Shown: piece after piece, positions 1 through 58,049 of the stretch
How positions within the stretch are numbered: the first letter of the stretch is position 1
How the letters are laid out: each line of letters opens with the position of its first letter
Assembly (NCBI GenBank): GCA_013152715.1
Contig: JAADFU010000180.1
Coordinates: 1,594 to 59,642, forward strand
Origin: Calditrichota bacterium
Lineage (GTDB): Bacteria; Zhuqueibacterota; Zhuqueibacteria; Thermofontimicrobiales; Thermofontimicrobiaceae
Direction: 5' to 3'
DNA: 58,049 nt
Program-made: the position numbers and the translations under genes
The notes under the pieces: model-generated
Database searches by the model: none
What the model saw: only the letters and a program-made list of their open reading frames with translations
Told to the model about the DNA's origin: nothing

Positions 1-1332
1 AGACAGGCTCCGCCGAGAATTCATATTTTGTGGCAAACTGCGGATGGCTTTTCCGATGAAAATGTGCAAACTTTTTTCCCGGACAAGAGAGCCATTCTGT
101 GCGATTTCGGCGACATCGCCGGAGACAGCAAATTGGAATTTATCATGTTGACGCCGAGAGGCATCATTTATTACGCGCAAAATGATAGCAGATTTGAAAT
201 TCACCCCATAGAAGCGCTGAAAGTGACTTCCATTTTTCGCGTTAATGAAAAAAGCAAATTGCCCTACTGGGATTTCGTCAAAAATATCACTCCCGGCGGC
301 AGAGACGAAATCATTATTCCGCAATTCAATCGCACGCTCATTTTCAGTCAGTCGGACAGCAGCAATTGGGAAAAGATCGGGACTCTGAATCTCTCCGCAA
401 AAGCAAACATCAGTGCATTCAAAAGATTGGACATCAGTTATAAAACGAACAAAATTTACATTTCCGACTGCAATCGGGACGGTTTGCCGGATGTGCTGGC
501 ACAGGATAAAGATATTTTTTATCTCTTCTATCAAACTGAAAAAAATACTTTTCCCGCACAACCGAATCTCACCATCGACATGAAATTTACTCCGGATGAG
601 CCCAAGCCGGGAGAAGAAACCAGCATCACCGCCATCAAAGACATCAACGGCGATGGCGTGCTGGATTTGCTGGCGAACAAACTCGCAGCCCGGGAGAGCA
701 TCCTCAATCCGCAGAGCCAGTTGCAAATTTATCTCGGCAAAAACGGGGCGCAGCGACTGTGGTCATTGACACCGGATCAAATCATCGTCTCCACCGGCGT
801 GCAATTTGACGAACAAATGGTCGATCTGAACGGCGATGATAAACTCGACCTCGCCATTCCATCGGTGAAATTAGGCCTGATGCGCATCATCAAAATGCTG
901 CTCACTAAAAGCGTGACCGTGGGCATGAGGATTTTTCAAATGAACGAAAACGGAAAATATCCCGAGCAGCCCAATGTAGTGAAAAATTTCACCATTAAAT
1001 TCAATTTCAACATCGGCAACAATTCCGCAGGCGGAGGAGGCACATTGCCCGTGTTCGACGTCAAAGGAGACTTCAATGGCGACGATCTTCGCGATCTGGT
1101 GACGACCACAGACCAGCGCCATTTACAATTCTATTTTGGCAAAAAAAAATCAATTTTTTCCTCATCATCAAGCGCCAGCCTTCCTGTGCTACTACCTAAA
1201 AACGGCAATCGCCTGCAAATTTTTGAACTGAATCAGGACAAAAAATCGGATATTGTGATCACCTACCAGAAGCAGGATGATAAGTCGGGGGAGATGATGA
1301 AATTGGTGCGGGTGTTGGTGAACAAAAATTAA
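1..1332 (+). CDS. FG-GAP/VCBS repeat protein, 5'-truncated by window edge
   Basis: The reading frame is open from the first base of the window, so this is the 3' part of a longer gene; the first possible start codon inside (TTG at 28) has no ribosome binding site and is unlikely to be real. The visible part carries at least five calcium-binding-type motifs of the D-x-N-x-D-x-x-x-D kind (for example DCNRDGLPD, DINGDGVLD, DLNGDDKLD, DFNGDDLRD, ELNQDKKSD), spaced as in FG-GAP/VCBS beta-propeller blades. Such proteins are normally exported and act at the cell surface in adhesion or enzyme scaffolding. The signal peptide and any catalytic domain would lie upstream, so the specific role cannot be told. 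A similar propeller sits in the subtilisin at the other end of the window. A hairpin terminator follows at once. Confidence 0.75.
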   Translation, partial: RQAPPRIHILWQTADGFSDENVQTFFPDKRAILCDFGDIAGDSKLEFIMLTPRGIIYYAQNDSRFEIHPIEALKVTSIFRVNEKSKLPYWDFVKNITPGGRDEIIIPQFNRTLIFSQSDSSNWEKIGTLNLSAKANISAFKRLDISYKTNKIYISDCNRDGLPDVLAQDKDIFYLFYQTEKNTFPAQPNLTIDMKFTPDEPKPGEETSITAIKDINGDGVLDLLANKLAARESILNPQSQLQIYLGKNGAQRLWSLTPDQIIVSTGVQFDEQMVDLNGDDKLDLAIPSVKLGLMRIIKMLLTKSVTVGMRIFQMNENGKYPEQPNVVKNFTIKFNFNIGNNSAGGGGTLPVFDVKGDFNGDDLRDLVTTTDQRHLQFYFGKKKSIFSSSSSASLPVLLPKNGNRLQIFELNQDKKSDIVITYQKQDDKSGEMMKLVRVLVNKN

Positions 1333-1345
1333 AGAAATTGTTTTC

Positions 1346-1381
1346 AAAGTGTACTCCATCTGCCAGGTGGAGCACACTTTT
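1346..1381. terminator. Bidirectional hairpin terminator
   Basis: AAAGTGTACTCCA pairs with TGGAGCACACTTT across a 9-base loop with one mismatch; A-run and T-run flank it on either side. It lies between two convergent genes and can serve both. Confidence 0.8.
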
Positions 1382-1384
1382 GCA

Positions 1385-2806
1385 TTAATCGTCCTCTAAT
1401 TTTACATCCCCGTCATAATAGGTCACGCTGCGATGCGGTTTCCCGACCTGATAGCCCTTGGGCTTGGTGAAATAGGGATCATCGACAATTTCTTTCATGA
1501 AATCATCGCGGAATTTCGGGTGGGCAATACTGGCGATCCCCAGCGCTTTCTCGCCGGCAGTAAGTCCGCGCAAGTCAGCGATGCCGAATTCGTTCACAAT
1601 GACGACGCCGTCGTAAGCGGAGGCCGTTAAACTCACTCCCGGCGGATGGGTGCGCACGATTTTGGATTCGCCGTGGCGGGTGACGCTTTTGATGGCGATG
1701 ATGGGCACGCCGTAAATCGGATCGTTCAAGGCGCGAATGAAATCCGGCTGCCCCCCGACGCCGCTGTAATAGTGGCGCGCGTCGATGAAATCGGCCCAGA
1801 CATTGCCGTAAAAATCCACGCCGATGGCCGTATTCACAGAGATGAACGGCGAATTCTGCCGAATCGTCTCCGCCGCATTGGTGAAACCGCAAGGCCGCAT
1901 TTGCACGCCGGCGCGCATGTGAACGTACTCGTAAAGTTCTTTGGAGCCCATGATGAGACTGGTGGTGCTGTAGCCTTTGTTGACTTTTTTCAGGCGATTG
2001 GTGACGATTTCCGCTTTTTGCAATTTCATCAAGCCGTCGCCGTACAGCTCGGTCTGAATACCAAGGTCTTTGAACTGCGCGTCGCAAATTGTGGCAATAA
2101 CGGCGTCGGGAATTTTCCCGATGCCCACCTGAATCGTAGCGCCGTCGCGAATGAAATGTTTCGTGATCAATTCACCGATGCGGCGCTCCGCCGGAGACAA
2201 ATTTTCAAAATCAGGAGACGGAATTTCGTAAATCGGCTTCACGCGTTCATCGACAATGAGGTAATCAATCGAAGTGGCGTCCACGATGCTCTGGCCCTGA
2301 GTGAACGGCATGGACGGATCAAGCTCGGCAATCACTAAATCCGCGTGGTCGATGGCTGTGTGCATTGCTTCCACAGAGAGACCCAGACTAAATTCTCCGG
2401 TTAAATCATGCTGCCGCACTTTGAACAGCGCCACGTCTGGCTCGTACTCCCGATATTTTCCGATCAGAGAATCAATATTTGCCAGAGTACAGGGAACATA
2501 AAAAGCTCGGCCCTCGTTCGCCGCTTTTCTCACTTCACCGCCGGAAAAAATGGAATAAGTCATCACTCTGTCCTGCAATCCTTCTTCGATGTAAGGGATC
2601 GGCCCCTGCATTAAAATATGCACCATATTCAAAAACGGAAGTTTCGGAGAATTTGTTTTGATAGCATCGGTAATAAATTCCAAAGAGGCAGTCGGAGAGG
2701 CTGCATTGGAACCGATGTAACAAGTAATCTGCTCTTTCCCTTTAAATTTCTCGGCGATCACATCTGCCACCTGATCCAAACGAATTTTCTGAGGCCCTGT
2801 TCTCAT
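1385..2806 (-). CDS. Acetyl-CoA hydrolase/transferase family protein (CoA-transferase)
   Basis: A 473-residue protein of the acetyl-CoA hydrolase/transferase family (4-hydroxybutyrate, succinate or propionate CoA-transferases), which moves CoA between carboxylic acids in the cytoplasm, often during fermentation. Visible family motifs are GIGKIPDAV near 229-237, QTELYGDG with the probable catalytic glutamate at about 253, and GVGGQPDFIRA in the C-terminal half. The ATG at 2806 is preferred over an in-frame TTG two codons upstream because GGAGG lies seven bases before it. The length fits the 4-hydroxybutyrate/acetate CoA-transferase branch, but substrate cannot be told from sequence alone. The gene is single, with its own promoter at 2873-2901 and a shared terminator downstream. 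Confidence 0.88.
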   Translation of the reverse strand: MRTGPQKIRLDQVADVIAEKFKGKEQITCYIGSNAASPTASLEFITDAIKTNSPKLPFLNMVHILMQGPIPYIEEGLQDRVMTYSIFSGGEVRKAANEGRAFYVPCTLANIDSLIGKYREYEPDVALFKVRQHDLTGEFSLGLSVEAMHTAIDHADLVIAELDPSMPFTQGQSIVDATSIDYLIVDERVKPIYEIPSPDFENLSPAERRIGELITKHFIRDGATIQVGIGKIPDAVIATICDAQFKDLGIQTELYGDGLMKLQKAEIVTNRLKKVNKGYSTTSLIMGSKELYEYVHMRAGVQMRPCGFTNAAETIRQNSPFISVNTAIGVDFYGNVWADFIDARHYYSGVGGQPDFIRALNDPIYGVPIIAIKSVTRHGESKIVRTHPPGVSLTASAYDGVVIVNEFGIADLRGLTAGEKALGIASIAHPKFRDDFMKEIVDDPYFTKPKGYQVGKPHRSVTYYDGDVKLEDD

Positions 2807-2872
2807 GGTCAATCCTCCGTTTGTTTTTCACATACGTTTTCAAGTCTAGCAATCATTCATCATTTGTGTCGA

Positions 2873-2901
2873 GAATATACTAATTTTGTCGGTTCAAATC
2901 A
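2873..2901 (-). promoter_or_regulatory. Sigma-70 promoter for the CoA-transferase
   Basis: On the minus strand TTGATT, a 17-base spacer and TATATT are seen, about 70 bases before the CoA-transferase start. The rest of the 304-base gap between 2806 and 3111 holds only this and the divergent promoter. Confidence 0.65.
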
Positions 2902-3012
2902 AGCACTATTCAAAGCTGGCGCTGAAATGCAGCGCGCGCCCATATTCTACTAAATGAACCCAATTCGATTCGGAACATAATCTCATTTTACCAGTTAACA
3001 CAATAAAATTTC

Positions 3013-3041
3013 TTGCTTTTTTTCATTGTAATTACTATATT
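3013..3041 (+). promoter_or_regulatory. Sigma-70 promoter for the PpiD-like gene
   Basis: TTGCTT, 17-base spacer, TATATT, about 70 bases before the start codon at 3111; divergent from the CoA-transferase promoter. Confidence 0.65.
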
Positions 3042-3110
3042 AGCAGTCATTTCAATTTGCTAAATTATCAATTTTTAATTTAAATTAATCACGGGATTGA
3101 GGGTTAGGTT

Positions 3111-4934
3111 ATGGCAATCATGAACAAAATGCGTGAAAACACGCATATCATTTTATTCATCTTATTGGTGCTTTTCTTGTTGAGTATGACCATCGGCGGT
3201 CTGGTTGGCGGCGCTGATATTACGAGTATCATTTCCGGGCACAAACCGAATACTGTGGTTGCAGTGAATGGAGAGAATATTCCCTACGAGCAATATAATA
3301 ATATTCGCCAGCAACAATTTGACGCTTACCGCAAAAAGAACGGGAAAGAGCCTACCGGATTCGAGTTGCAGCAGTTGGAAGATCAGATTTTCGAGTCGGT
3401 CGTGCGCGATGTGCTGATCAAACAGTTGACCGAAAAAATGAATATTCAGATCACGAAAAAGGAAATCGCTTTCAATATTTTTGAAAATCCGCCGCAATTT
3501 TTGCGCACCAATCCCACGTTTGCGGACAGCAATGGGAATTTCGACATGAACAAGTACAAAGCAGCGCTGGCGGACGAGAGAAATCTGCAATATTGGAGTG
3601 TGGTGCAAAATTACCTCGCCGGAACGCTTCCGTTTGAAAAAGTGCAGCAAGAAGTTTTGTCCACAGCGTTTGTCACTGACGATGAAGTGAAAGAAGATTT
3701 TATCAAACGGAATCAGAAAGTCAAGGTGAAATACATCTTTTTCAATCCCAATCTTCATCCGGTGAAAGCCGAAGACATCCCCAAGCCGGAAGTGGAAAAA
3801 TACTACAAAGAGCACAAAGACGATTTCACCGACGAAGAACAGCGCCGTATCCGCTACGTGCTGTTTGAGCTGAAACCTACCGCCGACGACACAGCAGAGA
3901 TCAAGTCGTTCGCGCTTTCATTGTTGGACAGCCTGAAGCAGGGCGCGGAATTTGCTGAATTGGCGAAAAATTACTCGGAAGACCCGGGGTCGGCGGTTAA
4001 CGGCGGCGAATTAGGTTATTTTAGCAAAGGAATGATGGTGAAACCTTTCGAGGCTGCGGCTTTTTCCGCAAAGCCAGGCCAGGTTGTCGGCCCTATTCTT
4101 TCGCAACACGGTTTTCACATCATCAAAGTGGAAGACAAAAAAGTCGTGGACGGCAAAGAACAGGTCAAAGCCCGACACATTTTGCTGCGAATCACCGCCT
4201 CGCGCCGGACTTCGGAGTCCGTCAAAGACGACGCGGATTACTTTGCTGAACAGGCTGCGGACCAGGGCTTCGAAAAAGCGGTGCAAGCGGAAAACGTAAA
4301 AGTCGATACTACCGATTATTTCAACGAAAGCGGGTTCATTCCCGGATTGGGCGTGCAAAAGCGAATGGCGCAGAAAATTTTCAACAGCAAGATCGGCAAG
4401 CCGAGTCGGTTGCGCTACCTCGAAGATAAGGGCTATCTGATTTACGAATTAATCGACGTCAAAAAGGCGCGTTTGCAGCCGCTGGAAGAAGTAGAAAAAA
4501 TCATTCGCAATACGCTGCGTCAGGATAAGCAGAAGGAATTAGCCGGAGAGGCGTGCCGAAAATTCAGAGAGAGAATCCAATCGCCGGAAGATTTCGAAAA
4601 ATTAGCGGCAGAAGATTCGCTCGTCGTCAAAGAGACGGTATTTTTCCCCATGAGTGGTTTCGTCCGCGGCGTGGGCAAAGATCCCAATTTCATCGGCACG
4701 GCATTCGGACTGGAAATTGGCGAAATCTCCGGCCCTGTGAAGGGCTTGCGCGGATACTACCTGCTCAAAATGCTCGAAAAACAGGACTTCAACGAGTCGC
4801 TGTACAGTTTGCAGAAGAATAATCTGAAATACGATATGGCGCAAAACGAGCAACGCGCGATTTACAACGAGTGGTACAAACAATTGAAATCCAAAGCCAA
4901 AATCGAAGATTATCGGTACAAATTTTATAATTGA
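3111..4934 (+). CDS. PpiD/SurA-type periplasmic peptidyl-prolyl isomerase chaperone
   Basis: A 607-residue membrane-anchored folding factor. One transmembrane helix (about residues 12-33) is followed by a SurA_N-like helical region (50-200), then a parvulin-type PPIC rotamase domain (about 240-340) with the usual features: YVLFEL, FAELAKNYSEDPGSAVNGGELGYFSKGMMVKPFEAAAF and GFHIIKVED. A second region begins like another rotamase (VKARHILLRI, about 349) but lacks the central part, so it looks degenerate. The topology and length match PpiD, which sits at the Sec translocon and assists outer-membrane protein folding. Start at ATG 3111 is supported by GAGGG seven bases upstream. It stands alone between its promoter and a strong terminator. 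Confidence 0.88.
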   Translation: MAIMNKMRENTHIILFILLVLFLLSMTIGGLVGGADITSIISGHKPNTVVAVNGENIPYEQYNNIRQQQFDAYRKKNGKEPTGFELQQLEDQIFESVVRDVLIKQLTEKMNIQITKKEIAFNIFENPPQFLRTNPTFADSNGNFDMNKYKAALADERNLQYWSVVQNYLAGTLPFEKVQQEVLSTAFVTDDEVKEDFIKRNQKVKVKYIFFNPNLHPVKAEDIPKPEVEKYYKEHKDDFTDEEQRRIRYVLFELKPTADDTAEIKSFALSLLDSLKQGAEFAELAKNYSEDPGSAVNGGELGYFSKGMMVKPFEAAAFSAKPGQVVGPILSQHGFHIIKVEDKKVVDGKEQVKARHILLRITASRRTSESVKDDADYFAEQAADQGFEKAVQAENVKVDTTDYFNESGFIPGLGVQKRMAQKIFNSKIGKPSRLRYLEDKGYLIYELIDVKKARLQPLEEVEKIIRNTLRQDKQKELAGEACRKFRERIQSPEDFEKLAAEDSLVVKETVFFPMSGFVRGVGKDPNFIGTAFGLEIGEISGPVKGLRGYYLLKMLEKQDFNESLYSLQKNNLKYDMAQNEQRAIYNEWYKQLKSKAKIEDYRYKFYN

Positions 4935-4963
4935 TTTTGCTTTGAAAATTAGAAATTTTTATG

Positions 4964-4998
4964 AAAAAGTGAGCGGAGAGTTTTTCGCTCACTTTTTT
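4964..4998 (+). terminator. Rho-independent terminator after PpiD-like gene
   Basis: AAAAAGTGAGCG pairs with CGCTCACTTTTTT around a 10-base loop and ends in a T-run. Confidence 0.85.
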
Positions 4999-5235
4999 CT
5001 TTTTCAACGTGGCGTCATTTTCCTGCGCTTATTTCGCACAAACGCGAGAACTTTTTGCAAGTTGGCACATTTAAATCCGCTTTTAATTGTCTCACGCCCT
5101 CCACAATTAATAAGCGGGAAACATTCCTAAAATTGTCTGTTTTAGGCTATTTTTTGGCGCCACTGGTAAGGACACAACGGTGATAATGCCGGGAAAATGT
5201 TGTCAAATTTCATTAAAAATTTTGAAGTGAGAAGA
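4999..5235. other. Intergenic stretch without recognised gene
   Basis: Between the terminator and the convergent GH10-like gene there is about 240 bases of AT-rich DNA. The only structure noticed is a small hairpin, CCTAAAA/TTTTAGG at 5126-5146, without a T-run in the direction expected for the leftward gene. No ORF with a ribosome binding site was seen. Confidence 0.5.
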
Positions 5236-6360
5236 TCACTGGCGGGAGCTTTCAGAAAGAATTTCCCAGTGGGATTCAGACATTGAAAATCCCGTAAATA
5301 ACGAGATTCCGCGTGCGCCATTATTCAGTGAGATTTGCAGCGCTTGTTTCAATGCATCAGGTTTCAATGATTTTGCAAATAGTCCGCTGAACAATTTTTG
5401 TCCTGATTTCAGAAAAGACATTTCTTTTTCGATCTGCTCGCCGATCCAAAAAATATCTTCATTGTAAAATTTATGATAAAGCATGGGGAAAAAATAATCC
5501 AGATTCCAGCGGCGCCACTCCTGTCTTACGTTCCGCCAGTTGGGGAACACCGCCGCTGATGTCTTTTTCCCAAATTTTTTGGCGATGGGGACGACGATTT
5601 CGTTCACAATGTGGGAGATGCTGTCGTAACGGAACTGATTCCATTTCGCGTGATTTGCCGGGTCTTCGATTTCCAGCGGGTCGATTCCGGCTTGTTGTTT
5701 GAATTTTCTGCGGCAGGTCTCGCAGTAGCAGTAATCGAATTGCGGGAATTCTTTGTCTTGAATAATATCATATTTGGACTGCAAGGCAATCGGCAAAATG
5801 ACGTCGGGATAGCGAATATAATCGAGGTGAATGCCGTCCAAAAGCTCGATTTGTGCGAGTTCCGTAACTATTTTTTGAATGTGTTCCTGGGTCTCCGGGC
5901 GATTGGGGCAGAGGAATTTGTAATATTTGACGTAAGCCGGCTTTGTCCGCGCTGATTCGCCGAGACGATTGACGACGAAAGCTTCGGGAAATCTGGTTGC
6001 GAATTGTTCGTCGTTGTTGGGCATTGTCCACATCCAACCGTGTACTTCAAACTCGAATTCTTTGGCAAGAGGAAGGATCTGTTCCAGCGCGGCTTTTTGG
6101 ACGTTCAAATATTTGCTACGGTAAAATGCTTTCTTGCTGTTGTAAATATTTGGCAGAAGCCCGGAAACGGAGTGATCGCGCCAGAACTGAAAAGTCTTTT
6201 CCCATTCATTCAGTGTCTTTTTTTTGCTTAAATTAAACCAAACCCAATTCATCATTTTCCTCTTTTTGTCGGAACGGAAAATCCCCGGCGGGCGGAAAAA
6301 AGGGAAAAAGTTCGCCGTGCTGGAATAAGTAACTAATTTCAAAAACTCTCTTCGTTTCAT
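5236..6360 (-). CDS. Tat-exported GH10-like (PF02638-type) putative glycoside hydrolase
   Basis: A 374-residue protein opening with a twin-arginine-like leader (KRREFLK followed by a hydrophobic stretch), so export in folded form is likely. The core resembles the glycosyl-hydrolase-like 10 family: LDGIHLDYIRYP near the middle is the hallmark, followed by a CYCETCRRKF segment with paired cysteines common in this family, and a late LDYFFPMLYHKF strand. These proteins have a TIM-barrel fold and are thought to cleave polysaccharide or peptidoglycan-related glycans, but substrates are mostly unknown. It is the last gene of a leftward operon, starting four bases after the thioesterase stop; the ribosome binding site is weak, suggesting translational coupling. 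Confidence 0.75.
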   Translation of the reverse strand: MKRREFLKLVTYSSTANFFPFFRPPGIFRSDKKRKMMNWVWFNLSKKKTLNEWEKTFQFWRDHSVSGLLPNIYNSKKAFYRSKYLNVQKAALEQILPLAKEFEFEVHGWMWTMPNNDEQFATRFPEAFVVNRLGESARTKPAYVKYYKFLCPNRPETQEHIQKIVTELAQIELLDGIHLDYIRYPDVILPIALQSKYDIIQDKEFPQFDYCYCETCRRKFKQQAGIDPLEIEDPANHAKWNQFRYDSISHIVNEIVVPIAKKFGKKTSAAVFPNWRNVRQEWRRWNLDYFFPMLYHKFYNEDIFWIGEQIEKEMSFLKSGQKLFSGLFAKSLKPDALKQALQISLNNGARGISLFTGFSMSESHWEILSESSRQ

Positions 6361-6364
6361 CTCA

Positions 6365-6778
6365 TCAATTATCTGCTGTCTTGCCGATTAAAAGCTGGCG
6401 AAATTTTTCATCCATGGGAATGGGCCTGCCCTGTTTGTTGATGAAAACGCCGCGCATTGTTGCGGAGAAAACTTTTTTCCCGGAAGCGGTGTTGAAAATT
6501 TCCTGTTTCAGCGTCATACTGGAGCGCTTCAGTTCGACTGTTTCCAGCGTCACATCCAATTCGTCACCCAAAAATGCCGGTGAAATGTATTTGGCGTGCA
6601 CTTCGGCGATGACGATATATTTCCCCTGATTCATAAAATAGCTGAATGGTAAATTGGCTTGTTCCATAAATTCCACGCGGCAATATTCGCAGTAATTCAA
6701 ATAAACGGCGTAATTGACATGTCCCTGGGAATCCAATTCGTAGGATCGTACTTTTAACCTGAGTGAAAATTTCTGCAT
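6365..6778 (-). CDS. Hotdog-fold acyl-CoA thioesterase (4HBT, YbgC/FadM-like)
   Basis: A 137-residue single-domain hotdog protein. The N-terminal segment YELDSQGHVNYAVYLNYCEYCR matches the 4-hydroxybenzoyl-CoA thioesterase pattern, in which an aspartate (here D16) before GHVNN-like residues is catalytic. It is likely to hydrolyse acyl-CoA or aryl-CoA thioesters in the cytoplasm; the acyl group cannot be predicted. ATG at 6778 is chosen over the TTG one codon upstream because GGAG lies at good distance. It sits between the SbcD-like gene and the GH10-like gene in a compact operon; the three functions have no obvious connection. Confidence 0.85.
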   Translation of the reverse strand: MQKFSLRLKVRSYELDSQGHVNYAVYLNYCEYCRVEFMEQANLPFSYFMNQGKYIVIAEVHAKYISPAFLGDELDVTLETVELKRSSMTLKQEIFNTASGKKVFSATMRGVFINKQGRPIPMDEKFRQLLIGKTADN

Positions 6779-6807
6779 CAATCTGTCTCCTTCAGCTTCA
6801 ACATTTA

Positions 6808-7926
6808 TCAGAATTCATCGATTTTCAAATATGACACGCCCAGTTCTCTGAGTCGATTTTTGTCCAATTCGTGAACATCAGCATTGTCGATGTAACGTTC
6901 AAACTCCGCCGGCAAAGAGCCCATGGTGATAGTGTTTGATTTGTCTGATGTTGATGTTATCAGTTGCGTGATGGTTTTAGGGAGCGAAAAAACTTGTGGA
7001 AAAATGTTGTCAATTTCCCGGATGTCCAATTGAATCAGCGTTTCTTTCCTCAAATTGAGCAAGCTGATGGAAACCAGCGCTTGTCCCAGTTTGTCGTTGG
7101 AAATTTTCTCCAGCTCCGCATAAATTTCAGCAAGCGTCAGATCTTCGCAGTGAATCGGCGCTAATTTCAGCATGTTTCTGGTTTTGATTTCGCGGTAGTC
7201 GGTCTCATTTTTTTCGAGATCGACAACGACGAAGCCGGTGGGATTGCCTGCTTCGTTGAAAGAAGTTCTTTCGGTGGAGCCGGAATAGAGCACGTGAGGT
7301 TTAATTTCCAAATATTTGTGATAGTGTCCCAGGGCGATGTAGTCGAACTTTTTTTTCAGCGCCTTTTCGGGATCGGGAATGTGTTGCTCATTGAATTCGC
7401 CCATGGAAAAAGATTTGTCCCCTGCCCAGGCGCCGTGGCTGACGAGAATATTGAATTTGGTTTTCGGGCTAAACTTAATCTCGCTAAAAGCCCGTTCCAA
7501 TTCTTCTGTCAAAGAACAATGGGGAACGCAGTGAATGAGACAATCGCCGATGTGGAATTGTTCATAGTGACTTTGAAAGGCGGCGTAAACATTGGGCATG
7601 AGCGAGAGCGATTCAAAAATAGAACCTGTCGCACGGATTTTCGGCGTGGAATGATTCCCGGAAATTGCCACGAACGGAATGCCGCTGTCGGTGATTTTTT
7701 GAATGCCTTCCATGGCGACGGCAATGGCGCGGTTGGTGGGACGGCTGGTGTGAAATAAATCCCCGGCGTGAATGACAAAATCCGGTTTGATTTGCAAAAT
7801 TTCAGTGACGACCTGATTCCAGGCGTTGTAAAAATCCTGCTCCCGCTGGTTAATTCCGGTCTGTGGATCGATTTTGTAATAATCGGAATAGCCGAGATGG
7901 GTGTCAGAAAAATGGACAAATTTCAT
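6808..7926 (-). CDS. Mre11/SbcD-like DNA repair exonuclease
   Basis: A 372-residue calcineurin-like metallophosphoesterase of the SbcD/Mre11/DnaA-repair type. All metal-binding motifs are present in order: FSDTHLGYSDY (residues 5-15), HAGDLFH, SGNHSTP, the segment LVSHGAW, and the ALGHYHKY pair. The family forms a complex with the SMC-like ATPase SbcC and processes double-strand ends and hairpins. No SbcC/Rad50 gene is nearby, so its partner lies elsewhere or it works alone. The ATG at 7926 is preferred to the longer frame (to 8022) because AGGAGA lies just upstream and conservation starts at MKFVHFSDTH; the longer version would also overlap the promoter. Confidence 0.88.
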   Translation of the reverse strand: MKFVHFSDTHLGYSDYYKIDPQTGINQREQDFYNAWNQVVTEILQIKPDFVIHAGDLFHTSRPTNRAIAVAMEGIQKITDSGIPFVAISGNHSTPKIRATGSIFESLSLMPNVYAAFQSHYEQFHIGDCLIHCVPHCSLTEELERAFSEIKFSPKTKFNILVSHGAWAGDKSFSMGEFNEQHIPDPEKALKKKFDYIALGHYHKYLEIKPHVLYSGSTERTSFNEAGNPTGFVVVDLEKNETDYREIKTRNMLKLAPIHCEDLTLAEIYAELEKISNDKLGQALVSISLLNLRKETLIQLDIREIDNIFPQVFSLPKTITQLITSTSDKSNTITMGSLPAEFERYIDNADVHELDKNRLRELGVSYLKIDEF

Positions 7927-7990
7927 TTTTTCTCCTGAAATGTGAAATTTGCGGGCAGCGTCAGCCAAATAATTTATTTTCCGAAATATG

Positions 7991-8019
7991 AATTTAAGAA
8001 ATGAAAATGAATTTAACAA
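7991..8019 (-). promoter_or_regulatory. Sigma-70 promoter for the sbcD-like operon
   Basis: Minus-strand TTGTTA, 17-base spacer, TAAATT, about 65 bases before the start at 7926. Its position inside the longest reading frame supports the shorter protein. Confidence 0.5.
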
Positions 8020-8149
8020 CAAAAAAATATTTTGATCTCTTTCTGTCGGCGAGGATTTGCCAGCGACTCGGTTCAGTACCGCGGGATAATTTTCAATTTT
8101 GAAATGACAAAAAATTATTAACTTATCAAAAAATTAGAGCAGTTTTTTC

Positions 8150-8178
8150 TTGATTATTAGGCGAGAAAAGTTTATATT
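8150..8178 (+). promoter_or_regulatory. Sigma-70 promoter for the dehydrogenase gene
   Basis: TTGATT, 17-base spacer, TATATT. It implies a leader of about 125 bases before the start at 8311, containing a five-codon mini-ORF at 8280-8297. Confidence 0.6.
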
Positions 8179-8279
8179 TACAGTTTATTAAAAATGATGA
8201 TTGAATTTCAAGCTTCGGGTTCTTTGTTTGTTTAAAAAACCGCTTTTGGATTTTCATTTTTCAGGAGAAGCTCGAAACA

Positions 8280-8297
8280 ATGCACTGCAAACCATAG
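8280..8297 (+). other. Possible five-codon leader ORF (MHCKP)
   Basis: An ATG preceded by AGGAGAAG at about nine bases opens a five-codon frame that stops just before the ribosome binding site of the dehydrogenase gene. It may be chance, or may couple translation to the downstream start. Confidence 0.25.
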
Positions 8298-8310
8298 AAG
8301 GAGAGACTGC

Positions 8311-9429
8311 ATGGCTCAATATCGAATCGCGTGGCTGCCCGGCGACGGCGTTGGAAAAGATGTGATGGAAGCGGCGAAAATTGTGTTGGACGCTTTTAAA
8401 TTTGACGCTGAATATGTGCACGGCGACATTGGCTGGGAATTTTGGCGTGCGGAAGGCGATCCGCTGCCCAAACGGACGATTAAGATGTTGAAAACTACGG
8501 ATTGCGCGCTTTTCGGTGCGATTACTTCCAAACCCAAAGAGGAAGCGGCGAAAGAATTGGCGCCGGAATTGCAGGGAAAGGGCTATGTCTATTCCAGTCC
8601 GATCGTGCGTTTGCGGCAGGAATTCGATTTGCGGACGAATTTACGCCCTTGCAGGGCTTATCCGGGCAATCCGTTGAATTACCGCGACGATATTGACATT
8701 ACTGTTTTTCGTGAAAATACAGAAGATTTGTATTCGGGCGTGGAATTTCACCCTGTGCCTCGGGAAGTTATGGACGTGCTGAATTCTCACCATCCGAAAA
8801 TGAAGCGTTTCGCAGAGCAGTCTCTCGACGACGTGGCAATTTCTCTGCGAATCATTACCCGGCGCGCGGCACAAAACATCATTCGCGATGCGTTTGAGTT
8901 CGCTAAACAACACGGTAAAAAAAATGTAACCATTGTGGAAAAGCCGAACGTGATCCGTGAGACCAGCGGCTTGATGGTGCGCGAGGCGAGGAAAATCGCG
9001 CGGGAATACCCGGGAATTGAATTGTGGGAGACGAACATTGACGCGCAGTGCATGTGGCTGATTAAAAATCCGCAAATTTACGATGTGCTGGTTACGTCCA
9101 ACATGTTCGGTGACATCATTTCCGATTTGTCCGCACAATTGGTCGGCGGACTCGGTTTTGCGTGCAGCGGAAATATCGGCGATGATTATGCCGTTTTTGA
9201 GCCCACGCACGGATCTGCTCCCAAATATGCGGGCCAGTACAAAGTGAATCCCATCGCCATGCTGCTGTCCGTGCGGCTGATGTTTGACTATTTGGGCAAA
9301 GCAGAATATCGCGACAAATTGGAAAGCGCCATCGCCAAAGTAATTCGCGAAGGCAAGGTTCGCACCTATGACATGGGCGGAAATTCCAGCACCCTGGAAA
9401 TGGCAGAGGAAGTTGCGAGGAATCTTTGA
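8311..9429 (+). CDS. Isocitrate/isopropylmalate-type NAD-dependent dehydrogenase
   Basis: A 372-residue beta-decarboxylating dehydrogenase. Landmarks are LPGDGVGKDV at the N-terminus, RLRQEFDLRTNLRPCRAYPG, FRENTEDLYSGVEF (the substrate-binding helix; the E-N-T-E-D-Y form favours isocitrate over isopropylmalate), the ITRRA segment, VEKPNVIRETSG with the catalytic lysine, and metal-binding aspartates in VTSNMFGDIISD. FEPTHGSAPKYAG is the usual nucleotide-site motif. It probably oxidises isocitrate to 2-oxoglutarate, although homoisocitrate and isopropylmalate relatives are close and no leucine genes are adjacent. GAAGGAGAG lies before ATG 8311. It is a single gene. Confidence 0.85.
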   Translation: MAQYRIAWLPGDGVGKDVMEAAKIVLDAFKFDAEYVHGDIGWEFWRAEGDPLPKRTIKMLKTTDCALFGAITSKPKEEAAKELAPELQGKGYVYSSPIVRLRQEFDLRTNLRPCRAYPGNPLNYRDDIDITVFRENTEDLYSGVEFHPVPREVMDVLNSHHPKMKRFAEQSLDDVAISLRIITRRAAQNIIRDAFEFAKQHGKKNVTIVEKPNVIRETSGLMVREARKIAREYPGIELWETNIDAQCMWLIKNPQIYDVLVTSNMFGDIISDLSAQLVGGLGFACSGNIGDDYAVFEPTHGSAPKYAGQYKVNPIAMLLSVRLMFDYLGKAEYRDKLESAIAKVIREGKVRTYDMGGNSSTLEMAEEVARNL

Positions 9430-9667
9430 TTCGCCGCAGAGGCACAAAGGACACAGAGAAAGATTTTGAATATCAAATAATTTTTTTTCGTAAGCTTTGG
9501 CGCCATAAAAAGCTGCATAGATTTCGTCCGTCCGGCATCTAAAATTAAAGGTTTAAAGCTGCGATCCGGTTTTTTTTACTATTCAATCGCAGCAATTTTT
9601 TAGCAATTAATGAGGATGAAAGATTCGAAACAAGCAACTCGAAACTCGAAATACATAACTTGAAACT
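9430..9667. repeat. Degenerate low-complexity repeats between the dehydrogenase and GH57 genes
   Basis: Two repeat-like tracts lie here: a CGCAGAGGCACAAAGGACAC tract at about 9434-9460 (a pattern of CAGAG/CACAG units known from intergenic DNA of many bacteria) and an imperfect CGAAAC/CGAAAT iteration at about 9625-9667 that runs into the start of the GH57 frame. Confidence 0.45.
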
Positions 9668-9680
9668 CTCAGGAAAAGCA

Positions 9681-11846
9681 TTGAAAAAAATAAAGCTTGC
9701 ATTAGGTATCCATAATCATCAACCAGTCGGAAATTTTGATTTTGTTTTTGAAGATGCGTATCAACGGGCATATTCGCCTTTTTTGCAAATTTTAGAAAAA
9801 CACCCAAAGATCAAATTGGCGCAACACTACACCGGCGTTTTGTTCGAATGGCTGCTCAATCGCGACGCGGATTTCGGAAAAATGCTGCGTCAGATGGTGG
9901 CGCGTGGTCAGATTGAAATGATGAGCGGCGGATTTTACGAGCCGATTTTGGTGAATATTCCGGATGAAGACAAGCTCGGACAAATCGACAAACTCAACCG
10001 CTTCGTCAAAGAGCACACGGGTTATGATGCGAAAGGTCTGTGGCTGGCGGAGAGAATCTGGGAGCCGCAGTTGCCAAAAATTTTGGCGCAGACCGGCGCC
10101 CGCTACGTGGTGATTGATGATTCCCATTTCAAAACCGCGGGTCTGGAGGAAAAAGATCTGTACGGTTATTATTTGACCGAAGAAACGGGGTCTGTGATCA
10201 ATATTTTTCCCATCAGCGAGCGGCTACGGTACACAATTCCTTTTGCGGATCCGCAAGAGACGATTGATTTTTTGGCGTCAATCGCAACCGAGGAAGGCGA
10301 CAAATTAGTGGTTTTTGCCGATGACGGGGAAAAGTTTGGCATTTGGCCGAATACCTACAAGCATTGTTACGAGGACGGCTGGCTGGAAAAGTTTTTCATG
10401 GCGCTGGAAGAAAATAGCGAGTGGATCGAATTGGTTCATTTTTCCGAGGCACTGGAAACGTTACTCCCGCTGGGACGCGTTTATTTGCCTACGGCTTCTT
10501 ACCGCGAGATGATGGAATGGGCGCTGCCGTCGCAAGCAATTTTGCGCTACGGGGAATTTGAGCAGCAACTGAAAGAAGCTGGCATTTTTGATAAATACAA
10601 AATGTTCGTGCGCGGTGGGTTCTGGCGTAATTTTTTGGCGAAATATCCGGAGTCCAACAATTTGCACAAGAAATCTCTGCGTGTCAGCCGGAAGATTCAA
10701 GCGGCGAAGCAGATGAAAAAAATCGATTCACAATTGCTGGAAAAAGCGCAGGATCATTTGTGGGCGGGTCAGACTAATTGTCCGTATTGGCACGGCATTT
10801 TCGGCGGTCTTTATTTGAACAATTTGCGCTATGCTGTTTACAAAAATATGATTCAGGCGGAAGGAATTTTGGATCGGCTGACTCATTCTGACGCTGATTT
10901 TCGCAAAGGTTGGGTGTCTGTCGAGAATTGCGACATTGATGCTGACGGCCGTGATGAAATCCTCGTCGAATCAAAAATTTACAATTTGTATTTTTCGCCG
11001 CATTCCGGCGGGACGTTGTTTGAGATGGATTTTAAGCCGAAAGCTGTCAATCTGCTGGATACAATGACGCGCCGGTACGAGGCTTATCATCAACGACTGT
11101 TGGATTTGGCGAAACAGAAAAAGAATGGAAATGGCAGCGCGACAAAAAGTATTCATGAAATTGTAACAGTCAAAGAGCCCGGGCTGGAAAAAAGACTCAA
11201 ATATGATTGGTATCGCCGGACAAGCTTCATCGATCATTTTCTCGGAGAAGATTCACAGCTTACCGACGTTGCCAATTGTGAATATGATGAAGTTGGCGAT
11301 TTCGTCGCCGGTGAGTACGCGGCAAAAGTACAACAAAAAAGCGGCAGTGTCCGCGTTTCGCTCGCCCGTTCCGGGCAGGTGCGGAAAAATGGGCAGTTTT
11401 TTCCCGTCCGTATTGCCAAGCATATTGACATCCCGGCGGGCGAATCAGAATTGAGAATTTTGTATGAGCTTACAAATCAAACAACGGAATGGCTGGAGTT
11501 GTGGTTTGCGGTGGAAATGAATTTCGCTTTATTGGCGGGGAATGCACCTGATCGATACTATTATTTTGATCAGAAAATTGACGGCGACACTCATTTAGCG
11601 AGTCAGGGAATTGTGCCGCGGGTGCGAAAAATGGGGCTGAAAGACGAATGGATGAAAATCGACGCGCAAATAAAATTTGATTCCGCGACTGACGTGTGGC
11701 GGTTTCCGATAGAGACCATTTCGCAATCCGAAGGCGGATTCGAGCGCGTGTATCAGAGTTCGGTTGTTTTGCCCAACTGGAAAATAAAATTGGCAGAAAA
11801 TAAAAAATGGCAGATTGCCATGACAATAAAAATTGTAACATTATAA
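9681..11846 (+). CDS. GH57 4-alpha-glucanotransferase/alpha-amylase
   Basis: A 721-residue cytoplasmic glycoside hydrolase family 57 enzyme of the 4-alpha-glucanotransferase/amylase type, remodelling maltodextrins or glycogen. Domains: the GH57 (beta/alpha)7 barrel (about 5-290) with HNHQPVGNF, GGFYEPIL, WLAERIWEP (nucleophile glutamate at about 124) and FADDGEKFG (acid/base aspartate about 214-215); then a DUF1925-like helical segment and a DUF1926-like C-terminal beta domain. The catalytic numbering agrees with the well-studied archaeal glucanotransferase. No ATG precedes the first motif; TTG at 9681 is chosen because AGGA lies six bases upstream, though an in-frame TTG at 9660 is possible. 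CtpA follows after 19 bases. Confidence 0.88.
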   Translation: MKKIKLALGIHNHQPVGNFDFVFEDAYQRAYSPFLQILEKHPKIKLAQHYTGVLFEWLLNRDADFGKMLRQMVARGQIEMMSGGFYEPILVNIPDEDKLGQIDKLNRFVKEHTGYDAKGLWLAERIWEPQLPKILAQTGARYVVIDDSHFKTAGLEEKDLYGYYLTEETGSVINIFPISERLRYTIPFADPQETIDFLASIATEEGDKLVVFADDGEKFGIWPNTYKHCYEDGWLEKFFMALEENSEWIELVHFSEALETLLPLGRVYLPTASYREMMEWALPSQAILRYGEFEQQLKEAGIFDKYKMFVRGGFWRNFLAKYPESNNLHKKSLRVSRKIQAAKQMKKIDSQLLEKAQDHLWAGQTNCPYWHGIFGGLYLNNLRYAVYKNMIQAEGILDRLTHSDADFRKGWVSVENCDIDADGRDEILVESKIYNLYFSPHSGGTLFEMDFKPKAVNLLDTMTRRYEAYHQRLLDLAKQKKNGNGSATKSIHEIVTVKEPGLEKRLKYDWYRRTSFIDHFLGEDSQLTDVANCEYDEVGDFVAGEYAAKVQQKSGSVRVSLARSGQVRKNGQFFPVRIAKHIDIPAGESELRILYELTNQTTEWLELWFAVEMNFALLAGNAPDRYYYFDQKIDGDTHLASQGIVPRVRKMGLKDEWMKIDAQIKFDSATDVWRFPIETISQSEGGFERVYQSSVVLPNWKIKLAENKKWQIAMTIKIVTL

Positions 11847-11865
11847 AAAGGATGGGTTTTTCGAA

Positions 11866-13455
11866 ATGCGAGGTATTAGACGTTCGACATTTGTGCTCGG
11901 AGTTTTTGTTTTAATCAGCATCGGCTTGATTATCAGCGTGACTCAAGGCTATCTTTTTTCTGCGGACAACACCTACAAACAGCTTTCCCGATTCATGGAC
12001 GTGCTGAAAATTATCCGTTCCTATTACGTGGAAGATGTGAGTACGGAAAAGCTAATCACCGGCGCTATCGAGGGGATGTTAGAGAAATTAGATCCGCATT
12101 CCATTTACATCGAGCCGAAGAAACTGAAGGAGATCACCGAGCAATTTCAGGGGAGCTATCAAGGGATCGGAATTGAGTTTATCATTCAGAACAAAGTGCT
12201 GACGGTTGTCGCGCCGATTGCCGGTTCGCCTTCCGAAGCTCTGGGAATCAGGCCAGGCGATCAAATTGTCAAAATTGAAGGGGAGAGTGCCTACGGCATT
12301 ACCGAAGCCGAAGTGCAGAGAAAGCTCAAAGGCCCCAAAGGAACAAAAGTGACCGTAACGATTCGTCGTCCCGGCATGGAAGATCCGTTCAACCTGACAA
12401 TTACCCGCGACCGAATTCCCATTTACAGCGTGATGGCGCATTTTATGGTGGACGACAAAATCGGCTATATTTATGTCGGCCGATTTGCCCAGACGACCGT
12501 GGACGAGTTTGACAAAGCGTATCGCGATTTGCAGGCGCAAGGCATGAGCGCGTTGCTACTGGATCTGCGCGGTAACACTGGCGGTTATCTGGATCAAGCG
12601 TTTAAGATGGCGGATCGATTTATTGACGGCGGGAAGAAAATAGTTTTCACCAAAGGGCGGATTCCCGAATCGAATACGGAATTTTTGTCCACGGATCGCG
12701 CGACGATTCCCAAAATCCCGTTGATCATTTTAATTGACAAAGGTTCCGCCAGCGCCTCTGAGATCGTTTCCGGTGCAATTCAGGACTGGGATCGCGGTTT
12801 GATCGTTGGCGAGACCAGTTTTGGCAAGGGGCTTGTTCAGACGCAAATTCCGCTGAGCGACGGTTCGGCGGTACGTATCACCACGGCGCGCTATTACACG
12901 CCGAGCGGACGACTCATTCAGCGATCTTATGAACATGGATTGATGGATTATTACACGTCGGGATACGATGAGACAGTCAAAAATGAAAACAACAAAAATA
13001 ATCATCGCCCCGTATTTTACACCCATGCCGGACGCAAAGTCTACGGCGGCGGCGGCATTACTCCGGACGTGAAAATAAAGAATAAAACGATTACAAAATT
13101 TACAACGGAGCTGATTTTCAAGAGATTATTTTTTGAATTTGGTTCCAAGTATGCGGCAAAACATCAGCGATTGAAAGCAGATTTTCCGCAGTTCAAGAAG
13201 AATTTTGTCATAGATAAGACGCTGTTGACGGAATTTAGGGCATTTGTTGAAAGAAAAGGCCTGAAATTTAAAGAAGATGATTTTAAGCAAGATTTGCAGT
13301 ACATAAAATTGATGATCAAATCTGATATTGCGCGCAATTTGTGGGGATCAAAGCAATATTATGAAATTCGCATACTGGGAGACGATCAAGTACAGGAAGC
13401 GCTAAACCATTTTCCGGAAGCGGCTCGCATCGCAAAAATTAGCGGTTGGAACTAA
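11866..13455 (+). CDS. C-terminal processing peptidase (S41, CtpA/Prc type)
   Basis: A 529-residue exported serine protease with an N-terminal signal-anchor (about 8-32), a PDZ domain (about 95-180: GIGIEF, GSPSEALGIRPGDQIVKIEG) and the S41 catalytic core (LLLDLRGNTGGYLDQA, DKGSASASEI, SFGKGLVQTQIPLSDGSAVRITTARYYTPSGRLIQ). Serine 296 and lysine 321 form the expected Ser-Lys dyad with the usual spacing of 25. Such enzymes trim C-termini of periplasmic proteins or peptidoglycan hydrolases. A C-terminal extension of about 170 residues beyond the core is present, longer than in CtpA of Bacillus but seen in Bacteroidetes forms. Start ATG 11866 lies 19 bases after the GH57 stop, with AAAGGATGG upstream. 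Confidence 0.9.
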   Translation: MRGIRRSTFVLGVFVLISIGLIISVTQGYLFSADNTYKQLSRFMDVLKIIRSYYVEDVSTEKLITGAIEGMLEKLDPHSIYIEPKKLKEITEQFQGSYQGIGIEFIIQNKVLTVVAPIAGSPSEALGIRPGDQIVKIEGESAYGITEAEVQRKLKGPKGTKVTVTIRRPGMEDPFNLTITRDRIPIYSVMAHFMVDDKIGYIYVGRFAQTTVDEFDKAYRDLQAQGMSALLLDLRGNTGGYLDQAFKMADRFIDGGKKIVFTKGRIPESNTEFLSTDRATIPKIPLIILIDKGSASASEIVSGAIQDWDRGLIVGETSFGKGLVQTQIPLSDGSAVRITTARYYTPSGRLIQRSYEHGLMDYYTSGYDETVKNENNKNNHRPVFYTHAGRKVYGGGGITPDVKIKNKTITKFTTELIFKRLFFEFGSKYAAKHQRLKADFPQFKKNFVIDKTLLTEFRAFVERKGLKFKEDDFKQDLQYIKLMIKSDIARNLWGSKQYYEIRILGDDQVQEALNHFPEAARIAKISGWN

Positions 13456-13545
13456 TCGACCGGCATAAAAAATATGAATTACAACGGTTAATCGTACGAT
13501 TACATCAATTTTTGCATTATCACTTTTCGGCAATTAAAAAAAGTA

Positions 13546-13574
13546 TTGACTTTTACTAAAAAATTAATTATAAT
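13546..13574 (+). promoter_or_regulatory. Strong sigma-70 promoter for the TonB operon
   Basis: TTGACT, 17-base spacer, TATAAT: almost consensus, about 70 bases before the exbB start. It makes the TonB operon independent of ctpA. Confidence 0.8.
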
Positions 13575-13645
13575 ATTCTTTAAGTTTAATATCTAAATTC
13601 GAATATCAATTCAATTCAATGAACTAATCAAGGAGGTTTAAGAGG

Positions 13646-14260
13646 ATGATTGAGCTTTTTGTCAAAGGCGGATTAATGATGTGGCCGATTTTGTTCTTCT
13701 TTGTGTTAGGTTTGGTCATTAGCCTGGAGCGATTCTGGTCATTAACGCGCGCATCGGTGAATACGCGCAAGTTTATGACGAAAATTCAAACCGCGCTGTC
13801 AGAAGGCGGTGTGGAAGCAGCGAAAGAAGTCTGTGAAAACACGCGCGGGCCTCTGGCGTCAATTTTTCATGCGGGACTTTCCCGGGCAGATCAAGGTATT
13901 GAACAAGTGGAAAAGGCGATTATGAATGCCGGCTCCATTGAAATGGCTTTTCTGGAAAAAGGTCTCATTTGGTTGTCCACGGTAGTGAGCGTCGCCCCGA
14001 TGTTAGGATTCACCGGAACGGTTTGGGGAATGATTATGGCCTTTAACGACATCGCAAAGGCAAATGATATTTCTCCGACAATCGTTGCGACTGGTATTTC
14101 TGTCGCGTTGTTGACAACGCTGTTCGGATTGATTGTGGCGATCATCATTCAATTTTTTCACAACTATTTCGTTTCGCGCATCGACAAATTAATTATTGAT
14201 ATGGAAGAGGGATCCGTGGAATTGGTTGACACATTGGTAAATTTAAACAAAGCGAAATAA
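13646..14260 (+). CDS. ExbB/TolQ/MotA proton-channel protein (TonB set)
   Basis: A 204-residue inner-membrane protein with three transmembrane segments (about 7-25, 110-135 and 150-175) and the TolQ/ExbB signature around APMLGFTGTVWGMIMAFNDIA and ISVALLTTLFGLIVAI. ExbB pentamers form the proton channel that drives TonB. It opens an operon ExbB-ExbD-ExbD-TonB with its own near-consensus promoter and a strong AAGGAGG ribosome binding site. Compared with E. coli ExbB (about 240) it is slightly short but complete. Confidence 0.92.
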   Translation: MIELFVKGGLMMWPILFFFVLGLVISLERFWSLTRASVNTRKFMTKIQTALSEGGVEAAKEVCENTRGPLASIFHAGLSRADQGIEQVEKAIMNAGSIEMAFLEKGLIWLSTVVSVAPMLGFTGTVWGMIMAFNDIAKANDISPTIVATGISVALLTTLFGLIVAIIIQFFHNYFVSRIDKLIIDMEEGSVELVDTLVNLNKAK

Positions 14261-14301
14261 GCTGAAGGATTTCCCCCCTCTATATCAAGGAGAATGTAAC
14301 A

Positions 14302-14703
14302 ATGATGGTAGAAAAGAGAAAGAAGAAACCCACAGAGATTCCTTCTTCATCGTTGGCGGATATAGCATTTCTTTTGCTAATTTTCTTCCTGGTGACCACC
14401 ACCATCGATGTGGACAAAGGGATTGGTCTGGTTCTGCCGCCGAAAGGAGAAACAAAAGAGGTAAGCAAGAAAAACATCATCAGCCTGCTGGTGAATGCCG
14501 AGGGAAAAGTTATGCTCGGCGATCAGGTTGTGGATATTCCCATGATCAAAAGCATTATTCGGCGAAAACTGGCGGAGAATGATAAGTTGATCGTTTCGGT
14601 GAAAACGGACGCGAACACTAAATATCGCTATTACATCCAAGTACTGGATCAATTAAAACAGGCAAACGCAACGCGTATCTCAATAGCGGAACCAGAGCAG
14701 TAA
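14302..14703 (+). CDS. ExbD/TolR biopolymer transport protein (first copy)
   Basis: A 133-residue ExbD/TolR protein: short cytoplasmic N-terminus, a single transmembrane helix (about 18-38) with the conserved aspartate in SLADIAFLLLIFFLVTTTID, and a periplasmic domain ending SVKTDANTKYRYYIQVLDQLKQA. It rotates inside the ExbB pentamer and passes proton-motive energy to TonB. The start with AAGGAGA upstream is ATG 14302; ATG 14305 directly after is equally possible. Two ExbD copies in one operon are common in Bacteroidetes-related phyla. Confidence 0.92.
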   Translation: MMVEKRKKKPTEIPSSSLADIAFLLLIFFLVTTTIDVDKGIGLVLPPKGETKEVSKKNIISLLVNAEGKVMLGDQVVDIPMIKSIIRRKLAENDKLIVSVKTDANTKYRYYIQVLDQLKQANATRISIAEPEQ

Positions 14704-14760
14704 GTTTCTGGTTTAATAATTGAAGGAAGCTTTCAAAAAGCAATATTAGGAGATAAGGCC

Positions 14761-15183
14761 TTGAAGTTCAATAAAAAAAGTAAAGCGGAAGCTGGGATAC
14801 CAACAGCCTCAATGCCTGATATTATCTTTATGCTCCTCATCTTTTTCATGGTAACCACGGTATTCAAAGAGTTTCGTGGAATACCGGTTCGCTTGCCGGC
14901 GGCGCGGAAAATAGAAAAGCTGCCTGGCAAACGAAATGTCGCTTACATCTATGCAGACGATCGCGATCGGGTATCTATTGATGACAAATTTGTAGAAATT
15001 AGAGAAATTTCGCGCTTGATGTACGACAAGATGAGGGATGAGATTGCCCCTCTTCGTGTTGTTTCCATGAAAATTGATGAGCGTGCGAATATGGGGTTTG
15101 TAACAAAAATCCAAGAGGAGCTAAGGAAGGCAGGCGGCACCGCTCTTAATGTAAATTATTCAACAAAAACAGCAAGTAAGTAA
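14761..15183 (+). CDS. ExbD/TolR biopolymer transport protein (second copy)
   Basis: A 140-residue second ExbD with the same build: membrane aspartate in SMPDIIFMLLIFFMVTTVF and a periplasmic domain with VVSMKIDERANMGFVTKIQEELRKAG. The start is a TTG at 14761, supported by GGAGATAAG upstream; no ATG exists before the transmembrane helix. It probably forms a heterodimer with the first ExbD in the channel. Confidence 0.9.
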   Translation: MKFNKKSKAEAGIPTASMPDIIFMLLIFFMVTTVFKEFRGIPVRLPAARKIEKLPGKRNVAYIYADDRDRVSIDDKFVEIREISRLMYDKMRDEIAPLRVVSMKIDERANMGFVTKIQEELRKAGGTALNVNYSTKTASK

Positions 15184-15198
15184 AAGAGGTGAATTGTC

Positions 15199-15843
15199 AT
15201 GGCGTTTCATAAAAATCCCGCAGTGGATCTTAAGTTAAAATACAAAAGAACCATTGAATTCACCACGGTAATTTCCCTGCTGCTGTGCATTTTGATTTTT
15301 CAAGCGTTCAAAAAGTTTGAGCAGAAAAAGGTCATCAAAAATATCGAAATTCAGAAAATCGAAGTTGACCAGATTCCTCAGACAAAGCAGGAAAAATTGC
15401 CACCGCCGCCGTCACGTCCAGCGATTCCGATTGAGAGTGAGAGCGAGGATATTCCGGATGATGCAACCATCGACCAAACCGATATCAATTTTGACGAAGT
15501 TCCTCCGCCTCCGCCCGCGCCTCCGACAGATGATGATCAAATCGTCTTTGTTCCCTATGACGAAGCGCCGTCGCCAATTGGAGGGTTCGGGGCAATTCAG
15601 CGCAATCTGGAGTATCCTGAGATTGCCCGAAAAGCTGGAATTGAAGGCACGGTTATCGTTTACGCGCAAATTGACAGAACCGGCAAGGTAATCAGAACAA
15701 AAGTGGTCAAACCGCTGGGAAATAGCGGCTGTAACGAAGCTGCTGTAAAGGCGATTAAAGCAGTGAAATGGAAACCCGCTAAACAGCGCGACAAAGCGGT
15801 AACTGTCTGGGTGAGTGTACCGGTGAAATTCAAATTGAAATAA
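15199..15843 (+). CDS. TonB family energy transducer
   Basis: A 214-residue TonB: cytoplasmic N-terminus, one transmembrane helix (about 24-38), a proline-rich periplasmic spacer (PPPPSRPAIPIE, PPPPPAPPTDDD) and a TonB C-terminal domain (about 140-214: YPEIARKAGIEGTVIVYAQIDRTGKV, CNEAAVKAIKAVKWKPAKQRDKAV, VPVKFKLK). It transmits energy from ExbB/ExbD to outer-membrane receptors. AGAGGTGA precedes the start 15 bases after exbD2. It ends the operon at a clear terminator. No TonB-dependent receptor gene is in the window. Confidence 0.92.
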   Translation: MAFHKNPAVDLKLKYKRTIEFTTVISLLLCILIFQAFKKFEQKKVIKNIEIQKIEVDQIPQTKQEKLPPPPSRPAIPIESESEDIPDDATIDQTDINFDEVPPPPPAPPTDDDQIVFVPYDEAPSPIGGFGAIQRNLEYPEIARKAGIEGTVIVYAQIDRTGKVIRTKVVKPLGNSGCNEAAVKAIKAVKWKPAKQRDKAVTVWVSVPVKFKLK

Positions 15844-15871
15844 GAAGTATTTCTTGTTGGTAAAGTTTTGG

Positions 15872-15904
15872 GAGCGGTATATTTTCGAATGTACCGCTCT
15901 TTTC
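15872..15904 (+). terminator. Terminator of the TonB operon
   Basis: GAGCGGTA pairs with TACCGCTC around a 12-base loop, followed by TTTTC. The next gene begins just beyond it. Confidence 0.75.
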
Positions 15905-15918
15905 ATTTGTGGCTTGCT

Positions 15919-16440
15919 ATGAAAAAAATAAGCATTTACATTTTGTCGCTCGGTATTTTGTCTTTGTTGATGGGCTTTTGCGTCAATCCCTTTGCCCCCA
16001 AATTGGAAAAATCCGACCAGCAAGGCTTAATCATTACAGAGCAAAAAACGCCCGACGAAGTCCTGCAAAATTTCAAATACGCCTACGTTTTCAAAGATTC
16101 GGTGCTTTACGCGGATTTGCTGGATAGCTCTTTTGTTTTCATCTTTTTTGACCCTGAAGAACAATCCTCCGGCAGTTTCATGAGTTGGGGCAGAGATGTG
16201 GATTTGACGACAACAGGCCGTTTGTTCCGCAATTTCGATGTCATTGATTTAATCTGGAACTCCACAGTTTATTCCATCCTCGAAGAAGACAGGGCGGAAA
16301 TGTCCAAGAGCTTTCACCTCACGCTGAGCAAGGATAACGAATCAATCTCCGTCAGCGGCGACGCCATTTTCCTATTTGCCAAAAACCAATTCGACGGGAA
16401 ATGGCGCATTTTGCAGTGGAAAGACGAGTCAGATCTCTAA
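15919..16440 (+). CDS. Small putative lipoprotein, unknown function
   Basis: A 173-residue protein with a short basic start (MKKISIYI), a hydrophobic core and a cysteine at about residue 20 (LMGFCVNPFAPKLE), which looks like a lipoprotein signal even though phenylalanine before the cysteine is not canonical. The mature part is probably an NTF2-like small alpha/beta domain (TPDEVLQNFKYAYVFKDSVLYADLLDSSFVF at its start and a final GKWRILQWKDE strand), judged only by overall pattern. ATG 15919 is chosen over a longer frame starting inside the terminator hairpin. No ribosome binding site is obvious. It lies directly behind the TonB operon terminator. Confidence 0.7.
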   Translation: MKKISIYILSLGILSLLMGFCVNPFAPKLEKSDQQGLIITEQKTPDEVLQNFKYAYVFKDSVLYADLLDSSFVFIFFDPEEQSSGSFMSWGRDVDLTTTGRLFRNFDVIDLIWNSTVYSILEEDRAEMSKSFHLTLSKDNESISVSGDAIFLFAKNQFDGKWRILQWKDESDL

Positions 16441-16614
16441 TTTTTTCGCTTTACCATCGTTTGCCTGGCGGCAGCGTAAGGCACAAAAAGCACACAACAA
16501 ATAAAAAAATATTTTAGCCTCATCTGTGCGAAATTTCGTTTTATTCAATCCTTTGTATTTGCCTCATATTTTTGCTAATTTTACTTTGAGCCTCGGGGAT
16601 TGAAAAAAGCCGAC

Positions 16615-16656
16615 AAAAAAAGGCCAGCCAAAAATTTTCCGGCTGACCTTTTTTAG
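16615..16656. terminator. Bidirectional terminator between lipoprotein gene and envelope operon
   Basis: AAAAAAGGCCAGCC pairs with GGCTGACCTTTTTT (one mismatch) around an 11-base loop; it can end both convergent transcripts. Upstream, about 16460-16500, is a stretch loosely like the CAGAG/CACAA repeat at 9434. Confidence 0.75.
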
Positions 16657-16693
16657 AATGTCCTTCCGGACAAATATGAAAACCACATTCCCC

Positions 16694-18067
16694 TTAATTC
16701 AACTTCGCAAACTGAAACGGAAAAACAAAAGTCACATTTCCCGAGGCAATGGGTTTGAATTTGAGGCGTTTTACCAGAGAAAGAATCTCGCGCTCCATGG
16801 GCGCATAGTTCAGTGTCGATTCGATCACGCGGGCGGATATCACATGTCCGTTCGCGGCGATGGTGAATTCGATGGAGACTTTGCCGCGCAGCGTCGGTTT
16901 GATTTTCAAATATTTGTTGTAAATGTAAGTAATTTGCCCCTGCCGCGCATTGACGGTCTGGAACACGGATTCTTCAGAACGGTAGCCGAGTGCTTCGGCG
17001 CTTCCCTTCGTGGCGGTGGGCTTAACCAGATCGACGACAGTTCTCTTTTTCAATTTTAGATTGGGCATGGCCACCGTCTCGTCCATGGAGGACAGAATGT
17101 CATCGATGCCGCCAGTGCCGCCGGTACCGATTAATTGATCTAATGGGTCTTCAGCATCTTTGGTGTTGTTTTTGCCCACTTTCAAATTTGTGCCGCCGCC
17201 AAGTATGTTATTCAAATCAGCTACCAGACCCTTGTCGACTAAGGCGTCGATGATAGAACTCGATTTGCTTGCCGCGCCGGAACTGGTACTTCCGATGACT
17301 CCCAGCAAGCCTTTGGATGCCACGCGATTCCCGCGGCCTGAAGATCGTCTGTTTGATTTCCGTCCGCTTGCTTTGTTAGATTTATCGGATTTGCTGTCCT
17401 TGGATTTATCCTTGCTCTCAGAAGCCCCGGCGCCGGAGGCGCTATTGGCTGTTCCCTGATTTAAAATTTCTTCCGGCGGTTTAGGAATGAAGCGCGCCAG
17501 GCGTTCCGGTACTTTTTCAATGTCGATTTCTTTTTTGGGCGCCACCTGGTAATCTTTCAAAGCGTACATGACAAGAATGTTCAGCGTTAATAAAAATAAA
17601 AATATCGACTTAAATAAAAGGTCGGAACCCAGAGTATTGAGCGTCGCGCGCGTCCACGAGAAAACGGGCGATTTGAGCGGCATTGTTTGTCTTGGCTGGA
17701 CATATTGAAAAGAAAATTCAATTTTAGTGTCGCCAACCGTCACGTAGCCCTGCTTTTGCGGCGTTAATTTGATCAAATAGGAATCGCCGTGACGCGGCAA
17801 AATATCGTGGCGAATTAACTCGGTAATGTTCAACGAGGAGCTATTCAGCGAAATTTCGCCTTTGACGAACGGTTTGACGTTCAAAATGTAATAGCCGTTT
17901 TGCTGGTCAAACAATACATGTTGTTTAGGATATTCAGTGCCGTAGAGAATCAAATTGTTAGCGCCGCTCTGACCGACAGAGAATTGTTTACCTTTGGACA
18001 AGACATATTGCCTGGTCTGGTTGGAACGACTTATGTTTAAAACGAGATATTTATTTTTTCCTGCCAT
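16694..18067 (-). CDS. FHA-like / transmembrane / TonB-C fusion protein (AgmX/PglI, GltG-like)
   Basis: A 457-residue protein with an unusual build. Residues about 20-120 resemble a forkhead-associated fold (FSVGQ, PKQHVLF, RHGDSYLI, VGDTKIEF), but the phosphothreonine-contacting arginine and serine of canonical FHA (GR and SxxH) appear as GQ and PKQH, so phosphopeptide binding is doubtful. One transmembrane helix (about 153-170) follows, then a Ser/Lys/Gly-rich low-complexity periplasmic region (about 205-330), and a TonB-C-like terminal domain (about 370-457: GKVSIEFTIAANGHVISARVIEST, MEREILSLVKRLKFKPI) of the AgmX/PglI type. GltG and GltJ of the Myxococcus gliding machine have comparable layouts. 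It is the last gene of the eight-gene operon and should couple the ExbB/ExbD motor to periplasmic partners. Confidence 0.8.
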   Translation of the reverse strand: MAGKNKYLVLNISRSNQTRQYVLSKGKQFSVGQSGANNLILYGTEYPKQHVLFDQQNGYYILNVKPFVKGEISLNSSSLNITELIRHDILPRHGDSYLIKLTPQKQGYVTVGDTKIEFSFQYVQPRQTMPLKSPVFSWTRATLNTLGSDLLFKSIFLFLLTLNILVMYALKDYQVAPKKEIDIEKVPERLARFIPKPPEEILNQGTANSASGAGASESKDKSKDSKSDKSNKASGRKSNRRSSGRGNRVASKGLLGVIGSTSSGAASKSSSIIDALVDKGLVADLNNILGGGTNLKVGKNNTKDAEDPLDQLIGTGGTGGIDDILSSMDETVAMPNLKLKKRTVVDLVKPTATKGSAEALGYRSEESVFQTVNARQGQITYIYNKYLKIKPTLRGKVSIEFTIAANGHVISARVIESTLNYAPMEREILSLVKRLKFKPIASGNVTFVFPFQFAKLN

Positions 18068-18118
18068 TGAGTTCGAGTATTCGTTTTGAGTTTGATTGTT
18101 GTCTGCCTTTTGATCGTG

Positions 18119-18643
18119 TCACTCCGGCTTATTAACCGCTAGCATGATGTCATTGAAGCCGATTCTGCCGCACGTGTACATGATTTTTTTAATAATCAAA
18201 TACGGCAATTCCTTATCGGCCTGAATGGAGATTTTTCCGGTGAAGCCGATATCCGTGTGTATTTCGCCAATTTTCTCGCTGATGTGTCGTTTCATTTTCA
18301 GGTCATTGAGCAAAGCGGGAATGAGCAATTGATTCGATCGCATCACATCAGCCACTTTAGCAATGGACCGTCCGTCTAATAAAATCATTTCATTGGTGAC
18401 AACAATGATGGACGTTGTTTCCGGCGTTTTCTGCGCAGTGGAATTGGGCAGTTTCAAGTCCGGAGCGACAGACATGATCTGGCCTTCCGCAGAATAGCTT
18501 TTCAGTAGGAAAACCAGCAGAATGGTGAACATGTCGATCATCGACGTCAATTTTAAAGCAAAACTTGTTTGCCGTTTTTTGCGACGGCTGCTCACGACGT
18601 GAAATGTAAAATCGTTTGGCGTTTGTGGGAAACTTTTCATCAT
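18119..18643 (-). CDS. ExbD/TolR protein (envelope operon, second copy)
   Basis: A 174-residue ExbD/TolR with a longer basic N-terminus (SSRRKKRQTSFALK) than usual, a transmembrane helix with the membrane aspartate in LTSMIDMFTILLVFLL, and a periplasmic domain ending GKISIQADKELPYLIIKKIMYTCGRIGFNDIMLAVNK. It begins 26 bases after the preceding exbD; two consecutive ATGs are possible starts and no good ribosome binding site is seen, so coupling is likely. It pairs with the neighbouring ExbD inside the ExbB channel. Confidence 0.88.
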   Translation of the reverse strand: MMKSFPQTPNDFTFHVVSSRRKKRQTSFALKLTSMIDMFTILLVFLLKSYSAEGQIMSVAPDLKLPNSTAQKTPETTSIIVVTNEMILLDGRSIAKVADVMRSNQLLIPALLNDLKMKRHISEKIGEIHTDIGFTGKISIQADKELPYLIIKKIMYTCGRIGFNDIMLAVNKPE

Positions 18644-18669
18644 TTTTTATGACCATTCAAAATATTATT

Positions 18670-19128
18670 TTAACCTGAAAGAGAGACGTTCGGGAAGCCG
18701 GATTCGCGACAGCGATCCATGACCTGAACGATAATATCATATTTTACTCGCGCCGCCGGCGCAATGATGATGTCTTCGGCGTAAGAATATTTACTTTTGA
18801 TTTGTTTGAGTTGTTGAACCAATGGGGCATAATTATATTTATTTCCCACCCGGTTCACCGGATCAAATTTAAACCCCGGGCTTTTCAATTGAAAACCGGT
18901 TTCCTTGATCGCTAAAATAACAAGCACTAATTTTTTATTCTGCTGTACCTGTATTGTACGGTTCTTGCTCAGTGTCGGCAAAGAGAGCTCGATGACCGCA
19001 ATCCTCACAAATGCCGCCGTCAACAACAAGAAAGGAATCAATAGCAAAAAAATATTCATCACCGGGATAATGTTGACGTCTGAGTCTTCAGCGGTTCGAT
19101 CTCTCCCCAGGGATCTTTTCAGATTCAT
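18670..19128 (-). CDS. ExbD/TolR protein (envelope operon, first copy)
   Basis: A 152-residue ExbD/TolR: cytoplasmic N-terminus (SLGRDRTAEDSDVNIIPVMNIF), a transmembrane helix (about 24-44) and a periplasmic domain ending in DIIVQVMDRCRESGFPNVSLSG. The helix carries VNIIPVMNIFLLLIPFLLL: the usual membrane aspartate of ExbD/TolR appears replaced by asparagine (N28), suggesting that only one of the two ExbD-like subunits in this operon is protonatable. The start is two bases after the exbB stop, so the two are translationally coupled. Confidence 0.85.
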   Translation of the reverse strand: MNLKRSLGRDRTAEDSDVNIIPVMNIFLLLIPFLLLTAAFVRIAVIELSLPTLSKNRTIQVQQNKKLVLVILAIKETGFQLKSPGFKFDPVNRVGNKYNYAPLVQQLKQIKSKYSYAEDIIIAPAARVKYDIIVQVMDRCRESGFPNVSLSG

Positions 19129-19130
19129 GT

Positions 19131-19769
19131 TTATTTGCCTTTGCTATTATTTTTCAGTAAAATCAACTTGCTGTAAACGCGCGCCACGTTTTGATTGATT
19201 TCGTCGATCAGTTCGTTTGTTTTTTCCTGAATGACCGAATAGGCAATCATGCACGGGATGGCTGAAATTAACCCGAAAGCGGTGGTATTCATTGCCTGGG
19301 AGATACCGCCGGACAACAGAGTCGCTTTCATGGAAGCGTCTGCGGTTGCCACGGCTTCGAACGAGGTGATGAGACCGAAAATTGTACCTAACAATCCCAA
19401 TAGCGTGGAGACGTTAGCGATTGTCGCCAAGTACGGCGTGCGTTTTTCCAGCTTGGGAATTTCCGCCAGCGCTGCTAATTCCAGCGCATTTTGAATTTCC
19501 GCGGGACTTTTTCCGGCTTCCTCAAGTCCGGCGCGGAGTACTTTGGGCAGCGCCGCGTTGGAAATACTGCAAAATTCCACGGCGCTTCTGATGTTTTTTT
19601 GATGAATGAAATCGAGCAAGCGGTGCATGAATGCCGCCGTATCGATGCGATTTCTTCCCAGAATAAAAATGGTGCGTTCAACCATAATGGCGATACCCGT
19701 AATCAATACCAGCAGAATAACGTACATGAACGGGCCACCGGATCTGAAGGAACTAATGATGAAATCCAA
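19131..19769 (-). CDS. ExbB/TolQ/MotA proton-channel protein (envelope operon)
   Basis: A 212-residue TolQ/ExbB protein with three predicted membrane helices (about 14-32, 118-142, 160-182) and the family region TPYLATIANVSTLLGLLGTIFGLITSFEAVA followed by GGISQAMNTTAFGLISAIPCMIAYSV. It starts with TTG at 19769, supported by AGGAGG eight bases upstream; no ATG precedes the first helix. With the two downstream ExbD genes it forms a second proton-driven motor, separate from the TonB operon set on the opposite strand. Confidence 0.92.
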   Translation of the reverse strand: MDFIISSFRSGGPFMYVILLVLITGIAIMVERTIFILGRNRIDTAAFMHRLLDFIHQKNIRSAVEFCSISNAALPKVLRAGLEEAGKSPAEIQNALELAALAEIPKLEKRTPYLATIANVSTLLGLLGTIFGLITSFEAVATADASMKATLLSGGISQAMNTTAFGLISAIPCMIAYSVIQEKTNELIDEINQNVARVYSKLILLKNNSKGK

Positions 19770-19828
19770 TTCCGAAACCTCCTGTTAGAAATTTACCAAC
19801 TCCTGTTACGACTCAGATGGAAGTCTTT

Positions 19829-20230
19829 TTACCACTGAATGTAATCTTTATTTTTAAGCGCTGATTTTTTTCGCTGCTTCAGATTAGCCTTTTCCACATT
19901 GCGAAAAATCAAATCAAAAAACTGGCGGTCGATTTTTAATCCGTCGACTTTAGGGTCGCTACCAGGTACGATGAAGACAGCTTGTGGCTTGGCAATTGAG
20001 CCGTAAATAGTGAGCTGCTTCTGGATGAATTTTTTTACCTGCGTGCTGGTGATGGTGTTGCTGCCTTTTTTGTGATCCTGATTTTGCGTTTGAGGGTTGT
20101 GAGCAGCAAACTTTGCGCCAGATTTCGGTTTGCTCTTTGCCAATGTTGACGTGAAAATCCCTGAAAAGATGATGGCAATTACAATTGCGAAACAAAATGC
20201 TCTGAGAATAATCCGCTTTTGCATTTTCAT
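19829..20230 (-). CDS. Small exported basic protein, unknown function
   Basis: A 133-residue protein with an N-terminal signal peptide or anchor (about 5-30, ending near TLAKSKPKSG), a basic, glutamine/asparagine-rich linker (about 34-60), and a conserved-looking C-terminal part rich in lysine (TSTQVKKFIQKQL, DGLKIDRQFFDLIFRNVEKA). No family was recognised. The start overlaps the stop of the large TPR gene by four bases (ATGA), so it is translationally coupled and surely part of the operon; a periplasmic role in the envelope machine is inferred from context only. Confidence 0.65.
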   Translation of the reverse strand: MKMQKRIILRAFCFAIVIAIIFSGIFTSTLAKSKPKSGAKFAAHNPQTQNQDHKKGSNTITSTQVKKFIQKQLTIYGSIAKPQAVFIVPGSDPKVDGLKIDRQFFDLIFRNVEKANLKQRKKSALKNKDYIQW

Positions 20231-23190
20231 TGATCATTCCTCTTGATCTGGTTCGTTGGCACGATTCTTTTTTGGTTCGACTGTTGTGAAAGCGCGGAAC
20301 TTTTGGCCATGCCTAAAACGAGCGAAAGCTGCTCTATTCGCTGTTTGGTCTTTTTGACCCACTCGTTTTGAATGTTGTTTCTCGATGCGTTTGTCAAATT
20401 CGCTTTGTAAATATCCAGCGCCTTTTGTCTCGCGGCGGCGACTTGCTTATTGATGGCCTGGAGATAGACTTCCTTTTCCTGATCCCGGTACTCTTCGGGG
20501 ACAGGGGCGCTCTCAATTGCCTGGGCTAATTCCTCAAAAGTCATGCCGGTTTTGAACAGGGACGCCGTGGTCCATTCAGCGATTTGATATTTGCCGGCGT
20601 CCACATAATTTTTTAATACGGTTTGCAAAAGTGCGGTTTTGCGTTTCATGGTGATGTCGAGCGGCGGCGCAATTTTTATTTGTTTATATTTCCCAAAATT
20701 AATTTCACCGATTAAAAATTGTGCCTTTGCTGGTAAATAATCTTCCACGCTTTTCCGCCGTCGTTTGAATTCCTGAAATTTTTCGATGGTTGCCTGAAAT
20801 TCGTTCAATGCGTTTGAGAAATCATTTTGATTGTATGAAATTTCACCAATCTTGTACAACGCTTCTATTATTTGATCCGGATTGGCATCGGGAAAACGAC
20901 TGACAAATTGCCGATACGTATTTTTGGCCTTGAACCATAATTCCAATTGTTCATAGCAATTAGCTGCGGCTAACAGGGCGCGAGACGCAAATTGCGAAGT
21001 CGGACATTCGTCCACAACGCGCATGTATTTGTCCGCAGCGTGGACCCAATCCTGCTTTTTTTCGTAGAGCAGCGCCGCTTTCATCAGCAGTTCGTCTTTG
21101 AAACTCACGTTTGGCTGTTCTTCAAGCATGCGCTCATAGGCGCGAACTGCTTTTTGTATGTCTTCCGCTTGTTCAAATTGACCGCCGGCTTCAAAAATTG
21201 CAGCTTTGGCAATTTGCTCGTCTTTTTCGCTGAACGCTAATCTCAAAAATTCAACCGCAGCCCTGGTCGGCTTTCCTTGTTTTTTTAGATTCTCCGCGTG
21301 TTTGAATTTGGCTGACGCTACCAATTTTTTGGATTTTTTCACAAAATTTGCAGAGTCCGGAAACGCGTCGGCCAGATTGTTGAACCATTTCTCAGATTTT
21401 TTATAGTCTCCCATTTTTAGGTAGCATTGAGCGACCATCTTGATGCATTGCCCATAATAAGGAGAAGAACGATATTTGGGATCGACTGTTTTTTTGTACA
21501 GCTTGACTGCCAAATCCCAGCGATCTAAATTGTATAGCGTCTCTGCAAATTTGATCAGTACGTCCAGCAAGTGTTCGCTTTGCGGTTGTTGCCGCACAAA
21601 ATCGTTGCAGGCGCGAATCAGGTTAAATTGCGTCTCGGAGGCGACCTTAATGGGAATAATTGACTCCGTGCCGCCGCCGACAAAATCTTCAATGTACAAT
21701 GTGATGCTATCCGAACTGGCGGTTTGACGACTCAAAATTTCGTAATAGGCCAAAATCCGGTTAAAAGCGGCAGTTTCGCGAAATTCATTTTCGCCGTAAA
21801 TTGTCATTACTTTGTAATATTCATCCGCGGCTTTGTCAAATTCCTGGATCGCGTAATAACATTCCGCCAGATAAAAATTTACGCGTGACGCGCGTTTGTT
21901 CGTGCGGAATTTTTTCAGGTACTCCTCGTATTTGTCAATGGCTTTGCGGTATTCGCTGGCTTGATTTTTTTTCTGCGCTTTTGACTGAAACTCCGCGCCG
22001 AGAGAGTACAACATCTCCTCGGACATGTTTACGGCGTTTTCTCTGACTTTAGTCCCTTGATGTTTTTTGAGCCACTCGCTGTCGGGACCATATTTTTCGA
22101 CAAAGACATTTTTTGCCTCTGTCGCCTGATCTTCGTTCAAGTCGGCTTCGTAGCATTGGATGATCTCATTTTGAATGCTCGGCGCGTCCGGATAGAATGG
22201 GTACAAATTGAGCAATGTCTGATAAACGTGGATAGCGTCCTGATAAAAATTTCGCTGTTTGTAAATTTCTCCCATTTTGAGCAACACGTCCACGGCGTAG
22301 CTTTGTGTGTCATCTCTACTCAAAATTTCTTCCAACGATTGTGGGCCGCGGTATTCTGTGAGAGAATGTGCGATGTACTCGATAGCTTCATTGCGAACGT
22401 CGGCTTTGGTTTTGCCCAACAGTTTCGTGTTTAACTTTTCCAGCAGCGAAATATCGCTGATGAGATAGACGAACGAGCTGATGGCGCTGGTGAAATCATT
22501 AATATTGTAGTATGACCAACCTAATTTGTACAAAGAATAGTTAAAATATGGATCGTCCCACCGATCCAAAAGGCGTTTGTATTCGTCGATTGCTTTTCGA
22601 AATTGTCTTTTGCTGAAATAATATTCGCCGAGACGGAAATGCGCCTCTGAAATGCGCGGGCTTTCCGGCGTTTCAAACACCAATTTTTGCAAATAATCTT
22701 TGGCTTTTTCCTGATTCCCCTCGTCGAGGTGGGAAATTGCCAATCTGTACAGTATTTTGTCTTTGTAAGGCAGATTGGGGTATTTTTCTAATAATTGATA
22801 ACACAGGTCAATCGTTTTTTGCAAATTAACGCGCGGCAATATGGGCTCGGCAAAAATTTTCCCCTTTTCAAATTTCACAATGTCTTCGTCATATTTTTTC
22901 ATTTTTAGCCTGAAATCGTACTGAGCTTTGCTGGCGTACAATTCGGCCAATTCAAACATCAGATAGGGGATAAACGGCTGATTCGGATATTTGGCAATCA
23001 TTTGTTCGTGGTGCAAAATTGTCGCCTTAACACTATTGATATCAATGCTGTTCGTGGTGTCCGAGGCCACATATTTTATCGGGAGCTGATCAATATTGTC
23101 CGGGTTAAATTTGCTCTGCGCAATAGCAAAATGCGAAATGAAAACGGTTGCTATGGCTAAAAATGTGATGATATATAATTTGCCCTTCAT
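20227..23190 (-). CDS. Large periplasmic TPR protein
   Basis: A 987-residue exported protein: signal peptide (about 1-24, ending AIAQS), then almost entirely tetratricopeptide-like helical repeats. At least ten recognisable units show patterns such as AHFRLGEYYFSKRQFRKAIDEYKRLL, LYKLGWSYYNINDFTSAISSF, AAFNRILAYYE and ALLAAANCYEQLELWFKAKNTY; they resemble the outer-membrane assembly TPR families (BamD/YbgF-like). It probably acts as a periplasmic scaffold. In the Myxococcus Glt cluster large TPR proteins (AgmK and others) play such a part. It starts 18 bases after the stop of the preceding TPR gene and overlaps the next gene by four bases. Confidence 0.85.
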   Translation of the reverse strand: MKGKLYIITFLAIATVFISHFAIAQSKFNPDNIDQLPIKYVASDTTNSIDINSVKATILHHEQMIAKYPNQPFIPYLMFELAELYASKAQYDFRLKMKKYDEDIVKFEKGKIFAEPILPRVNLQKTIDLCYQLLEKYPNLPYKDKILYRLAISHLDEGNQEKAKDYLQKLVFETPESPRISEAHFRLGEYYFSKRQFRKAIDEYKRLLDRWDDPYFNYSLYKLGWSYYNINDFTSAISSFVYLISDISLLEKLNTKLLGKTKADVRNEAIEYIAHSLTEYRGPQSLEEILSRDDTQSYAVDVLLKMGEIYKQRNFYQDAIHVYQTLLNLYPFYPDAPSIQNEIIQCYEADLNEDQATEAKNVFVEKYGPDSEWLKKHQGTKVRENAVNMSEEMLYSLGAEFQSKAQKKNQASEYRKAIDKYEEYLKKFRTNKRASRVNFYLAECYYAIQEFDKAADEYYKVMTIYGENEFRETAAFNRILAYYEILSRQTASSDSITLYIEDFVGGGTESIIPIKVASETQFNLIRACNDFVRQQPQSEHLLDVLIKFAETLYNLDRWDLAVKLYKKTVDPKYRSSPYYGQCIKMVAQCYLKMGDYKKSEKWFNNLADAFPDSANFVKKSKKLVASAKFKHAENLKKQGKPTRAAVEFLRLAFSEKDEQIAKAAIFEAGGQFEQAEDIQKAVRAYERMLEEQPNVSFKDELLMKAALLYEKKQDWVHAADKYMRVVDECPTSQFASRALLAAANCYEQLELWFKAKNTYRQFVSRFPDANPDQIIEALYKIGEISYNQNDFSNALNEFQATIEKFQEFKRRRKSVEDYLPAKAQFLIGEINFGKYKQIKIAPPLDITMKRKTALLQTVLKNYVDAGKYQIAEWTTASLFKTGMTFEELAQAIESAPVPEEYRDQEKEVYLQAINKQVAAARQKALDIYKANLTNASRNNIQNEWVKKTKQRIEQLSLVLGMAKSSALSQQSNQKRIVPTNQIKRNDQ

Positions 23191-23208
23191 GGCTATTTCC
23201 CGCTTGTG

Positions 23209-24600
23209 TTATTTTCCTCTGCTTGTCCCTAATTCCTTTAAAAACAAAGCCCGTGAGACCCCGTATTCTGCATATCCCCGCCAGTCTTTTCTTCTTTCAC
23301 GGCGCTCCACGATTTTACTCATGTCAGCAATTTGCTCTTGCATGTAAACGAGCTGATCTTTTTCCGCTCGCAAATTTTCGATCATTTTTTCGCGCACTTC
23401 CTTTAAGCGCTTTTTTTCAGCGAGCAGATAGTCCGGGATTTTCTGCCCACGGCCGTTCAAAGGAATAGCGTCAAGCAACTTTGTTTCTTCAATGAGTATT
23501 TTTACTTTTAAATCCTCGATGTGCCCCTGCTGATTTTTTAAATGATAGTTGACCTTTTGTACGAGAACCGGTAGGTCTTGACGCTCCGGAAAAATTTCAA
23601 AGATGCGCCTGTAAGAAGCAATAGCTTCATCGTACCGGCCGAGTGCGATGTAAGATTGACCTAATAGGAAATAGGATTCTTCCGCATTCTCGCTGTCGGG
23701 GTATTTTTTGATTAACTTATTCAAAATATGAATCACTTTCTCGTATTCATTCAATTTTAAATAGGCCCAGCCAAGTCCTAATAACGCATCCTGATAATTT
23801 TCATGGTCCTCTGCGACTGCCGACAGTTGACCCGTCGCCGCGTCGTATGCCTGCAGTTCGTAGTAAATGAGACCGAGGGTCAATCTGGCGTTATCCACAA
23901 TTTCGCGGCGCTCCGGGCTGATTATCGGCAGTGATGTGATCTTGCGAAAATAATCCACCGAAGTAGCGACGTTCGATTTTTTCAAATAACACAACGCGGC
24001 AGTATAGAGCGCGCTGGCGTAATATTCGCTGCGGCCATCTATTTTTTTGAGCACGCCGATGGCCATGTTGTAATTTTTAAGATAGTAATGGCATTGCCCC
24101 GCGAGATAGCTGGCTTCATTTAAAATTTTTCGATCGCGGGTTTTTTTAATCAACGCGTAATATACCCGCAACGCTTGTTTGTATTTACTTTGAGAATAAT
24201 AATTATTTTCCAATCCCAACAGCGCTTCGGCGATCATCGGACTTCGGGGATACTTTTTAATCAGATAGCCGTACAGTCTGGTCGATCCGGCGAATAATTC
24301 TTCCTGAAACAAGCATTTGCCCAGATAAGTTATCACGCGATCCAGCTTGTTGAATTGCGGGTAAAAATCCATGATGATGACCAATTCCTGCGCGGCTCTC
24401 CAATATTCGCCTTGCTTGTACAGTTTGACGCCGTTGCGGAAAGTTTTATTCGCGGCGCGTTCCATTTCTTTGTCGTTGCCGTTTTGTGGAAAAGAGCTCT
24501 GGGCAGCGTTTCCCTCAGCGAGAATAGCCGGCGAACGGGTCACAGCAAAGATGACCGAGCTAAAAATAATGAGCAATAGTATTTTTGAAGGCTGTTTCAT
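23209..24600 (-). CDS. Periplasmic TPR protein, smaller
   Basis: A 463-residue exported protein with a signal peptide (about 1-28, ending ILAEGN) and TPR repeats over about 45-350 (KTFRNGVKLYKQGEYWRAAQELVIIMDFYP, AEALLGLENNYYSQSKYKQALRVYYAL, EESYFLLGQSYIALGRYDEAIASYRRIFEIFP). The C-terminal 110 residues form a charged helical, probably coiled-coil tail (LLAEKKRLKEVREKMIENLRAEKDQLVYMQEQIADMSKIVERRE). It is the second gene of the operon, 18 bases after the beta-barrel gene. A role as periplasmic linker between barrel and motor is inferred. Confidence 0.85.
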   Translation of the reverse strand: MKQPSKILLLIIFSSVIFAVTRSPAILAEGNAAQSSFPQNGNDKEMERAANKTFRNGVKLYKQGEYWRAAQELVIIMDFYPQFNKLDRVITYLGKCLFQEELFAGSTRLYGYLIKKYPRSPMIAEALLGLENNYYSQSKYKQALRVYYALIKKTRDRKILNEASYLAGQCHYYLKNYNMAIGVLKKIDGRSEYYASALYTAALCYLKKSNVATSVDYFRKITSLPIISPERREIVDNARLTLGLIYYELQAYDAATGQLSAVAEDHENYQDALLGLGWAYLKLNEYEKVIHILNKLIKKYPDSENAEESYFLLGQSYIALGRYDEAIASYRRIFEIFPERQDLPVLVQKVNYHLKNQQGHIEDLKVKILIEETKLLDAIPLNGRGQKIPDYLLAEKKRLKEVREKMIENLRAEKDQLVYMQEQIADMSKIVERRERRKDWRGYAEYGVSRALFLKELGTSRGK

Positions 24601-24618
24601 AAGCTAAAATTGATCGGT

Positions 24619-25638
24619 TTACTTTTTCTTTTTCTTGGCGCCGCCCTTTTCTTCGAGCGATTTTTTCATTCTTTCCAGGTCTTGTTTGACTTTCTGGCGT
24701 TTCTTCTTAATCGCTTCAAGCTTTCGCCGTTCTTCTTCCTCTTTCATGCGTTGAAACTTTGCGGATTTGTCAAAATATTTATAAACGGAAAAGCGATGAG
24801 TAATTCCCACGCGCACTTTCCATCGGTAGTATTCTTTGTGAAAAATATCCGTGTTTTTCAGAGAGTCGTATTGAGTCAATGCGATGTCGAAATTGACGTC
24901 GATGACATTGTTCCACGGGCCTAAAAATCGGAGTCCCTGCGTTATGCGAGAGGAGTTTTGATTGTATGGCAAATCTGGATTGTTGAAAAAGACTTCACTG
25001 CTATATTCGGTGAAAAATTGGAGCGAACGAATGGAAAATTTCAGACCGGCGCCAACGAACATTTGGTCGATCTGAGACGTGAAATAAGTGTCTGTCACGT
25101 CGTGATCCATGTAGCCGACATTCAAATTGATTTTTATCGGATGCCGCGGCATTACTTTGAGAAAATCAAAAGTCAGCAGCCCGGTGACTGTCCACGCTGC
25201 TTTGCCCGTGGAAAATGATTCGAAAGGAACATTGGGCGTGCCCGCAGTCGGAATTTTGAATGTTCCCGCCAGACCGAATCTGAAGAAATTTGTCCGTAAG
25301 GGAGTCAAATATTTGATTCCGATTTGGGTGTCGCCGCGCATTCCCCACAAATGTTCTTGATCGTCCTGATAGGGAATCACGTTGAGATAGGCTTCCAGAT
25401 AATGCGCCAGGCCGACAGTGACATTAAGGTTGGAGCGATAGTATTTTGCGAGGACTGTTTTGCTCGCCTGTTTCATGTAAGTGGAAATATTCCACTGAAC
25501 GATAATGTCAGCGGGTTTGATCGGGTCCGCCGATAGCACCCGCAGCATTCCTTTCCCCCCGGTGAGACCGATCTGGCTATGAACGGCAGAATTGAATCCG
25601 AGAAACAAAATCAGTAACAGCAGAGAGATTTTTCTCAT
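24619..25638 (-). CDS. Outer-membrane beta-barrel protein with charged C-terminal tail
   Basis: A 339-residue exported protein. A signal peptide (about 1-22, ending AVHSQ) is followed by roughly 270 residues of alternating beta-strand pattern typical of an outer-membrane barrel (VQWNISTYMKQASK, LNVTVGLAHYLEAYLNVIPY, FRFGLAGTFKIPTAG, IKINLNVGYMDHDV, LKFSIRSLQFFTEYSSEVFF, WKVRVGITHRFSVYKYF). Unusually, about 50 residues of very basic/acidic helix follow (KFQRMKEEEERRKLEAIKKK to a terminal KKKKK), which would lie in the periplasm and may bind partners or peptidoglycan. ATG 25638 is chosen over a start ten codons upstream because AAAGGTGG lies just before it. First gene of the operon. Confidence 0.8.
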   Translation of the reverse strand: MRKISLLLLILFLGFNSAVHSQIGLTGGKGMLRVLSADPIKPADIIVQWNISTYMKQASKTVLAKYYRSNLNVTVGLAHYLEAYLNVIPYQDDQEHLWGMRGDTQIGIKYLTPLRTNFFRFGLAGTFKIPTAGTPNVPFESFSTGKAAWTVTGLLTFDFLKVMPRHPIKINLNVGYMDHDVTDTYFTSQIDQMFVGAGLKFSIRSLQFFTEYSSEVFFNNPDLPYNQNSSRITQGLRFLGPWNNVIDVNFDIALTQYDSLKNTDIFHKEYYRWKVRVGITHRFSVYKYFDKSAKFQRMKEEEERRKLEAIKKKRQKVKQDLERMKKSLEEKGGAKKKKK

Positions 25639-25694
25639 TGCGGAACCACCTTTAGATTGTAATTTCATGCGATAACGTGTATTTTTCTCAACGG

Positions 25695-25773
25695 GTTAAT
25701 TTTCAAAATGAAATAATTAAATTTAAGATATTGGTCACAAAATGTCAAGTAACTTATTGTTAATTTTCAAAAT
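25695..25773. repeat. 15-bp direct repeat bracketing the envelope-operon promoter
   Basis: GTTAATTTTCAAAAT occurs at 25695-25709 and again, identical, at 25759-25773, 64 bases apart, one on each side of the promoter. The AT-rich composition raises the chance of coincidence, but the placement suits an operator pair. Confidence 0.45.
25720..25748 (-). promoter_or_regulatory. Sigma-70 promoter of the eight-gene envelope operon
   Basis: On the minus strand: perfect TTGACA at 25748-25743, 17-base spacer, TAAATT at 25725-25720, about 80 bases before the barrel gene start. Confidence 0.65.
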
Positions 25774-26281
25774 TTAAAGAAGATAATAATTTTTAAGTAA
25801 TTAGTCACTTTTATTCATGTAATTATCTGATGAATAAAAAGTTGAAACTAATAATGAATAAAATGTCGCTTTGGTTTAAGTTTATTAAATTAAGTGAGTT
25901 GCAACCGCTTTGCCTTGCAGCAGGCAAAAAAGAGTGACAAAATAACATCAATTATTATGCCAAAAAATTAATAAATATTGAAAAGCGCTCAACAGCCTAA
26001 CTAGTTGATTATTAATCGAATAAGAAGTGGATAACTATAATGATATTAAGCATATAAAAATTGAACTTATTATAATTGAATGAAAATTATGCAATAAGAC
26101 CAATATTCTCCTTGAGGTGGTCAAAAAGTGACCACCGTCACATTCATGAGCGATGCAATTGAGATATATTTTATGAAAACTTGTATCTTTTTGTAACAAA
26201 TGGGTTCGTACAAAATTGTAACCATGCTTATTACAAATTTATTAAACAAAGCATTCATTCAAAAAGTTGCATTCTTAAAAA
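25774..26281. other. AT-rich intergenic region between divergent gene clusters
   Basis: About 500 bases of very AT-rich DNA without a plausible ORF. The one clear element is a perfect hairpin, GGTGGTCA-aaaag-TGACCACC, at 26116-26136, without a T-run, so more likely an operator or RNA structure than a terminator. Near 26282 a TATAAT with a poor -35 (TTCAAA, 18-base spacer) may serve the sigma-factor gene. Confidence 0.5.
26116..26136. promoter_or_regulatory. Perfect palindromic hairpin, candidate operator
   Basis: Eight-base perfect inverted repeat GGTGGTCA / TGACCACC with a five-base loop, about 210 bases before the ECF sigma gene. It is one of very few GC-containing elements in the region. 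Confidence 0.45.
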
Positions 26282-26342
26282 TATAATGAATAGTTTAAAA
26301 TGTGCAAACCTTTTGTTTAAGAAATTGTCTAATTAGTTGTGA

Positions 26343-26933
26343 ATGAATCAAGGAATGAGTATGGATCAAAATGAAGTGTTGTTGATTCACCGCGCTCAGG
26401 AAGGTCACGTCCCATCTTTTGAACAACTGGTGCGGCTGTATGACGAAAATATTATGCAATTGCTTTGTCATTTGCTCAATGATATCGAGGATGCAAAGGA
26501 TGTGTATCAGGATGTTTTTTTTAAAGTGTACAAATCCATAAATTCATTTCGGTTTCGCAGCGAGTTTTACACCTGGCTCTATCGCATTGCCGTAAATACG
26601 GCGATAAATTTTCGGAATAAACGAAAGAAGATTTGGCAAATGGAAAGTGCGGAATATCTGGCAGCGAATGATTCGGGGTTTTCCGAACCCGAGGATTCCG
26701 GCGCCAATCCGGAAAGCCATTTATTAAATTCGGAACTGTCATTGAAAATCGCTGAAGCCATTGACAAGCTTTCGCCGAAACAGCGCGCTGTGTTCATTTT
26801 GCGTCATTATCAAGGAATGAAATTGGCGGAAATTGCCAATGTTTTAGAATCAAGCGAAGGAACGATAAAAAATTATCTATTTCGAGCCATGCAAAAGATG
26901 AAGCGAAATTTGCAAAAATATGAAGCCCAATAA
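26343..26933 (+). CDS. ECF RNA polymerase sigma factor
   Basis: A 196-residue ECF sigma factor with region 2 (about 20-90: FEQLVRLYDENIMQLLCHLLNDIEDAKDVYQDVFFKVYKSINSFRFRSEFYTWLYRIAVNTAINFRNK) and region 4 (about 135-190: AIDKLSPKQRAVFILRHYQGMKLAEIANVLESSEGTIKNYLFRAMQKMKRNL). It should direct RNA polymerase to a small regulon when released by the anti-sigma factor encoded 12 bases downstream. Starts at 26343, 26355 (ATG) and 26361 (ATG) are all possible; conservation begins later, so this is unsettled. The downstream genes suggest control of envelope functions. Confidence 0.9.
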   Translation: MNQGMSMDQNEVLLIHRAQEGHVPSFEQLVRLYDENIMQLLCHLLNDIEDAKDVYQDVFFKVYKSINSFRFRSEFYTWLYRIAVNTAINFRNKRKKIWQMESAEYLAANDSGFSEPEDSGANPESHLLNSELSLKIAEAIDKLSPKQRAVFILRHYQGMKLAEIANVLESSEGTIKNYLFRAMQKMKRNLQKYEAQ

Positions 26934-26945
26934 TCAGGAGAAAAA

Positions 26946-27911
26946 ATGGGTTGCGACAAAAAGTACAAAAAATGGATCTGGTTATCATTATACGATGAAC
27001 TGGAAGCCAGAGAGCAAGATGATTTGCAGAAGCACATCGATTCCTGTGACGAGTGTCGGCGCGAGAGAGAACTTGCCAGACAATTTTGCGAACAATTGAG
27101 CGGCAAAGAAGTGATTCGCGTTTCAGATGAGTTATTGCGCCAGAGCCGCGACGCGCTGTTTCATCGCGTTCGTATGGCGGCGCGCTATGGCGCCAGGCGC
27201 GAGTGGCTGGAACGATTGCGTCACATTGTGGTTTTGGATTTTCGCCCACAATGGCAAATGGCAATTGCGCTGGGATTGTTGGGCGTTGGAATTTTGCTTG
27301 GCGCGAAATTTTTTCGGCATCCGGCGCGTTTAAACCCGGCGCTACTGGAGCAAATTGCCCGGCAGGGGGAAGCGGTTCAACAAATTGAAAACGTGTCTTT
27401 TGACCAGCGGAAAAACCAGGTCGTGGTTCGCTATCAGACCGTTCAACGTCACAGCCTTCAGGGCAATCCGAACGATCCGCAGATTCAACGGCTACTTATC
27501 CAAACGTTGATTTCTGATTCCCGCCCCAATTTGCGGCTGAGGTCTGTCAACGCTTTGCAGGATACGAAATCATTTGATCAGCGTGTTTTGGACGCCCTGA
27601 TCGAAGTGTTGGAGAATGACGACAATTCCGGCGTTCGTTTGAAAGCGATCAAAATACTAAATTCAATTCCCTGGAGCGAATCGGTGCAAGTGGCGCTCAC
27701 AAGAGTTTTCATCAAGGTTTTGTTGCAGGAAAAGAATTCCGCCGTGCGCATTCAAGCAATCGACGGATTGGAGCGGATTCGACACAAAGACGCCGTGTCC
27801 GTTCTTCACAAGGCCGCGGAGAAGGACAGCAACGATTATGTGCGCAACAAGGCGGCTGTTTTGTTGGAAAGAATAAAAAATCCTGAAATCAGCGAATCAA
27901 ACAATCAATAG
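26946..27911 (+). CDS. Transmembrane anti-sigma factor with C-terminal HEAT repeats
   Basis: A 321-residue protein with three parts. The N-terminus is a zinc-finger anti-sigma domain (zf-HC2 type): C3 and the HIDSCDEC motif near 33-40 supply the H-x3-C-x2-C ligands. A transmembrane helix (about 100-120) follows. The outer part ends in HEAT-like alpha repeats (about 175-315: VRLKAIKILNSI, VRIQAIDGLERIRHKDAVSVLHKAAEKDSNDYVRNKAAVLLERI). HEAT repeats on the extracytoplasmic side of an anti-sigma factor are unusual and may form the sensor for protein partners. AGGAG precedes ATG 26946; the gene is co-transcribed with the sigma factor and the DUF4097 gene. Confidence 0.82.
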   Translation: MGCDKKYKKWIWLSLYDELEAREQDDLQKHIDSCDECRRERELARQFCEQLSGKEVIRVSDELLRQSRDALFHRVRMAARYGARREWLERLRHIVVLDFRPQWQMAIALGLLGVGILLGAKFFRHPARLNPALLEQIARQGEAVQQIENVSFDQRKNQVVVRYQTVQRHSLQGNPNDPQIQRLLIQTLISDSRPNLRLRSVNALQDTKSFDQRVLDALIEVLENDDNSGVRLKAIKILNSIPWSESVQVALTRVFIKVLLQEKNSAVRIQAIDGLERIRHKDAVSVLHKAAEKDSNDYVRNKAAVLLERIKNPEISESNNQ

Positions 27912-27919
27912 GAGGCGAC

Positions 27920-29233
27920 ATGTTAAAAGCGAAAAGGTATGCAGCGCTCACGGTAATTTTCATCATTTTTCTGCTGATGTCAACCATGGCCTGGGCTCAG
28001 CAATTGCGGAAGCAAGGTCGTTATTACGTGGCTGACATTGAAAAAGAATTCAAAGTCAAGCCCGGCGGCTCACTGGAAATTAAAAACGTTCGCGGCGATG
28101 TGCAGATCACCAGTTGGAGCAAAAATGTGGTTTACATCCATGAGCGCCGAAAAATGGATGTTTTCACCAAAGCGGAAGCGGAAGCTGTGCTCAAAGACCT
28201 CAAATCTCAGTACCAGCAAGTCGGCGATAAAATCATTGTCGGCATGGAGGGCAGCTACCGTTCCTACATGAGCAGCTACTTTGACGTCAAATTACCGCAA
28301 AAATTTAACGCGCAGGTCAGTACTGCGGGAGGCGACCTTTCCGTTTCCGATTTGATCGGAGATGTCAAATTAGCGACTTCCGGCGGTGACATTGACGTTA
28401 CGGGCATCGACGGCATCGTAAACGCGACGACCTCCGGGGGCGATATTTCAGCAAAAAGAATAGGCCAACAGGTAACGCTCGCGACTTCCGGTGGTGATAT
28501 CGATCTGGAAGAAATCAAGGGGGACGTCAAGGCGGCTACTTCTGGCGGAGATCTCTCACTACGGGAGATTGACGGAAACGTGCGGGCATCTACGTCGGGC
28601 GGGGACATCATTGTGGAAAAAAATACTGCCAATGTTTCGGTGCAAACGTCGGGCGGAGACATTGAACTGTACGACATCGGCGCGGAAGTCAGAGCGTCAA
28701 CTTCTGGCGGAGATATCGTTGTTCGCCGCAGCAATGGCACAGTAAAAGTTTCTACCTCTGGCGGAGATATCGAGTTGACTGACATCAGAGGAAAAATAAC
28801 CGCTACCACATCGGGCGGGGACATTAAAGCGACGACAGTCATGGACGGCATCAAAGTCTCCACTTCCGGTGGCGATGTGGATTTGTTTGATATTCGCGGA
28901 TTCATCGACGCTTCGACGTCCGGCGGCGACATGCGCGCAGAAATGACGCTCAAAGATTTTAGCAAAGATCATCATATCAGCATGAAAACTTCCGGCGGAG
29001 AAATAGAGCTGAAAATTCCGGAGAAGTTACCGGCGACAATTAAAGCCCGCTTGAAAATCACGCCGCGCGCGCGCGATGATTACGGCATCATTTCGGATTT
29101 TCCCATTTCCATCAAAAAGGAAAAAGAAGGAAGAAACGAGATTATTACAGCGACCGGAGAAATCAACGGCGGCGGCGACGTAATTGAATTGAAGACAACT
29201 AACGGAAATATTTCGATTTTGAAATTGAAATAA
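27920..29233 (+). CDS. DUF4097 beta-repeat exported protein (18-residue TSGGD repeats)
   Basis: A 437-residue exported protein: signal peptide (about 1-28, ending TMAWAQQ), an N-terminal strand region (GGSLEIKNVRGDVQITSW, as in DUF4097), and then eleven consecutive 18-residue units each starting T-[SA]-G-G-D-[ILV] over about 135-345, followed by a 24-residue unit and a last TSGGE. The exact period suggests a right-handed beta-helix-like solenoid. Codons for the repeated residues differ between units, so repeat identity is held by selection on protein rather than recent duplication. It lies nine bases after the anti-sigma gene with AGGAGG upstream, and ends at a UUCG-loop terminator. DUF4097 proteins are often envelope-stress linked; a surface or periplasmic role is inferred. 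Confidence 0.85.
   Translation: MLKAKRYAALTVIFIIFLLMSTMAWAQQLRKQGRYYVADIEKEFKVKPGGSLEIKNVRGDVQITSWSKNVVYIHERRKMDVFTKAEAEAVLKDLKSQYQQVGDKIIVGMEGSYRSYMSSYFDVKLPQKFNAQVSTAGGDLSVSDLIGDVKLATSGGDIDVTGIDGIVNATTSGGDISAKRIGQQVTLATSGGDIDLEEIKGDVKAATSGGDLSLREIDGNVRASTSGGDIIVEKNTANVSVQTSGGDIELYDIGAEVRASTSGGDIVVRRSNGTVKVSTSGGDIELTDIRGKITATTSGGDIKATTVMDGIKVSTSGGDVDLFDIRGFIDASTSGGDMRAEMTLKDFSKDHHISMKTSGGEIELKIPEKLPATIKARLKITPRARDDYGIISDFPISIKKEKEGRNEIITATGEINGGGDVIELKTTNGNISILKLK
28322..29015 (+). repeat. 54-bp coding tandem repeat in DUF4097 gene
   Basis: Eleven in-frame 54-base units encode an 18-residue repeat beginning T-S-G-G-D. DNA identity is limited mainly to the ACN-TCN-GGN-GGN-GAY core, with synonymous positions varied. 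Confidence 0.9.
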
Positions 29234-29259
29234 AAAAAATCGGAAATCGCACAAAATTT

Positions 29260-29284
29260 GAGCCCGTTCGCGGGCTCTTTTTTT
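29260..29284 (+). terminator. UUCG-loop terminator of the sigma/anti-sigma/DUF4097 operon
   Basis: GAGCCCG-TTCG-CGGGCTC followed by seven T: a perfect seven-pair stem with a stable UUCG tetraloop. Confidence 0.93.
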
Positions 29285-29406
29285 GTCATCGGAAAAATTT
29301 TGTATCAAATGCCCGCCGAATTTATCTAATTAATTGGATTTCCAATTTAAAGTTATTTAAAAAAACAGGTAGTGATTTATTGTAATTTCAGAAAAAGGGA
29401 GCTGTG

Positions 29407-30333
29407 ATGCCCCAAAAAATTGTCATCACCGGTGGTAGCGGATTTATAGGCAGAAATTTAATCCCGTCCTTGAAGGCAAGAAAATATGAAATTATCGTTC
29501 TCACCAGAAATCCGCAGCGAACGTCAGAAATTTTCAAGGGCGCAGTTCGGGCAGTTTACTGGGATGGTAAAACAGTTGGCGACTGGCAGCAGGAGTTAGA
29601 CGGCGCCGATGCGATCGTTAACCTCGCCGGCGAGACGGTGCGGGCGTTGCGTTGGACGCAGAAGAAAAAGGCGCGCATCATTCAGAGCAGAGTAGATGCC
29701 GGAAAGGCGATTTATCAGGCAATTGCTAATGTGAAAAATAAACCAGGGGTGCTGATTCAACCGTCCGGAATTGGATTTTATGGTGATCGCGGGGATGAAA
29801 TTTTAGATGAAAATTCGACTCGCGGAACAGGCTTCATGGCGGAAGTAGCGCAATTGTGGGAACAAAGCGTTAATCAAGTAAAAGATTTAGGGGTGCCGCT
29901 TGCAACTCTGCGCATCGGCCTGGTACTGGGCAAAGATGGCGGATTTCTTTCTCAAGTTTCGTTGCCGTTCAAATTTTTTTTCGGCGGCGTCATCGGTTCG
30001 GGAAAGCCGTATATGTCCTGGATTCACGTCGAAGATTTGTGCGCTGTCATTTTGTTTCTGCTGGAGGACAAATCCCGATCAGGTATTTTCAATTTAACTG
30101 CTCCCAATCCGATTCCCGGAAGTGAATTTTATCGAACTGTAGCGCAGGTTTTACAACGGCCTTGTTGGCTTCATGTGGCAGCCTGGCAAATTCGAGTTTT
30201 GCTCGGCGAAATGGGAAAGGAACTGATTTTGTCGGGTCAGCACGTAATTCCGAAAAGGCTGTTGGATTTAGGGTTTAAATTTAAGTTTGTTGAGCTTGAG
30301 AGTGCGTTAGAGGGTATTTTTGAGAAAGATTAA
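29407..30333 (+). CDS. TIGR01777-family SDR (YfcH/epimerase-like) oxidoreductase
   Basis: A 308-residue extended short-chain dehydrogenase with the Rossmann motif GGSGFIGRNLIPSL at the N-terminus, VNLAGETV, the IQPSGIGFYGDRGDEILDE segment typical of the YfcH/TIGR01777 group, and a C-terminal domain ending VIPKRLLDLGFKFKFVELESAL (DUF1731-like). The family is related to nucleotide-sugar epimerases but its reaction is unknown; some members affect cell division (SulA-like naming) in cyanobacteria. ATG 29407 is chosen over the adjoining GTG because GGGAG lies five bases upstream. It is a single gene. Confidence 0.85.
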   Translation: MPQKIVITGGSGFIGRNLIPSLKARKYEIIVLTRNPQRTSEIFKGAVRAVYWDGKTVGDWQQELDGADAIVNLAGETVRALRWTQKKKARIIQSRVDAGKAIYQAIANVKNKPGVLIQPSGIGFYGDRGDEILDENSTRGTGFMAEVAQLWEQSVNQVKDLGVPLATLRIGLVLGKDGGFLSQVSLPFKFFFGGVIGSGKPYMSWIHVEDLCAVILFLLEDKSRSGIFNLTAPNPIPGSEFYRTVAQVLQRPCWLHVAAWQIRVLLGEMGKELILSGQHVIPKRLLDLGFKFKFVELESALEGIFEKD

Positions 30334-30377
30334 AATGTCCCATAAACTTTATTGGGAATTTTATCTCAATAAAAAAC

Positions 30378-30590
30378 AAAGTCCCTGCGGGACTCAGTAA
30401 ATGTGTATTAGGTTGTTTCTACAAATATTTCGTCGCTATCGCGGCTTTTGATTAATTCTAATGACAAACTAATTTCAAAAGTGAAAAATGCTCGTAATTC
30501 GAAATCAACAGTACCATCAGGCACGAGATATTTATAGCCGTTAACGGCAATGTTTAATTCCAAGTCTCGCGAGGGACGGAATATACACAG
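30378..30590. repeat. Cluster of degenerate palindromic (REP-like) repeats
   Basis: Three related pieces lie within about 210 bases: AGTCCCTGCGGGACT at 30380-30394; a minus-strand copy at about 30414-30449 containing AGCGACGAAATATTTGTAG; and a plus-strand copy, AAGTCTCGCGAGGGACGG then AATATA, at 30562-30585. All share the layout of a GC-rich palindrome followed by an AATAT-rich arm, known from dispersed intergenic repeats in several FCB genomes. Confidence 0.55.
30408..30563 (-). pseudogene. Possible 51-residue ORF or gene remnant between the repeats
   Basis: On the minus strand an open frame from TTG 30563 to TAA 30408 reads like a protein (NIAVNGYKYLVPDG, FELRAFFTFEISL) and ends in KSRDSDEIFVETT, the last part being the translated repeat. 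No ribosome binding site is seen. It could be the tail of a decayed gene, or a repeat-derived frame without function. Confidence 0.25.
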
Positions 30591-30600
30591 GCAACTTTAC

Positions 30601-31638
30601 TTATTTTGATTTAATAAATAATATTCCATCTTGTTCTAAGTCCACTTTACATTTATTGAAAAGTATTTCAGCTTCTTCATGTACCGCATCATCAGAACTC
30701 AATTGAATAATTTCTTCACCAATATAAGACAGCCAAATACCGTAGAATCGAAAATAGTTCTTTAGAAATTTAGAATCTTTATCAAGATCTTCATCAGTTA
30801 GAAGGGGATCCTCGTAATTCGGATCGACAACAAAGCTATATTCTATGTCGTTTAAAATAAATTTGTTATCATCTGATTTTTTTAAAACTATTGGTCCCGT
30901 TTCCTGACGCGTCAAATTATCTTCTGTAAGGGAAGTCTCAAGATCTGAAAGTAATCTTCGTTCTCCATTACCAATAGAATAATCCAATTGAGATATTTTA
31001 GAAAATGCACCTGGGATTACAGTAAATTTAAACTCTCCGTTTACCCAAATTTGCCCAGCTAATGACATATATTGTGTCAAATCAATCCAAGAGTGAGGTG
31101 GCAACGAAGCTATTTTCCATAATGTTGTGTATCCAACATAGCCTTGCCCGGATGCTTGTATCTTTAATGCTTCTGCGAATAATTTCGCCCGCCATTCCTC
31201 GTGTCTTTTATTCATTAACTCACAAAATTTATCCCACCAGGCTTCTTCATTATAAAAAGCTTTCTCCTTTTTTCGAGAGCCGCCTTTCCAATTAAAACTT
31301 GGTTTAGTAATGTTTTTAACAAATTCTATAAACACCGGATTTTGAAGGTACTTCAAAGTCTCAGTCAGGATTTTTTCTTCAGTCTGAAGATTGTTTATTT
31401 CTGCAATTTTTAACTCATTTATTTTGGCAATTGAATTTGACAAAAATTCAATTTGTTTATCCTTCAAAGCAGCGATTAATTTTTTTTTATAAGTTATCCT
31501 TCCCCAAGGGTCAATCTTAAATCTAACATAATCATAAATAGAAGATAAGGCGTTGGAAAATGTTTTTTGAGTTGTATTGTTAAGTGCCTTTTCAATTTCC
31601 AACGATGAAACAATTTTTGAAAATGATATTGGGTCCAT
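30601..31638 (-). CDS. Uncharacterised AT-rich accessory protein (possibly DUF2806-like)
   Basis: A 345-residue soluble protein with no signal peptide or membrane helix. The first half is helical and charged (KKKLIAALKDKQIEFLSNSIAKINELKIAEINNLQTEEKILTETLKYL), followed by a tryptophan-rich middle (NEEAWWDKFCELMNKRHEEWRAKLFAEALKIQASGQGYVGYTTLWKIASLPPHSWIDL) and a C-terminal alpha/beta part. The middle loosely recalls DUF2806/TIGR03899-type proteins, but I do not claim membership. Base composition is clearly more AT-rich than neighbouring genes and it sits next to repeats, which suggests horizontal acquisition. No ribosome binding site stands out. Function unknown; a stand-alone defence role is possible but unsupported. 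Confidence 0.7.
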   Translation of the reverse strand: MDPISFSKIVSSLEIEKALNNTTQKTFSNALSSIYDYVRFKIDPWGRITYKKKLIAALKDKQIEFLSNSIAKINELKIAEINNLQTEEKILTETLKYLQNPVFIEFVKNITKPSFNWKGGSRKKEKAFYNEEAWWDKFCELMNKRHEEWRAKLFAEALKIQASGQGYVGYTTLWKIASLPPHSWIDLTQYMSLAGQIWVNGEFKFTVIPGAFSKISQLDYSIGNGERRLLSDLETSLTEDNLTRQETGPIVLKKSDDNKFILNDIEYSFVVDPNYEDPLLTDEDLDKDSKFLKNYFRFYGIWLSYIGEEIIQLSSDDAVHEEAEILFNKCKVDLEQDGILFIKSK

Positions 31639-31786
31639 TTTTAGCTTAACTCAGTTTTAAATTATAATTACGTATGATTATTGTTTAAAAGAATTTTAAA
31701 AAGATTTAGCTTTGTGTCAAGAAAAAATTTGTTTTTGAGGCAAGTTTTAAAATTGTAGATATTTAGCATCTCTTGCCAAAATGCTA

Positions 31787-33451
31787 TCAATAACTATCTT
31801 TATGCACATTTTTCACAGCTCTGCCTGATGGATCAATCATTTCGTTGAGATTTTTATCCCATTTGAGAGCATCCGGCGTGCTGCAAGCAACTGAAGGTCC
31901 CGCTGGCACACAGCGAGCCGCATCGTCTGACGGGAAATATTTTTCGAAAATGGTTCGGTAGTAATAACCTTCTTTTGTCATTGGTGTATTTATTGGGAAA
32001 CGATAATTCGCTTCTTCCATCATTTTATCGGTTATTTCTTGTTTGGCAATTTTTTTCAGCGTATCGATCCACTTGTAGCCAACGCCATCGGAAAATTGTT
32101 CTTTTTGCCTGTGGCGAATAGTTGGCGGCAGATAGTTGCGAAAAGTATCACGCAAAATTTGTTTTTCCATGCGTCCGTTTTTTACTAGTTTGCTTTCCGG
32201 ATTGATGGTCATAGCGACATCTAAAAGTTCGCGATCCAGAAACGGCACGCGTGCTTCGACGCCCCAGGAAGCCATGGATTTATTCGCACGAAGACAATCA
32301 AATTTATGAAGCTGAAAAATTTTGCGCACAGTTTCTTCATGGAGTGCCCGAGCATGCGGCGCCTTGTGAAAATAGAGGTAGCCGCCAAAAATTTCATCAG
32401 CTCCTTCACCGGAAAGCACCATTTTAACGCCCATTGATTTAATTTTCCGGGCTATTAAGTACATGGGCGTCGAAGCTCTGATTGTTGTAATGTCGTATGT
32501 TTCGATGTGATAAATGACGTCGTTTAGCGCATCCAGGCCTTCCTGAATTGTGTAGTGAAATTCATGATGAATTGAACCGATGAAATCCGCCGCTTTTTTT
32601 GCCGCGATTAAATCAGGCGATCCTTCCAGCCCAATCGCAAACGAATGCAGTTGAGGCCACCAGGCATCTTGCAAATCGTTGGTTTCAATGCGTCGCTGGG
32701 CAAATTTTTTGGCAATGGCGGCAATTATTGTTGAATCGAGCCCGCCGGATAATAAAACGCCGTAAGGAACATCTGACATCAATTGGCGGTGTACCGCGTC
32801 TTCGAGTGACTGTTTTAGCAGCTTGGTGTCGGTCGCATTGTCTTTTGTGTGCTCATACTTTTGCCACAGCGGATCATAATAGCGAACAAATTTTCCTTCT
32901 TTGCTGTGATAGTAATGCCCCGGCGGAAATTCTTGAATTTTTCGGCAAACATTAATAATTGCCTTCATTTCCGATGCTACATAAAAGTTTCCTCGCTCAT
33001 CATAGCCATAGTAAAGCGGAACGATTCCAATATGATCCCTGGCGATTAAATAGCTTTTTTCTGTATTATCGTACAAAATGAAAGCGAAAATACCATTTAG
33101 ATCATTCAAAAAGTTGACGCCCTTTTCACGATACAGCGCATTGATCACCTCGCAATCTGATCGCGTTTGAAATGCATACGGAATTGTTAATTTCTCTTCT
33201 AATTCTTTGTGATTGTAAATTTCGCCATTCACCGCCAGCGCTAAATTTCCATTTTCACTCAGAATAGGTTGGGAACCACTTTCCACATCCACGATTGCCA
33301 ACCTTTCGTGCGCCAAAATTGCGTTGTCGTTCACATAGACGCCCGACCAGTCAGGACCGCGATGCCGCTGCAATTTTGAAAGTTCAATTGCCAGTCCGCG
33401 CAATTCATTGGCGTTTGATTTAATGTCCAGAATGCCGAGGATTGAGCACAT
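31787..33451 (-). CDS. asnB: Asparagine synthase, glutamine-hydrolysing (AsnB)
   Basis: A 554-residue enzyme that makes asparagine from aspartate, ATP and glutamine. The N-terminal glutaminase domain starts with the catalytic cysteine at position 2 (MCSILGILD) and carries HRGPDWSG, AHERLAIVD and VNGEIYNHKEL; the synthetase domain has the pyrophosphate loop SGGLDSTIIAAIAKK (about 234) and SGEGADEIFGGYLYFHKAP. Length matches E. coli AsnB (554). It is a single leftward gene with its own promoter; the start at 33451 is fixed by the need for cysteine 2. GGTAAGG lies upstream as a weak ribosome binding site. Confidence 0.95.
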   Translation of the reverse strand: MCSILGILDIKSNANELRGLAIELSKLQRHRGPDWSGVYVNDNAILAHERLAIVDVESGSQPILSENGNLALAVNGEIYNHKELEEKLTIPYAFQTRSDCEVINALYREKGVNFLNDLNGIFAFILYDNTEKSYLIARDHIGIVPLYYGYDERGNFYVASEMKAIINVCRKIQEFPPGHYYHSKEGKFVRYYDPLWQKYEHTKDNATDTKLLKQSLEDAVHRQLMSDVPYGVLLSGGLDSTIIAAIAKKFAQRRIETNDLQDAWWPQLHSFAIGLEGSPDLIAAKKAADFIGSIHHEFHYTIQEGLDALNDVIYHIETYDITTIRASTPMYLIARKIKSMGVKMVLSGEGADEIFGGYLYFHKAPHARALHEETVRKIFQLHKFDCLRANKSMASWGVEARVPFLDRELLDVAMTINPESKLVKNGRMEKQILRDTFRNYLPPTIRHRQKEQFSDGVGYKWIDTLKKIAKQEITDKMMEEANYRFPINTPMTKEGYYYRTIFEKYFPSDDAARCVPAGPSVACSTPDALKWDKNLNEMIDPSGRAVKNVHKDSY

Positions 33452-33491
33452 GACCTTACCTTTTGTTTCAATAATGTTAAATGATTTTCAA

Positions 33492-33520
33492 AATATAAAA
33501 AATTAAAAAACTATATGCAA
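33492..33520 (-). promoter_or_regulatory. Sigma-70 promoter for asnB
   Basis: Minus-strand TTGCAT, 17-base spacer, TATATT, about 45 bases before the asnB start. Confidence 0.65.
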
Positions 33521-33623
33521 TGAAAATAATTAAATTGAAGAATCTTTTATTTCATTTTCCGATACTGATGTAACATTTTTCGGACTAATACGTTTACAAA
33601 GAGAAATATTGAGGAGAAGAAAA

Positions 33624-34502
33624 ATGCCCAACGGAGAACTTTTGCAATTCAATTCCCGGAAAGTATTAGGCAAAGATGTTTACAATCCCACCGCTCCGTT
33701 TGAAGATCGCGGGAAAATTTATCTTGCCGCGCGCGTGGAATCCCGCGATAGTGAGACAGACAGTCAGGTGATGTTCTTTCTCGAACAGAACGGAATCTGG
33801 AAGCGCGATCCGGAGACGCCCGTGTTTGCTCTGCAAGATCCGTTTGTTTCCAAAATTCAGGGAGAGCTTGTTTTCGGCGGCGTCAAATTTCCGGTGGAAA
33901 ATAATAGCTGGCGCACCGAGTTTTATCGCGGAAAAGATTTGCTGCATTTGAAAAAAATTACCGAAGGGCCTTTGGCAATGAAGGACATCCGGCTGGTTGA
34001 ATTGGCTGATGGCAGAGTCGGAGTTTTCACACGCCCCATGGGTGAAATCGGCGGCAGAGGAAAAATCGGATTTATGATTTTGAATTCACCGGACGAATTA
34101 GCTATTGCTGATTTGTGGGATGCTGAAATTTTGGAAGGTCAATTTTCCGAAGAACAATGGGGCGGCGTGAATGCTGCCTATTTTTTGAGCCATGAAAAAA
34201 TTGGAGTGTTGGGCCATTTTGCCTATTTTTCTACTCTCCCAAATGGCGAACAAATCAAGCACTATCATGCTATTGCTTTTATTTTCGATTATCAAAGATG
34301 GGAATGGACGCCGTTTCAGATAATTGCCAGACGGCGCGATTTTTCTGCCTGCGACGCCAAGCGCTCGCCGGAATTGGACGACGTTGTGCTGCCTGGCGGA
34401 ATTCAATTTCTGGGAGATGGAATGGCGGAGCTGTACGCCGGATTGTCTGACGTCGCCTGCGGGAAATTGGAATTGAAAGATCCGTTTGTCAAACTTTGTT
34501 AG
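33624..34502 (+). CDS. DUF1861 family protein (GH130/GH43-like beta-propeller)
   Basis: A 292-residue cytoplasmic protein of the DUF1861 type, a five-bladed propeller related to glycosidase clans (GH43/GH130). Recognisable parts are YNPTAPFEDRGKIYLAARVESRDSE, FALQDPFVSKIQGELVFGGVKF, PMGEIGGRGKIGFM and the C-terminal DDVVLPGGIQFLGDGMAELYAGLSD. A mannoside phosphorylase- or hydrolase-like activity is possible but unproven for the family. ATG 33624 is chosen because GAGGAGAAG lies just upstream; the frame is open further up. It is followed after 76 bases by the DUF5916 gene on the same strand. Confidence 0.75.
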   Translation: MPNGELLQFNSRKVLGKDVYNPTAPFEDRGKIYLAARVESRDSETDSQVMFFLEQNGIWKRDPETPVFALQDPFVSKIQGELVFGGVKFPVENNSWRTEFYRGKDLLHLKKITEGPLAMKDIRLVELADGRVGVFTRPMGEIGGRGKIGFMILNSPDELAIADLWDAEILEGQFSEEQWGGVNAAYFLSHEKIGVLGHFAYFSTLPNGEQIKHYHAIAFIFDYQRWEWTPFQIIARRRDFSACDAKRSPELDDVVLPGGIQFLGDGMAELYAGLSDVACGKLELKDPFVKLC

Positions 34503-34578
34503 ATATTTTTCGGCTGAAAAAACCATGAGGATGGACGAATTAGCTGAAAAATTGAAATGAACGCTGAAAAGGAGCGGG

Positions 34579-36759
34579 ATGATGAAGAAGGTTTTTCTTG
34601 TTTTGTTTGCGCTGATAACAGTCACTTTTGCCCAAATTCACCCACCGAAAAAGATGATCCTTCACAAAACTAACGAAATGATCAAAGTTGACGGAAAAAT
34701 TGAATCAGCCTGGAATGCAGCAGATTCGGCATCTGATTTCATTCAGTTTCAGCCTTATCACGGGAAAGACCCTTCAGTGAGAACCACTGTGCGTGTGCTG
34801 GCTACTGAAGATGCCCTTTTTTGCCTTTTTGAGTGCCAGCAAAAGCCGGAAGAAATTCAGCGCATCACCGGCGTGCTGGACAATTCCTCCGGCGACGCGG
34901 TTTCTCTCATCCTGGATACGTTTGGCAATCGCCGCACGGCGTACAAATTCAGCATTTCCGCCGGCGGCGTTCGCAGCGATTGTTTGCTGTTGGACGATGC
35001 TCGTGACCGCGACTATTCCTGGGACGGAATCTGGTTTGCGCGTACGAAAATTTACGACTGGGGCTATGTCGTGGAAATGAAAATTCCTTTCAAATCCATC
35101 CAATTCACGCAGGGGCTGACTGATTGGGGGCTTGATTTTGATCGTTGGGTGTCGTCGCGGAAGGAAGATATTTATTGGTGTTTTTACGAAGAGAATGAAG
35201 GGCAGCGAATTTCCAAATTTGGCAGGCTGATTTTTGACAATTTTCAGATCACGCAAAAAAGCGCTCATCTGGAGATTTATCCCCTGGGAATCACCAAGGT
35301 CAACTATTTGTCTCAAAAAAAGTACGAAGTGAATCCTGATTTTGGTCTGGATGTTTTGTACAATCCATCGGAAAAAATAAATTTTCAATTTACTGCGAAT
35401 CCGGATTTTGCGCAAATCGAGGCCGATCCTTACACCTTCAACATTTCCCGCTACGAGACCTATTTTGAAGAACGCCGGCCGTTTTTCATTGAAGGAAATG
35501 AAATCTTCAAGGCTGCAGGCAGGCAGAGAAATTCTGGTTTTTACAGGCCGCTGGAATTGTTCTATTCCCGGCGCATCGGAGAAAAACTTCCCGATGGCAC
35601 AGAAGTGCCACTGCTGTTTGGCGCAAAAGCATCGGGACGAATGGCGCCGTACGAGTATGGCGCATTTCTCGCGCTGACCGGTGAGACAAAATACAAATCC
35701 GGCGACGAGACGATGATCGAAGACCGCGCTGCCTTTGGCTCGGTGCGTCTCAAGCGGCAAATTTTGAACAATTCTTCCGTGGGCTTGCTGTTTGTCAACA
35801 AATCAACGCCTCAGGAAAATAACGGTGTCATCGACGTGGACGGCGCGTTTCGGGGAGCAAGTTGGCAATTGGCGTATCAATTGGCTCGATCTTACAAAAA
35901 TAGCTCCGGCGATTTTGCTGCCTCGGCTGGTTTTACGCGTTTGTCAAAAAGATGGCTCGCGCTGATGCGCACGCGTTACATCGGAGAAAATTTTGATGTG
36001 GACGGCGTGGGATTTGTGCCCTGGCGCGGAACCGGTGAGTTAATTGCTGTTGTGGGACCTCGTTGGTATTTTCCGAAGGGAAAAATTAGCAGCATTCTTC
36101 TTTACATGGGCGGATTATTGAATTACGAAAGGGTTGATGCCTTCACCGACCGCGGCGGCGTTTTGGGTTTTAATCTGCAATTTCGCAATAATTGGGGCGG
36201 TGAATTGACCTATGTCTTCGCTGAATCAAAAGATCAGGGCGTGCGCTACAAATATTATCAGGTGCACACCAATGCCTGGCTGGGCATTTCGCCCGATTGG
36301 CATGCGAGTTTTTGGGCGAACTATTCCAAAACTTACAATTTTTACCGCGATTATCTGGCATTTTTTGTCAACGGCGGGGCTTATTTTTACTGGAATGTGA
36401 TGGACCAATTGAGAATCGGGACGTCCGCCAATTTTTTTGTGGAAGGTAATCCTGACAATGAGGTCAATGAAGTTGTTTTCAACTCAAGACCTTTTTTGTC
36501 GCTCACGCCGGTGAACAATTTGAACATCCGCATCTATTTTGATAATTTGGGTTTTCGATCAACGAAGCAATTGGAGCAGACAATTTTCGGCTTTTTATTT
36601 TCCTATAATTTTTCTCCCAAAAGCTGGGTTTATCTGGCAATTAATGAACTCCGCGACCGCAGCGACGAATATGATGCCCTGGGTGCGCTTTTGCCGTCGA
36701 AACTGCATGTCACGGATCGCGCGGGCGTGCTGAAGATCAAATATTTGTACTATTTTTAG
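34579..36759 (+). CDS. DUF5916 protein: CBM9-like domain plus outer-membrane barrel
   Basis: A 726-residue exported protein. A signal peptide (about 1-19, ending VTFAQ) is followed by a carbohydrate-binding CBM9-like domain (about 28-215: IKVDGKIESAWNAADSASDF, VRTTVRVLATEDALFCLFECQ, WGYVVEMKIPFKSIQF), then a DUF5916 region of alternating strands typical of a large outer-membrane barrel (FNISRYETYFEERRPFFIEGNEIF is the family hallmark; the last strands end KLHVTDRAGVLKIKYLYYF with a terminal aromatic). The family is abundant in FCB bacteria; its role is unknown, perhaps glycan or metal related transport. AAGGAG fits the second ATG (34582) slightly better than the first. Confidence 0.83.
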   Translation: MMKKVFLVLFALITVTFAQIHPPKKMILHKTNEMIKVDGKIESAWNAADSASDFIQFQPYHGKDPSVRTTVRVLATEDALFCLFECQQKPEEIQRITGVLDNSSGDAVSLILDTFGNRRTAYKFSISAGGVRSDCLLLDDARDRDYSWDGIWFARTKIYDWGYVVEMKIPFKSIQFTQGLTDWGLDFDRWVSSRKEDIYWCFYEENEGQRISKFGRLIFDNFQITQKSAHLEIYPLGITKVNYLSQKKYEVNPDFGLDVLYNPSEKINFQFTANPDFAQIEADPYTFNISRYETYFEERRPFFIEGNEIFKAAGRQRNSGFYRPLELFYSRRIGEKLPDGTEVPLLFGAKASGRMAPYEYGAFLALTGETKYKSGDETMIEDRAAFGSVRLKRQILNNSSVGLLFVNKSTPQENNGVIDVDGAFRGASWQLAYQLARSYKNSSGDFAASAGFTRLSKRWLALMRTRYIGENFDVDGVGFVPWRGTGELIAVVGPRWYFPKGKISSILLYMGGLLNYERVDAFTDRGGVLGFNLQFRNNWGGELTYVFAESKDQGVRYKYYQVHTNAWLGISPDWHASFWANYSKTYNFYRDYLAFFVNGGAYFYWNVMDQLRIGTSANFFVEGNPDNEVNEVVFNSRPFLSLTPVNNLNIRIYFDNLGFRSTKQLEQTIFGFLFSYNFSPKSWVYLAINELRDRSDEYDALGALLPSKLHVTDRAGVLKIKYLYYF

Positions 36760-36765
36760 TGAGCA

Positions 36766-36820
36766 CTGCCAAATTGGCAGGGGAGAATGAATAAATTTCG
36801 CAAAAATGCCAAATCGGCAG
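36766..36820 (+). promoter_or_regulatory. Paired palindromic activator sites upstream of hsp20
   Basis: CTGCCAAATTGGCAG at 36766-36780 is a perfect palindrome, and ATGCCAAATCGGCAG at 36806-36820 is a one-off copy. Their centres are 40 bases apart, close to four helical turns, and lie about 110 and 150 bases before the start site expected from the sigma-54 promoter, as for enhancer-binding proteins. Confidence 0.65.
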
Positions 36821-36900
36821 ACTTGCTGCTGCGTCGGAAGGAAGAAGTGAAAGTCATTTAAGTATTGTAAAAATAAGAAGTTAAAATATTTGGTTAAATC

Positions 36901-36916
36901 TGGCACGCGCTTTGCT
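36901..36916 (+). promoter_or_regulatory. Sigma-54 (RpoN) promoter for hsp20
   Basis: TGGCACGCGCTTTGCT matches the -24/-12 consensus, with GG and GC exactly ten bases apart. It lies about 60 bases before the hsp20 start codon. Confidence 0.85.
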
Positions 36917-36978
36917 CATCCCTTTAGCGAAATTGGGAATAACAAATAACAATAAACCAAGTGAAGGAGGGATGAGTT

Positions 36979-37407
36979 ATGTCTCTGATTCGTTGGCAAC
37001 CAAGAAGTGAGTGGATGGATTTACCGAGAGATTTAGACCGATTTTTCAGCGATTTTGGTCTGGACTTGTGGAAATCCGATTCCGTGTGGCAGCCCGCTGT
37101 GGACATTGTCGAAACAAAAGATAATTTTGAAGTGAAAGCGGACCTGCCGGGTTTGAAAAAAGATGACATTAAAATTCAGTTTGAAGATGGCGTGCTGACT
37201 TTGACCGGCGAACGCAAAAGCGAGAAAGAAGATAAGGACAAAAATTTCTATCGCGTTGAGCGAAGATACGGAAAATTTCAGCGTAGCTTCAGTTTGCCGC
37301 GGAATGTGAAAGGTGATGAAATCAAAGCGAGCTACAAAGACGGTATCTTGATTGTAAACATTCCCAAAGCGGAAGAAGCAAAAGCCAAAGAAATTGAAAT
37401 TCACTAA
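36979..37407 (+). CDS. Hsp20/alpha-crystallin small heat shock protein
   Basis: A 142-residue small heat-shock chaperone that holds unfolding proteins in the cytoplasm. The alpha-crystallin domain spans about 38-130: PAVDIVETKDNFEVKADLPGLKKDDIKIQFEDGVLTLTGERK, FYRVERRYGKFQRSFSLPRNV and the closing ASYKDGILIVNIPKAEEAKAKEIEI (the C-terminal I-x-I/V motif is present as IEI). A strong AAGGAGGG precedes ATG 36979. Its promoter is of sigma-54 type with upstream activator sites, so induction should need a sigma-54 activator rather than a classical heat-shock sigma factor. A terminator follows; the gene is monocistronic. Confidence 0.95.
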   Translation: MSLIRWQPRSEWMDLPRDLDRFFSDFGLDLWKSDSVWQPAVDIVETKDNFEVKADLPGLKKDDIKIQFEDGVLTLTGERKSEKEDKDKNFYRVERRYGKFQRSFSLPRNVKGDEIKASYKDGILIVNIPKAEEAKAKEIEIH

Positions 37408-37431
37408 TTTGCACAACATTGACTCGATTGC

Positions 37432-37468
37432 AAGGCCTCTGTTTGAAAAAGCAGAGGCCTTTTTTTTA
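37432..37468 (+). terminator. Terminator of hsp20
   Basis: AAGGCCTCTG pairs with CAGAGGCCTT around a 10-base loop, followed by a run of T. It may also serve the convergent HtrA-like gene. Confidence 0.92.
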
Positions 37469-37494
37469 ATATCGGCAGAAGGATGCAAAAATCA

Positions 37495-38706
37495 TCATTC
37501 CTGTGCTGTTTTCATTTTCGCCTTGAGCATCTTTACTTCGTTCTGCAATTGGTAAATCTGCGCATTCAAACGCTCAAAATACTCGCGCGAAATAGTCATC
37601 GCTTCGATGGAGCGGTCGATTTTGAAGTTGTCCGGCAAGACGCCTTTTAGCGGTGGTTTCTTGAGATTGAAATGAATGGGTCTGCGGACGCCGATTTGCG
37701 GGAAGACTTTCAGATGGCGATTTTGACGAATGAAATCGATGGAAACCGTTGTGCCCGGTTTTGTATTTTCTATCAAAGATGCAAATTGATCGAGGGACGT
37801 GAAAAATGAATCGTTGTACTTGAGCAGCCTGTCCCCTTTTTTGAGGCCTGAGCGGTCTGCCGGCGAGCCAGGGACAACGCTACTGATGATTATTTTCCCC
37901 TTTGCCAGAGAATCAACTTCGATGTCAATTCCCAGCCATCCTTTTTGTTCGTGCTGCATTTTCAAAATATTGCCGATGATCCGCTTCACCTGATTGCTCG
38001 CCAACGCCACACCGGCGGACTGGTAAGCGGAATTTACGGTTGTCCCCGTTGTTGGCGTCAATTGCGCGGAGACGACACCCACTAATTCGCCGTTCAAATT
38101 AAAGACGCCGGCGCCGTTGTTTCCGGGATTTATCTGCGCGGAAATGATGAGCATGTCCGGCGCTTTGATGCCATTGATTAAGCCAAAACTGGCGAAGGGA
38201 GCGATGCCGAGAGAATTTCCCAGGATGACCACCGGCGAATAGATGGGCTGCTGACGAGAATCGCCGAACTGCACCGGGAACAAACTGTCCGCTTCGATTT
38301 TTATGAGCGAGAGTCCGGTAAATTCGTCAGTCCCAATGTAAGTTGCCGCATATTGTTTCTGGTTGCAAAGCGTGACTTTGATCTCTTCGAAATTTGCCAG
38401 ATTGCTGCTTTTGGTGACAATGTAGCCGTCGCTGTTGTAGATGACGCCGGAACCGACAATGGTGATTTCGCCCTTTTTCTCTTCGACATTATTCCAGAAC
38501 CAGGAAATAATGCCTTCTCCTTTGTCGATGAGATAGGAATGGGTAGATTTGGCAGAGACGGTGACGATAGAATGTTTGATATGATTAATAAGCTGCGGGA
38601 TATCTGTCTGAAAAGAATTCAGAGATATCGCGTATTGCGCCTGACTTGGATTCATAAAAAACAAGCTGACACAAAAAGCAAAAATGACCGAGGCTGTTCG
38701 TTTCAT
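37495..38706 (-). CDS. HtrA/DegP-like protein lacking the catalytic triad (pseudoprotease)
   Basis: A 403-residue exported HtrA-family protein: signal peptide (about 1-24), a trypsin-like domain (about 80-240), one PDZ domain (about 255-345: GWLGIDIEVDS, GSPADRSGLKKGDRLLKYND) and a short C-terminal coiled coil. Aligned by eye with DegP, the catalytic histidine (TNNHV) is replaced by serine 101 (TKSSN), the aspartate (SDIALI) by glycine 131 (TGLSLI), and the serine (GNSGG) by asparagine 197 (GNNGA). The fold-keeping residues around them remain. It should therefore be a non-proteolytic binder or sensor. It is the third gene of an ECF sigma/anti-sigma operon, mirroring algU-mucA-mucD and rpoE-rse arrangements. 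Confidence 0.85.
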   Translation of the reverse strand: MKRTASVIFAFCVSLFFMNPSQAQYAISLNSFQTDIPQLINHIKHSIVTVSAKSTHSYLIDKGEGIISWFWNNVEEKKGEITIVGSGVIYNSDGYIVTKSSNLANFEEIKVTLCNQKQYAATYIGTDEFTGLSLIKIEADSLFPVQFGDSRQQPIYSPVVILGNSLGIAPFASFGLINGIKAPDMLIISAQINPGNNGAGVFNLNGELVGVVSAQLTPTTGTTVNSAYQSAGVALASNQVKRIIGNILKMQHEQKGWLGIDIEVDSLAKGKIIISSVVPGSPADRSGLKKGDRLLKYNDSFFTSLDQFASLIENTKPGTTVSIDFIRQNRHLKVFPQIGVRRPIHFNLKKPPLKGVLPDNFKIDRSIEAMTISREYFERLNAQIYQLQNEVKMLKAKMKTAQE

Positions 38707-38788
38707 GGTATTTCACTAATAAAATTTAAACTGGAATCTAACTTTCGTCGTCCTACGGCAATTCTGGCAATGGCGAACCCGCTTTCCC

Positions 38789-39388
38789 TCAGAAGGTTGT
38801 TTGATAAAAACGAGCCTGTGTTCGCGTGATCGGATACGTTTGCGGCGATAATTTCAAGGTGTCCGACTCCGCGGCTCTCGTCGTTGCGTTTTGCCATTGA
38901 TCAGCGTGTTCTCTGCCCATCACTCTATTGACGCTTGTCCGGTCAATGGGATAAATCGTTACCAGGCCGGAAGCTGGCTGGGTCTCACTATTTTCGATAA
39001 CCGCCAGATTGGTCGCTTCTGTCGGCAATCCCCGGCGCGTCTGCGTTATCTTTGAAAACACCAGCACCAATGCGATGAGAATAACAGCAAAGGATAAGGC
39101 ATAAGCCGGCAGCCGGAACGGCTCGCTTGACATCAGTCTGCCGGAAAGAGTCTTTCGCTTTCGATTTTCCAATCGGATTCTGGCACGGAGCAGACTGTCA
39201 AAATCAGAGGAAACCTTCACCCTCGGTAACGCGATGAGTATTTGGCGCAGTCCATTGATGTCGCCGATTTTCTGAGCGCACACAGAGCACTGCCGCATGT
39301 GGCCTTCCAACGTTTGCTTGTGATCGCGACTGATTTCTCCTTCGATGTACTCGGAAAAAAGTTCTTCGTAACGATGACAGGTATTCAT
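38789..39388 (-). CDS. Zinc-finger transmembrane anti-sigma factor
   Basis: A 199-residue anti-sigma factor. The N-terminal zf-HC2 domain shows C4-H5 and the HMRQCSVC motif (H-x3-C-x2-C, near 31-38), which binds zinc and holds the sigma factor. One transmembrane helix follows (about 103-122: YALSFAVILIALVLVFS) and then a periplasmic segment of about 75 residues without recognised fold. ATG 39388 is chosen because AGGAGG lies four bases upstream; the longer frame would start in the intergenic gap. It lies 84 bases after the sigma gene and 82 before the HtrA-like gene. Confidence 0.87.
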   Translation of the reverse strand: MNTCHRYEELFSEYIEGEISRDHKQTLEGHMRQCSVCAQKIGDINGLRQILIALPRVKVSSDFDSLLRARIRLENRKRKTLSGRLMSSEPFRLPAYALSFAVILIALVLVFSKITQTRRGLPTEATNLAVIENSETQPASGLVTIYPIDRTSVNRVMGREHADQWQNATTRAAESDTLKLSPQTYPITRTQARFYQTTF

Positions 39389-39472
39389 TTTCCTCCTATC
39401 AAATAGAGATGTGAACACGTTTCATACGATTTTTCAAAATAACTTTGGGAAAAAAAGCATTCCATTAAAACC

Positions 39473-40060
39473 TTATTTGTCAAGCAGTGGTTTTAATTTT
39501 TCCTGCAATTTCAGCCGGCCACGATTAACTCGCGATTTCACCGTGCCCAGCGGTATATTTACAATTTCACTGATTTCTTCGTAAGAAAGCTGCTGCACAT
39601 CTCTCAAAATAATCACTTCCCGAAACTTGGGCGACAATTCCATTATTTTCTCGTGAATCATCGTCTCTTTGATTCGCCCGTCTACGTCACGCTCGGGATT
39701 GTAATTTTCATCGGAAATATCATAATCCTTGTCATTATAGCCCAATTCCGATATTGAAAAAAATCGCCTCCTTTTCCTTTTTCTCAATTCTGTCTTTGCT
39801 AAATTCCCGGCAATCGTGTAAATCCATGTCGAAAATTTTGCCACCTTCTGATACGCTTTGCGGTTGCGATAGACCCTCAGAAAGGTTTCCTGCACCAAAT
39901 CTTCGGCTTCTTCGGTGTTGCCCAAAAATCTATAAATAAAATTCAACAACTGATTTTTATAACGCTTGACAATCAAATCAAACGCATAAACATCGCCGTT
40001 TTGAAATCTCTCGATTAAATCCTCGTCGCTGGGACGGGGAGCTTTTTTTTCCTTAGCCAT
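39473..40060 (-). CDS. ECF RNA polymerase sigma factor, RpoE-like
   Basis: A 195-residue ECF sigma factor with region 2 (about 14-85: DLIERFQNGDVYAFDLIVKRYKNQLLNFIYRFLGNTEEAEDLVQETFLRVYRNRKAYQKVAKFSTWIYTIAGNLAKTELRKRKRR) and region 4 (about 135-190: IMELSPKFREVIILRDVQQLSYEEISEIVNIPLGTVKSRVNRGRLKLQEKL). It resembles envelope-stress sigma factors of the RpoE/SigW type and is followed by its anti-sigma factor and an HtrA-like protein. A GGGAACTTTT element about 40-50 bases upstream resembles the -35 box used by such sigma factors and may allow self-activation. Confidence 0.92.
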   Translation of the reverse strand: MAKEKKAPRPSDEDLIERFQNGDVYAFDLIVKRYKNQLLNFIYRFLGNTEEAEDLVQETFLRVYRNRKAYQKVAKFSTWIYTIAGNLAKTELRKRKRRRFFSISELGYNDKDYDISDENYNPERDVDGRIKETMIHEKIMELSPKFREVIILRDVQQLSYEEISEIVNIPLGTVKSRVNRGRLKLQEKLKPLLDK

Positions 40061-40080
40061 TCAACGTTCCTGACAAAAAT

Positions 40081-40112
40081 TTTAACCTAACGTGGTTCTC
40101 AAAAGTTCCCAA
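40081..40112 (-). promoter_or_regulatory. Candidate ECF-type -35 element upstream of the sigma factor
   Basis: GGGAACTTTTGAGAACC on the minus strand contains the GGAACTT core of RpoE-type -35 boxes. No convincing -10 was identified, so the call is tentative. Confidence 0.35.
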
Positions 40113-40174
40113 TTTTTTCTTAACTCAACTCACAGAAGTTTAGATGAAAAACAATGGCAAATGATTTACTTCCT

Positions 40175-41230
40175 TCAAATAAACGCTGGCGCATCATTTT
40201 CTTTATTAATCAAATTGTACAATAATATCTCTAAAACCATTTTTTTGGTGAGATAGTTTGATTTCAATTGATAATCCGCATTGGCTAAATGCGAGAAAGC
40301 CAGACGAATTTGACGGCCCTCAAATTGATTCACCTGATTTTTCATCTTATTGATAAAAAACGGATGCAACTTCGTCAGCTTTTGGATCTCCTGATTGGAG
40401 AACACTTTTTTTCGATAACACTCTTTTATTTTCAATAAAACAATAAAATGACGCGCCAACTGCGCCACAATCACAGATTCCCTGACGCCCTGATTCAATA
40501 AATTGTGCAAAATCGACAGCGCTTCGGACATCTTTTTTGCGCCCACCGCGTTCGCGAGATCGAAAACCGTGTTTTGTCTGCTCATGCTGGCGATCTGTCG
40601 CACGTCGTCAAGAATAATTTTCTTTCTCGGCGCAATGTTAATTTCGATTTTGTTGATTTCGTTCACTAAATTCATCAGCGAACTGCCAACCAAATGATAC
40701 AATTCCTGCACTGCCAGAGGCTCGATTTCCATCCGCCGCGAGCGGACATTGCTGCGAATCCAGTCCATGGTTTCGTTATCGTACAACTCCCGGCAGTTGA
40801 TTCCCACCGCCGACTTGAGTATCTCTCTTGCCCATTTTTGCGTCAAAGTTTTCACCGGAAAGGAGAGAATCAAACAAGTCGTTGTCATCGGGTTTTTCGC
40901 GTAGGCAGCCAGGCGATTCAAAGCGCCGATTTTGAAATTTTGTAGATCGCGCACAATCACCAGCCTCCGCTGCGCCATCATGGGATAAGACCGGGCGATA
41001 CCAACGATAGCGTCCGCATCGCTTCCTTCGGCGTAAAATAAATTGAAATTGAAATCCGCCGTCGCCGGGTCCACCAATTTTTTTCGCGCCCAATGAATGA
41101 ACTCATCGTGCAAAAAACGTTCTTCGCCGTAAACGAAATAAATCGCCCCCGGCGCGCCGTTTTCGATTTCTCGAATGGCCTCAAGATAGGTCAGAACGTT
41201 TTGTTTTTTTGATTTTACCGCCATAGGCAT
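40175..41230 (-). CDS. holA: DNA polymerase III subunit delta
   Basis: A 351-residue clamp-loader subunit. The family pattern is visible as IYFVYGEERFLHDEFIHWARKK (about 32-53), RRLVIVRDLQNFK, LILSFPVKTLTQKWAREI and the central NLVNEINKIEI, followed by the C-terminal helical collar domain (SRQNTVFDLANAVGAKKMSEALSILHNLLNQGVRESVIVAQLARHF). It opens the beta clamp during loading in the replisome. Length agrees with bacterial HolA (about 340). Two ATGs (41230, 41224) are possible starts; neither has a strong ribosome binding site. It follows the NSS transporter and MetS genes by 100 bases on the same strand. Confidence 0.92.
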   Translation of the reverse strand: MPMAVKSKKQNVLTYLEAIREIENGAPGAIYFVYGEERFLHDEFIHWARKKLVDPATADFNFNLFYAEGSDADAIVGIARSYPMMAQRRLVIVRDLQNFKIGALNRLAAYAKNPMTTTCLILSFPVKTLTQKWAREILKSAVGINCRELYDNETMDWIRSNVRSRRMEIEPLAVQELYHLVGSSLMNLVNEINKIEINIAPRKKIILDDVRQIASMSRQNTVFDLANAVGAKKMSEALSILHNLLNQGVRESVIVAQLARHFIVLLKIKECYRKKVFSNQEIQKLTKLHPFFINKMKNQVNQFEGRQIRLAFSHLANADYQLKSNYLTKKMVLEILLYNLINKENDAPAFI

Positions 41231-41329
41231 TTTCTATTATTTTAAGACGAAATTTAAGGCAATTTTGTTTAATTTTTACAAAATTTGCTCATTCTTCGAT
41301 CAATTGCTATTTTTTGCCGCCAAACAGCC

Positions 41330-41452
41330 TCATCTTTGCAGATCAGACATTTTCTTTCTTTCTTTTTTTAAAGCCAAAGTCAGCGAAAAGGCAAATCCCC
41401 CCCAGATCAATCCGATGAGCAAAATCATCATCAAAATAGCAGTCGCTTCCAT
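41330..41452 (-). CDS. MetS-like small subunit of the NSS transporter
   Basis: A 40-residue membrane protein missed by length cut-offs. It reads MEATAILMMILLIGLIWGG with one transmembrane helix (about 5-27), followed by a basic tail (LALKKERKK). This is the pattern of MetS, the small partner needed by the MetP methionine/alanine transporter of the NSS family in Corynebacterium. It begins three bases after the stop of the NSS gene, so the two are translationally linked, and it ends before holA. The sequence was translated by hand codon by codon from the minus strand; identification rests on pattern and context. Confidence 0.8.
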   Translation of the reverse strand: MEATAILMMILLIGLIWGGFAFSLTLALKKERKKMSDLQR

Positions 41453-41455
41453 TTT

Positions 41456-42919
41456 TCACTCCACAGGAAAAATCTTTTGATTTAATTTTTTATTGAGCAG
41501 CCCAAAAGCGAGAAACACCAGCGCCCATTGAAACAAACATGTCCCTAACGAATAGGTCTCGAACGGATTCCACCAATTTTCAGACCAGGAAACGGACTGC
41601 CAGAACCACCAACCCAAAAGCAGCACAAATTCCACCGGAATTACATATTTTATCAAAATATCGAACCAGGGGCCGATGCGAATGTCGTTTCCGACAGTGT
41701 TGATTAATAATTCCCGAAATTTTTTGGGATTAAAAATTATCACTGCCAGCGAAAATAAAAATCCGCTCACCATCAAACCCACGCCCCAGGCCCAGTCCTG
41801 ATTGCCGAAAAAATTCAAATTGACAGCCGAGGGAATTCCCAACAAAAAACCGACAGCCCACACAATTGAAATTGCGCGCCAGCGTCGCATTCCCATGTCC
41901 ATCAAAATTCTCGTGACCATTTCGATCATCGCCAGCAGCGAAGACAGCGCCGCAAATGCCAACGCCAGAAAAAAGATCGCCGTGAAAAATTGGCCACCGC
42001 CTAATTTGGAAAACAACGCCGGAATCCAGATGAACGCCATGCCCGTGTTTGCGGGTCCCACTTCTGCCAGAACGGTTTCCGGAACCAGACCCAACTGCGG
42101 TGCCAGCGCAAAAACCGCCGGGAAAATCATCATGCCCACCAACAACGACGCAGAATTGTTGCCAAAACCAGTCACAAAAGAATTGAGCACAATGTCTTCT
42201 TTTTCTTTGATGTAAACGCCGTACGTGAGCAACAAGCCCCAGCCAGCGCCGGTTGACCACGCCGATTGCGTGAGCGCATTGAGCCAGACTTTGTGGTTCA
42301 ACAGCAACTTCCATTGCGGGTTAAAAAAGAAACTCAGTCCTTCCGTAGCGCCGGGCAGAGTCAGCGCGCGAATTGTGCCCAGAATAATGAGAAAAAACAG
42401 CGACGGAATGAGAATTTTGTTCGCCCGCTCCAGACCGCGAACAACGCCGCGCAACAAAATCAACGCGGCAATGGAAATGGAAATAAAATGAAACAAAATC
42501 GGCTGAAATGTCGAAGCGGAAAAACCATTCCAGTAATCGTAACCGCTGACACCTGCCAGATCGCCGGAAATCGCCGCGACAAAATATTTCACGCACCAGC
42601 CCATGACCACGGAATAGTAAAACATGATCGCCATGGTGCAAAACGCGACAAACGCGCCCAAAAAAGTGTATTTTTTGCCGATTAATTTCCCAAACGCGCC
42701 GACCACGCCCATGCGCGTCGATTTTCCGATTGCCAGTTCCGTAATGAGTAACGGAATAGACCACAAAAACAGAAAAATGATCCAGGGGATGAGAAACGTA
42801 GCGCCGCCATTCTGCGCTGCAATGCGCGGAAACCGCCAGATATTTCCGGTCCCGATCGCCATGCCCAGCGCTGCCAAAAGCAATCCCCAGCGAGAAGTGA
42901 AATATTCCTTTTTCTTCAT
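41456..42919 (-). CDS. Sodium-dependent NSS (SNF) family amino acid transporter
   Basis: A 487-residue inner-membrane symporter with about twelve helices. TM1 carries the sodium/substrate motif LAALGMAIGTGNIWRFPRIAAQNGGATFLIPWIIFLFLWSIPLLITELAIG, the NSS hallmark; TM6 has NALTQSAWSTGAGWGLLLTYGVY and TM8 the FALAFAALSSLLAMIEMVTRI-type unwound region. It probably takes up an amino acid, perhaps methionine or alanine in view of the MetS-like partner, with sodium. ATG 42919 is used; a longer frame to 43006 would run through the promoter. The ribosome binding site (CGGGGCG) is poor. Confidence 0.9.
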   Translation of the reverse strand: MKKKEYFTSRWGLLLAALGMAIGTGNIWRFPRIAAQNGGATFLIPWIIFLFLWSIPLLITELAIGKSTRMGVVGAFGKLIGKKYTFLGAFVAFCTMAIMFYYSVVMGWCVKYFVAAISGDLAGVSGYDYWNGFSASTFQPILFHFISISIAALILLRGVVRGLERANKILIPSLFFLIILGTIRALTLPGATEGLSFFFNPQWKLLLNHKVWLNALTQSAWSTGAGWGLLLTYGVYIKEKEDIVLNSFVTGFGNNSASLLVGMMIFPAVFALAPQLGLVPETVLAEVGPANTGMAFIWIPALFSKLGGGQFFTAIFFLALAFAALSSLLAMIEMVTRILMDMGMRRWRAISIVWAVGFLLGIPSAVNLNFFGNQDWAWGVGLMVSGFLFSLAVIIFNPKKFRELLINTVGNDIRIGPWFDILIKYVIPVEFVLLLGWWFWQSVSWSENWWNPFETYSLGTCLFQWALVFLAFGLLNKKLNQKIFPVE

Positions 42920-42977
42920 CACGCGCCCCGAATATCCCGATTTATTCGCCCAGAATTGTTGAAAATATTTAATCCTT

Positions 42978-43006
42978 AATATAGGATTTTTAAGTAAATA
43001 TTGCAA
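42978..43006 (-). promoter_or_regulatory. Sigma-70 promoter for the NSS transporter
   Basis: Minus-strand TTGCAA, 17-base spacer, TATATT, about 60 bases before ATG 42919. Confidence 0.65.
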
Positions 43007-43115
43007 GGAAAAACTGGGGGTTTTTGAAATAGTAGGGTATTAAAAAGAAAAGGCAACACACTTTGAGTATGCCTGGCTATCGAAAATAATTTTTCTAATT
43101 TCTACCATTATTATC

Positions 43116-43144
43116 TTGACATTTTGTCAGAACTATGCTATATT
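43116..43144 (+). promoter_or_regulatory. Sigma-70 promoter for uvrB
   Basis: Perfect TTGACA, 17-base spacer, TATATT. The start site would lie about 20 bases before ATG 43170; the promoter itself excludes the longer reading frame beginning at 43116. No LexA-like box was recognised. Confidence 0.8.
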
Positions 43145-43169
43145 TACAGAGAAAAAAAGCGGTTTCACT

Positions 43170-45176
43170 ATGGCAAAATTTGAATTAATATCAGAATACA
43201 AACCTACCGGCGATCAGCCGCAGGCAATCAAAGAGCTGACCGAAAGCATTTTACGCGGCGAAAAGTATCAAACTCTGCTTGGCGTGACCGGCAGCGGGAA
43301 AACTTACACCATGGCCAATGTCATCGCCAATGTGGGCAAACCGGCGCTGGTGCTTTCGCACAACAAAACGCTGGCGGCGCAATTGTACGGCGAATTCAAA
43401 AGTTATTTTCCCAATAATGCTGTGGAATATTTTATCAGTTACTACGATTACTACCAGCCCGAAGCCTATCTTCCGGCGACGGACACTTACATCGCCAAAG
43501 ACACTTCCATCAACGATGAAATTGACAGATTGCGACTGAAGGCGACCAGTTCGCTGGTCACGCGCGATGATGTGATCATTGTAGCGTCTGTTTCCTGCAT
43601 TTACGGACTGGGTTCGCCCGAAGATTATCGGGATATTTTTCTTGTGCTTCAGCAAGGCGACAGGATTCCGCGCAATAAAATTCTCGAAAAATTAGTGGAT
43701 TTGCACTACACACGCAATGATTTTGATTTTACGCGCGGCACGTTTCGCGTGCGCGGCGACGTCATCGAAGTGATTCCTGCCTACGAAGAAGAAGGCTTCC
43801 GCATTGAAATGTTCGGTGACGAAATCGAGTCCATCTCCAGAGTAGACACGCTCACTGGCAAAACCCTTGGCCAGCAAAATACGATTTCCATTTTTGCGGC
43901 GAAACATTACATCACTTCACCGGACAAATTGCAGCGCGCGATTGTCTCCATTCGTGAAGAATTGCAGGAACGGCTGGATTGGCTTCGTTCGCACAACAAA
44001 CTGCTCGAAGCGCAGCGGTTGGAAATGCGCACCAATTACGATCTGGAAATGATGGTGGAAATTGGCTTTTGTTCGGGGATTGAAAATTATTCGCGTCATT
44101 TGACGGGCAGAAAATCCGGAGAAAGACCTTACACGCTGCTCGACTTTTTTCCCGAGGAATTTCTGATGTTCATCGACGAATCACACGTGACCATTCCCCA
44201 GGTGCGCGCCATGTACCACGGAGATCGTTCGCGGAAAGAAACGCTGGTGGAAAACGGTTTTCGTCTGCCGTCGGCGCTGGACAACAGGCCACTCAATTTC
44301 GAGGAATTCGAATCCATTCTCAAGCAGGTCGTTTTTGTCTCTGCCACGCCGAGCGATTATGAATTGGAAAAATGCGACGGTGTGGTCGTCGAGCAGATCA
44401 TTCGCCCCACCGGTTTGATGGATCCGGAAATTGAAGTCAGACCGATCAAGGGACAAATCGACGACTTGATCAATGAAATCCGTACCCGCGCTGTAAAAGG
44501 CGAACGCGTTTTGGTGACCACGCTGACCAAACGGATGGCTGAAGATTTAACTGATTATTTGAGTGAAATGAAACTCCGCGTGCGTTATTTGCATTCGGAA
44601 ATTGATGTGCTGGATCGCGTGCAGATTTTGCGTGATTTGCGGTTAGCGGAATTTGACGTACTCGTCGGCATCAATTTGCTGCGCGAGGGTCTGGATTTGC
44701 CGGAAGTCTCGTTAGTGGCGGTGCTGGATGCGGACAAAGAGGGGTTTTTGCGCTCGGAAACTTCTCTCATGCAGACCGCCGGCCGTGCCGCCCGCAACGT
44801 GTCCGGAAAAGTCATTTTTTACGCGGACAACATCACCCAGTCCATGAAAAAAACCATCGATGAAACGAATCGTCGCCGCAAAATTCAAAAAGAGTACAAC
44901 GAAAAACACGGCATCACACCGACGACAATTTACAAATCTGTGGAAGACGTGCTGCGTTCCACAAGAGTTGCCGATGAAAAAGTTGAAGGCTATCAGTCGT
45001 CGCGCAAAGGAACGCGTCATTCTCTGGCGGAATCTCTCTCTGATATTGAACAAAATGAATTGATTCGGCACCTGGAAGAAGAAATGTTAGCCGCGTCCAA
45101 AAAATTGGATTTCGAGCGCGCGGCTGAACTTCGGGACGAAATTGATTTTTTGAAAAAACGTGAGAAAAAAGGGTGA
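43170..45176 (+). CDS. uvrB: Excinuclease ABC subunit B (UvrB)
   Basis: A 668-residue nucleotide-excision repair helicase-like protein. In order: Walker [15 protein letters not shown] (about 38-51), the damage-verifying beta-hairpin [12 protein letters not shown] (about 92-103), [14 protein letters not shown] (DESH box), helicase motifs VSATPSDYE, the motif VI region [22 protein letters not shown], and a C-terminal UVR motif ([29 protein letters not shown]) for UvrC/UvrA contact. Length matches the family (about 670). ATG 43170 is chosen because [10 protein letters not shown] is the conserved N-terminus and the promoter lies immediately upstream. The short leader has no strong ribosome binding site. 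Confidence 0.96.
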
Positions 45177-45467
45177 TTTGGTAAGTGGTGAGTGGTAAGT
45201 AGCAATTGTCAAATATTTGGCACTGAATGAAATACAAACCACCACTCCCAACTATAAACTACAAAATGCGAATGACCAGTTAAAATTGAAGATAAGACGC
45301 TAATCGATTGTTTTTAAAAGGCTGACGCCTTAACTCCAATCCAATTTCGGAATTTTCGGAATTAAGCCGTAAGGCTTTTATTGTTTTTTATTGCTATTTT
45401 ACTTAAAAATTTTCAACTGGTCATTCATATTACAAACTATAAAACAAACTTTAAACAAAAAACCAAA
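45177..45467. repeat. Repeat-rich intergenic region with long imperfect inverted repeat
   Basis: Right after uvrB there is a GTAAGTGGTGAGTGGTAAG low-complexity tract (about 45180-45200) with a loosely complementary ACCACCACTCCC tract at 45238. At 45316-45337 and 45358-45379 two 22-base arms (AAAAGGCTGACGCCTTAACTCC against GGAATTAAGCCGTAAGGC then TTTT) form an imperfect inverted repeat matching at about 17 of 22 positions. No ORF of its own was seen. Confidence 0.55.
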
Positions 45468-46163
45468 ATGACAAAACCTATCCTTCCGACAACAATCAAA
45501 GATCACAATGGTGTGCAAGTTTCCCTATTTGCCGAAGCAAAAACAACAATCGTCAGCTTCAGCAAGCCGTTCGATTTTATTTTCATTCCAAAGGATGCGC
45601 CGCCGATGGCGCAATTTGGCGAGAGAAGCGAATACAATTTTCTCATGAACGGCTCGTTTTTCGATGGCACGCGGCTCGACGCGCAACATGCCGGTTGGCT
45701 GAAAATTTTAGGGAAAGAAATCGCTCCGCTTAAACCGGACGCGCAACTGACACATGTGGTGGTTTATTCTTCGCGCAATAGGAAAATGGAATTTATCGAA
45801 TTCGATAAATTTCTACCCGATGCAAGCGATGACACTATTGAGTTTCAGGCCGGGCCAGTCCTCATTTCCGAAAATCAAATTACCAACAGTTTCATGCAAA
45901 ATTCCATCAACGGCATGAGGGAACACATTCGCACGTTAATTGGTTATAGTAACGATCTAATGACGCATTTCATCATTGTTCGGCGAAAAATAACGCTACT
46001 GACGGCTGCGGAAAAATTGTTGCAACTTTCGCTTTTCAACGACAAATCTATTTCCGTCATCAATCTTGACGGCGAACCGTCGACGGCGCTCTGGGCAAGG
46101 ACTTTCCCTGAATTCAACTACAACGAGCAGGAGCGGCTGCCGCTGCTGTTGGGCGTCAAATGA
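45468..46163 (+). CDS. Phosphodiester glycosidase (NAGPA-domain) protein
   Basis: A 231-residue protein of the phosphodiester glycosidase/NAGPA type (relatives include the uncovering enzyme of the mannose-6-phosphate pathway and sporulation-linked enzymes). Typical features are FLMNGSFFDGTRLDAQHAGWLKI (about 60-82), TIEFQAGPVLISENQI, RTLIGYSND and ISVINLDGEPSTALWA near the C-terminus, which corresponds to the N-L-D-G-G-x-S/T motif of the family with the second glycine replaced by glutamate. No signal peptide is visible with the start ATG 45468. The region before it lacks a ribosome binding site, so the start is uncertain. Confidence 0.72.
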   Translation: MTKPILPTTIKDHNGVQVSLFAEAKTTIVSFSKPFDFIFIPKDAPPMAQFGERSEYNFLMNGSFFDGTRLDAQHAGWLKILGKEIAPLKPDAQLTHVVVYSSRNRKMEFIEFDKFLPDASDDTIEFQAGPVLISENQITNSFMQNSINGMREHIRTLIGYSNDLMTHFIIVRRKITLLTAAEKLLQLSLFNDKSISVINLDGEPSTALWARTFPEFNYNEQERLPLLLGVK

Positions 46164-46292
46164 AAGTGCTCCATTTTATGAAATAAATTTCACAACAAAA
46201 AGACGAAGACGCTTACGCAAACAGGCGTTGTGATTCATATTATTACTATCACAAAGCATTAATTTGAAATCTAAAAGGAAGTTGCAGAGAAA

Positions 46293-47564
46293 ATGAAAAA
46301 CATGAAAGTGTTGGTCATTGGAGGCGGTGGACGAGAACATACTCTGGTCTGGAAAATTAACCAAAGTCCGCTGGTCGAAAAAATTTACTGTGCGCCGGGA
46401 AACGCGGGTATTAGTCAATTGGCTGAATGCGTTTCGATCAAAGCGGATGACATGAGCGGGTTAATTAAATTTGCCAGCAACAAACGAATTGATTTGACTG
46501 TTGTGGGGCCCGAAGTGCCGCTGGCGCTGGGAATTGTGGACGCTTTTCAGGAGCAGGGGCTTAAAATTTTTGGTCCCAGTCAGAAGGCAGCGGAAATCGA
46601 AAGCAGCAAAGTTTTTTCCAAATATTTAATGGAAAAATATCACATTCCTACGGCGAAATATGAATCATTTGATGTTTTTGATCGAGCGGAAGAATATGTG
46701 AATAACGCTAACGGCGCTGTTGTCGTGAAAGCGGACGGACTGGCAGCCGGAAAAGGCGCTATTGTGTGTCAGACAAAAGAAGAAGCACGTGACGCACTGA
46801 AAAAATTGATGCTGGAAAAAGTTTTCGGCGATGCCGGCAGACGCGTAGTCATTGAAGAATATCTGCGCGGCGAGGAAGTTTCCGTGCTGGCTTTTACAGA
46901 CGGCACCAACATCAAAACCCTGATTCCGGCGCAGGATCACAAACCGATTTTGGACGGGGACAAAGGGCCAAATACCGGCGGCATGGGCGCTTACGCGCCG
47001 GCAGTGTTTGTGAACGATGATTTGCTGCAAACAATTGAAAATACAATTTTAGCGCCGGCAATTAAAGGCATGGCGCTGGAAAGTCGGCCTTACCGGGGCG
47101 TTCTTTATGCCGGACTGATGATGACAAAAGCGGGACCTAAAGTGATCGAATTCAATTGCCGCTTCGGCGATCCGGAAACACAGGCGATTTTGCCGCTCGT
47201 CAAAAGCGACATTGTTCCCGTCATGAACAGTTGCATTGACGGAAATTTGGAAAAAGTTTCACTGGAGAAATCGGATAAATTCGCCGTGTGCGTCATCATG
47301 GCTTCTGGCGGTTATCCGGGGAAGTATGAGAAAGGAAAAAAAATCATCGGACTGGACAGAAATTTCGGAAAAGATGTGATTATTTTCCACGCTGGCACGA
47401 GTTTGCGTGGTAATGAAATCATCACCTCCGGCGGCAGAGCGCTTGGCGTCACCGCGTTGGATTCAACCATCAAAGGCGCCATTCGCCGCGCCTACGCTGC
47501 CGTGGGAAAAATCACTTTTGACGGCGCGTACTATCGAAAAGACATTGCTTTTAAAGCTCTTTGA
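46293..47564 (+). CDS. purD: Phosphoribosylamine-glycine ligase
   Basis: A 423-residue ATP-grasp ligase of purine synthesis that joins glycine to phosphoribosylamine. Motifs are VIGGGGREHTLVWKI at the N-terminus, GPEVPLALGIVD, ATP-grasp segments VVVKADGLAAGKGAIVC and EEYLRGEEVSVLAFTDG, the hallmark PAQDHKPILDGDKGPNTGGMGAYAP, and YAGLMMTKAGPKVIEFNCRFGDPETQ. Length fits PurD (about 425). ATG 46293 is used; an ATG three codons later is equally possible. No other purine genes are adjacent. Confidence 0.95.
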   Translation: MKNMKVLVIGGGGREHTLVWKINQSPLVEKIYCAPGNAGISQLAECVSIKADDMSGLIKFASNKRIDLTVVGPEVPLALGIVDAFQEQGLKIFGPSQKAAEIESSKVFSKYLMEKYHIPTAKYESFDVFDRAEEYVNNANGAVVVKADGLAAGKGAIVCQTKEEARDALKKLMLEKVFGDAGRRVVIEEYLRGEEVSVLAFTDGTNIKTLIPAQDHKPILDGDKGPNTGGMGAYAPAVFVNDDLLQTIENTILAPAIKGMALESRPYRGVLYAGLMMTKAGPKVIEFNCRFGDPETQAILPLVKSDIVPVMNSCIDGNLEKVSLEKSDKFAVCVIMASGGYPGKYEKGKKIIGLDRNFGKDVIIFHAGTSLRGNEIITSGGRALGVTALDSTIKGAIRRAYAAVGKITFDGAYYRKDIAFKAL

Positions 47565-47616
47565 ATAAAAAAATTGAACTGGCTCACTTTGATCGGCAAC
47601 AGGAGGAATGTGAATT

Positions 47617-48543
47617 ATGAAAATTTTAGTCACCGGAGGCGCGGGTTTCATCGGCTCGCACGTGACAGATGCGTACGTGAATTTGGGACACGAAGTTGTG
47701 GTCGTAGACAATTTACGGACCGGCTTCAGGGAAAATGTGAATCCCAAAGCGAAATTTGTGGAGATGGATATTCAGGACAAAGAAATTTTCGATTTGTTTG
47801 CGCAGGAAAAATTTGATCTGATCAATCACCACGCAGCGCAAATGGACATTCGCTTGTCCGTGAAAGATCCGACTTTTGACGCGAGGAACAACATCGTCGG
47901 TACGATTAATCTGCTGGAAGCTGCCGTGCGCACCGGCGTCAAGCGGGCCATTTTCATCTCCAGTGGCGGCGCAGTTTACGGGGAGCAGGATTATTTTCCA
48001 GCGAACGAAGAACATCCGACGCGTCCGTTGTCGCCCTACGGCATCGCCAAATTGACAGGAGAAAAATATTTGTACTATTATCATAAAACATACGGTTTGC
48101 AATACACGGCGCTGCGCTACGCCAATATTTATGGTCCGCGGCAGAATCCGCATGGCGAAGCCGGCGTCATCGCCATTTTTGCGTCAAAATTGCTGCAAAA
48201 TGAGCAGCCGATCATTAACGGCGATGGCAAGCAGACCCGGGATTACGTGTTTGTCTCCGATGTGGTTGCGGCAAATGTGAGGGCGCTGGATTTCCAAGGC
48301 TGCGAAGCTATCAACATCGGCACCGGCATCGAGACCGACGTGAATGAACTTTTTCAGCGGCTGAATCGCTTAACCAGCGCGAATATGGAAGAAAAACACG
48401 GTCAAGCAAAACCGGGCGAGCAATTGCGCAGCGTTTTGAACAATGAAAAAGCGAAACGTTTGCTGGGTTGGTCGCCGCAAGTGAATCTCGAAGAAGGTTT
48501 GAATCAAACAGTGGAATTTTTCCGAAGTCAGCTTGCTGCGTAA
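47617..48543 (+). CDS. NAD-dependent epimerase/dehydratase (UDP-glucose 4-epimerase-like)
   Basis: A 308-residue extended SDR acting on nucleotide sugars. Motifs: GGAGFIGSHVTDAYVNLGHEVVVVDNL (NAD site), HHAAQMDI, SSGGAVYGE and SPYGIAKLTGE with the catalytic Tyr-x3-Lys, and GLQYTALRYANIYGPRQNPHGEAGVIAIF. It most resembles UDP-glucose/galactose 4-epimerases of the short bacterial type (about 310 residues), supplying sugars for LPS or glycoproteins. AGGAGG lies before ATG 47617. It is followed by the sigma-54 activator gene after 70 bases, and may be co-transcribed with purD. Confidence 0.88.
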   Translation: MKILVTGGAGFIGSHVTDAYVNLGHEVVVVDNLRTGFRENVNPKAKFVEMDIQDKEIFDLFAQEKFDLINHHAAQMDIRLSVKDPTFDARNNIVGTINLLEAAVRTGVKRAIFISSGGAVYGEQDYFPANEEHPTRPLSPYGIAKLTGEKYLYYYHKTYGLQYTALRYANIYGPRQNPHGEAGVIAIFASKLLQNEQPIINGDGKQTRDYVFVSDVVAANVRALDFQGCEAINIGTGIETDVNELFQRLNRLTSANMEEKHGQAKPGEQLRSVLNNEKAKRLLGWSPQVNLEEGLNQTVEFFRSQLAA

Positions 48544-48613
48544 TCGAAAGTAATTGTTTTGTTAAGTCTGCTCTATTTAGCAGTCAGCAAAAAAACAAAA
48601 TGAACGGTGATTT

Positions 48614-49807
48614 ATGAATCAAAGCGAAAAATTGCCGGATAGATTCCAGAAATTTCAGGAAGAATCCGGATTGATTGGCAATTCTCCGGCGATTTTGCAA
48701 ATTTTCGAGACAATCGAACAGGTCGCTCCCAGCGATATTTCCGTGCTCATCGATGGCGAGAGCGGTACCGGGAAGGAACTTGTCGCCAGAGCCATCCATC
48801 AGCGGAGCCACCGCGCTGAAAAGCCCATGGTCATCGTCAACTGCGGCGCGATTCCCGAAGGCCTGATCGAGTCGGAACTTTTCGGCCACGAAAAAGGCGC
48901 ATTCACCGGAGCTGTGGGCACGCGAAAAGGGTTTTTTGAAACAGCGCACGGCGGGACGGTTTTCCTCGATGAGATCGGCGAAATGCCTTTGAGCGCGCAA
49001 GTCAAATTATTGCGCGTGCTGGAGGGGCATGAATTTTCTCGAGTGGGCGGCTCAACGTCACAGAAAACTGACGTGCGCATCATCGCTGCGACGAACCGAT
49101 CGCTGGACAGGGAAGTTCGAGAAGGTAATTTTCGTCAGGATTTGTATTTTCGGTTGCGAGCGGTGACTATCGAAATTCCCCCGCTGCGGGCGCGGCGCGA
49201 GGACATTCCTTTGCTGGCGCAGACTTTCGCTTCCCGATTTGCAAAAGAGAACCACATTAATTTTGCCGGATTTGATCCATCCGCTTTTCAGGCGCTGGAA
49301 AATTATGCTTGGCCCGGCAATGTCCGCGAGTTGAAAAATCTCATTGAGTCAATGATTATTTTAGAAAAAGGCGCGGCCATTACCAGCGATATCGTTCGCA
49401 AGCACCTCGGCCACCACGAAACGCAACAGACGCGCCAATTGCCCATGCCGCTCAATAAGCCCACTGAACAAGTAGAACGGGAATTTATTTATCGCGCGTT
49501 AATCGATCTGAAAAGTGAAATTTTTCAACTCCGCGAACTCATTCTCACGCGGCTGTTTCCGCCGAAACGATTGAAAAGTTGGGATAATGATTATCAGATT
49601 GTTCACCCGCACGAAGAAATTGAAACAATTGATCCGATTAGTGGCGAAGAAATTCACGTGCTGCCATCGCTGCCGGATATAGAGAAGAAATTGATCGAAG
49701 AGACGCTGGCGCATTTCAATGGCAACAAACGCAAAGCCGCCACCAGTTTGCGCATCAGCGAGCGCACGCTTTATCGGAAAATCAAGGAATATAATTTGAA
49801 ATACTAA
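48614..49807 (+). CDS. Sigma-54-dependent activator without sensor domain
   Basis: A 397-residue bacterial enhancer-binding protein. The AAA+ core begins almost at once ([15 protein letters not shown], about 20), with Walker A GESGTGKE (48-55), the sigma-54 contact loop GAFTGA (95-100), Walker B GGTVFLDE (113-120) and [16 protein letters not shown] Fis-type helix-turn-helix ([21 protein letters not shown]) closes the protein. There is no receiver, GAF or PAS domain, as in PspF; an unusual linker of about 70 residues (285-355) precedes the HTH. It is a candidate regulator of the sigma-54 promoter of hsp20 in this window. Next gene is lptE, an order conserved in many Bacteroidetes relatives. 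Confidence 0.93.
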
Positions 49808-49876
49808 ATTTGTCATTGGGCATCGGCAAATAGTAGTTTTATTTTAGGCATAGTTTTTTATTTTAGGGAATTTCTT

Positions 49877-50395
49877 ATGAGTCGTCAAGCAGGAGTTTTT
49901 TTAATTTTCTTATTATTTTTGATCGTTCTGATTTCTGACTGTGGATATTATTCCTTTTCCGGGTCCACATTGCCGGGACATATTAAGACTATTTCTGTAC
50001 CGACGTTTGGCAATCGGACGAGCGAATTCGGCGTGCCGGAAGATTTGACGGACGCGCTGATTGCGGAATTCACCAAAGACAACACACTAAAAGTTACTGA
50101 CCGCCGCACTGCCGATAGCATGATTCGCGGGGAGATCACTAACATTCGGGATCAGGCAGGCGCTTACAATCAAAACGAGCAGGTCAGTGAAATTAAGGTT
50201 TATGTGACTGTTAATGTCGCATTTGAAGATTTGAAAAAAAATCAAACTTTCTGGGAAGAACAAATTACGCAATGGGGAACTTACAATCCGGATGTCGCGG
50301 CAGGTCAGGGCAGCAGCACGCGGCAAGAGGCAATTCAAGAAGCGTTGGACAAAATTGTCACCGACATTTTTAACAAAACCGTCTCCAATTGGTAG
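49877..50395 (+). CDS. LptE family LPS assembly lipoprotein
   Basis: A 172-residue exported lipoprotein resembling LptE, which plugs the LptD barrel and helps place LPS in the outer membrane. A hydrophobic signal (about 5-22) ends in LISDCGYYSFSG; the cysteine is preceded by aspartate, so the lipobox is atypical, but CGYYSFSG and the following LPGHIKTISVPTFGNRTSEFGVPEDLTDALIAEF are characteristic of this family. The C-terminal part (EITNIRDQ, VYVTVNVAFEDLKKN, SSTRQEAIQEALDKIVTDIFNKTVSNW) also fits. GGGAA precedes ATG 49877. It lies 69 bases after the sigma-54 activator. Confidence 0.88.
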   Translation: MSRQAGVFLIFLLFLIVLISDCGYYSFSGSTLPGHIKTISVPTFGNRTSEFGVPEDLTDALIAEFTKDNTLKVTDRRTADSMIRGEITNIRDQAGAYNQNEQVSEIKVYVTVNVAFEDLKKNQTFWEEQITQWGTYNPDVAAGQGSSTRQEAIQEALDKIVTDIFNKTVSNW

Positions 50396-50851
50396 AATCT
50401 GACGGAAACTTTTGATTGCAGATTTAGGTAACTTCAGATCCAGCTATCCTGGGCGAAACAATTTGTAATGAATAATGCGGATAATTTGACCTAATTCGTT
50501 TTGCCGGTTGTCGTTGTGATATTTGAATGGTAATTATTCAACCTCGAAGTCCCCAAAACTCAAAGGGCAAAAAAAAGAACCGATATATTTTCATCGACAA
50601 AGAAAAATTTTCAGCAAAAAAATTGTTGGTACTTCGACACGCATAAAAATTTCGGTACTGACTTGCTTAAAAAAATATATGAAGTCTGTTTTTGTTAAAA
50701 ATTGCACACACGAGAACTCAACCACAAAAAACAAGCAAATATGATAACGTCATTTTTAAATGAGGGCTGCGCAAAGATTTTAATTAAAGTTTGGCGGCTG
50801 AATAGTTACTTCGAATGATTACCATTTTTTTGGCAATCAATGAAAAAATTA
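50396..50851. other. Intergenic region without supported gene
   Basis: About 450 bases between lptE and the TPR gene. A 73-codon frame at 50523-50744 was judged not coding (lysine/threonine-rich, no ribosome binding site). No tRNA, hairpin terminator or riboswitch-like structure was recognised; the right end holds the TPR gene promoter. Confidence 0.45.
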
Positions 50852-50880
50852 TTGATTTAATCGAAAAAAAATGCTATTTT
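50852..50880 (+). promoter_or_regulatory. Sigma-70 promoter for the TPR gene
   Basis: TTGATT, 17-base spacer, TATTTT, about 65 bases before ATG 50945. Confidence 0.55.
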
Positions 50881-50944
50881 TAACAAGGCTCACGTGAATT
50901 GTGCAGTTAACAGTCAGGTTGTCATGTCAAACAGGAGTCTAATC

Positions 50945-52174
50945 ATGCAAAAATCACTAAAAGATGAAATAAAACATCTGGAAAAAATGTTAATCGAGAA
51001 ACCCAACTCGATTTTATTTGCCCGATTGGCCGACTGTTACATGCAAATGGGGCGGCTCGACGAAGCGATTGAATTGTGCGAACACGGCGTTCGTGTACAT
51101 CCCAATTACATCAGCGGCCATTTTGTGCTCGGCAAAAGCTATTTTCGGAAAAAGCTGTTTGATCTGGCGGAAAAAGAATTAAAACGAGTCGTTGTGCTCG
51201 ACGCAAAATTTATCGCCGCCTATCGTGAGCTCGGGGAATTAATGGCGCAAAACGGCTGGCAGAATGCGTGCGAGACAAATTTCGAGGAAATTCTGCGCAT
51301 TGATCCGCTGAACGAGAGAGCGAAACAGCGCCTCGCCATGCTGAAGCAGCAGTTTGCGCTTAATGAAAAAATGCAGACTCCAACTGAAGATGTTGCATTT
51401 CAGCCAGAAAAAGGAGACAAATCAATTTTGAACGAATCGGTTCTCTCCGAAGAACACGACACGCTGTTTGATCTGGAAGAAACAGAACCACCGCCACAGA
51501 AAACCGCTGAACCCGCAGAACCGCCGGTGACTGCTTTTAATGAAAGCGATGAGAAAGAGCTTGGCTTGCTGGAAGACATTTTCAGCGATGAAAACGTCTC
51601 CGATCTGGATACGGAACCGCCCTTTCAGTTGGCTGAAGATCAGGAACCTTCGCCGTTTGAAGAGACGCGAACTGAGCCGACCGCTCCCCAGGCTGAACCG
51701 CCGCAAAAAGCGTCAGCGCCCCGAATTACAGAGCCGGAAAAGACTTCGGGAGAACCCGTAGTTGAACAAACTGATGAATTTCAACCTGAGTACGATCCGT
51801 TCTACGAATTGCAGAAACAGCGGGAACTTGAATCGAAAGAAATCGAAGATTCTCTTTTTCCGTTTGATTCCAAGCAGCCAAAAACGCCCGCGCCAGGTCA
51901 GAAAAAAACAAAACCAGCATCTGAATCCGAACTCTCGCAGCCGATGCCAGCACGCGAAGAGAGGCCGCCTGTGAGCGAGCCGGAAAAGCCTCGTCCGTCC
52001 ACGAAGGGCTCCCTGGCAACTCCCACGCTCGGTGAAATTTACGCAGCGCAACGCCAATACACGAAAGCCATCGGCGTTTATGAGCAGTTGTTGAGAAAAG
52101 ACCCGAATAATGACCTGTACCAGCAAAAAATAGCCATGCTGCGAAAGAAGATGGAAGAAGAGGCAAGTCAGTAA
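50945..52174 (+). CDS. Tetratricopeptide repeat protein with acidic proline-rich linker
   Basis: A 409-residue cytoplasmic protein. The first 140 residues hold about three TPR units (LFARLADCYMQMGRLDEAIELCEHGVRVHP, GHFVLGKSYFRKKLFDLAEKELKRVV, AYRELGELMAQNGWQNACETNFEEILRIDP). A long acidic, proline- and glutamate-rich, probably disordered segment follows (about 155-355), and a last TPR-like unit closes the protein (TLGEIYAAQRQYTKAIGVYEQLLRKDPNNDLYQQKIAML). No signal peptide. ATG 50945 is chosen because CAGGAG lies seven bases upstream. Function is unknown; in related genomes such TPR genes follow lptE, suggesting a link to envelope assembly. Confidence 0.8.
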   Translation: MQKSLKDEIKHLEKMLIEKPNSILFARLADCYMQMGRLDEAIELCEHGVRVHPNYISGHFVLGKSYFRKKLFDLAEKELKRVVVLDAKFIAAYRELGELMAQNGWQNACETNFEEILRIDPLNERAKQRLAMLKQQFALNEKMQTPTEDVAFQPEKGDKSILNESVLSEEHDTLFDLEETEPPPQKTAEPAEPPVTAFNESDEKELGLLEDIFSDENVSDLDTEPPFQLAEDQEPSPFEETRTEPTAPQAEPPQKASAPRITEPEKTSGEPVVEQTDEFQPEYDPFYELQKQRELESKEIEDSLFPFDSKQPKTPAPGQKKTKPASESELSQPMPAREERPPVSEPEKPRPSTKGSLATPTLGEIYAAQRQYTKAIGVYEQLLRKDPNNDLYQQKIAMLRKKMEEEASQ

Positions 52175-52216
52175 ATTAGGCTTTTTGTTAGCGGAACAGA
52201 ATGGAAACATGAAAAA

Positions 52217-52678
52217 ATGGAATTGACAAGAATTTATGTTGATACATCAGTTTTCGGAGGCGTATTTGATCCTGAATTTCAAAATGCAAGCCAACTATTT
52301 TTTAATCAAGTTTTAGAAAAAAAGTTTAGTTTAGTTACATCAGCAGTTGTAAGAGAAGAAGTGGCATATGCTCCTCTTGAGGTTCAAGAATTTTTTGATA
52401 AATATTTACCCTATGCAGAAATAATGGATATAACCAAAGAAGTTTTGGACTTACGAGAAGCCTATTTAAAAGCAGGTATTGTCACAGAAAAATATAGAAA
52501 TGACGCCCTGCATGTCGCGATTGCTACAATTACTAATTGTTCAATCATTATTAGTTGGAATTTTAAGCACATCGTTCACTTTAAAAAAATCCCTCTGTAT
52601 AATGCAGTAAATATTTTGCAAGGATATAATCAAATATCAATTTACTCACCATTAGAGGTGATTCATTATGAAGAATAA
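52217..52678 (+). CDS. PIN-domain toxin-like nuclease (VapC-related)
   Basis: A 153-residue PIN-domain protein. The catalytic acidic residues are visible: IYVDTSVFGGVFD near the N-terminus, the middle glutamate in TSAVVREEVAYAPLEV, and KYRNDALHVAIATITNCSIIISWNFKHIV, where D at RNDALH and the following WN-x-K-H-I replace the usual DALI pattern of VapC. PIN toxins cleave RNA and are neutralised by a partner protein; the short ORF overlapping its 3' end is the likely partner. The gene is clearly more AT-rich than its neighbours, which points to recent transfer. The start has no strong ribosome binding site. Confidence 0.85.
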   Translation: MELTRIYVDTSVFGGVFDPEFQNASQLFFNQVLEKKFSLVTSAVVREEVAYAPLEVQEFFDKYLPYAEIMDITKEVLDLREAYLKAGIVTEKYRNDALHVAIATITNCSIIISWNFKHIVHFKKIPLYNAVNILQGYNQISIYSPLEVIHYEE

Positions 52679-52838
52679 ATTTGATTGCGTTGAGATGAAA
52701 CATAAAAGCGCCGAAAAAATACGTGAAAAAATTAAAGTTGCCACATTGGAAGAAGAATTAAAGTTCTGGCAAAAGCGGTCAGTCGCTCTTAAAAGTCGGC
52801 AGAAAGCAATGATAAAAAATAAGAAAATTTTAGCATAA
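52668..52838 (+). CDS. Small antitoxin-like partner of the PIN protein
   Basis: A 56-residue basic protein that begins inside the last codons of the PIN gene (11-base overlap) with AGAGGTGA upstream. It reads MKNKFDCVEMKHKSAEKIREK and LEEELKFWQKRSVALKSRQK, a helical protein of the type repeatedly found just after PIN genes of this kind in cyanobacteria and candidate phyla. Translated by hand from the sequence. It should bind and neutralise the PIN nuclease; the toxin-first order is the reverse of typical vapBC. Confidence 0.7.
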   Translation: MKNKFDCVEMKHKSAEKIREKIKVATLEEELKFWQKRSVALKSRQKAMIKNKKILA

Positions 52839-53022
52839 GAGAACATATTAACAATAAAATTCAATTTTCTCTTACTATTTTATCATTTTGTAAAATAATC
52901 CAGAAAGAGGTGATTTCCGACACCTCTTTTTTATTTATCAATACTTCGGAAACCGAAGTTACTAATTTTTCGTTTAAATTTCAATTGACACGCTAGAATC
53001 AAATACCAGCTTGGAAAATTTG

Positions 53023-53898
53023 ATGAAAATTTCCGTCATCATTGTCACTTACAACCATGAAGGTGAAATTGTGCACTGCCTGCAATCATTGCAGGAGTCG
53101 CCTCTCAGTTCGGCCATGCAAATTCTTCTCATCGACAATCGATCGCGAGACAGGACGCTGGATGTCATTACTTCTTTCAGTAAAAATTTCGCTGAATTTG
53201 AAATCATTAAAAACAAGGAGAACTTTGGCTTCACGCGCGCGGTTAATCAGGGTCTGCGGATTGCCGGTGGCGATTTTGTCTTGCTGCTCAATCCAGATAC
53301 AATTATTCCTGAAAAAACCATTCCCCGGCTCATTGAACATTTGACGCAAAATTCGGCAGTTGGCGCGGTCTCTCCGCAGTTTAGAAATCCCGACGGTTCG
53401 ATTCAGCCATCCTGCCGTCGATTTCCGCGGCGACGCGATGTGGGTTACAATGCTCTGGGTTTAAATTTGCTTTTTTCCAAAAGTAAAGAATTCAACTACT
53501 GGAAAATGGGCGATTTCGACCATCAGCAACTCCGCAAAGTGGAACAGCCCCAGGGAGCGTTTCTGCTTTTTCGCAGAGAGATTTTCGACAAAATTGGTTT
53601 TTTTGACGAACAATTTTTCATGTTTTTCAGCGATGTGGACTGGTGTCGCCGCATCATCAAAGCCGGCTGGAAAATTCACTTTTTTTCGGATGTGCATATT
53701 GTTCATGCCAGAGGAAGTTCCGTGCACCGCCATCAGGTAAAAATGATCAAAACCAGTCATTTGAGTTTTTACCGCTATTTTCAAAAATACTATCGCGGAA
53801 TAATCAACCAAGCGCTAAATTACGGGATTGGCGTTTTTTTGCTATTCCTGATGATTGTCCGAATTATTTCTTATTATTTGCGGCCCAAAAAAGCATGA
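53023..53898 (+). CDS. Glycosyltransferase family 2 (rhamnosyltransferase-like)
   Basis: A 291-residue GT-A glycosyltransferase. ISVIIVTYNHEGEIVHCLQSLQES opens the domain, followed by ILLIDNRSRDRTLDVI, NFGFTRAVNQGLRIAGGDFVLLLNPDTI with the D-x-D-like NPDT, and VEQPQGAFLLFRREIFDKIGFFDEQFFMFFSDVDWCRRI with the ED-like acceptor motif; a C-terminal hydrophobic helix (about 268-285: YGIGVFLLFLMIVRIISYYL) may anchor it to the membrane. It resembles rhamnosyl/galactosyl transferases of surface polysaccharide synthesis. ATG 53023 is preferred over a TTG four codons upstream. The stop overlaps the start of the next gene (ATGA). Confidence 0.88.
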   Translation: MKISVIIVTYNHEGEIVHCLQSLQESPLSSAMQILLIDNRSRDRTLDVITSFSKNFAEFEIIKNKENFGFTRAVNQGLRIAGGDFVLLLNPDTIIPEKTIPRLIEHLTQNSAVGAVSPQFRNPDGSIQPSCRRFPRRRDVGYNALGLNLLFSKSKEFNYWKMGDFDHQQLRKVEQPQGAFLLFRREIFDKIGFFDEQFFMFFSDVDWCRRIIKAGWKIHFFSDVHIVHARGSSVHRHQVKMIKTSHLSFYRYFQKYYRGIINQALNYGIGVFLLFLMIVRIISYYLRPKKA

Positions 53899-56800
53899 AA
53901 AAAGCGATATCAAATAAAATCATTTTTTTTCTTCTTTTTATCGGGAATCTTCAACTTCTGGCAACGGAAAAATCGCAGCCCCAGGAAATCATCGTCAAAA
54001 TTAATAGCTCAACAAAAAAAGAAGCGCTTGCTGATTTTGTGCGGCAGCCTGGTTTGAGTTCGTTCTCCACTGCGGCACTGAAGCCACTTTTTTCTCCGAT
54101 GAAAAATTTCCGCCGCGCTTTTGAAAATTCACCGCTGAGGCGCTATTTTAAAATTCAAGTTAGCGATGGTGAGCAACTGCAAAGGGCACTGGCAAATCTA
54201 CAGGGCTCATCGCTCGTTGAGTCTGCGGAATTGAATCGAACTTTTCACGTGCTCGACGTTCCCAATGATCCGCGCTATGGCGAGCAGTGGTATTTGCAAA
54301 AAATTCAGATCGAAAAAGCGTGGGCGATTACAACCGGGGACAGTAGCGTGATTGTCGGCGTAATTGACACTGGCGTCGATTATTGGCACGAAGATTTGCG
54401 CGCTAATTTGTGGATTAACCCGGGCGAAGATTTGAACCAAAATGGCGTTGCCGATTCGAGTGATTTTAACGGCATCGACGATGATGAAAACGGATTCACG
54501 GATGACATCCGCGGCTGGGACTTCACCGATGCGCCGCATTTTCCGGACGGCGGCGACTATCGGACTCCGGACAACGATCCGGCTGACGAACACGGCCACG
54601 GAACTTCGGTTGCCGGAATTATCGCAGCGACTGCCAACAACAGAAAGGGCATTGCCGGAATTGCTCCGGCGTGTCGCGTCATGGCACTGCGCGCCGGCAC
54701 TGCTCAGGGCTATCTTGAAGAAGACGACGTGGCAGCCGCGATCATTTACGCCATTGACAACGGCGCGAAAATTATCAACATGAGTTTCGGGGACGTGGCG
54801 ACCTCTCCCTTGTTCCGCGATGTGATGGAATTTGCCCGGCAAAACAATATTGTGCTCATCGCTTCCGCCGGGAATACTTCGTCCGCAGAAATCAATTATC
54901 CCGCTGCTTTACCGCAGGTAATTTCCGTTGGTGCGTTGAATTCTTCGGACGCGCTGGCAGGATTTTCCAGTTACGGCGCAACAATTGACATCGTTGCGCC
55001 GGGCGTGCAGTTACTCACGACGGCGAAGAATGATTCCTATTTGCTTTTTTCCGGCACTTCGGCTGCCGCACCGGTTGTGTCAGGAGTTGCCGCACTGATT
55101 TGGAGTCACTCGCCGGATTTTTCCAATTCCGCGGTGCGAAATGTGCTCGTTTCTGCTGCCACAGACCTGGGCCCGCCCGGCTGGGACAATAAATTTGGCG
55201 CTGGCAGAGTCGATGCATTTCGTGCATTGCAAGTCGATCTGGCAACAGTCGCTCACATCAGTTTTCCGAAATTTGACCAGGGATTTGCCGGGTCTGAAAT
55301 TCCGATTATCGGGACGGCCGCCGGCGCTTTCATGGAAAAGTACGACATTTTTTTTGGCATCGGCGATAATCCGACACAATGGTTTCCGGTGGCATCAGTG
55401 GACAAACGTCAGATAATTTCCGACACCCTAACTCTCTGGTCACCGGAAAATTTACCTGACACTTCAGTGGTATTGCGCTTGCGCGCGCAGAATTTTGACG
55501 CCAGCGTTGCGGAACATCGTGTGCGCATCTGGATCGATCGCACGCCGCCAGTTTTAAAAGAAATTTCCCAACTCGAAATGCTGGATGGCGCCAATCACAG
55601 CCAGCTCATTCAATTTAAAACCGATGATGTGACACAAGCCAAATTATTTTATCGGCGCGCAGGTAGTTCAGAAACATTTCGGGAAATCGATTTGCATTAT
55701 GAAGTTCAGGAACATTGCTACAACTTTGATCTGCCCGGAGAGTTTGAGTTTTATGTGCAACTAAAAAATCGATCAGGATTAACGACTGTCGCTGATAACA
55801 ACCGTCAGTTTTTCCGCATTTCCCTTACTGCTCCCTCCATTGATGTCAATCGTTTCAGTCAATGGGACCAACAATTAGCCCCGCTCTATTTGTTGAATGA
55901 AACAGTAGATTTCGACAATGACGGAAATCAGGAATTTATCGCTGCGCCTTACTCACCTGAATCAGGCTACGGACATTTTTCGCTGTTTGAATTTGAGGGC
56001 GGCAAATTTCAAACTACGGAAATTTTGCCGCAAGTTCTCATTCCGCGCGCTATAGGAGACATTAATCACGATGGATCCCCGGAAATTTTAGGCGGTGCCG
56101 GACCGAAATCAATGATTTTGTCCGGTAATGGGCGCGATCCGATTCCGCGGGAAATTGTCTGGGCAGATTCCGGCGATTGCTGGGCGAGCCGATTTGTCGA
56201 TGTAAATAACGACGGAAATCTGGAATTGATCGTACGAAAATCTGGGGAATATCGCATTTACGAAATAGATGACGACTTTCAAACTAAGCAAATGGCTGAA
56301 TTGCCAAATCCGACTTCCGGTACAAACTACACCGGAGTGCCGCACACAGAAGCCGGCGATTTTGACAATGACGGTAAGACGGAAATTTTGTTCGGAGACG
56401 GAGACGGGGATATTTACTTGTACGAGTACGCTGGCAACGGCCAGTTTGTCGCCACCTGGCAGCAAAAACTGCCGCTGGAAGATGCGACCAATTTTCTCGC
56501 CAGCGGCGATTTTGACGGCGACGGAATTCCGGAATTCGCCGCTGGCTGTCATTCGTCGTCCGATTTGGACCTGGAGCACGAATATGACGGCAGGTACTGG
56601 CTGGTGCGAATTTTCGACGCTGCCGGAGACGATTCATTTAAAGTCGTCTGGGAGCAGCGATTTTTCGGTTTTGCCGATCCGGCGGATTTTGCCAGCAGCT
56701 TCTCCAGCGGCGACATTGACAATGACGGCGACGACGAACTGCTGCTCAATCTTTTCCCTGATTTTTACGTCATCGATTTTGATTCGACAGGAGCCGGCTA

Positions 56801-58049
56801 CCACGCAATTGGTTATTTCACGCCTTCGCGCAGCCACGCTAATCTCATCGCTGATCTGGACGGCAATGGCGAGAATGAATTTTTGTTGAATACAGGCGAA
56901 GCGACGCTGATTTTTCAGGATCGTTACGCTTCACAAACCTTGCCGCCGACAGGCCCTGCCGGATTTGACGCTTTTCCGCTGGATCAAAGTCACGTTTTTC
57001 TGCAGTGGCTGCCGGACTCAGCGGCAGACGGCTATCGCATTTATCGCGGAAATTCCGCCTCAAATTTACAACTTCTTTCTGAAACTCAGCTCAATTATTT
57101 CACTGATACTAACGTTTCCGCAGGAGTCAAGTATTTTTACACAGTCGCCAGTTTGTTTTTGCAAGGAAATTTTTCAGAAAGCCAACTCTCACCGCTCATC
57201 TCCGTGACGCCCGGCAATCGTCCCTGGATCAAATCCGCCAATTTCGTACCGCCGAATCAATTGCGCGTATCTTTTAACGAAAAGATGGATGCACTGATTT
57301 CCGATGTCGCAAATTATCGTTTACTGGAAACCGGGGAGCATCCTCGCTCCGCGATTCGCGATAAAAATTTCCGCGCAGCACTGTTGACTTTTTCGGCGGA
57401 TACTTTGCCTCAGGGAAATTATTACCTGTTGGTCACCAACGTCCGCGACGCAGACCGAACGCCGATTGATACGACCAAAAATATGACAAATTTCCTCGTG
57501 CCGCAATTGACAGAAAAATTTTACATCCAAAATGGAGAATTTCAATCAAACGGCGCTATCGCTGTCCGTTTTAATCTTCCCGTGGATGAAAATTCAGCGT
57601 TACAAAAGAGAAATTATTCTTTCGACCCACCGCTTGCTTTGAAGTCGATTTCTGTCAATCAGAACGCTCCGGCGATTGTGGTTTTAAATTTAGATAAAAA
57701 TCAAATCCTTCCTTTGCAAAATAACCAAATTCTGCTGACAGTACAAAACATTTGCAGCCGCAGCGGCATACCCATCGTTCAAGGAGCCGGCAGCCAAATT
57801 GCCATTCCATTTATCGCGACGAGCTTGAGTCAGGCGATTATCTTTCCCAATCCGTACATTTCGGGACAGGGCACAGGCAAGATTACTTTTTCCAATTTGA
57901 TTAAAGGAACGTCAGTAAAAATCGCTACCCACGAAGGGAGAATAATTCGCAGCTTGCGTGATGAAAATAATAATGGAACGATTCATTGGGATTTGAAAGA
58001 TGATAATGGCGAAGAAATTGCTTCAGGGGTGTACGTATTTTTTCTTGTT
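53895..58049 (+). CDS. Secreted subtilisin (S8) with FG-GAP repeats and C-terminal sorting tail, cut by window end
   Basis: An open frame of 1,385 codons runs from ATG 53895 to the last base, so the stop lies beyond the window. It has a signal peptide (about 6-23), an inhibitor-like propeptide (about 30-118), and a peptidase S8 domain (about 135-410) with triad Asp158 (VIDTGVD), His235 (HGHGTSVAG) and Ser389 (FSGTSAAAPVVSG). A calcium-binding-like insert (DLNQNGVADSSDFNGIDDDENGF) separates Asp and His. FG-GAP/VCBS motifs follow (DFDNDGNQEF, DINHDGSPEIL, DFDGDGIPEFA, DIDNDGDDELLL), then a fibronectin-III-like and beta-rich regions. The end (FPNPYISGQG, then ENNNGTIHWDLKDDNGEEIASGVYVFFL) is a FlgD-like/T9SS-type sorting tail, nearly complete. 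It overlaps the GT2 stop by four bases. Confidence 0.93.
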   Translation, partial: MKKAISNKIIFFLLFIGNLQLLATEKSQPQEIIVKINSSTKKEALADFVRQPGLSSFSTAALKPLFSPMKNFRRAFENSPLRRYFKIQVSDGEQLQRALANLQGSSLVESAELNRTFHVLDVPNDPRYGEQWYLQKIQIEKAWAITTGDSSVIVGVIDTGVDYWHEDLRANLWINPGEDLNQNGVADSSDFNGIDDDENGFTDDIRGWDFTDAPHFPDGGDYRTPDNDPADEHGHGTSVAGIIAATANNRKGIAGIAPACRVMALRAGTAQGYLEEDDVAAAIIYAIDNGAKIINMSFGDVATSPLFRDVMEFARQNNIVLIASAGNTSSAEINYPAALPQVISVGALNSSDALAGFSSYGATIDIVAPGVQLLTTAKNDSYLLFSGTSAAAPVVSGVAALIWSHSPDFSNSAVRNVLVSAATDLGPPGWDNKFGAGRVDAFRALQVDLATVAHISFPKFDQGFAGSEIPIIGTAAGAFMEKYDIFFGIGDNPTQWFPVASVDKRQIISDTLTLWSPENLPDTSVVLRLRAQNFDASVAEHRVRIWIDRTPPVLKEISQLEMLDGANHSQLIQFKTDDVTQAKLFYRRAGSSETFREIDLHYEVQEHCYNFDLPGEFEFYVQLKNRSGLTTVADNNRQFFRISLTAPSIDVNRFSQWDQQLAPLYLLNETVDFDNDGNQEFIAAPYSPESGYGHFSLFEFEGGKFQTTEILPQVLIPRAIGDINHDGSPEILGGAGPKSMILSGNGRDPIPREIVWADSGDCWASRFVDVNNDGNLELIVRKSGEYRIYEIDDDFQTKQMAELPNPTSGTNYTGVPHTEAGDFDNDGKTEILFGDGDGDIYLYEYAGNGQFVATWQQKLPLEDATNFLASGDFDGDGIPEFAAGCHSSSDLDLEHEYDGRYWLVRIFDAAGDDSFKVVWEQRFFGFADPADFASSFSSGDIDNDGDDELLLNLFPDFYVIDFDSTGAGYHAIGYFTPSRSHANLIADLDGNGENEFLLNTGEATLIFQDRYASQTLPPTGPAGFDAFPLDQSHVFLQWLPDSAADGYRIYRGNSASNLQLLSETQLNYFTDTNVSAGVKYFYTVASLFLQGNFSESQLSPLISVTPGNRPWIKSANFVPPNQLRVSFNEKMDALISDVANYRLLETGEHPRSAIRDKNFRAALLTFSADTLPQGNYYLLVTNVRDADRTPIDTTKNMTNFLVPQLTEKFYIQNGEFQSNGAIAVRFNLPVDENSALQKRNYSFDPPLALKSISVNQNAPAIVVLNLDKNQILPLQNNQILLTVQNICSRSGIPIVQGAGSQIAIPFIATSLSQAIIFPNPYISGQGTGKITFSNLIKGTSVKIATHEGRIIRSLRDENNNGTIHWDLKDDNGEEIASGVYVFFLV

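What the first reader, a model, noticed from the sequence alone, without database searches (positions are those of the whole stretch)
16694..25638. Eight-gene envelope machine resembling the Agl-Glt (gliding) or Nfs apparatus
One leftward operon with tight spacing or overlaps encodes, in order, an outer-membrane beta-barrel with a charged tail, two periplasmic TPR proteins, a small exported protein, a TolQ/ExbB channel, two TolR/ExbD subunits and an FHA-like/TM/TonB-C fusion. Seen directly: the motifs, signal peptides and gene order. Known: in Myxococcus, AglR/AglQ/AglS (one TolQ and two TolR) drive Glt proteins that include TPR proteins, barrels and the FHA/TonB-type proteins GltG and GltJ; a paralogous Nfs set assembles spore coat. 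Inference: this operon is a complete, compact trans-envelope motor in a lineage outside the Myxococcota, moving or assembling something at the surface. It includes at least one protein (133 residues) with no recognised family.
Basis: partly seen in the sequence, partly recalled or inferred. Interest (0 to 1): 0.8.

Follow-up and report, generated by a model that had tools for sequence, protein, structure and literature searches.

The report
Glt-type envelope motor missing an aspartate
This is an eight-gene proton-powered machine that spans the bacterial cell envelope, related to the core of the Myxococcus gliding and spore-coat machinery, kept in most members of the KSB1/Calditrichota group, and built with one of its two proton-carrying subunits naturally changed at the very residue whose mutation stops the Myxococcus motor.

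Summary
The operon is real: barrel, two TPR proteins, small protein, TolQ, TolR, TolR, FHA-TM-TonB_C. All eight genes keep the same order and strand across the KSB1/Calditrichota phylum. Sequence tests identify GltC, GltD, GltG and an AglR/Q/S-type motor. The 133-aa "orphan" is a GltF-family protein. So this is the stand-alone Glt "core complex" of Luciano et al. 2011 in a new phylum, lacking GltE and adding a 12-stranded barrel. A paralogous second operon lies elsewhere in the genome.

It is not an Agl-Glt gliding motor. The first ExbD subunit has Asn25 where M. xanthus AglQ has essential Asp28, with Pro seven residues on. Among 120 TolQ-TolR-TolR clusters, all 89 Asn/Ser forms have that Pro and none of 31 Asp forms do; the second subunit keeps Asp in 120 of 120. 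A natural D28N-like motor in several phyla suggests a heterodimeric axle with one proton site. I found no earlier report in the papers searched. GltJ and MglA were not found; no TolB or Pal is adjacent. Most likely role: inner-to-outer membrane force transduction for envelope assembly or maintenance. Function is inferred, not shown.

The parts
24619..25668 (-). Outer-membrane 12-strand beta-barrel with ~48-residue charged C-terminal (periplasmic) helix; likely start ATG at 25638 with signal peptide
   Evidence: AlphaFold pLDDT 85, 12 strands + helix 301-348; Foldseek OM barrels FapF/NanC/OmpG; family found in KSB1/Calditrichota and Fermentibacterota only
23209..24600 (-). GltC-like exported TPR protein (463 aa)
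   Evidence: NCBIfam GltC 26.9 bits E 1.9e-6 (far below cut-off 450); family HMM hits Myxococcus GltC E 9e-10; position between barrel and GltD
20227..23190 (-). GltD-like exported TPR protein (987 aa)
   Evidence: family HMM hits Myxococcus GltD E 3e-99; syntenic in relatives
19829..20230 (-). GltF-family small exported protein (133 aa), previously unrecognised
   Evidence: iterated HMM: 117 of 8784 ORFs hit, 115 beside GltD/TolQ/GltG by the test used; includes Myxococcus GltF E 9e-14 and its Nfs-locus counterpart
19131..19769 (-). AglR/TolQ/ExbB-type channel subunit (212 aa); channel Thr129 and Thr162/163
   Evidence: Pfam MotA_ExbB 1.9e-30; Thr129 and Thr163 invariant in 121 sequences
18670..19128 (-). 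TolR1/AglQ-position ExbD subunit (152 aa) with Asn25 in place of the proton-carrying Asp
   Evidence: Pfam ExbD 7e-20
19054..19056 (-). Codon AAT = Asn25 of TolR1, homologous to AglQ Asp28
   Evidence: alignment
19033..19035 (-). Codon CCT = Pro32 of TolR1, always present with Asn/Ser25
   Evidence: 89 of 89 against 0 of 31 in Asp forms
18119..18643 (-). TolR2/AglS-position ExbD subunit (174 aa) with intact Asp37
   Evidence: Pfam ExbD 1.2e-14; Asp in 120 of 120
18533..18535 (-). Codon GAC = Asp37 of TolR2, the only proton-site Asp of the two ExbD subunits
16694..18067 (-). GltG-like force transducer: degenerate FHA-like domain (7-121), TM (150-169), disordered linker (~190-340), TonB_C/AgmX-PglI domain (364-453)
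   Evidence: NCBIfam GltG 107.7 bits over residues 20-454; NF033768 79.8 bits; AlphaFold and Foldseek

Best explanation
The operon encodes a stand-alone Glt 'core complex'. In the inner membrane a TolQ/AglR-type ring surrounds a TolR1:TolR2 heterodimer; only TolR2 carries the proton-binding Asp, while TolR1 (Asn25, Pro32) is a structural, catalytically silent partner. Proton flow moves the motor, which acts on GltG (degenerate FHA domain inside the cell, one TM helix, long flexible linker, TonB_C domain). GltG's TonB_C reaches through the peptidoglycan and engages the periplasmic GltF/GltC/GltD proteins and, through them, the outer-membrane barrel. The output is mechanical work on the outer membrane (envelope maintenance, or export/placement of a surface polymer), not Myxococcus-type gliding. 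Shown by sequence: the genes, homologies, gene order, Asn/Asp pattern and predicted folds. Inferred: heterodimer, proton path, GltG-GltF contact, function.
For: Homology: GltG NCBIfam E 6e-31 across residues 20-454; GltD E 3e-99 and GltC E 9e-10 against Myxococcus; GltF by iterated HMM. Same order GltC-GltD-(GltE)-GltF-TolQ-TolR-TolR-GltG in Gammaproteobacteria, Nitrospirota, Nitrospinota, Myxococcota and Fermentibacterota. Conservation: TolQ matched in 81 of 82 and GltG-like in 79 of 82 genomes of the phylum (these totals include the paralogous operon), and the eight-gene order in examined genomes of many families. Motor: Asn in 32 of 32 operon-A and 16 of 16 operon-B sequences, confirmed in an overlapping sample of 49 A and 19 B genomes; 38 Asn and 3 Ser in other core operons; 31 Asp only in Myxococcota M1/M2-type, Bdellovibrionota and Coatesbacteria/Zixibacteria loci; TolR2 Asp in 120 of 120. 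Of 525 alignment columns only Asn25 and Pro32 separate the two types perfectly. Asp forms are not one clade (AU p = 3e-5). AglQ Asp is residue 28, whose D28N abolishes proton conductance, gliding and sporulation (PMC3858216). GltG/GltJ as TolA/TonB-like and possible TonB boxes in GltA/B: PMC5349195; GltF likened to a TonB box: PMC9389320.
Against: No experiment exists. Heterodimer formation is inferred from three genes kept together; TolR2 homodimers with TolR1 doing something else are not excluded. The barrel has no detectable sequence link to GltA/GltB/GltH. Five relatives (family f10) keep barrel-GltC-GltD-GltF-GltG but lack exactly the motor trio; three of them have no operon-A or operon-B type TolQ in the assembly, so there the transducer must work with another motor or without one, or the motor lies in unassembled sequence.
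Confidence: 0.6

Rival explanations
1. It is an Agl-Glt gliding machine: the motor tracks along the cell and pushes surface adhesins, as in Myxococcus.
For: Homologous GltC, GltD, GltF, GltG and AglR/Q/S-type genes.
Against: AglQ-position Asp is Asn, the change that paralyses Myxococcus gliding (PMC3858216). No GltE gene in the operon; GltJ only as its shared C-terminal domain in own genome and relatives; the Arf-family search finds only weak hits in ORFs that look like other GTPases, no clear MglA; kept in most of the phylum. The Caldithrix abyssi genome paper reports flagellar and type IV pilus genes but no Bacteroidetes-type gliding machinery (PMC5317091).
Confidence: 0.1
2. Nfs-like role: the machine moves or places a surface polysaccharide or coat after export.
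For: Nfs is a paralogous set driven by the same motor in Myxococcus (PMC3858216); the closest solved folds to the barrel include the FapF amyloid exporter and sugar/general porins.
Against: No glycan synthesis or export genes in the operon or among the neighbours examined; fold similarity of barrels is weak evidence.
Confidence: 0.25
3. [quoted passage not shown]
For: TolB passes its cut-off in only 22 of 81 genomes of the phylum and not in the window's genome, while at least one Glt-type operon is nearly universal.
Against: Marine Gammaproteobacteria carry the core operon and, from general knowledge, also have Tol-Pal; operon presence does not clearly track TolB absence; TolB could be diverged beyond the model.
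Confidence: 0.3
4. TolR1 is not part of the axle: TolR2 forms a normal two-Asp homodimer and TolR1 is a separate peptidoglycan anchor or inhibitor.
For: Only TolR2 keeps Asp; whether AglQ and AglS form hetero- or homodimers is not known (PMC9389320).
Against: TolR1 matches the full ExbD domain and is retained with TolQ and TolR2 in the clusters examined; near-invariant Asn and invariant Pro inside the membrane segment suggest packing within the channel.
Confidence: 0.25

Closest known systems
Agl-Glt/Nfs 'core complex' (Group B genes of Luciano et al. 2011, PMC3169522)
   Same: GltC, GltD, GltG and AglR/Q/S homologues in one cluster; same gene order as gammaproteobacterial operons
   Different: GltE absent; an OM barrel added; GltG keeps an FHA-like domain; GltF found to be part of the core rather than restricted to Myxococcales and Bdellovibrionales; a phylum-wide operon plus a paralogue in KSB1/Calditrichota
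Myxococcus xanthus Agl-Glt gliding machinery
   Same: Homologous GltC, GltD, GltF, GltG and TolQ/TolR/TolR motor
   Different: Asn instead of AglQ Asp28; no GltE; no full GltJ found; GltI, GltK and GltH not seen in the operon; GltG matches only the profile from residue 217 on, without the first FHA domain
Myxococcus Nfs spore-coat machinery
   Same: GltC/D/F/G-like paralogues in one locus (L261)
   Different: Nfs borrows the AglRQS motor; this operon carries its own and has a different barrel
Tol-Pal and Ton systems
   Same: Same motor superfamily, TolA/TonB-like transducer with TonB_C domain
   Different: No TolB, Pal or TonB-dependent receptor in the operon; two unequal ExbD subunits; large TPR proteins

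Membership tests
Glt core complex (Luciano 2011) | GltC, GltD, GltG and TolQ-TolR-TolR in one cluster | tested here: met
   the GltC link is the weakest (E 9e-10, TPR protein)
Glt core complex (Luciano 2011) | GltE lipoprotein in the cluster | tested here: not met
   GltD and GltF genes overlap by 4 bp in the window, so no ORF lies between them; the GltE model hits the Myxococcota equivalent in L116 (E 2e-23)
M. xanthus Agl-Glt gliding machinery | Both ExbD-type subunits carry the proton Asp (AglQ D28) | tested here: not met
   Asn25 in TolR1; Myxococcus AglQ Asp at 28
M. xanthus Agl-Glt gliding machinery | GltG equivalog | tested here: not met
   107.7 bits against cut-off 650; homologous over 20-454 only
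M. xanthus Agl-Glt gliding machinery | GltF | tested here: met
M. xanthus Agl-Glt gliding machinery | GltA/GltB/GltH/GltK outer-membrane proteins | tested here: inconclusive
   barrel in the same place as GltA/B beside GltC, but no sequence link
M. xanthus Agl-Glt gliding machinery | GltJ and MglA | tested here: not met
   GltJ: only the shared C-terminal domain, none over cut-off in 21 genomes; MglA: five weak Arf-family hits, none a clear MglA (own genome only)
Nfs spore-coat machinery | Exopolysaccharide coat substrate and sporulation | not testable with these tools
   needs a cultured strain
Tol-Pal | TolB and Pal encoded alongside | tested here: not met
   none in the flanks examined; own genome best TolB score 135 of 343 bits
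Bam complex | BamA (POTRA + 16-strand barrel) | tested here: not met
   12-strand barrel without POTRA

The most novel reading that the evidence does not exclude
Core-type Glt motors are a natural one-Asp class of proton motor: an obligate TolR1:TolR2 heterodimer in which one subunit is permanently inactive (Asn/Ser plus a helix-breaking Pro), so that the axle has one proton-binding site instead of two; the two-Asp Agl motors used for gliding and sporulation arose from, or alternate with, this state more than once.
Probability: 0.45. Interest if true: 0.8.

Novelty: new variant of a known kind. Interest (0 to 1): 0.62.

Why it matters
The Asp in ExbD/TolR/MotB subunits is treated as indispensable, and in M. 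xanthus the same Asp-to-Asn change in AglQ stops both gliding and sporulation. A large set of conserved operons, including ones in cultured Marinobacter, Alteromonas and Gilvimarinus (Ser in Microbulbifer), that carry this change naturally makes two open questions directly testable: whether these motors use ExbD heterodimers, and whether one proton site is enough. It also shows the Glt core, including GltF, to be a widespread envelope machine rather than a myxobacterial speciality, with an unknown function that can be probed in tractable strains.

Tried and rejected
Tol-Pal or Bam identity: rejected. Recent horizontal acquisition: the operon-A motors of the phylum form one supported clade in which the window sits with its family, so treated as vertical. 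Barrel as GltA/B homologue: five HMM iterations reached only Fermentibacterota. Plasmid collection search for GltG: no match. PDB sequence search for GltG: only weak TonB hits. Single origin of the Asp forms: rejected by AU test, but only 3-4 independent switches exist, too few for a significant sign test of the Asn-Pro pairing (p 0.25). Literature: ten searches found no report of an Asn-bearing ExbD partner (among them); most subscription papers are not covered. Promoter/terminator scan: 35 promoter-like sites against 17.7 expected, not used as evidence.

Full report
OBSERVATION. The eight minus-strand genes at 16694-25668 are as described, with gaps of 2-59 bp and one 4-bp overlap. Pfam and NCBIfam confirm TolQ, two ExbD/TolR, TPR proteins and a TonB_C/AgmX-PglI C-terminus. 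Structure predictions give a 12-strand barrel ending in a long charged helix and an FHA-like sandwich, TM helix, disordered linker and TonB_C domain for the last gene; Foldseek against the PDB returns FHA domains, TonB CTDs and outer-membrane barrels. The FHA domain looks degenerate: the Arg that normally follows the conserved Gly is Gln in the window, and the usual Ser is replaced by Pro-Lys (the canonical motif is from general knowledge).

WHERE IT IS. The window lies in a 97.9% complete genome. The nearest named records are candidate division KSB1 and Calditrichota. TolQ matched in 81 of 82 and the GltG-like protein in 79 of 82 genomes of the phylum; these totals include a paralogous operon, and by E-value and position the window's own operon type is present in most of the class. 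tblastn of all eight proteins against 19 loci from many families shows the same order and strand, apart from genes cut by contig ends or single missed hits. The genome carries a second operon, B (L067), with TPR 993 - TPR 1553 - small 138 - TolQ - TolR - TolR - GltG-like without FHA, in the same order.

WHAT THE GENES ARE. One scan of bacterial genome contigs with a TolQ alignment returned 80 loci, among them Myxococcota, Bdellovibrionota, Gammaproteobacteria, Nitrospirota, Nitrospinota, Fermentibacterota, Coatesbacteria, Zixibacteria and Gemmatimonadota. HMMs built from the KSB1 proteins find the same neighbours in the same order in most non-Bdellovibrio cases. Myxococcus-type reference loci were taken from a genome whose AglR/Q/S lengths (245/162/194) match the published M. 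xanthus values. TPR-long is GltD (E 3e-99); TPR-short is probably GltC (E 9e-10 plus NCBIfam GltC 27 bits; weaker because TPR repeats cross-match); the last gene is GltG-like (E 6e-31, residues 20-454, below the equivalog cut-off). GltE, present in a Myxococcota core operon and more weakly in a gammaproteobacterial one, is missing. The 133-aa protein belongs to the GltF family: an iterated profile gathered 117 of 8784 ORFs, 115 of them beside GltD, TolQ or GltG on the same strand (one of the other two overlaps GltG slightly more than the test allowed), including Myxococcus GltF and its Nfs-locus counterpart. Luciano et al. had GltF restricted to Myxococcales and Bdellovibrionales, so this extends the core.

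THE MOTOR. Aligned with AglQ, the first ExbD (TolR1) has Asn25 at the place of AglQ Asp28, the residue whose D28N substitution abolishes proton conductance, gliding and sporulation in M. xanthus (PMC3858216). Over 120 clusters: 32 of 32 operon-A, 16 of 16 operon-B and 38 other core operons have Asn, 3 have Ser; 31 have Asp, all in Myxococcota M1/M2-type, Bdellovibrionota or Coatesbacteria/Zixibacteria loci. The second ExbD has Asp in 120 of 120. A further partly overlapping sample of 49 operon-A and 19 operon-B genomes gives Asn in all first subunits and Asp in all second subunits. Every Asn/Ser form has Pro seven residues later and no Asp form does; these are the only two of 525 columns that separate the types perfectly. 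Two channel threonines of TolQ are kept, Thr129 and Thr163 in 121 of 121. The tree places KSB1 operon A and operon B as two supported clades, and Asp forms as a single clade are rejected (AU p 3e-5); at least three switches are needed, and the direction of change is not settled. The generic ExbB-ExbD-ExbD-TonB operon next door in the window keeps Asp in both ExbDs.

SEPARABILITY. Five genomes of family f10 keep barrel-GltC-GltD-GltF-GltG with only the motor trio missing from the operon (L226, L282-L285). Two of them retain the operon-B motor; in three neither was found. Motor and transducer can therefore be uncoupled genetically, as in Myxococcus where AglRQS serves both Glt and Nfs.

FUNCTION. 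The most likely role is inner-to-outer membrane force transduction for envelope maintenance or polymer placement. Against gliding: the Asn, missing GltE, no GltJ beyond its shared C-terminal domain, no clear MglA. A possible Tol-Pal stand-in is worth testing: TolB passes its cut-off in only 22 of 81 genomes and not in this one. No functional experiment on a core-type operon outside Myxococcus was found in the papers read; Luciano et al. call its function unknown, and PMC9389320 states that hetero- or homodimerisation of AglQ and AglS is not known.

LIMITS. Most outgroup loci are MAG contigs. Homology of GltC rests on modest scores. The heterodimer and the GltG-GltF contact are inferences.

Noticed in passing
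window 13646-16440 (+): Separate ExbB-ExbD-ExbD-TonB operon plus a 190-aa ORF, convergent with the Glt-type operon and conserved beside it in families f1 and f3; both ExbDs keep Asp.
   Followed up: partly
window 26343-29233 (+): Divergent ECF sigma factor, zf-HC2/HEAT anti-sigma and a repeat-rich (TSGGDI) exported protein upstream of the operon; the same trio lies near the operon in L068 and L081.
   Followed up: partly
L226, L282-L285: Family f10 operons keep barrel-GltC-GltD-GltF-GltG but lack exactly the TolQ-TolR-TolR genes.
   Followed up: partly
phylum-wide: TolB over cut-off in only 22 of 81 genomes of the phylum; the window genome has none.
   Followed up: partly
L144 11799-14599, L145 6835-8283 and on: Coatesbacteria and Zixibacteria core operons carry two GltG-like proteins, the second (L144) with an N-terminal GYF-like domain resembling GltJ.
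   Followed up: no
L289 (G081) 5204-7798: A second TolQ-TolR-GltG-like set lies directly downstream of operon A, a possible tandem paralogue motor.
   Followed up: no
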